Source of the DNA: a virus | Direction: 5' to 3' (one strand) | Length of the DNA stretch: 27,874 nt | IMG/VR virus record: IMGVR_UViG_3300037875_000242 | Coordinates: 1 to 27,874 of that record | Part shown: positions 1-27,874 of the stretch, one piece after another | Position numbering within the stretch: the first letter of the stretch is position 1 | Layout: each line of letters opens with the position of its first letter | The notes under the pieces: generated by a model | What the model was told of the DNA's origin: nothing | Databases searched by the model: none | Seen by the model: only the letters and a program-made list of their open reading frames with translations | Program-made: the position numbers and the translations under genes

Positions 1-843
1 ATCATTGGGATCACCGAATACGATTTCAGCTGTACGCCTTACGTTTCCAGCAACCACACATTTGCCAATATGGTTCATAATGTCCACAATAGTTGTGATT
101 GTAATTGGGGCACCGATATTATCTTGCAATGTATCCCTCACACGTTCAATGGCATCTTCCAATGGTTTATACCCACTAGACGTTCCACCAAATCCTTTGA
201 TTGGTTCTCCCTCACCCCTGATTAATGAATAATCAAATTCCATCACAGATGTTCCTTGAAAGTAGCTTTCGATTACAAGTTTCATTGCCTCTACCCAACC
301 TTCACGAGAATCTGGAACTTGGTATATTTCAACTGGTCTAGTCATATTGGGACCTTTGACAATAAGTGCCCCAGCTCCCTTTGTATCAAATCCAACGCCA
401 ACGCCCAGCATCGACGCATCCATAAGAAATGTAAATGGCTTGGCCAAATCATCCTTAAGATTTTCAGTAGATACAAACGCACAATTATTAAGTGCGGCAT
501 ACAATCCCTTTTCTTCGGTGATGGGAGTACCCATTGCCCACAATCCACGTCCGGGTGGTAAAAATTTCATTTCAAATATACGCTCGTACATTTCTTGTGC
601 CGATCGCTGTGCTTGCCATGCATTCCATCCCAGACCGTCATTTTCTATGGATTTCTTCTGCATACTATATGTACCTTCAACTACACGCTGGACAGTTTCC
701 CACCATTGTTCGTTTGAACCATCCTCTTTAATGCGTGAATATGTCCTCATATACACCAATGCCCCGAGACCGTTAAACCCAAAGGGTGCCCGTTTTCTCT
801 TAAACCCATCTATAAATTTATCCGATAATTTAAAATTTATCAT
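1..843 (-). CDS. nrdJ: Class II (B12-dependent) ribonucleoside-triphosphate reductase, N-terminal part
   Basis: Reduces ribonucleotides to deoxyribonucleotides with adenosylcobalamin, feeding phage DNA synthesis. The gene is open from ATG 843 to the left edge, giving 281 visible residues; the radical cysteine and C-terminal cysteines lie outside. Family signatures seen: NNCAFVST with Cys121 (the first of the redox cysteine pair in monomeric RTPR enzymes), MLGVGVGFDTKGAG (about 145-158), RGEGEPIKGFGGTSSG (209-224) and KCVVAGNVRRTAEI (261-274). The start is supported by TAGGAG seven bases upstream, inside the end of the helicase gene. All six tryptophans are TGG. The assignment to class II rather than class I or III rests on the monomeric RTPR-like motif order; I am confident of the family. 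Confidence 0.9.
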   Translation of the reverse strand, partial: MINFKLSDKFIDGFKRKRAPFGFNGLGALVYMRTYSRIKEDGSNEQWWETVQRVVEGTYSMQKKSIENDGLGWNAWQAQRSAQEMYERIFEMKFLPPGRGLWAMGTPITEEKGLYAALNNCAFVSTENLKDDLAKPFTFLMDASMLGVGVGFDTKGAGALIVKGPNMTRPVEIYQVPDSREGWVEAMKLVIESYFQGTSVMEFDYSLIRGEGEPIKGFGGTSSGYKPLEDAIERVRDTLQDNIGAPITITTIVDIMNHIGKCVVAGNVRRTAEIVFGDPND

Positions 844-853
844 TTATTTTCTC

Positions 854-2245
854 CTACTCGTACCCATCCAATTTTTTCTCTCCATCATCATTCATTAAAT
901 CTTTGTATCTATTTTTCAATTCCTTACGGACATATTCATCCCCGTTATTCATTTTTTTCTGTTGCTCTTTACCGCCAAAACTCTGACCTTCAAAGATTTC
1001 TATTTTTCCTACATTCGTGTTCATATTCATTGGCAGGGTTATTCCATCCTGACCAAATCTATTTTTAATCACATGACACCTAGCCGTATTTGCAATCTTA
1101 TCAGACACCTGCCTGCTAATAGACATTACAAAATCTGCTGTCATTACTTTTGAATAATCTTCAGCGACTTTAGACGCATCAATTATTTCTTCTTCCAGTG
1201 CACTACGATTAGCTTGAGATGCAGTCCATACTGGAATATTGAATTCCCCAGCCATGCCCCTCAAATCTTCATAGATATTACCAAGTTGAAATCTTTTTTC
1301 TGTAGCACCCGACGCGTCTCTTAAAATATCAGCATAATCAACTACAACCAAATCTGGTATAATATTCTGAATTTCCATTTGTTTCAAGTGTGCCGCAATC
1401 GTTTGTACCGATGCCGATCTTGTCGGCCAGTATTTGATTATCATTTTTCCCGGTAATGCATCAATTACAGCTTTCACTTCATCTTGATGATATTTAATGT
1501 TTGCGGTTGGTATTCCACTAATGATAGTATCATATCTCAACCCAACATAATTTTGGTTTAATTCCAGTGTATAATGTACTACTGTTAAACCCTTTTTTAC
1601 ACCATGAGCGGCTACGGTTTGTAGCACCCAAGTTTTTCCAATTCCAGCCGGTGCAACCACAACTATCAATTCTCCAGCTCCAGCTCCCCCGTCCATTAAT
1701 TCTGTGATAGAATCCCAAGGGGTTTCTACCGTATCTCTAACGCTTTTTGTCAATCGTTCCTCCAAGCCCACAATATAATCATGGCCTATATCTCGTTCTG
1801 ATCCAGCTTTAAGGGCACCATCAATTAACCCCTTAATCGAATCGTATTCTTTATTCTGTAATAGGTCAACCGATTTTATAATCGCATTTTTTAGGATTTG
1901 GTTTTTGCAAAATTCTAAGGACTCCTCTTTGATAAATTCCAAGTCCGTGGATTCCATTTGTTGCCACGCTTCTTTTAATTTAACAATGACCGATGCCTGT
2001 AGTATATCGTTCTGTATATCGTTTATTTTGATTTTTAATACATCCAGAGTTGGATTTGTTTTGTACTCAACATAATATTCTTTTATTATGTCCACTAGCC
2101 ATTGATTGGCCTCACTATCAAACATGACTGGTTCTAATATATCTCCAATTGTTTGAGAATACTTCGTATCAGCTAGTAATGAAGATATTACTTTTGTCTG
2201 AAATGAAGACCCATAACCTGTGAATTTTGATTGCTCATCTGACAT
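854..2245 (-). CDS. DnaB/T4 gp41-like replicative helicase
   Basis: Hexameric 5'-3' DNA helicase that would unwind the phage fork. The protein has 463 residues. The N-terminal 150 resemble the helical primase-interaction domain; the RecA-like motor follows. Walker A is APAGIGKT (198-205), a conserved glutamate lies in YTLELN (about 228), Walker B is VVVDYADIL (300-308), then a TASQANRSA loop and a C-terminal RFGQDG arginine element. It ends with TAG, whose bases also form part of the reductase Shine-Dalgarno site. AAGGAAC precedes the ATG. All six tryptophans are TGG. A 100-base gap upstream probably carries its promoter. The family is certain; equivalence to gp41 is inferred from the T4-like neighbours. 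Confidence 0.92.
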   Translation of the reverse strand: MSDEQSKFTGYGSSFQTKVISSLLADTKYSQTIGDILEPVMFDSEANQWLVDIIKEYYVEYKTNPTLDVLKIKINDIQNDILQASVIVKLKEAWQQMESTDLEFIKEESLEFCKNQILKNAIIKSVDLLQNKEYDSIKGLIDGALKAGSERDIGHDYIVGLEERLTKSVRDTVETPWDSITELMDGGAGAGELIVVVAPAGIGKTWVLQTVAAHGVKKGLTVVHYTLELNQNYVGLRYDTIISGIPTANIKYHQDEVKAVIDALPGKMIIKYWPTRSASVQTIAAHLKQMEIQNIIPDLVVVDYADILRDASGATEKRFQLGNIYEDLRGMAGEFNIPVWTASQANRSALEEEIIDASKVAEDYSKVMTADFVMSISRQVSDKIANTARCHVIKNRFGQDGITLPMNMNTNVGKIEIFEGQSFGGKEQQKKMNNGDEYVRKELKNRYKDLMNDDGEKKLDGYE

Positions 2246-2252
2246 AAAAATT

Positions 2253-2340
2253 TGTTCCTTTAATCCCGTGACCTATGTTCTTTTCCGTGTATATAGATAT
2301 CGTATATATGGCAAAAAACGCTGATATATTTTCAATTATA
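2253..2340 (-). promoter_or_regulatory. Gap before helicase with possible promoter
   Basis: About 107 bases without a gene. On the minus strand a GCGTTTTTT box (2313-2321) is followed 23 bases later by CTATATA (2290-2296), a possible -10. The same two elements occur upstream of the SSB gene, 19 bases apart. The flanks of the box are also partly alike. This could be a middle-mode promoter element, but two examples with different spacing are weak evidence. Confidence 0.3.
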
Positions 2341-2352
2341 TTCATTTATTTT

Positions 2353-2532
2353 TTACTCATCGTATAATTTTTTCATTCGGTCACGTTTGGCCTTTTCTAT
2401 TTTTTTAGCGCGATAACGCTCTCTAGCCTTTTTCAATATTTCTTTTTTATTGCGTTCATAATGATCGGCCTGCCATTTCTTTTGGGCCTCTTTGCGTTCT
2501 TCTACGGTATTATACTTCTTGTTTCTTCCCAT
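2353..2532 (-). CDS. Small, highly basic protein
   Basis: 59 residues, very rich in Lys, Arg and Glu, with alternating charged runs (EERKEAQKKW, ARERYRAKK) that predict one long helix. This type of short charged protein is common in phages and has no defined job; nucleic-acid binding is an inference from the charge alone. I chose the ATG at 2532 (MGRNKK) because an AGAGAG site sits just upstream; a start five codons earlier has no such site. It overlaps the end of the exonuclease gene by 23 bases, so the two are co-translated. Ends with TAA. Confidence 0.65.
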   Translation of the reverse strand: MGRNKKYNTVEERKEAQKKWQADHYERNKKEILKKARERYRAKKIEKAKRDRMKKLYDE

Positions 2533-3580
2533 TATGCTCTCTTGCAAATTTATCCAATGTTAAAAATGATTGGTTCAACCAAGTGTCCACATTTGGAATT
2601 GATTGTTGCAATTGATCTTGGATAAATCTTTTCTCAAATTTTAGCTTATTCAGTTGCTGATGTTCACCGTCAATGGCGGATAGAATTTTGAATTTGGAAG
2701 CATTACTAATGTCCACTTCATTCAATTGCATCAGCTTCCAATTCAAATGTAATATATTTTCATTGTCTATCACATTTTCATATACTTTCAATTTGTTCTC
2801 TTGTGACTTGGCATGCTGTATTAAATCTTCGATTTTCATATTTACATTTTCATCCAGAATATCCGGAAATCTTTTTATAATTGTTTTGATTTTTGCTCCA
2901 CCTACCCCAGGAATATTATCCGATACGTCACCTTCCATGATTCTATATGCTAAGAAATTATTAGGTGGAATTTGGTATTCTTCCTTTATTCTCTCTGGTG
3001 TATATAATATTTTTTTGGTAGGAGACCAAACTGAAATCCTGTCACTAACCAACTGCAAGAAATCTTTGTCGGTGCTCATAAATGTGATTTTACTATCGGT
3101 CAAAACCTGCTTCGCGATGTACGCCATTGTATCGTCCGCTTCAATATTCTCTATAACTACCAATGACAATGGGAGTGTTCCCAGATAATCTATCGTCTTG
3201 CGTAATTGCATCATCATTGATTCGTGTTCATCTTCAGCGGTACTATACACGTCACCCCTATTTAATTTGGAGATTTTCCGTTTGCCTTTGTATTCAGGAA
3301 ATAATTTTCTCCTGCGCACTGATCCACCCTTACCGTCAAATGTAACTATCAGTCGGGTAGGATTTAATGTTTTTACTGTGAATGCTAGAGACCTCAAGAA
3401 TCCAACTATACCCCCGACATGAGCACCATTGGTGTTAGTCATTGGTACGGCACTGAATGCTCGGATGAATGTGTTCAATCCATCTACTATTAATACCCTG
3501 CTATTAAATTCTAAATCTTCTATTTCATCATGTTCCTTTTGAATCTGATCAAATATTCTTTGCAACGTCTGTTTATTCAT
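2510..3580 (-). CDS. FEN-like 5'-3' exonuclease / RNase H
   Basis: Structure-specific 5' nuclease that would remove RNA primers and trim flaps, like T4 RNase H or the Pol I 5' domain. The protein has 356 residues. The acidic metal-binding set is visible in order: LIVDGLNTF, VTFDGKGG, NIEADDTMAY, MSTDKDFLQ, and GDVSDNIPGVGGAK, the last being the helix-hairpin-helix (H3TH). The start at 3580 is chosen because AAAGGAATT sits directly before it; an upstream TTG in the same frame lacks a ribosome site. Tryptophans are all TGG. It lies between UvsX and the helicase, and the family-A polymerase at 14625 has no 5' nuclease domain, so this protein may supply that activity in trans. Confidence 0.88.
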   Translation of the reverse strand: MNKQTLQRIFDQIQKEHDEIEDLEFNSRVLIVDGLNTFIRAFSAVPMTNTNGAHVGGIVGFLRSLAFTVKTLNPTRLIVTFDGKGGSVRRRKLFPEYKGKRKISKLNRGDVYSTAEDEHESMMMQLRKTIDYLGTLPLSLVVIENIEADDTMAYIAKQVLTDSKITFMSTDKDFLQLVSDRISVWSPTKKILYTPERIKEEYQIPPNNFLAYRIMEGDVSDNIPGVGGAKIKTIIKRFPDILDENVNMKIEDLIQHAKSQENKLKVYENVIDNENILHLNWKLMQLNEVDISNASKFKILSAIDGEHQQLNKLKFEKRFIQDQLQQSIPNVDTWLNQSFLTLDKFAREHNGKKQEV

Positions 3581-3684
3581 AATTCCTTTCGTAAAAAGGG
3601 GCATTTTCAAGTTTTATATATTTATGTATGTATTATTGGAGTTCATAACCCAAAACAAAAACACCCCTAATTTGATAGAAGATT

Positions 3685-4809
3685 CTATTCTTCTTCTAAA
3701 ACCTCGTCATCCGGTTCTTCTGGAACCGTTTCTACTACGATTTCTTCATCGTCATTTGCGACATTTCTATACTTCAATATAACATTTTCGCATATTTGTT
3801 GATATAGATATTCTTTCAATTTGGGATTCTTTTCAAGAACTTCCTCAAATTTCTTAGCTTGGAATTTTATCGATTTATCTTCATACTCAATTGTGTACCA
3901 AGCTCCAGCTTGTTTTATAATCTTATATGCGGCCAATATCCTGATCCAACTTCCCAAGTCGTCAATGCCAGAGGCAAAATCGAGCTGAAATTCGGCTTTT
4001 CTCAATGGTGGTCCCATTCTATTTTTGATTACTTGGGCTCCAATTTTCATCCCAATTATCCGTTCCTTTGTACCAGTACCAACTTTTATTCTGCCCATAT
4101 TCTTCAATCGTATTCTAACTGAAGCGTGGAATGGCAGAGCCTTACCACCAGAAGTAGTCCATGGATCACCAAATCCCACTCCCAATTTTTGCCTTAATTG
4201 ATTTGTAAATACTAACGCCACACGTTGTTTGCCAATCGTCTGGGTAATTTTTCTCATGGCTTTTGAAATCACAATAGCTTTGGTCGTTGCCCAACCATCC
4301 TTATCATAATCGGCTTCCATCTCAACTTTTGTACTAGCAGCGGCAATACTGTCAACTAATATAGTAACCAATCGACCTTTTTCCGTTTCTCTAGTTTTGA
4401 GTATAATACTTTCGATGTGTTCGAAAATTTCTTCAACGGTTTCAACATGATCATAAATCATATTTCTAACATCAACGCCAATCGCTGTTAAAAACTGTGG
4501 ACTAACAGATGTTTCCGTATCAATGTAAATGGCCACCCCACCCTTTTTTTGAGTATTGGCTAGGATATGGGCACCGATAAGACTTTTACCGGTTCCTTCA
4601 AGTCCATTAAATTCTGTGATTCTACCTACTGGTATTCCTCCATGTGGAATATTAGATATTGCTAAATCTAATTCAGACGATCCCGTTGAAATTCAATCGG
4701 ATACGTCCGTAGGTGTTGATTCTCCATCCAGAAAATATGCAACTGTATCATCAGCGGCACTATTCAATGAATCGGCAATTACTGAGGCTAATTCGTCTCG
4801 ATCTCTCAT
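3685..4809 (-). CDS. uvsX: UvsX/RecA recombinase, interrupted by in-frame TGA at codon 39
   Basis: RecA-family strand-exchange ATPase for recombination and recombination-dependent replication. The whole gene, ATG 4809 to TAG 3685, gives 374 residues if TGA (4693-4695) is Trp. Upstream of the TGA is a clean start with AGGAG. Downstream the sequence continues at once into ISTGSSELDLAISN and Walker A GLEGTGKS (69-76), then Walker B-like VTILVDSIAAAS and the FTNQLRQKLG DNA-binding loop region. The C-terminal end is acidic. Under the standard code only a 38-residue peptide would form; the next usable start (GTG 4536) lies after Walker A and would give a dead protein. The four other tryptophans are TGG. 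It is the only early gene seen here that the TGA reading makes or breaks. A UUCG hairpin separates it from the SSB gene. Confidence 0.9.
4693..4695 (-). other. In-frame TGA (Trp) in uvsX
   Basis: Codon 39 of UvsX, between VSD and ISTGSS. From my knowledge of phage RecA proteins a Trp is common right before (I/V)STG, so Trp fits better than Gly or a stop. The frame is intact on both sides. Confidence 0.85.
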
Positions 4810-4827
4810 ATGCGTCTCCTAAATTAA

Positions 4828-4845
4828 GGGGGACCGAAGTCCCCC
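4828..4845 (-). terminator. Strong C(UUCG)G hairpin between ssb and uvsX
   Basis: The minus-strand RNA reads GGGGGAC-UUCG-GUCCCCC: a perfect 7-bp stem closed by the extra-stable C(UUCG)G tetraloop. It starts about 14 bases after the SSB stop and ends about 10 bases before the UvsX Shine-Dalgarno site. There is no proper U-run after it, so it may be a leaky terminator, a processing or stabilising stem, or a device that makes more SSB than UvsX. Confidence 0.7.
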
Positions 4846-4859
4846 TATTATTATTTATC

Positions 4860-5621
4860 TTATTTCTTTTCCGCGAAAATTTCATCAAAATTATCAATTG
4901 ATGAAGCTTCGATGGATTCTTGCATTTGAGATTTCGTAACACCCTCACCATCATCGGACGCTTCTTCGTCGTCTGGGCTAAGGTATGCGTTTAGAGCTTC
5001 AGCTAGTTCATCATAAGTGAGCTCCTGATAAATTTCACGAATATCCTTCTGTTCATTCAAGAATTTATCTAACTGTGCTTTGTTATCTGTTAATGGAGTG
5101 ACATTCGGCTTTACGCGAATGGTCGTTTTTGGGAAGTTTGCATTCAGCTCTTCTGCTGATTTGTATTCCACGAGGACATCACGACCACTTGTTGGGTCGA
5201 CAATATCACCGTAATCTGGATCAGACATGAATCCTAAAAGTTCTTGGTAAACGGTTTTACCAAAACCCCAGAACTTAACGCCCTGATCTTCTTCACCACG
5301 TACTATAATAGGAACATAAGTTCTCATTTTTGCACTCAGTTTCTTGGACAATTTCCAACCTTCGGAGTCGCCTGAAGCACGGAGCTTCTTAGCGAAATCT
5401 TCAATTGGGTCTGGTCTTTGAAATGATGTTGGGGATAGGTAGTTTTTTCCACCTAGATCATAGTGAAAGTACAGCTCAATAAATGGATTATCCATATCCA
5501 TTTTATAAGGTACTAATCTGATTAGGTTTCTACCTGGGGAAGGTTTCCACAGGTTGTTTACACGGTGGTTTGATGATTCAAGTTGTTCTAGTCGCTTCTT
5601 CAATGCATTAATATCGGTCAT
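4860..5621 (-). CDS. T4 gp32-like single-stranded DNA-binding protein
   Basis: 253 residues. It would coat single-stranded DNA and organise UvsX, helicase and polymerase. The N-terminal LKKRLEQLES stretch is followed by NLWKPSPGRNLIRLVPYK, a lead-in typical of gp32-like proteins of environmental T4-like phages, an OB-fold-like middle rich in aromatic residues (IELYFHYDLGG, VKFWGFGKTVY), and a strongly acidic tail (SPDDEEASDDGEG) ending DNFDEIFAEKK, as expected for the partner-binding tail. There is no cysteine at all, so the zinc site of T4 gp32 is absent. AGGAGAAAAATA precedes the ATG. It is transcribed just ahead of uvsX. Confidence 0.82.
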   Translation of the reverse strand: MTDINALKKRLEQLESSNHRVNNLWKPSPGRNLIRLVPYKMDMDNPFIELYFHYDLGGKNYLSPTSFQRPDPIEDFAKKLRASGDSEGWKLSKKLSAKMRTYVPIIVRGEEDQGVKFWGFGKTVYQELLGFMSDPDYGDIVDPTSGRDVLVEYKSAEELNANFPKTTIRVKPNVTPLTDNKAQLDKFLNEQKDIREIYQELTYDELAEALNAYLSPDDEEASDDGEGVTKSQMQESIEASSIDNFDEIFAEKK

Positions 5622-5783
5622 TATTTTTCTCCTAATTTTTCAATGCTTATTTGTTAATGTTTTACTTGTTACTATTTAATTATTCATTAAATAAAACCCT
5701 TTTCACATTAATATATAGTAAGCATGCGGAGAAAAACGCCGCTTTATTTCGCTATTTTTTAAAATAATCTTATGAAGTTTTTA
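5622..5783 (-). promoter_or_regulatory. Gap upstream of ssb, probable promoter region
   Basis: 160 bases without a gene, very AT-rich. On the minus strand a GCGTTTTTC box (about 5731-5739) is followed 19 bases on by CTATATATT (about 5710-5718), a reasonable -10. The box sits inside a short GCGG/CCGC inverted repeat. The same box and CTATATA lie ahead of the helicase gene. Transcription of SSB, UvsX and the nuclease probably starts here. Confidence 0.35.
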
Positions 5784-5966
5784 TTATCTCAGATTCAAAT
5801 TCCCCTCAATATCTACCACTAAAAATTGTGCATTGGTTTGAATTTCCACTTCAAGCTTGACCGATTCTCCGGATTCAATGCGTTCCATTACTTGAGTATG
5901 GAGTGGAGCATTTTGATATATCAAATGATAATCATTTACATTTTTTGGAGTTAATACGACTTCCAT
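5784..5966 (-). CDS. Small unknown protein (60 aa)
   Basis: Not recognised. 60 residues, mixed charge, predicted mostly beta from alternating hydrophobics (VKLEVEIQTNAQFLVVDIEGNLNL). Its ATG overlaps the TAA of the preceding 36-residue gene (TAATG), so the two are translationally coupled. Ends TAA; no tryptophan. It is the last gene before the replication block. Confidence 0.6.
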   Translation of the reverse strand: MEVVLTPKNVNDYHLIYQNAPLHTQVMERIESGESVKLEVEIQTNAQFLVVDIEGNLNLR

Positions 5967-6076
5967 TATCCATTTTCCCTTGTATTATCGTTGGGATATG
6001 ATGGCAATGTTTCAATCAATTTCATAAATCCCAATGCTACTGTTATTGACGCCAAAGCGCCCGATAGTAATACCAT
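5966..6076 (-). CDS. Tiny putative membrane peptide (36 aa)
   Basis: 36 residues with a hydrophobic N-terminal half (MVLLSGALASITVALGFM) that could cross the membrane once, and a short polar tail. GAGGAAA lies seven bases before the ATG, at the end of the upstream gene, and the stop TAA overlaps the next ATG. The packing on both sides supports it as a real gene; its function is unknown. Confidence 0.5.
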   Translation of the reverse strand: MVLLSGALASITVALGFMKLIETLPSYPNDNTRENG

Positions 6077-6077
6077 C

Positions 6078-6248
6078 TTAAATTTCCTCTACTCCCGATT
6101 CAAGTGCCCAGTTATAGAGACCTTCATCGTTCATAATCCACAATCTACGTTCGTCATCATCCAAATCGAAATTTGGTTGGTCGATAGCCGTTCGAATCAT
6201 TAAATCCAATTCGGCTCTGTTGTCGTCAATAAATTCTTGTAATGTCAT
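6078..6248 (-). CDS. Small acidic unknown protein (56 aa)
   Basis: 56 residues, acidic (DQPNFDLDDDERR, ESGVEEI), two TGG tryptophans. AGAGGAAAA, part of the upstream gene's end, lies just before the ATG, and it ends TAA one base before the next start codon. The fit between tightly spaced neighbours, each with its own ribosome site, is the main evidence. Function unknown. Confidence 0.6.
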   Translation of the reverse strand: MTLQEFIDDNRAELDLMIRTAIDQPNFDLDDDERRLWIMNDEGLYNWALESGVEEI

Positions 6249-6249
6249 T

Positions 6250-6465
6250 TTAATTTTCCTCTTGTTCCATTTCTTCTATTAATACTGGAATAGTTTGGTC
6301 GTATGGATTTCCACCATTTGCCCAGTTATCCAAGTGTGCCACTAAATACGCATCGACTGACATTTGATTATCAGTACCCGATACGGCTTCTTCGATTAAT
6401 TCGATAGCCTCATTAATTTTCATTTGAGCGTTTTCTAGCAATTCAATCTGATCACTTTTTGTCAT
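6250..6465 (-). CDS. Small acidic unknown protein (71 aa)
   Basis: 71 residues, helical and acidic, beginning MTKSDQIELLENAQMKINEA and ending in EEMEQEEN. AAGGATAATATA precedes the ATG. It sits in a run of small early genes downstream of promoter P1. Small acidic early phage proteins often bind and block host enzymes, but nothing in the sequence shows that here. Confidence 0.6.
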   Translation of the reverse strand: MTKSDQIELLENAQMKINEAIELIEEAVSGTDNQMSVDAYLVAHLDNWANGGNPYDQTIPVLIEEMEQEEN

Positions 6466-6469
6466 TATA

Positions 6470-6745
6470 TTATCCTTTATAATTCTTAGCTATTAATGAA
6501 CCGTCCCACGCCTTTTCAGCAGGGAAATCATATTTGTTAAATCCAGAGAAGTAACCAAAGGTGTTACCACCTAAAGCGACCACTGCTTTGTTTAGAAAAT
6601 CAATGTACTGAAAAGCAATACTCTTGCTCATTCGTACACCCTTTAACCGAGTGATTTCCTCACCAACTTTAACGAAAAAACCCTCTTCGTCTTTCATTAG
6701 TTCGTACTCAGTTTCATACCAAAATATTCCAGTTATTTTTCTCAT
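6470..6745 (-). CDS. Unknown early protein (91 aa)
   Basis: Not recognised. 91 residues with several aromatics (IFWYETEYE, FGYFSGFNKYDF). The frame is open to an ATG at 6766, but that ATG lies at the expected transcription start of promoter P1. The start at 6745 (MRKITG) has AGAGAGG seven bases before it and is preferred. First gene of the P1 transcript, directly behind its promoter. Confidence 0.62.
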   Translation of the reverse strand: MRKITGIFWYETEYELMKDEEGFFVKVGEEITRLKGVRMSKSIAFQYIDFLNKAVVALGGNTFGYFSGFNKYDFPAEKAWDGSLIAKNYKG

Positions 6746-6763
6746 TTGATTGTCCTCTCTTAT

Positions 6764-6800
6764 CATACCTGAAGATACAAGAAAAAAATGACAATGTCAA
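6764..6800 (-). promoter_or_regulatory. Early promoter P1 (sigma70 type)
   Basis: Minus strand: -35 TTGACA (6795-6800), 17-base spacer, -10 TATCTT (6772-6777). One of four copies of the same promoter (others at about 7288, 10626 and 12187). The -35 overlaps a perfect palindrome TGACA-T-TGTCA that could be an operator. It lies between a terminator and the 91-aa gene. Confidence 0.82.
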
Positions 6801-6820
6801 GCGTTATTTTGCTTTTTCGC

Positions 6821-6848
6821 AAAAAAAAAGCACCATTTCTGATGCTTT
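6821..6848 (-). terminator. Rho-independent terminator after the 122-aa gene
   Basis: Minus-strand RNA forms AAAGCATC / GGTGCTTT around a six-base loop and runs into nine U residues (6821-6829). It follows the TAA at 6869 by about 20 bases and directly precedes promoter P1, so it separates the P2 and P1 transcripts. Confidence 0.75.
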
Positions 6849-6868
6849 CTTCGGTGTACAAGTGTATC

Positions 6869-7237
6869 TTAACGACTCAATGCCATTTTGACATTCTCTG
6901 AGCGGAATTTGTAACTCCGCCCATTAACCACATTTTCAGCGATGATGGGCATCTTACGATTCCGAGTTTTCAAACCAGTGATACGGAATGTCTTGCCGTT
7001 TGACATGAATTCACGACCCAAATCGGTTGGTTCCAAACCGTAGTAATGTGCCTCAGATTTAAAATCCAACGCCTCACGGGATTCCACACCGACCTCGCGG
7101 AACTCAAATTTGGGAGCGAATGAAAGTGAATCAAACTTCCCACCCTTATTCTCTACTTCCAAACCGTTCTTTGCAGCAAATTCTGCCAATACGGTTTCTA
7201 ATTCTGTTCCTAATACACGTGCGCGTCTTCTATCCAT
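6869..7237 (-). CDS. Basic conserved phage protein of unknown function (122 aa)
   Basis: 122 residues, basic. Segments such as MDRRRARVLGTELETVL, NGLEVENKGGKFD, GREFMSNGKTFRITGLKTRN and the AENVVNGRSYKFRSENV end resemble a conserved protein I recall from many marine phages; its function is not known. The strong charge and small beta-rich C-terminal half would suit nucleic-acid binding, which is inference. The start at 7237 has GGAG six bases before it. Expressed from promoter P2, with its own terminator. Confidence 0.7.
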   Translation of the reverse strand: MDRRRARVLGTELETVLAEFAAKNGLEVENKGGKFDSLSFAPKFEFREVGVESREALDFKSEAHYYGLEPTDLGREFMSNGKTFRITGLKTRNRKMPIIAENVVNGRSYKFRSENVKMALSR

Positions 7238-7268
7238 TTTTTTCTCCAATTGTGTTTTGTTTTGACTT

Positions 7269-7340
7269 TCTTATCATACCTGAAGATACAAGATAAAAAT
7301 GACAAAGTCAAGCGTTTTCTGCTATTATTTTAATTTATTT
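7269..7340. repeat. 72-bp repeat, copy 1 (carries promoter P2)
   Basis: Identical over 72 bases to 10607-10678. It holds the complete promoter and the AT-rich stretch behind it. In this copy it lies just after the stop of the 117-aa gene; in the other copy the repeat includes the last codons of the RNA ligase gene. Confidence 0.95.
7275..7311 (-). promoter_or_regulatory. Early promoter P2 (sigma70 type)
   Basis: Minus strand: -35 TTGACT (7306-7311), 17-base spacer, -10 TATCTT (7283-7288). TGAC-TTT-GTCA palindrome over the -35. Drives the 122-aa gene through a leader of about 40 bases. Confidence 0.82.
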
Positions 7341-7694
7341 TTAAACACTTTCCAAAAATTTGGCTGTTACATCAACCACATTTTCCCGTAGAGCGTCATT
7401 AAATATAATCTGATGTTCCATTTCGATGGTTTCTTCACAATCAAATTCAATCATTATAAATCCATTGTCAACCATTTCTTGAACGTCCCGTTTAGAAAAC
7501 CAATAAGACATATCAGCCATGCTACCAACTGCAGTTTTCCAAATCTTACCGTCTGTCCTATGAATATCATCATGGGGCATGGGCATTTCGGCCAGTCTCC
7601 TATCGGTTAGTTTTTCAAGTACTAACTCACCATCAAATTTAACTGTCCACATTCCATCAGTTGTTGCTTTGTGCTCGATTCTGTAAAGCTTCAT
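7341..7694 (-). CDS. Unknown conserved phage protein (117 aa)
   Basis: 117 residues, starting MKLYRIEHKATTDGMW, with MPMPHDDIHR, an SYWFSKRDVQEMVDNGF segment and an acidic end. The pattern of an N-terminal LYRIE strand, a central MPMP and a WF-helix-GF element resembles small phage proteins I have seen without assigned function. AAGGAGAAAGTT precedes the ATG. It directly follows the kinase-phosphatase gene in the same transcript. Three TGG tryptophans. Confidence 0.65.
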   Translation of the reverse strand: MKLYRIEHKATTDGMWTVKFDGELVLEKLTDRRLAEMPMPHDDIHRTDGKIWKTAVGSMADMSYWFSKRDVQEMVDNGFIMIEFDCEETIEMEHQIIFNDALRENVVDVTAKFLESV

Positions 7695-7709
7695 AACTTT
7701 CTCCTTTAT

Positions 7710-8669
7710 TTAAAAATCACCCTCGGCCACTTGAAAACATGGTATTCCGACCACTTCTCTCCAGTGTTCAACCATTTGATCACGGTCATCCAATACGAAT
7801 AACACGTTGTATTTGCCCTTGATTTCAGCCTCATATAATTCATCTTTAATGATTGAATCTCGGCGTATATCATCTGGTGCTCTCATGAATAGGTTGTCCC
7901 CGTATGTTACTGGGAACCAAGTCTTATCAGCGAACCATCGGATTGTTTCATCGCGAGCGTGTCCATCACGGCCTGATAAGAATATGATTTTAACCATATC
8001 CTCTTCAGGAATACAATGTTCCATATCAGTCCAATTGCAATGTTGGATGAATTTCAACAACTCATGTACTGGTTCATTTACATCATCCTTATATACAGCA
8101 GACCAATCGAATGGTCCCCTGTTGGTCATCTTTGCAATAGTACCATCAATGTCAACCAAGATACATTTTTGTAATGACTCATCCTGTTTGATATAGAACG
8201 ACCCATTTGTGCTTGGTGGATAATAGCTCTTAGGAACTATGTTTAAATTCTTGTTGATGAATTTCGTGAAGAATTTTTTAACCACACCCTCTGGAACTTG
8301 ATCAATTACAGGACGGCCAGCATTTCTCTTCAAAGCGGTCTTTAAATCTACATCGATATATTTTTCAATTACTTCAACATCACCGACTTTTTCGGCAATT
8401 TTGTGCCATTGTTTACGCACTTTCCCCTTTAAGTTGGTATCATCTGAAATAACATTCAGACCCTTTTTCAATGCCTTTTTGGCCATATCGAATGCAGTCT
8501 TAGCTACAACCATTTCTAGTTCATCCGAATATGCTCCGCCGTTCATCATCATTCTGAGATCGTCGCGGTTAATCCTAACCCAATTTGATGGGTCTTTACG
8601 CACTATTTCTTTGGCGATAGTGGACTTGCCAGCCCCTGGTACTGCCACCATTATAATTAATTTATTCAT
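7710..8669 (-). CDS. pseT: Polynucleotide 5'-kinase / 3'-phosphatase (T4 PseT-like)
   Basis: Heals broken RNA or DNA ends: adds phosphate to 5'-OH and removes it from 3' ends, preparing them for ligation. 319 residues. The N-terminal kinase domain has Walker A VPGAGKST (10-17), NRDD (34-37, substrate binding and general base as in T4 Pnk) and an arginine lid near KRNAGRP (114-120). The C-terminal HAD-type phosphatase has DIDGT (173-177), FLSGRDG and a late LDDRDQMV acid motif. Domain order and length match T4 PseT (301 residues). AGAGGA precedes the ATG, which overlaps the upstream TAA. The RNA-ligase gene in the same early block makes an RNA-repair role likely. Confidence 0.93.
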   Translation of the reverse strand: MNKLIIMVAVPGAGKSTIAKEIVRKDPSNWVRINRDDLRMMMNGGAYSDELEMVVAKTAFDMAKKALKKGLNVISDDTNLKGKVRKQWHKIAEKVGDVEVIEKYIDVDLKTALKRNAGRPVIDQVPEGVVKKFFTKFINKNLNIVPKSYYPPSTNGSFYIKQDESLQKCILVDIDGTIAKMTNRGPFDWSAVYKDDVNEPVHELLKFIQHCNWTDMEHCIPEEDMVKIIFLSGRDGHARDETIRWFADKTWFPVTYGDNLFMRAPDDIRRDSIIKDELYEAEIKGKYNVLFVLDDRDQMVEHWREVVGIPCFQVAEGDF

Positions 8670-8902
8670 TATCTAAATCCTCTAGTTTCCGTTGGATATT
8701 GCGCGCTTCGAACGCTGTCCAATTCTTTTCGTAAATATTTGATACAATTGGCCAAATCTCCGTGTTGTTCTTTTGTCGCTTCCCAATCACTAGGGAAGTG
8801 ACCCATGTCATCCAATTTAATCAGTTGTTTAATACGCCGTAATTCCTGACCGCATAATTCACAACATACCGATTCGTCATATTCGTATGTTTGATTAGTC
8901 AT
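8669..8902 (-). CDS. Small Cys-containing unknown protein (77 aa)
   Basis: 77 residues. The N-terminal part has DESVCCELCGQELRR, a cysteine cluster that looks like half of a zinc site, followed by a helical region with one further Cys. No second CxxC is present, so zinc binding is uncertain. Its TAA overlaps the start of the kinase-phosphatase gene, which suggests coupled translation. Function unknown. Confidence 0.6.
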   Translation of the reverse strand: MTNQTYEYDESVCCELCGQELRRIKQLIKLDDMGHFPSDWEATKEQHGDLANCIKYLRKELDSVRSAQYPTETRGFR

Positions 8903-8904
8903 TT

Positions 8905-9105
8905 TTAATATCCCGATTCGTTGTCTTCAATGATTTCATCGATGTTATCCTCGGTGACTTCATCGGAATGCATCTCGTATATGTCAATGTCCACATTTTC
9001 CCCACGGATTTCAATCAATGGTTGTAAACTTGTCCCGTCGGGAGACGCCATAGCATCCCTTACCGTAATGGTTCCATAATATTCAGTTTCAATTGTCTTG
9101 GTCAT
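8905..9105 (-). CDS. Small very acidic unknown protein (66 aa)
   Basis: 66 residues. The first half looks like beta strands (TEYYGTITVRDAM), the second is almost entirely acidic (HSDEVTEDNIDEIIEDNE). GAGGAAGATT precedes the ATG. Possible DNA-mimic by charge, which is speculation. No tryptophan. Confidence 0.6.
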   Translation of the reverse strand: MTKTIETEYYGTITVRDAMASPDGTSLQPLIEIRGENVDIDIYEMHSDEVTEDNIDEIIEDNESGY

Positions 9106-9107
9106 TT

Positions 9108-9629
9108 TTAATCTTCCTCATATCCATATAGTTCATCGAGATGTGCCCACATATCTGCAAAGAGTACCCCACGCTTTAGAGCGTATCTGAATGTTGGGTA
9201 TTCCTTAGTGTATGCTTTAAACATGCGATGCCCGTTCCTCTTTGACCGGCGGGTGTTTGCAATCCTGTCCGATAATTTTAGAAACGTGGCTCCGTGGCTT
9301 TCTCTTGTTTTGGGGTAAGTTTTCATTCCCCGTTCAATTCTGTTTTTTCCCAATTCGTTGGTAACTCTATATACCAAATCAGCAACTACCGTTCCAACCA
9401 CCTTTTCCAAATCTCCATAGCTGGTATCTGTATCTTCCAATACGTCATGGTTCCATGCCGCTGAAATCAGTTGTTCGTAGTTTTCGGAGAATCCCCGAAT
9501 TAGATGCTTAAATTCTTCAACCACGTTTACCACTTCGCTCAAGTGGGTTTCATATGGTTTTCCATCATAGGTTTGATTTGCTATGCTGTGTCTATGTACT
9601 GCGTACGATTTTGCTTTCTCAATCATCAT
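9108..9629 (-). CDS. HD-domain hydrolase, MESH1/SpoT-like
   Basis: 173 residues, the size of a stand-alone small (p)ppGpp hydrolase. HD-family residues appear in the right order: YDGKPYETHLSEV (His29), AAWNHDVLEDTDTS (His61-Asp62, Glu65-Asp66) and LKLSDRIANTRRS (Asp121, Asn125). This pattern is that of the Mn-dependent SpoT hydrolase domain and MESH1, which remove the 3' pyrophosphate of ppGpp (MESH1 also acts on NADPH). There is no synthetase domain. In a phage it could lower host alarmone during infection; the substrate is inferred. ATG at 9629 or 9626: GGAGGAAG lies upstream and suits the second slightly better. Its 5' end overlaps the end of the preceding gene. Confidence 0.8.
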   Translation of the reverse strand: MMIEKAKSYAVHRHSIANQTYDGKPYETHLSEVVNVVEEFKHLIRGFSENYEQLISAAWNHDVLEDTDTSYGDLEKVVGTVVADLVYRVTNELGKNRIERGMKTYPKTRESHGATFLKLSDRIANTRRSKRNGHRMFKAYTKEYPTFRYALKRGVLFADMWAHLDELYGYEED

Positions 9630-10338
9630 CTTCCTCCAAATAGTCGGTCATGTGTTCGTTTTCAAACATAACTTTTTCTAAAAATTCTGCCAGTTCCTTG
9701 ATGTGATGGGCCTTAAATTCAAATTTGTCCCATTCTCTAATCATTCCAGAGCCTGAATCGATTGAATACTGACCATCGGGCTGAGCTGATAATGTCAATA
9801 AAGGTAATGGAACCGTTGTTGTCTCTTGCCCATAATAGGAACGTTTTTCCATTTCACGGGTTTTACTAGCTATATCAATAGTTCTAGTCCCACGAGTTGT
9901 GACATTAAAATTTCCATCATCGAATTCTGAAATTGCGTTGTATTTGAAATCTTCAACTTTGTTTTTCTCATCGATTAATTGCCGAATATGTTGCTCATAT
10001 TGTTTCATCGCGTCGTTGGCCAATGTGAATATTTTCTTAAATTTACCCAATTTCTTTTCACGACGATCTCTGTGGTACAGAAAAGAAGCGTATCCCGGTT
10101 CATATACAAATCTACCTGGAGACACATTTGAATAAATTTCAGTATGGGTAATCGAAATTCTGAATTCGTTTTCGTTTTCAATTTTACCAGAAGTGTTTTT
10201 ACCCCAAATTCTGATATATTGGTCTCTTACCCGTTCAATTTCAATCGAAATATACGGACTTTTCTTAAACAATTGAACCAAATTTAGGTTCAAAAATGCT
10301 TCTAATTTATCAAATTCTTGTTTGGTTACTATAGCCAT
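9592..10338 (-). CDS. Unknown protein, TGA near its end (239 or 248 aa)
   Basis: Not recognised. Starts MAIVTKQEFDKLEAFLNLNL, has a basic central region (HRDRREKKLGKFKKIF), a coiled or helical stretch and an acidic C-terminus LEEDDD. The first stop-like codon is TGA (9619-9621, codon 240); with TGA as Trp the protein gains WESKIVRST and ends at TAG 9592-9594. Both ends overlap the next gene's start region, so overlap does not decide. Either way the protein body is unaffected. Confidence 0.65.
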
Positions 10339-10339
10339 T

Positions 10340-10594
10340 TTATATACTAATTCCTTTAAATGTGGGGAATGCCCGTTTTAATACCAATTTATCCCAATCA
10401 CTAAATTTTACTTCGGGTATTAAAACCTTAGGCTTTAATTCCGATGTCATTGGGTTGTGATTCATACCACTTAAAAATATAGTTGCACCCACGGGATATT
10501 CAACAAAATCACCCATTTCGGCGAGACGCAAAAAATCACTCCTAAAAATATCAGTTAATAGTCGTAATTCATTTTTCGTAATATTTGTAAACAT
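10340..10594 (-). CDS. Unknown early protein (84 aa)
   Basis: 84 residues, no family recognised; one TGG tryptophan (SDWDKL). The frame is open to 10615, but the ATG at 10594 (MFTNIT) is preferred because AGAGAGG precedes it and because 10615 falls at the expected start of transcription of P3. The same promoter-to-gene arrangement is found at P1. Ends TAA two bases before the next start. Confidence 0.62.
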   Translation of the reverse strand: MFTNITKNELRLLTDIFRSDFLRLAEMGDFVEYPVGATIFLSGMNHNPMTSELKPKVLIPEVKFSDWDKLVLKRAFPTFKGISI

Positions 10595-10606
10595 TGGTAT
10601 TTCCTC

Positions 10607-10678
10607 TCTTATCATACCTGAAGATACAAGATAAAAATGACAAAGTCAAGCGTTTTCTGCTATTATTTTAATTTATTT
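10607..10678. repeat. 72-bp repeat, copy 2 (carries promoter P3)
   Basis: Identical to 7269-7340 over 72 bases. It includes the last five codons and the stop of the RNA ligase gene, so the duplicated stretch has become coding at its upstream edge. Identity this long points to a recent duplication or gene conversion. Confidence 0.95.
10613..10649 (-). promoter_or_regulatory. Early promoter P3 (sigma70 type)
   Basis: Minus strand: -35 TTGACT (10644-10649), 17-base spacer, -10 TATCTT (10621-10626), with the TGAC-TTT-GTCA palindrome over the -35. Transcribes the 84-aa gene and probably onward through the kinase-phosphatase. Confidence 0.82.
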
Positions 10679-11607
10679 ACCATTTTTTCATTCCATTTGG
10701 ACATCCAATGATCATCAGTTGCCCCGACATGACCAGCACGGACACATTTTCCAACCGAATCAGCGAAGTCGTCATAGTGAAATCTGTCAGCCAGACGAAC
10801 TACATAACCTTCAACCTCATCACCATCCAACCCATTTATCATCAAATCGTCTCCAATTTCACGAATTATCGATTCGTCATATATTCCTTCATATATTGTA
10901 GCGACCGGTGTTAATCCCAAATCTTCAATATAATGAAGTGTAGATTTCCATGATAAACAAATATTGTCAGCTTGCCATATTGAAAATGCTTGGAAATAAC
11001 TGTCCAGATATTTATATTTGATAGCGTGTTCTGCATATAAATTTTCACCACACACGCGCCACCCTGCAGGGAGACGGTGCCTGATAGAACCATGGATTCC
11101 CTTTACATAATTGCGACTATTGTGATGTCTACTATCCAATGATCGAGCATGGAAATGGTCGTTGTACATTGTCGTATTCTCACCATCCATTTTCACAGTT
11201 ACAACAACTTCTTTGCCAATAAATTGATCAGGATTTTCCATCATCTTGTCATCATTCTGAAGTCCTTCCGACCAAGGAAAATGATACGTTCGTGGGTACT
11301 TGAAATATTTTTGTGTTTTACCCCACTTGTCATAATCCAATCTTGGATCGTATGTCCCATCGGGGAGAATCACTTCTTCAATGCCAATAATTTCCCTCAG
11401 ATCGGCTGGAGTAATATCACCATTTTCCGCTTCCAAGTGATGTTTGGAGCACAATGAGGCCCCATTGTCCAAGTAGTACCCACCATCTTTAAACAGTTTC
11501 CTGTCCATTATATGATGTGCATCGACCGCCTCTTCACCACATATTACGCATAGTGAAATATCACGTTCAAATACCTGCATCCCAAATTCTTTTCTAGTTA
11601 GTAACAT
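10663..11607 (-). CDS. HNH endonuclease domain fused to RNA ligase
   Basis: 314 residues. The N-terminal 65 form a zinc-type HNH domain: CVIC (20-23), DAHHIMDR (29-36), DNGASLCSKHH (47-57). The rest is a nucleotidyltransferase of the RNA/DNA ligase superfamily: motif I KMDGEN with Lys139 as the adenylated residue, an Ia-like ARSLDSR (154-160), motif III VCGENLYAEH, motif IV DEVEGYVVRL (263-272) and motif V-like GKCVRAGH (287-293). The DNA-ligase OB domain is missing, so an RNA-end ligase is likeliest, pairing with the kinase-phosphatase. The start at 11607 has AGAGG before it and overlaps the preceding gene; the frame is open further up but without a ribosome site. Whether the HNH part still cuts is unknown; its metal ligands look complete. 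The 72-bp repeat begins inside its last codons. Confidence 0.85.
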   Translation of the reverse strand: MLLTRKEFGMQVFERDISLCVICGEEAVDAHHIMDRKLFKDGGYYLDNGASLCSKHHLEAENGDITPADLREIIGIEEVILPDGTYDPRLDYDKWGKTQKYFKYPRTYHFPWSEGLQNDDKMMENPDQFIGKEVVVTVKMDGENTTMYNDHFHARSLDSRHHNSRNYVKGIHGSIRHRLPAGWRVCGENLYAEHAIKYKYLDSYFQAFSIWQADNICLSWKSTLHYIEDLGLTPVATIYEGIYDESIIREIGDDLMINGLDGDEVEGYVVRLADRFHYDDFADSVGKCVRAGHVGATDDHWMSKWNEKMVNKLK

Positions 11608-11803
11608 TATGTAACCTCTTATAATCCTCGTCCTCAAATATGATTTTACCATCACGTTCCACACGGACAATATCAAATTTTATGTTTTTCTTAGACGTGA
11701 AGTCTTCATTATGTGTGCCCCAAATGCTTCCAGCATAAGTTAGATACACCCTGTTATTTCTGAATGTCAATGAATCGTATGGTTGTAAATCTTTTAATTT
11801 CAT
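11594..11803 (-). CDS. Small unknown protein (69 aa)
   Basis: 69 residues, basic and beta-rich (SLTFRNNRVYLTYAGSIWG, KFDIVRVERDGKIIF), which would fit a small SH3-like or OB-like fold; no family recognised. It ends with TAG, 14 bases inside the ligase gene. Its ATG overlaps the TGA of the upstream gene as ATGA, or lies just upstream of the real TAA if TGA is Trp. Confidence 0.6.
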   Translation of the reverse strand: MKLKDLQPYDSLTFRNNRVYLTYAGSIWGTHNEDFTSKKNIKFDIVRVERDGKIIFEDEDYKRLHNVTN

Positions 11804-12159
11804 TTTTTTACCCTTATTTCTATCTCATATAAATAATCCCAATGGCCACTTGGTTGATATTTTATGACCTTTGGATGATATTTTAATTTGTGCAATGTAT
11901 CTTCAATCCCGAAGATTGTATCCATCGCCTGTTTTACACTATCTTTGCGAGTACCCATATTTCCACGAAATGATACCGAAATATTCACAGCCTTTCGTGA
12001 TCTTCGGATTTCCACCGATCCCAATCCAGAATGATATGTTCCATTATCAGCCTGTCTGGCCACCTCTGCAACATCTGTTAAATTATCTGAATTTATTACA
12101 TCCGATATTGTCCCATCCATATCTTCTGGTAGTTCAAATAGTGTGTGTTCGTCAGTCAT
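11794..12159 (-). CDS. Unknown first gene of the P4 transcript (119 or 121 aa)
   Basis: Not recognised. Acidic N-terminus (TDEHTLFELPEDMDG), then a beta-rich part with SGLGSVEIRRSRKAVNISVSFRGN and a C-terminal strand pair. TGA at 11800-11802 is codon 120; read as Trp it adds only Trp-Asn before TAA (11794-11796). AAGAGGAC precedes the ATG, close behind promoter P4, so this is the first gene after the late terminator. Confidence 0.65.
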
Positions 12160-12173
12160 TTTGTCCTCTTTTC

Positions 12174-12210
12174 CTTAGATGAAGATACAAGATTATCCGC
12201 ACAAAGTCAA
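12174..12210 (-). promoter_or_regulatory. Early promoter P4 (sigma70 type)
   Basis: Minus strand: -35 TTGACT (12205-12210), 17-base spacer, -10 TATCTT (12182-12187). The spacer differs from P1-P3 and the palindrome over the -35 is broken (TTTGTGCGG), so if the palindrome is an operator this copy would escape it. It sits right behind the late-operon terminator. Confidence 0.8.
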
Positions 12211-12230
12211 GCTTTATTTTGCAATGCCGC

Positions 12231-12252
12231 AAAAAAAACCCCCAATCGGGGG
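12231..12252 (-). terminator. Rho-independent terminator closing the late operon
   Basis: Minus-strand RNA: CCCCC-GAUU-GGGGG followed by eight U residues. It lies six bases after the TAA (12258-12260) that ends the 138-aa gene only if its two TGA codons are read through, so the terminator position itself supports that reading. Confidence 0.88.
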
Positions 12253-12257
12253 CAGTT

Positions 12258-12674
12258 TTAGTTTTCTTTAGATTCTCATTCGGTTACATTAATGATTGTA
12301 TATATCCGGGTGGGTATTTTAACAAACCCAGAGGAGTTCGTAAGCAATAAATTATTTCTGAATTCGTCTCAATCTATTGGAAATGTCTTATCCAGTACCC
12401 CATTGTTCTTACGCCTAATCACTTCATTAAGAGCGTTAATGGTATATAGTGTATTGGATTGTTTTTTTCTATGCAAGGAAATGGTATCCTTATTTGTAAG
12501 GTAATTTTCAGTATCCTGTTCTATATTGTATGTGCATATCAACTGGTGGAAATTGTCTTCATTTTGAAACACGTATATTTTATTGAATAGTATTTCATGG
12601 TAATCAATGATTAAATCTATCGTATCGTGCAACTGATTCCGTTTTGTGAATGAGCAAAGTAATTGCGTGTGCAT
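12258..12674 (-). CDS. Unknown protein with two TGA codons (138 aa)
   Basis: 138 residues when TGA at 12369-12371 (codon 102) and 12276-12278 (codon 133) are Trp. The sequence NTLYTINALNEVIRR, NNGVLDKTFPI-W-DEFRNNLLLT and the RIYTIINV end resemble a conserved protein of environmental T4-like phages that I recall without a function; in that family a Trp after the Ile-Asp or Ile-Asn is what I would expect. Both its tryptophans are TGA. AAAGGA sits eight bases before ATG 12674. The TAA is followed at once by the terminator. Under the standard code the protein would lose its last 37 residues. Confidence 0.82.
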
Positions 12675-12700
12675 ATTGCATTTCCTTTCGTAGCGGGGGA

Positions 12701-14596
12701 TTATTTATTTCCGATTTCCACCAATTTCTGTTTAAGTTCCGATATCTTTTCTTTAATATATGGAGCATTAGCTGGTGCCGCGTCTTTTAATTCTTCTTTA
12801 TATTCAGCAATGGATTTTTTTAGAAAATTCTTTTCTTGAAGTGGTGGCCACTGATCAATATCCATACCATATTGTAGAGCGTTAGCCATAAATGTGGTTT
12901 GCACTATTTCCATTGTAGGTGAAGCTCCTATACCCCTTGATCTGGCCGACATTTTGAATAATGGATATTCAGTTCCATCTTCGTGTTTTATTTTTATAGA
13001 CCCATCCCTTGAACCGTCTTTATAATCAATTACCAATTTCGATTCAATTTCATCCATTAACATTTTTTTATATTTATCTTTTTCATTATCTGGAGCATCT
13101 CTGAATTTTTCGAGTATATTTTTGGATTTGTTACCAAATATCGTCATCAATGTCTTTTCACTCAATTTCGACCCATCTGGTGGAATACCATAAACAGTAA
13201 TAAACTTATCCAAACTCTTATTGGGAGTAATGCCCAATGTTTCATCAATATGAATTCCATGCAAAATATGTTTTTTAAATCCATCTTCAATCTGTGGATT
13301 GTCCTTAACGGATTCCAAAAATCTAGATAGAAGTCTAGCATCAGCATTTCTCATATTATTATATACTTCCGGATTGGTTTCTCTAAAAGATGAAGATTGT
13401 GCAATCTTAGCAAACGTCCTAACATCAAGTCCATTCATTTTCCCAGATTTCCCAGAAATTCTATTTACAAATTCCGAGTCGATCCGTTTTCTATATTTTT
13501 CAAAATTTGGGCCCAATGTGTCTCGGGCATATTTGTCGTCTTTTAATAATTTTTTCAAAATTTCATTTGAATTTGCACTTTCCGCAAATGCACTGGCACC
13601 TTCATTAACCTGTTTTTTCAAATCGGCAACATATGACTTTTTACCAGCCTTTTTCTTAAATTCTTCAAGATCGGATTTGCTCACCCCACCTTTGGTTAAT
13701 TCTACCGATATTGTGTCAAATACTTTTCCATATCCACCATTGCTCAGAAATACCTGTCCGCTCTTTTTAAGGCTTATCCCAACTCTAGTTCCATCTTTTA
13801 ATTTAACAAACATATCCGAAGAAGTCCCATGACCAGTAGTATTTATAGCGGAATTTCCTTCTGGAGTATCCCACATAATTTCATCTATATTATCCATTCC
13901 AAACATGCTTTCAATAGATTTGCCAGACGCGATAGCTGCCGTTACCCATTCTTTAGTTAAAACGGATTCCTTTTTATTAGCAATATCCATTAATTCAGAT
14001 TCGATTTCATCCATGGATTTTCCACTCTTAAGCAATCTCAATGTTTTGTGAACCGCGGCTTCTCCTGCTCTCGATTCCGCTGTTCCGGCACCGACACCCT
14101 TTATTCCCGTTTGTTTCGCCTGAGCTTTAGCACCTTCTTTTGTCATCATTAGAGCGGAGTCGGTTTTTTGATGATCAGTACTAGTCAATTCTTCATGCTT
14201 TTTATCAGTGCCTTGATCCCCATTGTCCCGACTATCAGATTTTGGCTCATCTTTTCCTCCAGATTCACCATCAGATTTTGCCGGTTCTCCAGTTTTAGGA
14301 TCACCCTTGTAATAATGGCCACCCTTTGGTCCAGTTTCGATTTCCGCTCCGGCCGGTGCATCCTTATCATTCTGAACATACACCTTCCCTATTTTTTCAT
14401 TCAATGTTTTTACATTTTTCAAATTTGTAATAAATTCATTGATCGTGGGTATATCCCAATCCCATTCGGTTAATATATCCCTAAGTGCCATTTGATGACC
14501 AAAATCATTGGGATTTGGCATTCCATCGTGGACTCTGTAGCCCCACTCTATTAATAGTGCGTCCAAATATTCATCGGTGTTAAAGTCAAAACTCAT
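12701..14596 (-). CDS. Large protein with possible PD-(D/E)XK nuclease core (631 aa)
   Basis: 631 residues. After a 70-residue N-terminus comes a linker with the GPKGGHYYKG peptide, seen in several phage virion proteins, and a disordered Lys/Asp/Gly stretch. The central part has AGEAAVHKTL, then SSDMFVKLKDG and RVGISLKKSG: an acid, a second acid and a Ser-x-Lys strand, spaced as in PD-(D/E)XK enzymes. The remainder is helical and charged. It may be a virion-associated nuclease, but the assignment rests on one motif pattern. ATG 14596 is preferred (GGAG six bases upstream) over 14608. Six TGG tryptophans, no TGA, although it lies between two TGA-bearing parts of the late operon. Confidence 0.7.
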   Translation of the reverse strand: MSFDFNTDEYLDALLIEWGYRVHDGMPNPNDFGHQMALRDILTEWDWDIPTINEFITNLKNVKTLNEKIGKVYVQNDKDAPAGAEIETGPKGGHYYKGDPKTGEPAKSDGESGGKDEPKSDSRDNGDQGTDKKHEELTSTDHQKTDSALMMTKEGAKAQAKQTGIKGVGAGTAESRAGEAAVHKTLRLLKSGKSMDEIESELMDIANKKESVLTKEWVTAAIASGKSIESMFGMDNIDEIMWDTPEGNSAINTTGHGTSSDMFVKLKDGTRVGISLKKSGQVFLSNGGYGKVFDTISVELTKGGVSKSDLEEFKKKAGKKSYVADLKKQVNEGASAFAESANSNEILKKLLKDDKYARDTLGPNFEKYRKRIDSEFVNRISGKSGKMNGLDVRTFAKIAQSSSFRETNPEVYNNMRNADARLLSRFLESVKDNPQIEDGFKKHILHGIHIDETLGITPNKSLDKFITVYGIPPDGSKLSEKTLMTIFGNKSKNILEKFRDAPDNEKDKYKKMLMDEIESKLVIDYKDGSRDGSIKIKHEDGTEYPLFKMSARSRGIGASPTMEIVQTTFMANALQYGMDIDQWPPLQEKNFLKKSIAEYKEELKDAAPANAPYIKEKISELKQKLVEIGNK

Positions 14597-14624
14597 TTTT
14601 TTCTCCATTCTTTATATATAAATA

Positions 14625-15914
14625 TTACACAAAATAATTATCGATACTTTTCATATCATAATAATTTACGCCCATATCTACAGTTACCAATTTGCCTTGG
14701 CTTTCCATAATTCTCTTAATTCCAATCAGTAATTCCTTACCGTCAGTTCCGTTAAAATCGAATAGTAACGAATCATAAGTGTAAAGTATAAGCTTAGTTT
14801 CTGATCTATCCAATATAATTTTAATTTGATTCAAGTATTCATGTACATCTTCGAACTCCAGTAATTGTAACATATAATTAAACAATTTTTGTGGATTCAT
14901 ATTTTTTAAATTTGATTTGTATATGGTTTTCCCACTTATGGGAGACACTACGCTATGCATTTTATACTTATTCCACAACTTCTGTATATACATATTAACT
15001 TGTGCAAAAAAGTCGATTTTTTCAAATTCCCTATCAATTCCCCCATATAATAATTGAAACGTGATCCCTTTGCCCTCTTTATATTGCTCTGGGGTTAGCT
15101 TGTCAGTATCAAAATAAATTTTTCCAAGGTAATCGTGGGGAGATTCTGTAAATTTGAATCCTATTAAATCAGCAATGATATACAAGTGATTACCGCTGAA
15201 ATCATATTCAATCAAGTATCCATCCTTGCCAAATCTACTGATATATTTTTTTCTAGTCTCATCCGATTTATTCAATGCCGCGTAATTAGTACCACCATAC
15301 GCATTTGAAGGTCTCCCCGTACTAGTGTACATATTGTAATTCGTATATGCCATGCCGTCTAATGTCCGCAATCCCGCCGATTCTATGTATTCCATATTGT
15401 CCATATACTGATTATTATATAAATCATTTGGTGGTATGAATGTCCATATTCCCAACTCGCCAGCCAAATTTCTGCAATATTCCAAGTGCTTCATTATAGG
15501 GATGACCGAGTTCAAATTCGATTTTCTATAATGCCTAACGTGAAAAAACTGGTGTGCTGGAGTCGTGATATTATCGATCAACAGCGGCTTGTTGTTCATC
15601 TGATAGTGGAGCATATTAACATCGATTACATTGTCAAATTTGTATATATGATTCATTTCCTTTTTATCGTACACATATTTTTTCTGACCAGTCTCTAATT
15701 TGGCCAGAGCGTCATATGGAAGATTCAATGATTCTGTATGATCGAATGCCAAAATAGCGTCGGTATCACTTTCTATGGGTTTGACGTATAGGACACATAA
15801 TTTGTTCTGTAATGGGTGTACTTTGGTGTCGGACATAATGGGCACTACAATCCACTCATGGGAACCCCATAGTGCCATAAAATCATCCAATTGTGATATT
15901 GTTTCAATAACCAT
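14625..15914 (-). CDS. Divergent family-A DNA polymerase (429 aa)
   Basis: Polymerase domain of the Pol I family. Seen: the TSTGRPSNAYGGTNYAALN loop (197-215, where family A has TGRLSSxxPNLQN), motif A IEYDFSGNHL with Asp238, motif B KEGKGITFQLLYGG (279-292) and motif C LYTYDSLLFD with Asp381. The usual motif C His-Asp-Glu is Tyr-Asp-Ser here; both metal-binding Asp remain. The first 150 residues may be a degenerate 3'-5' exonuclease domain (FDNVIDVNMLHYQ) without its catalytic acids. AAAGG precedes the ATG. It is placed among tail genes, not with the helicase and SSB. It may be a replicative, repair or specialised polymerase. Four TGG tryptophans, no TGA. Confidence 0.85.
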   Translation of the reverse strand: MVIETISQLDDFMALWGSHEWIVVPIMSDTKVHPLQNKLCVLYVKPIESDTDAILAFDHTESLNLPYDALAKLETGQKKYVYDKKEMNHIYKFDNVIDVNMLHYQMNNKPLLIDNITTPAHQFFHVRHYRKSNLNSVIPIMKHLEYCRNLAGELGIWTFIPPNDLYNNQYMDNMEYIESAGLRTLDGMAYTNYNMYTSTGRPSNAYGGTNYAALNKSDETRKKYISRFGKDGYLIEYDFSGNHLYIIADLIGFKFTESPHDYLGKIYFDTDKLTPEQYKEGKGITFQLLYGGIDREFEKIDFFAQVNMYIQKLWNKYKMHSVVSPISGKTIYKSNLKNMNPQKLFNYMLQLLEFEDVHEYLNQIKIILDRSETKLILYTYDSLLFDFNGTDGKELLIGIKRIMESQGKLVTVDMGVNYYDMKSIDNYFV

Positions 15915-15950
15915 TTATACAACCTTTATAATAAGTATCAGCGTATATGT

Positions 15951-16538
15951 TTAAAACCCCAGTTTTTTTTCGATTGCTTCCTTTTTTGTTGGGACATCCT
16001 GCCAGTATTCTGTGAAGCTAATTGATATGAATGTCTCTGGAAATATGTCTCTCAGCAAGTCCAATGCTTTTATATTTGATTCTACCACATCATTCAATTT
16101 TCCAGATATGACCCAGCGTATTTGACCTTTTGTATAATATGGTAATGGATTTCCAAATTGGGATTTATTGATCTCGATTAGTGGAGAATGATTGTCGTTT
16201 AATCGTTGAACAAAATACCTGTCCAAATATCCATTTTTGATATCTTTTTTCTTCACTTCCACGGCGTATGGTGTTACAAACCAGGTGGATGCTATATTGC
16301 CATTTCTGGACTTTTTATATTTGGCGAAATCGGTACTACCCTTTTTTAGTGTAATTATTTCTGGAACAATTGTGTCCGTAATATAATATTCAATTTTATC
16401 CTTTGTGTAATATATAGAATATGGCAAGTCGGCTCTAACCCAGTTACCATTGTCATAGGTAAATTCATTTATCCCAGTGATACGACCAGTCAATTTACGA
16501 TCCATTTTATCTCTTATATTTTTAATTTTTTTTATCAT
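15951..16538 (-). CDS. Unknown protein of the tail module (195 aa)
   Basis: 195 residues, beta-rich. Segments KLTGRITGINEFTYDNGNW, LPYSIYYTKDKIEYYITD, LDRYFVQRLNDNHSPLIEI and TKGQIRWVISGKL resemble proteins I have met in tail or baseplate regions of environmental T4-like phages, with no known function. The start is either 16538 (MIKKIK, poor ribosome site, two codons after the hub stop) or 16505 (MDRKLTG, weak AGAGAT). Four TGG tryptophans, no TGA. Confidence 0.65.
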   Translation of the reverse strand: MIKKIKNIRDKMDRKLTGRITGINEFTYDNGNWVRADLPYSIYYTKDKIEYYITDTIVPEIITLKKGSTDFAKYKKSRNGNIASTWFVTPYAVEVKKKDIKNGYLDRYFVQRLNDNHSPLIEINKSQFGNPLPYYTKGQIRWVISGKLNDVVESNIKALDLLRDIFPETFISISFTEYWQDVPTKKEAIEKKLGF

Positions 16539-16541
16539 TTT

Positions 16542-18989
16542 TTATAATGCATCCGGAATAATATAACCCAATCGTCTCATTAATTCAGCTTTCGTTTCCG
16601 AGTTCTCAGTCCTTTCAATTTGTTCTTCATTTTCGGCCTTTTCATCTTTTAGGAAATTTCGGTCGGATTTTTCCGTGTCAAGTTGATCCCTTACGGATAT
16701 TCTCATTTTTCCCACAATGGAAGTTTTTCAGCTGGACGCGTCCAGCTCTTGTGTAGAACTCATAACCTGAAATAATACCCGATCTTTATATTGGGAAGGC
16801 AGATAATTGCTTGTAAAACAATTTCCTGGGAAAATCCCAGATATACCATCCAATGTTAATGAGATTTCCAACGCGACCATGGGATCAAAATCAATAGAAA
16901 CCGATTCTTTTTCATCGTATGTAATTAAATATTTCATGACATCCAATCATGGAGTGTCCTTGGTATTTAATAAATTCCCCCAATATCCATAAACACTGCC
17001 AGTCAATGTGTCTTTATCTTCCGATTTGAAATTAAAATCAAAAAATTGTTTTTCGGTAAATTTCAACGTATGTATGCTTTTGACAGTTTCGGCGGTTTCA
17101 TCATCGTGATTTTCTGAATCTGACCCTTTTTTATCAATGGCCTCAATACCAACATCGGGACCACTTTCCGTATCAAATTTGGAATTTACCCCAGCGGATT
17201 TATTACCAAATTTATCAAAATTTCAACCGGGTTTAATATCATGAATCAGCCCGTCTTTATCACCAGGAGCACTACCCAATTTACTAGCAGCGACAATTTT
17301 AATGCCTCCCATTTGGGAAGGTGACGTAATTTCCTCAGCATTATCCCACATCATCGCCATAGCCATTTCATTTGTAATTTTAGCATTTAATGATTGTGCA
17401 GTAACAATACTATCCTTACCCATAACTGGGAAATGGAATAAACCACCAGTAACAGTTTCTCAATATTTATCCAATTCACTCGGAATTTTAAGCAACGATT
17501 TTACAGATTGTTTGGTAAGATTCATGTCTACAATCTTTAATGTACCGGGTCTATCTGGTGCAGATACCAATTGCAAATCTCATATTCCAACATTTTCATT
17601 CATTCTCTCAAACAATTTTTTAAGTGCACTGGTGATATCAGACGCGTCATTGAATACATTTGTTATCAAATAATTCCAATTGAACATTATATTTCGCATG
17701 TATCCTATCTTTAAATTTTTATATTCAGCTGGATCATCAGTTACTTGGAACGTTGGGAAATCCTTATTAAAATCCCGCAATATCGGATGAACATCAGTAA
17801 GATCATCCACATTTCTATGCGATTGTCCAGGTAAAATAAAAAATTTATAATCTGGAGAAATCAATTTATCATGACTTGATATTTTAGTTGATTGTCATGC
17901 CAGCTGATCTGGGGGCAATCCTTCAGTTTCAGCCAATCCAGCCGTTTCGATTGTGTGTTGATCCCCGTTGTCTTTTAATATAGGTTCTATACTTCGAATT
18001 GAACTTATTACTACACCGTGAGCGTCCACTTTGCTTAAATATTTATTTAATATATTATCTTCTATTCATCCCCATGATATATATAATTCATGTGATCTCG
18101 GATCGGCACCGGTAGATGGTTCAAATCTATTCTTAATTCATTGTAATGGCATTCCTTCATTGCCAATTCCACCATCATCCACATGTTTAAATTTTTCAAG
18201 TTTGGTTGAAATGTCCCTTAGAAATGTTTGGAAATTTTGTTTAAGTTCAACTTTTCGGTTATCATTTTTATCCGTTTTTGCGACATTTATATTGTCCACT
18301 GGAGTAATTCGTTGTTTTAATATGTCTAATCCCATTGAAGAAATATTGGTAGTGCAATCGATTCCCCCATCGTCTCTAGTCGATCATTCAAAATTGGTTA
18401 CGAGACCAATCATACCATCATAAGTTCCATTGGAATTAAATGAATTTTCCATCATTTTTTTATGTGCCAATATCATATCTGGGCTTTTTTCATTTATATC
18501 ATGTAATACCATATCATTGTCCGAATATGAATATCCCCATTCTAAAATAACAGTTCTACCCGGTTTTAAAAAATATGGAGTATATTTGGTAACATCGTCA
18601 AATGACCAACAAGTCCAATTAATAGTAGCAGTACGCAATGTCGCCAATGTATTTTTATATTCAACACTAATACTTTTTACTCCAGGCATTGGTCTGTACT
18701 GATTATCACCAGTATTTCTAGGAGAATTATACATATCCTCAAAACCATAATATGCTTCTTGATTTTCTTTTAACAATCCCCCACCTATTATTACAGGTTT
18801 ATCATCTTTGATAAGCCCAACCATCCGGATTCAAGTCGATTTTGCAAAAATGTTATTTGCGTCGGCTTTCTTTTTCCCAGTACCATCGGTCTGCGGACCT
18901 TCAAATAGTATGCCTTCTCTATTTAACAACTTTTGTCGTCTGTGCAATTCCGCCCTAATTTTACTATGTATGGGTTGTAGATTAATCAT
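16542..18989 (-). CDS. Baseplate hub-like protein with ten TGA codons (815 aa)
   Basis: One 815-residue protein from ATG 18989 (GGGGG ribosome site) to TAA 16542. Ten in-frame TGA codons, at residues 53, 202, 284, 308, 365, 470, 510, 589, 681 and 754, cut it into fragments under the standard code. The left-hand ends of these codons (16728 up to 18831) are all in one frame, so no frameshift is involved. Seven other tryptophans are TGG. The C-terminal region, ALEISLTLDGISGIFPGNCF then LPSQYKDRVLFQVMS and SW-KTSIVGKMRI, is the pattern I associate with phage baseplate hub proteins (gp27/gpD-like), where a Trp usually stands before the TT/TS strand; TGA occupies that place. It follows gp53 by two bases. 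Hub identity is inferred, the reading frame is firm. Confidence 0.85.
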
Positions 18990-18991
18990 TA

Positions 18992-19294
18992 TTAAAACCC
19001 CCTATTTAATTCTTCCAAATCACTAAATATTTGTGCAGTGTCGGTGGGTATTCTGATATCCAGTCCAGATTTTAATGTAAAATTTGCATCATCTATATCA
19101 TTGGCAAGTGCTATTATCCACCACAACGATGTGTCTCCATAATATTTAAATGCAAGCAAATCTAGCCTGTCACCTTTTTTGGACATTGTGAAAATATCAG
19201 AATCCAATATTGGAATCTTGGGATACAATGTAGTCTTAAATACACGGTTTTTTAAAGAATTTCTTTTTATATTGGTGTGTGTATATCTACCCAT
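18992..19294 (-). CDS. gp53-like baseplate wedge protein
   Basis: 100 residues. Central KKGDRLDLLAFKYYGDTSLWWIIALANDID followed by SGLDIRIPTD is the LysM-like signature of T4 gp53 and its short relatives, which join baseplate wedges into the ring. T4 gp53 is 196 residues; short versions like this one are common. GGGAGG lies nine bases before the ATG, inside the end of the preceding gene. Ends TAA, which is followed by the hub ATG. Confidence 0.8.
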   Translation of the reverse strand: MGRYTHTNIKRNSLKNRVFKTTLYPKIPILDSDIFTMSKKGDRLDLLAFKYYGDTSLWWIIALANDIDDANFTLKSGLDIRIPTDTAQIFSDLEELNRGF

Positions 19295-19297
19295 TTT

Positions 19298-22200
19298 TTA
19301 ATCCTCCCACGATGGATCAGACCATGAAAATGGTCCATCGCCCTTTCCAGATTGCCCCATTTCCGCGAACAATTCCCTTAAATCCATCCCATCGGAATGC
19401 CTATCGGGATAATTGCCATTTGGATTATCCAAATATGCAGTGGAACTTTTATTATTGTTATTTTTATAATCCAGCCAATCCAAATCATAATGCTTACCCT
19501 TTTGAGCCGGCTTGTGTTTTCCAATGTATTTATACCCAACACTAACACTTAAATGCTTGGGCAATTTGAAATGATCATCCAATTCCCAAGTGGTGTTATC
19601 TTCTACCGTTATTGATAAGCTGGTTAAAAATCCTGGAGCCCCCGTTCACATATTACCAATGGTCAATTCGGCAAATGGAGATACCATTCGTTCCATATCA
19701 CTATTGGAAAAATCTTTTCAGCTGGGGTAACACATTCCAATTAAATAATTCATTTTTTCTCATAAAATTGGCAGTTCCTGTTTCGTCTTTGGATATACAT
19801 TGAAATTGAAACTTATTTCCCTGTCCACTCCAGCGTATGTATATACTTTATCGGGGCGGCCTATGTATTTTTCTTCTGATCAATCTGGTGTAACACTATC
19901 CGATATCCCAGACAGAATGGCTCTGAAAATGATTCATTTATTATTGACCACATCTTTAAATTTAAATGGAATGAAATCTCGTACTTCTAAATTGTTAATT
20001 TCCTTTGGCTCTTTTCCATTAACACTCCCGTATGGTAGGGCATTAACTTTGTCAACCTTACTTGTCATAAGCTTACTCGATCCCAAATCGGCCTTAATAT
20101 GACTAAAACCAGCCTTTTTCAAACCGGCATTAAATGTCTCGGGCCTAAAGAAAAATCCATCTCCGGTTGTTTCAGACCCATCTGTAAATTGTCTAAGAAT
20201 TCCAGCATTACTTTGATCTCCAACATCAATTACAGCAAATTTTTCATCATCACCAAATTGATCTTTTCGAATTCTATCTATCTCTCTACTTGCTTCCGCA
20301 TTATTGCCCAGTAGACTTCCCAGTTTTGATAATAACGGATTTGTTCCCGGATTATCTATAATTGCTTCTTCTTTTCTGAAATGATAATTCAATGAATTTT
20401 CACCCCAATCAACAAGTTTTGTATCTAAAGGATTGGCCGCTTCGAATTCCAAAACGGTAGATGATACAAGTGGTGATCCAGTATTCCAATGTCGGTTGAT
20501 ATGAACTGTAGGCGTTATAGAACCCAATGACAATGGATTCCATGTTCTAGTTTCTTCCTTAGTATTAAGGGTCTGCAATGCCACTTGTTTTATTCCAAAT
20601 AGAACACCTTTAGTCGAAAGTATAAATTTGCCGATTCTGAATACATCGGCAATAGTTCTTGATATGGATGTAATTAATCCACCACGTACTATGCCCTCAT
20701 CAAAAGCGCCTGTATTACCCAATCCATATTTATCTCCTATATCATGAAGGTAAAATGGTTGGTTAAATCCTATATCATTATGTCCATCTCCAATTCTATA
20801 ATTGAGTTCATCACCGTCTTTAAATCCACGGCCGTAATAATTATCCAAATTTGTAGCATCATCATTTCCCCACGAATCTTTATGCAAATCTTTTAAGCGT
20901 GATTGATCACCACGTGTGTTATTTGTTATTGAGCTGCCCTCTCCAATTTTGGCCACGGAAGGAGAATAAGCCTCCCCCCTATAAAAACCAGTATTCAGAA
21001 ATTTTGGTGAATTTTCATTCTGTTTGCCCAATTGAAAATTTCTAGTATATGGTTCCATTGTCAATGTGGTACTGGTATCAAAATATTGAATTCTAGATCG
21101 TCGTTTGTATGTTTTTGTATATGACTTGCCTATACTGAATGTTTTAAACCACGAATCCGTAGGACTTGGAGTATCTTCTTTTGTAGGTAAAGCGATATTG
21201 GAATTCAATGACGACAATGCTTCATATGCATGCCCAAATATATCCGTAAATGTCATGTTTATTGCATCGCCGGTTTTAAATCTACTGTCTTTAATTGGTC
21301 CAAATAAGCTGGCAAATTGTAATGTTGATGTAGGTTTAGTAGACGCTTTATTTGGTAGGTATGTTCCAGCCCAATCAATGTTTTCATCCGAATCGGTCAG
21401 TATTCTAGTCTGTAATCCATAATTACCAACAAAACTATATTGTTTTGGAATATGAAATGTAGGTTGTTTTCCATCCACAAATGATGTATTGATAGCATCT
21501 TTAGTTGTGGATCATACTGGAGCAGTCGCTATTCTAGATAATTGTCTAGCTCTAATAGTAGTTGGATTGTGTGCGGCCAAATTGACATCACCCTCAATCC
21601 AATGCAATGAATCTTCAAAATCTACCTCTGGATAATGATCAAAAAATGTTCGGTCTGTTTTCTCATATGATATTGGAACACCAGTATCAGCTATGTCTCC
21701 TGTCATATATTGAACAGAATCTGCAAATGGAATCGCCGTGTGATGATTAAATGCCGCTCTAGTTTTAGCGTATGAAATTGGCAATGTTATCGCCGGAGTG
21801 TCATAAACAATATCAGGATTAGTTACCGATGTTTCAATTGGAGGAGCATATCTACTAATATAACTGGCAATTGGAGTAGTCATAAAATCACTCCCATGTG
21901 CGCCCAATGTACTGGGTGTCGTATTTATTGCCGTTTGATATGTTTCACCAGCGGTTGGTCCAGTTAATGTAATCATACTTACATTATGAGTTAATGAATC
22001 TGAAAATCCCTGCAGATTACTTATGTTATTAGCAATTGGAGTAGTCATAAAATCGCTGTCATATGCATTAGGTGCCGCAAAGATGATAGGTTCCAATGTA
22101 TCTAACCCCACAGTATGTCTGGTTGTACTTAGTGCCATTGTGTCATTTGGTGCCAGTTTTGAGTCCCCGTATGCCATATTAAAAGTAAATCCAGCGGGCA

Positions 22201-22552
22201 ATGTCCCAGGTCCCCATTCTCCAGTAACCCCACTAAAATAATTAACAGGACCAGTTTGAATACCTTCACCAGTTGGGTGTACCTGACTGCCCACCGCTTC
22301 CAGCATATTAGCTAATGCACTTTCATTGGGTCTATCAAATTCTTTATTTCCAGTAACAGTATATCCATGACCATCATTAAATGATTGTGCATTACTTGAA
22401 TTACCAACTCCAGTATCAAGTTGAGAATGCTCAATTGAATGTGCAGGCATGGATGGAGTTTCATTTGATAATCCACCATGGCGTCCACCATGTTGACTTA
22501 AATTGTCTCCAGCACCAGCTGATAAATCACTTGTTAAATCTATAATACTCAT
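19298..22552 (-). CDS. Baseplate / tail-tube-initiator-like protein with six TGA codons (1084 aa)
   Basis: One 1084-residue protein from ATG 22552 to TAA 19298. TGA codons fall at residues 347, 873, 891, 931, 945 and 969; twelve tryptophans are TGG. The first 350 residues are low-complexity, with repeats of DFMTTPIA and 'thrice-repeated' TxISYEKT/ISYAKT-like units. The C-terminal 200 carry AELTIGNM-W-TGAPGFLTSLSITVEDNTTWE and LPKHLSVSVGYKYIG, a pattern I know from tube-cap and baseplate proteins in the gp48/gp54 position (TIGD..PGF..SLS.T..D...WE...LP....VSV). It directly follows the tape measure, as gp48 does in T4. The ATG overlaps the tape-measure TAA. Assignment of the N-terminal part is unknown. 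Confidence 0.82.
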
Positions 22553-25254
22553 TAGTCCGATACTCCCAGTTCTCCAACTTTACCAGTCAGTTTGTTCATC
22601 AAATCCTTATTTTGTTTTAATAATTCCCTATTTACACCCACTATTTGAGTTAATAATTTATTCGTTTCGGCCATATCAGTCGCTTGATTAACAGTATTTC
22701 CATCTCCAGAAACAGTCACATCCGACGATCCACCTATTCCAGTCAATTTGTCCAATACAGGCAAAAATGGAGACAATAATAATGCCCCGCCAGCCAGTTT
22801 TGCCATACCTCAACCAAGTTTACCAAATGCTTCTCCCAAGCTTATTATGGAAGATGTCATTGGGGCCAATTTTGTAAGTATAGGTTCAAAACTAAGAAAT
22901 CCAGCAGATAACATAGTAAATCCAGTTCCTATCGCCTGAATAGCATATCCCAATACCAATAATCCGCCAGCCATTATTACCATTGCTGCCGCACCAGCCA
23001 AAATTGCCACAGTTCCAACACCACTAGACATTATTGCCCCCAATGCTAATACCGCTACTACCAATCCACCCAATGCTAAAGCGGCCTTACCCAAACTGGG
23101 CCAATCCACTTTATTAAATACCACCAATGCCTGTGCGGTTATGTATAATGCACCAGCCACAATTACCATTGCTGCAGCACCAGCCAACATCTTTTTGGGA
23201 TTAATTCGTTCCACGAATCCAAGTCCAGCCTTACCCTTTGGCTTTGGAGCTTTTGCAAATCTTCCTTTAGCATCTCTTAATCTGCCAGCCTTATCTGTTG
23301 ATAATCCACCCTTTGAAGAGGCCATTCCAGATATCAAACCTTTCATTTTGCCCAACTTTGTGAGCATTCCATTGCCAATAATTCGTTTTCTGAATAATAA
23401 AGCAACCGCAGCGAGAGCTGTCAGGCTCGCCAATAATCCTGGAGAATATTCATACAGTTTTTTAATACCAGTGACCAATAAACCAACGGAGGCCACCATC
23501 AATGCAAATTTTGCCGCTATCGCAATAACTGGTAGTAAAAGTACGCCGACTGTTATAGCTATTATTTTTCAATTTTTAACCATTCATTCTAATGCTGGAG
23601 CTATATAGTCAGTTATCCACCCACTCATCGTTTCCAATATTGCAGGTATTTTTTCACCAATGGACTCTAACATTGGTTGAAATCTTTTCTTTAAAGCCCC
23701 AGTAATGTCGTTCCACGCGGTCCCGATATTCTTTACCATTGCAGCGTGTTTTTCTGCAGCGGCAGTTTGATCGGTTGACATATGATTTAAATGCTCTTGA
23801 TTCAATACCATTTTTGTTAATTCTTCAACTCCCACACCAAATGCTGCAGCTAATTTTTTCCTTTGGAAATACTGCATATTTTCCAGTTCCGCTTGACTAC
23901 CAACTTGTTTTAATACCTCTCGTTGCATTCCTGCCAAGTCACCTGTAAATGCCAATTGTCTAGCTTTATCCGTATTGATATTTCTGCCTAATAGAATTGA
24001 TGCTTCCATTGAAGATTCGATTGAACTTTCAAAATCCAATAGACTTTCAGCCATTTTTGCAGTCGTTGCAATACTCAATCCCAATTTACGAGCTTCGATT
24101 GCCGCTGTAAATAAATTGTCCCCACCGTCTTTTGCGTATGTGGCGAACATTTCGGTGTCCCCAGCCAAATCTTCCATAACTGCCGCTGGAGCAACTTTGT
24201 TTGCTCGAGCCAATTCACCTACCATTGCCAAACTATGCATTGATGCTGAAAAGGATGAACCTGATACAGCCATCATCATTTCAGCCAATTTAGCTGTAGA
24301 TTCGGCGGATACCCCATATTGGAATCCCAATAATTTCATTTTCATTAAATTTTGACTTGTCGCTATATCAAGTGAACCAAACTCAGCCAATAGTGCTTTC
24401 GCTTCCTCTCGCGCAAACAATATGGCCGGTCCAAATTGAATTAATTGACCATATGAAAATCCAGTTTCATTACCGAAATCAACCATTTTCTTACCCAATG
24501 CTACTAACCCCACCCCTATAGCCAAAATGCCAACTTTAAGGGCCGTTATTGGATTGGTGACAATGGATATCAATTTGGCCTTTATATCACCCCATTTTTC
24601 CTTTTGAGCTTCAATTTTTGAATTTAATTCTGTATTTTTTTTGTTTATCAAATCATGCATTTTTGACTGTGCTTGCATACTTTTAACATTTTTGATTTGA
24701 GCGTTTATCAGTTTAATATTATTTTCAACACCTTGTTCCGTAATATCATATTCACCGTCGGCCAGAGATTTTCTAGTTTTCATCAGATCGGATAAATGTG
24801 AAGATAAATCAACCGTTTCAAATTCTTCAGAATTTAAATTCTTCCGGTTGTGTACCATAGCCAAACCCAAATCCATAGTTTCACTAGATAAATCTCGTAT
24901 TTTTTGCAGTGATTCCGATTCCTTTAGGGTAATTCCTTGCAGAGTTGCCATATTGTCAGTTCAATTGACTGTATTTTGTAGAATCTTTTGTTGTGACTTG
25001 CTAAGATTGGCAAATTTTTTCCCGAGATTTTCTATTTGAGTTTCGTTTGTAGCGGTGTTTTTTATTTTTCTCTTTAATTCGGCATTTTGCTTTTTTATAT
25101 TTTGATATGTTACTTCTTCGGCCGCACTACGTTTTTTACCCTTTTCTGCCAAAGTATCGGCCTTTTCAATTTGCTCATCAAGCTTCGTGATTTGAGCTCG
25201 CATTAAATCAAGTGTTTCTTTGGCCTCAATATTTCTAGAAGTTCGTTTTGCCAT
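22552..25254 (-). CDS. Tape measure protein with four TGA codons (900 aa)
   Basis: Sets tail length and is ejected through the tube. Read from ATG 25254 (AAGGA before it) to TAA 22552 it is 900 residues, with TGA at residues 98, 557, 562 and 815 and four TGG tryptophans. The N-terminal 250 are charged coiled coil (KLDEQIEKADTLAEKG, KKQNAELKRKIKNT); several hydrophobic segments follow (GILAIGVGLVALG, IIAITVGVLLLPVIAIAAKF, LVVAVLALGAIMSS), and a second hydrophobic block ends before a polar C-terminus. This coiled-coil plus membrane-active layout is typical. At about 1.5 angstrom per residue the tail would be roughly 135 nm, an inference. T4 gp29 is 590 residues. Two TGA codons lie only five codons apart (LE-W-MVKN-W-K). 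Confidence 0.88.
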
Positions 25255-25277
25255 TTTATTTAATCCTTACCAATCCA

Positions 25278-25517
25278 TTACCGTTTGAAATATTCAGACA
25301 TGAATTCTTTTTTTGTAATAACCCTTTCAAGTTTATCAATATCCACTTCTGCCCAAGCAGCATTTGCCGATTTTATTCGTCGATCCAATTCTTTTCTATG
25401 TTTTTTTATTTCTGGATGATTCTTTATATACTTCTTGGCACCTTTCGTGTCATTTCTAAGTAGAAATGTTAAAAAGTTATCCAATATATCCATGATGCCC
25501 TCATTTAATTTACTCAT
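25278..25517 (-). CDS. Small basic unknown protein before the tape measure (79 aa)
   Basis: 79 residues, helical and basic (KGAKKYIKNHPEIKKHRKELDRRIKSA). GGAGAAAATT precedes the ATG, which lies inside the end of the preceding gene (8-base overlap). Position between the gp26-like pair and the tape measure suggests a tail assembly helper; nothing in the sequence proves it. One TGG tryptophan. Confidence 0.62.
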   Translation of the reverse strand: MSKLNEGIMDILDNFLTFLLRNDTKGAKKYIKNHPEIKKHRKELDRRIKSANAAWAEVDIDKLERVITKKEFMSEYFKR

Positions 25518-25785
25518 AATTTTCTCCGATTAATTTGGCAATAATATCCGCGACGATATCTGATTGTTCGTCATTTATAGCATGTAAATCTGATAAATAA
25601 TGCCCAAATAAATGTCTAGCCTGATATATGGAATCGCATGATTGTTCTTTTATTCTTATAAAATATGGAGGATTGGTAGTATCACATTTATCATCAACCA
25701 GTGCCGGCACAATGTCCGGCACTTCGATTAAATATTTACTACATAACCGTTCAAATTCATTCTTAATTGTTTTGTATGAACTCAT
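25510..25785 (-). CDS. Small unknown protein (91 aa)
   Basis: 91 residues: a helical protein with PYFIRIKEQSCDSIYQARHLFGHYLSDLHA and an acidic C-terminus. AGGATTGAACT precedes the ATG. It lies between the presumed frameshift product and the tape measure and may be a chaperone or hub-assembly protein. No tryptophan, so it says nothing about TGA. Confidence 0.6.
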   Translation of the reverse strand: MSSYKTIKNEFERLCSKYLIEVPDIVPALVDDKCDTTNPPYFIRIKEQSCDSIYQARHLFGHYLSDLHAINDEQSDIVADIIAKLIGENYE

Positions 25786-25823
25786 AGTTCAATCCTATCT
25801 ATTTACATATAAATATCAAATTC

Positions 25824-26048
25824 CTAAGTTTTCAGTTGTGGACCACGCGCAATACCCGAATTCTTATTTTGGGCTTTATCGTGTGCATCTTGTTCATCTT
25901 TGATAGATTTTTGAATCATTTTTATATAGAAGCGGCGGAGCCATACGGGCATGTGATACACCTCAGTATGATTGAATCCGCCGTTCCCATGATAACACAA
26001 AGTATAGATTTCTTCGTGTACGGTTACTCTATACTCTGGCGGAAGGCC
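25824..26048 (-). CDS. Overlapping frame fused to gp26-like protein by presumed frameshift (74 aa)
   Basis: An open frame of 74 codons, offset +1 from the gp26-like gene, beginning right at a run of seven T and ending TAG. Its protein GLPPEYRVTVHEEIYTLCYHG then EVYHMPVWLRRFYIKM has a conserved look (FFGLP, MPVWLR), which I recall in the matching small gene of other T4-like phages. Between the last conserved codons and upstream there is no ATG, GTG or TTG with a ribosome site; reading two TGA as Trp allows an ATG at 26090, but that has none either. A shift at the T-run would give gp26 residues 1-251 plus these 74. Confidence 0.72.
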   Translation of the reverse strand, partial: GLPPEYRVTVHEEIYTLCYHGNGGFNHTEVYHMPVWLRRFYIKMIQKSIKDEQDAHDKAQNKNSGIARGPQLKT

Positions 26049-26802
26049 AAAAAAACTGGACCGTCATAGGGACAGTCACCTCCTCAGCATGAGCACACAA
26101 TGAACATTCAAAGTTGTATGACATATCAACATCTGGTGTGATATTTCTAAGGTGTTCTCTGAATGGCATTGAATCTACTGCCAATAAGCTGGTATCTACA
26201 AAGTTATTAATGAAAGCTCGTTCTGAATTTCCATTGACACTTGTAATCACTTTTTTCAGTCTGGTTGTGATATCACTTTCAACGTCGTTTTTACTAATTT
26301 TCTTTAGACCCTTGAGTTCGGCATCAATTTCACGTTCATCCTTTTGGGTGAGCAATTTGAATTTAATATCAATTTTCGACTTTGGAAGTGTTCAACTGAA
26401 TTCATTAATTCCTTTTTCAAGACCATCAAAACTGACAGCTTTTTCAACTAATAGGGTTAGATCGACACTATCCTTATTATGTTCTGAACATGCAGGACAA
26501 TCGACTTCAAAGTTATAATCTTTGCCATATCCTAATACGCGGGCCGCTACCATCAATGCATTTTTGTCTCCAATAAGCATTGAATCTAAATCAATAGATT
26601 TGTCAACTACGAGGGACTTTAATAACTTGTCAATAACCACCCCCCTTCTTATTAAGTTTTGTGATGTTAAAATATCTTCATCTTTTGCGGTCATATACCG
26701 CATCTCTAATTCGCCTGAGCTCAACGGATTATCTTCTGCATAGAAGAATCCTTTACTCGGAAGCGAAACAATTTCGCTAGGAAATTTCATTTCTTCGCTC
26801 AT
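26029..26802 (-). CDS. gp26-like baseplate protein / tail assembly protein (257 aa)
   Basis: 257 residues. The N-terminus EMKFPSEIVSLPSKGFFY, MRYMTAKDEDILTSQNLIRRG and two CxxC sites (FEVDCPAC, FECSLCAH) match the T4 baseplate protein family that includes gp26, and it ends MTVQFFWPSARV as its relatives do. TGA at 26392-26394 (residue 137) joins an ORF that would otherwise stop at NEFS to WTLPKSKIDIKFKLLTQKDE. AAAGGAG precedes the ATG; TAG ends it. Placed just ahead of the tape measure, it would correspond to the lambda G-type chaperone position, and the T7 run near its end could give the longer product. Confidence 0.86.
26049..26055 (-). other. T-run, candidate programmed frameshift site
   Basis: Codons read CAG TTT TTT TGG in the gp26 frame. 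A +1 shift (or -2 slip) here leaves TTT TTT and continues GGC CTT CCG, entering the 74-codon frame. An AGGAGG lies about 23 bases upstream, too far to be a classical stimulator. Confidence 0.6.
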
Positions 26803-26852
26803 AGTAACTCCTTTTGTTTTTGTTTGTTTTTGTTTGTTCTATTTAGAACCTC
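26803..26852 (-). promoter_or_regulatory. Gap before the gp26-like gene with CTAAATA
   Basis: About 50 bases. Minus strand has TCTAAATA, one mismatch from the T4 late promoter TATAAATA, followed by an A/C-rich leader of AAACAA repeats and AAAGGAG. A late start here is possible but rests on one short match. Confidence 0.25.
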
Positions 26853-27341
26853 TTATTTAAATTTCTTTGCATATTTAGACCAATTTTTCTTGGCGTGTTT
26901 CACAACTTTATCAAATCTTTTAGCATCTTCTTTTTGACGTTTTTTATTATCGTCGTGCCAATAATCACCCCACTCAATCCCATCATAATTTAATTTAAAT
27001 GGAACTTTATCTACCGTATAACTTCTTTCTTTGCCATCCCACTCACTCATTGAAATTTCACATTTGCCATTAAGTTCAACTCCAAATTGAAGAAATTTCT
27101 TTTCACCCATTTGAAAGCTTTTCCATAAATATATTCTAGTATTTCCTACTGAACCATATTGTTCATTTTGCATGTGCCAACCAAGCCCAGCCCCATGTGT
27201 TTGTTGGTATCTAAGTTGCATTTCATTGTCATTGTATGATTGAATAAGATCATCTGGAAGTGGTTTGGATTTTTTTGGAGCGTCCTTAATACTTGTAAAT
27301 TTCGGACCTTCCATTAAAGATGTGAGCTTGATGTGCTTCAT
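26853..27341 (-). CDS. Unknown protein of the tail module (162 aa)
   Basis: 162 residues; begins MKHIKLTSLMEGPKF, and has six TGG tryptophans and a basic C-terminal third (AKRFDKVVKHAKKNWSKYAKKFK). No family recognised. The ATG overlaps the TAA of the 142-aa gene (TAATG), so translation is coupled. The basic tail could bind nucleic acid, but that is inference. Rich in Trp, yet no TGA, so the codon choice is not uniform within the late block. Confidence 0.62.
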   Translation of the reverse strand: MKHIKLTSLMEGPKFTSIKDAPKKSKPLPDDLIQSYNDNEMQLRYQQTHGAGLGWHMQNEQYGSVGNTRIYLWKSFQMGEKKFLQFGVELNGKCEISMSEWDGKERSYTVDKVPFKLNYDGIEWGDYWHDDNKKRQKEDAKRFDKVVKHAKKNWSKYAKKFK

Positions 27342-27769
27342 TATCTAATCCATTTGGGGATAGATGGTCAGCGACTTATACGTGCATTATCTTTATTTTG
27401 CCAAAGAACGTCATCAACATCCCTTTTATCAAACCCAGTCAATTTCTTATATATTTTTTTCCACTCTTTAGTTTTGGGTTTAAGTTCTTCACCATTAGGA
27501 CCTATTAAATATCCTTCCAATGATTCAAGCTCTCAACCAGGTAATCCTCTCATTTGTATATGATCGGATGAAACCATCGGTTTCTTTTTCTTGCCTGAAG
27601 CTTTCCCAGCCGTAGTATCTTTTCCACCTACCCTGACTTTTGTAGAATCACGCATTTTATGCTTCTCTTTATATGCATCAAATTCGGCTTGATCTTTGAA
27701 ATCGATTTCATCCAATTCAACAAAATTTTCTCATTGTTTAGCTATTGATTCATATAATCCCTTTTTCAT
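27341..27769 (-). CDS. Unknown structural-region protein with three TGA codons (142 aa)
   Basis: 142 residues from ATG 27769 to TAA 27341. TGA at residues 13, 79 and 134 (27731, 27533, 27368) and three TGG tryptophans. FKDQAEFDAYKEKHKMR and the TKVRVGGKDTTAGKA stretch form a linker that recurs in many T4-like virion proteins from environmental phages, as I recall. The rest (PNGEELKPKTKEWKKIYKKLTGFDKRDVDDVLW) is unrecognised. Under the standard code the ATG would make only twelve residues, so the whole protein depends on TGA being sense. Confidence 0.78.
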
Positions 27770-27771
27770 TG

Positions 27772-27874
27772 TTATTCCCCAGCTTTTGCTTTATATGCTC
27801 CAGCGGCATGTTCAAAACCATTACCACCTGCAAATGTGATTAAAATCCATTTGGTTAGTTCAACCCATAATGTT
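27772..27874 (-). CDS. C-terminal end of an upstream gene
   Basis: 33 residues ending FEHAAGAYKAKAGE and TAA, running off the right edge. Two TGG tryptophans. Too little is visible to name it. The 142-aa gene begins three bases after its stop. Confidence 0.6.
   Translation of the reverse strand, partial: TLWVELTKWILITFAGGNGFEHAAGAYKAKAGE

Follow-up and report, generated by a model that had tools for sequence, protein, structure and literature searches.

Phages that read UGA as tryptophan are known from several groups. The cited passages of Yutin et al. 2021 (PMC7886860) describe crAss-like phages in which TGA is reassigned to Trp, mostly in putative late genes, with code switches over short phylogenetic distances and a suppressor tRNA that was not always found. 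In the part of Cook et al. 2024 (PMC11210395) drawn on here, which covers INPHARED and a human gut catalogue, a Sup-TCA tRNA is given for 11 of 73 code-4 phages, and 22 of the 27 INPHARED code-4 phages infect Mycoplasma or Spiroplasma and so may share the code of their hosts. Phages of Gracilibacteria and Absconditabacteria, as covered in an excerpt of PMC10746230, use UGA for glycine, a code shared with the host.

Here we analysed a stretch of viral DNA of 27,874 nucleotides, referred to as the window, together with related contigs. As judged from its portal, baseplate, ssDNA-binding and UvsX proteins, the phage is a T4-like tailed phage (PF12322 and a UvsX PHROG in the window, PF08804 in the near-identical contig G002, and PF07230, Portal_T4, in G001, a linear record of 140,003 bases from another recoded species). 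It resembles the crAss-like code-4 phages of the cited PMC7886860 passages in reading UGA as Trp mainly in late genes, but differs from them in its T4-like proteins (Portal_T4, T4_baseplate, gp32, UvsX), in that no suppressor was found in the incomplete genomes searched, in a majority of TGG and in a constraint measured between orthologues. UGA as Trp is also common to this lineage and the code-4 phages in the portion of PMC11210395 used, while the phages in the excerpt of PMC10746230 likewise have UGA as a sense codon, the residue being Gly there and Trp here. UGA=Trp phages of other groups and the late-gene bias of crAss-like phages are thus already known; the present lineage, from several metagenomes and with a low TGA share, extends this recoding to one T4-like group.

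Translation with code 4 raised coding coverage by ~4 points (window, 0.902 to 0.943; G001, 0.890 to 0.926; G002, 0.921 to 0.960), as measured with a simple ORF caller different from that of published screens. This gain is below the 5-10% rule and the 10% rule in the cited sections of PMC10879173 and PMC13037316, respectively, and coding-density screens might therefore miss the lineage. A search of phage records with 25,000 of the 27,874 bases gave no near-DNA match.

In-frame TGA codons and the residue they encode

The features concerned are listed below; several gene names in the replication block were assigned on G002.

1-12159, minus strand: early/replication block (RNR, DnaB-like helicase, 5'-3' exonuclease, UvsX, gp32-like SSB, PNKP, RNA ligase, small genes)
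3685-4809, minus strand: UvsX recombinase, 374 aa (PF00154); single TGA, codon 39 (DWISTGSS)
9619-9621, minus strand: TGA probably ending a 248-aa gene; next gene ATGs at 9629 and 9626, SD-like GGAGG, in-frame TAG 8 codons on
11800-11802, minus strand: TGA probably ending a 121-aa gene; overlaps the next ATG (11803-11801), TAA one codon on
12238-12253, minus strand: terminator-like hairpin separating the replication block from the TGA-rich block (12258-27769)
12258-12674, minus strand: 138-aa conserved protein; 2 TGA, codons 102 and 133
16542-18989, minus strand: 815-aa protein ('hub' of the initial annotation); 10 TGA, codons 53, 202, 284, 308, 365, 470, 510, 589, 681 and 754
19298-22552, minus strand: 1084-aa protein ('baseplate-like' of the initial annotation); 6 TGA, codons 347, 873, 891, 931, 945 and 969
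22552-25254, minus strand: tape measure protein, 900 aa (PHROG 4372 and 167); 4 TGA, codons 98, 557, 562 and 815
26029-26802, minus strand: T4 gp26-like baseplate protein, 257 aa (PF12322, T4_baseplate, E 2.8e-11); 1 TGA, codon 137
27341-27769, minus strand: 142-aa protein; 3 TGA, codons 13, 79 and 134, with no aligned homologue at these sites

Our recount agreed with the initial annotation on the 26 in-frame TGAs in six genes and on their positions, and found one more in uvsX, giving 27 sites. All seven joined genes start with ATG, end in TAA or TAG and contain no internal TAA or TAG, and the hairpin lies directly beyond the 138-aa gene, where a terminator had been proposed. The names tape measure, T4_baseplate and UvsX stand, whereas the 'hub' and 'baseplate' labels of the 815-aa and 1084-aa proteins found no match in Pfam or PHROG; the 815-aa protein has a weak tblastn likeness to Flavobacterium phage proteins annotated as carboxypeptidase. 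Many TGAs in the per-gene counts belong to spurious or antisense ORFs; these were excluded from the sense codons.

That the in-frame TGAs are sequencing errors or mark pseudogenes is hardly credible, with nothing in favour except the TGAs as such. In contigs from other assemblies, retrieved via an exact 24-base flank (such that a contig with an altered flank would escape), each of the 27 sites was read in 3 to 6 contigs and all 86 readings were TGA, which makes sequencing error so unlikely that we regard it as ruled out. Pseudogenes are ruled out as well, since the interruptions are by TGA only and never by TAA or TAG, the coding signal goes on past most of the window TGAs (as read on G002), and Trp is kept in the other species at 22 of 29 TGA sites. 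TGG sites keep it at 164 of 185 (p 0.07), a difference that tells slightly against Trp at UGA, with the TGA sites mostly in faster-changing genes. Homology excludes a chance origin of the open frames, and in-frame TGA was also seen in the TerL of relatives.

To score the residue at UGA, 38 TGA sites were aligned with relatives that do not belong to the recoded lineages, with W placed at these sites in the queries; the sites come from two species, and some homologous sites enter twice. The summed score was highest for W (73.6), followed by Y (30.1) and F (25.2), with Gly and Cys outside the top six, and each control codon (TGG, GGA, TGT, TGC, TAT, TTT, CAA, TCA and AGA) gave back its own residue. 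The columns thus favour Trp over the three residues against which scoring had been proposed, Gly, Cys and selenocysteine, and speak against the last of these. With the sites instead masked by X, one or more relatives from outside the window species carry TGG-coded Trp at 18 sites, and a separate comparison adds the gp26-like site, making 19 of the 27. Some of these relatives are themselves recoded (G001), and in the masked comparison a single locus can contribute several rows. The contexts that had been cited for Trp bear this out: at UvsX column 39, before ISTGSS, the 80 loci split into 28 with W (TGG), 42 with F and 10 with TGA, and the G001 and G010 genes share this TGA; the C-terminal site of the 815-aa protein, before KTSI, has TGG in 5 of 6 rows and TGA in one; and the FPI-DEFRN site of the 138-aa protein (codon 102) has TGG in 39 of 41 rows and TGA in two.

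Five of the 27 sites had no TGG-coded Trp outside the window species: codons 284 (K), 589 (Y/E) and 681 (Y/N) of the 815-aa protein, 347 (L) of the 1084-aa protein and 562 (L) of the tape measure, although one W appears at codon 589 in the 38-site scoring. The remaining three are those of the 142-aa gene. Codon 137 of the gp26-like gene aligns mainly with F, Y, V or W, and codon 133 of the 138-aa gene with L (8), T (4) and W (3).

A glycine reading of the Gracilibacteria/Absconditabacteria type (code 25) is consistent with two of the 38 sites, where Gly stands in 4 of 4 rows (tape measure 562) or in one of those displayed (sheath 133), and with the tRNAs found in G001-G005, all of Gly type. 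Given the low Gly score over the same sites and a UCA anticodon in none of the tRNAs read, we give it practically no weight. At the level of sequence comparison, these columns establish UGA as a tryptophan codon in the virion genes of the lineage.

Distribution of UGA between virion and replication genes

Virion genes swap UGA with UGG between species, and replication genes do so far less. Comparing the Trp columns of the two recoded species, we found TGG-TGA exchanges at 20 of 114 columns in the virion region. In the replication block the count is 0 of 98, and third-base exchange at Lys, Glu and Gln codons there reached 316 of 963 (33%; Fisher 2e-16 against 0 of 98). Three of four TGA/TGA columns in the replication block were judged not to be sense codons; if they are counted, the comparison becomes 4/98 vs 33/114 (p 1e-6). 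Region limits and functional classes were chosen after the per-gene TGA counts were known, and the terminase-side contigs (L182-L184, L223-L225, L231) were placed with the window species only because they share samples and have similar identity, with no joining contig. This exchange between two recoded species, with the codon nearly absent from the genome-copying genes, is new, and the test makes the stated late-gene preference of recoding a constraint that can be measured, and repeated on other recoded phages.

Within the window, TGA:TGG is 26:49 in the TGA-rich part and 1:49 in the replication block, the latter count dropping six of seven early-block TGAs (two gene ends, and four upstream of a likely start or in short doubtful ORFs). 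The depletion has p 8.6e-5 with the two gene-end TGAs included, and the restriction mainly to late genes holds, more weakly (p 0.004), with all seven. UGA is strongly depleted from the replication block in two species. In a third lineage, G010, the depletion is less complete: its gp32, RNR and UvsX genes contain UGA, so that exclusion from replication genes is not absolute. A TGA-rich ORF resembling a mobile endonuclease lies within the G001 replication block.

Our leading, still tentative, reading is that UGA can serve for Trp but at a cost, and that its decoder lies outside the sequenced phage DNA, probably in the host. UGA would be slower than UGG, or lossy through a release factor that still competes. 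Such a codon could persist in late proteins of low copy number, in mobile endonucleases and in an intein, and selection would purge it from early proteins and perhaps from abundant ones. Nearly as likely is a code switch driven by the phage: in a host with the standard code, UGA would be a stop early in infection, until some product of the phage turns it into a sense codon, such that virion proteins are produced late only. This product could be an RF2 inhibitor, a tRNA modifier or a suppressor tRNA encoded in the unsequenced part. The 0 of 98 exchanges and the terminator closing the TGA-rich block fit such a switch, as does the late-gene recoding of crAss-like phages in the cited passages of PMC7886860. 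The UGA-containing G010 genes favour the costly codon, because a strict late-only code would forbid them, and the endonuclease-like ORF also argues against the switch. Conversely, many early enzymes are not obviously abundant, so cost by itself may be too little to account for the 0 of 98; moreover, such a high cost would not be expected in a host that fully uses UGA as Trp (in virion columns, TGA is 20% of Trp codons, compared with 74% for A-ending K/E/Q codons).

Sheath and tube bear on this choice. TGA occupied 1 of 15 of their Trp columns for G001 vs the window species, 2 of 13 for G010 and 0 of 9 for L121, compared with 29/90, 17/38 and 12/33 in the other late genes compared (p 0.06, 0.10 and 0.04, which are not independent). 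This suggests that sheath and tube also avoid UGA, and weakly supports cost over timing alone. The comparison supersedes an earlier split into abundant and low-copy proteins (1/22 vs 28/71, p 0.0014), which relied on T4 stoichiometry, omitted 12 of 105 columns and grouped parts that are probably low-copy with sheath and tube; the first abundance classes showed no difference in G010 (5/19 vs 13/29, p 0.24). For the major head protein, the TGA and TGG counts are 0 and 7 in G001, and 1 and 5 in the more recoded G031. In G010, TGA columns do occur in the sheath stabiliser (2/3), a 161-aa protein (1/3) and the tube (1/5), which weighs against cost and, for tube and stabiliser, favours the late switch.

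Possible TGA stops at the ends of early genes

The initial annotation held that TAG and TAA are the only stops needed. This holds for the seven TGA-bearing genes and is uncertain for the 248-aa and 121-aa genes, which look, from the sequence, as if they end in a TGA overlapping the next gene start. The 248-aa arrangement recurs in G001, where the 121-aa gene has TAA at this stop. Near ORF ends (within 2 codons), G001 has 6 of 53 TGA and 7 of 468 TGG codons (p 0.0008), which together with the overlapping ends would suit a late switch, but the excess is absent in the window species (1/36 vs 6/259). TGA stops are rare in relatives too, averaging 6% per gene across 25 genes, of which several had one locus, so the scarcity of such stops does not help in choosing between the models. 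If UGA is a costly host-decoded codon, these TGAs with a nearby TAA or TAG could be leftovers of an older stop meaning, or could still use it.

It is also conceivable, but rather unlikely, that UGA has two meanings, stop at some early gene ends (often overlapping the next start, with a second stop behind) and Trp inside low-copy late proteins, with no phage-encoded suppressor tRNA, RF1 or TrpRS. In that case the lone uvsX UGA, whose position is shared by three recoded lineages, would act as a gate on the recombinase.

Decoder and host

No tRNA-Trp(UCA) was found in the records searched, none of them shown to be a complete genome; the RF-1 family was found in 0 of 10 records (9 of them from recoded lineages) and TrpRS in 0 of 5, again from incomplete genomes. 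These results favour a decoder outside the phage and count against a late switch, although a suppressor could sit in the missing part. Extension from the right end of G001 matched only G001 itself, and extension from the left end reached the recoded contigs G024 and G031, with a tRNA in neither. Other records met there, which may not be recoded, carry many tRNAs, with anticodons read for some of them. An odd third tRNA was set aside as the UGA decoder, since by its identity elements, as we read the alignment, it resembles a Gly tRNA in acceptor end and loop.

For a costly UGA decoded from outside, the decoder would come from a host in which UGA means Trp, either wholly or in part, and the phages would point to uncultured bacteria with this code. 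XS4 (Fastidiosibacteraceae), with UGA as Trp, keeps its RF2 gene and has a tRNA-Trp(CCA) with a 4-bp anticodon stem, according to the parts of PMC12213064 and PMC13092985 cited; such a cellular system is the kind of host able to supply a UGA-reading tRNA-Trp without a UCA anticodon, and no link to this phage was found. Phage-like contigs in GTDB genomes, searched with UvsX, gave 47 pattern-matching stretches and no relative. A single metagenome, 3300035698, is the source of three recoded lineages, which a common host type would predict; one of the three, G031, falls on a separate branch of the TerL tree, a placement that depends on a long branch.

Tryptophan codons in the two gene blocks

Two gene blocks, both on the minus strand, make up the window, which is a linear virus record (27,874 bases).

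Features of the window
27769 down to 12258, minus strand: virion genes and their neighbours (gene calls)
12253-12238, minus strand: terminator-like hairpin at the end of the virion block (hairpin search)
12159 down to 1, minus strand: replication, repair and small genes (several named via the near-identical contig G002)

The initial annotation had reported 26 TGA breaks in the virion block and a terminator after it; our recount also gave 26, no other stop codon breaks these frames, and the hairpin lies where that terminator was expected. The virion block contains these 26 in-frame TGAs and 49 TGGs and the replication block one sense TGA (UvsX codon 39) and 49 TGGs (Fisher 3.8e-6), a count that omits six more early-block TGAs situated at gene ends, ahead of the probable start or within dubious ORFs; if every early-block TGA is included, p is 0.004. 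Contigs from other assemblies, picked by exact 24-base flank matches, carried TGA at all 27 sites (86/86 readings), ruling out a sequence artefact.

With TGA masked in the alignment queries, relatives outside the window species had TGG-coded Trp at 18 of the 27 sites and, with the gp26-like site, at 19; five sites had no Trp in relatives in those alignments and three had no aligned relative. Summed residue scores over 38 TGA sites in two species were 73.6 for Trp, 30.1 for Tyr and 25.2 for Phe, and each of nine control codons recovered its own residue. In the terminase of G001, a second recoded species, three TGAs stand opposite Trp in 45/45, 45/45 and 40/42 loci from outside the recoded lineages. 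These data bear out the earlier assignment of UGA to Trp rather than Gly. Counting against Trp, Gly was seen at two TGA sites (tape measure 562 and sheath 133), one TGA of the recoded locus L121 lies opposite a G001 Gly in the 815-aa protein, and Trp is conserved at 22/29 TGA sites versus 164/185 TGG sites.

Recoded relatives and the search for a decoder

Contigs near-identical to the window are present in several metagenomes, with source habitats that, judging from the IMG numbers, presumably include seawater and Antarctic lakes. G001 (IMGVR 3300035698_008372, 140,003 bases) has a UvsX 83% identical to that of the window and a terminase with 85-89% identity to those on contigs that we regard as belonging to the window species. 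Further recoded members are G010 (3300035698_011925), L120/L121 and G024 (3300024336_000041). A terminase tree built from 33 rows groups G024 and G001 with the window species (support 98/99); the phages around this group have no in-frame TGA in terminase, save one with a single TGA. G031 (3300035698_011250), with 151 TGAs and 99 TGGs across called ORFs, is placed elsewhere in this tree, and recoding therefore probably had two origins; G031 is, however, a long branch flagged by the tree tool, and the well-supported branches alone require just one change. Two RCC1-repeat proteins of G031 (L337 12745-14934 and 14951-18232) have 21 and 35 in-frame TGAs versus 11 and 18 TGGs.

UGA as Trp in late phage genes is already known, and one earlier paper reportedly dealt with the late-gene idea of recoding. 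Published work describes such use in late genes of crAss-like phages (PMC7886860), in code-4 phages of INPHARED and gut catalogues (PMC11210395) and in theta-ribozyme phages (PMC10879173), and the late-gene idea is presented in citing work (PMC10746230). The window lineage shares this late-gene code use but is T4-like; no T4-like lineage with UGA as Trp was named in the titles listed by literature searches that covered only a minority of subscription papers and preprints.

The tRNAs found in G001-G005 were all of the Gly type: anticodons UCC and ACC occur, and a further tRNA has an anticodon loop of six bases. No tRNA above the cut-off was detected in 13 other recoded-lineage records and four relatives' records or in G024 and G031, no RF-1 family member in ten records (including G023, not shown recoded) and no TrpRS family member in five, none of these genomes being shown complete. 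We tentatively favour a model in which UGA would serve as a working but costly Trp codon, with a decoder that is not encoded in the phage DNA sequenced so far and probably comes from the host.

A conserved tRNA-like gene adjoins one or two tRNA-Gly genes in G004 (L094 1501-1572) and G001 (L098 1501-1573). It has a 6-base anticodon loop (UUUCCA), was not called by ARAGORN and retains two T-stem mismatches in both species, whereas base changes in its acceptor stem and anticodon stem are compensatory. Matches made on G002, which also has this unusual tRNA-Gly cluster, place a PNKP-type kinase-phosphatase and an RNA ligase at window 7710-8669 and 10663-11676; in T4, such a pair mends cleaved tRNA.

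Restriction of UGA by gene class

At columns with Trp in both G001 and the window species, TGG and TGA were exchanged at 20/114 in the virion region, 6/82 in the surface-sugar region and 0/98 in the replication block, while third-base exchange at Lys, Glu and Gln codons of the same genes was 342/1184, 134/463 and 316/963. For virion genes selected by function, Trp exchange (12/37) resembled the control rate there; across the entire virion region it was lower (p 0.009). A phage-made code switch late in infection, the main rival and nearly as likely, accounts for the 0/98 better than a cost of UGA does. It fits badly with G010, where gp32 codon 27 and RNR codon 46 are among the early TGAs. Between G010 and G001, Trp exchange was 16/57 in late and 2/25 in early genes (controls 144/425 and 84/199), and the UvsX TGA is at the identical site in G010, G001 and the window species.

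For the favoured model of a costly UGA, the data on abundant proteins do no more than suggest such a cost. Sheath and tube TGA columns were 1/15 versus 29/90 in other late genes for G001 and the window species (p 0.06), 2/13 versus 17/38 for G010 (p 0.10) and 0/9 versus 12/33 for L121 (p 0.04), three comparisons that share G001 and are not independent. G010 has TGA at 2/3 columns of the sheath stabiliser and 1/5 of the tube. The major head protein has no TGA and seven TGGs in G001, and one and five in G031.

Mobile genes are TGA-rich: one ORF within the G001 replication block, which weakly matches TnsA-like and NUMOD3 families (each under the Pfam cut-off), has five TGAs, and four of the five in the G001 T4-type portal gene (L101 8088-11264) fall in an intein (PF14890) that covers residues 105-513 and contains a weak match to HNH.

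TGA at gene ends and other observations

The initial annotation had held that TAA and TAG were the only stops needed. Only TGA breaks frames, as it claimed, but two window genes seem TGA-terminated. Apparent TGA gene ends at 9619-9621 and 11800-11802 overlap the next start, with a second stop shortly after, and several G001 genes have the same apparent TGA end, overlap and backup stop. Within two codons of the ORF end, G001 has 6/53 TGAs versus 7/468 TGGs (p 0.0008); the window species has no such excess (1/36 versus 6/259). These ends fit two meanings of TGA, stop and Trp, in one phage; they also fit old stops tolerated because a backup stop is close by.

A short family-A DNA polymerase-like protein lies amid the virion genes (14625-15914; weak match, E 2e-4, under the Pfam cut-off) of a genome that also encodes a family-B polymerase. 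Two genes of the G002 replication block (L109 11404-12171 and 17856-19013) encode a Mom-like DNA-modification protein and a member of the DruA family. In G001 and among L231/L235 ORFs, several otherwise unlike proteins open with a nearly identical leader, MKKSELRQ(I/M/L)IREE(I/L), possibly a head-targeting signal.
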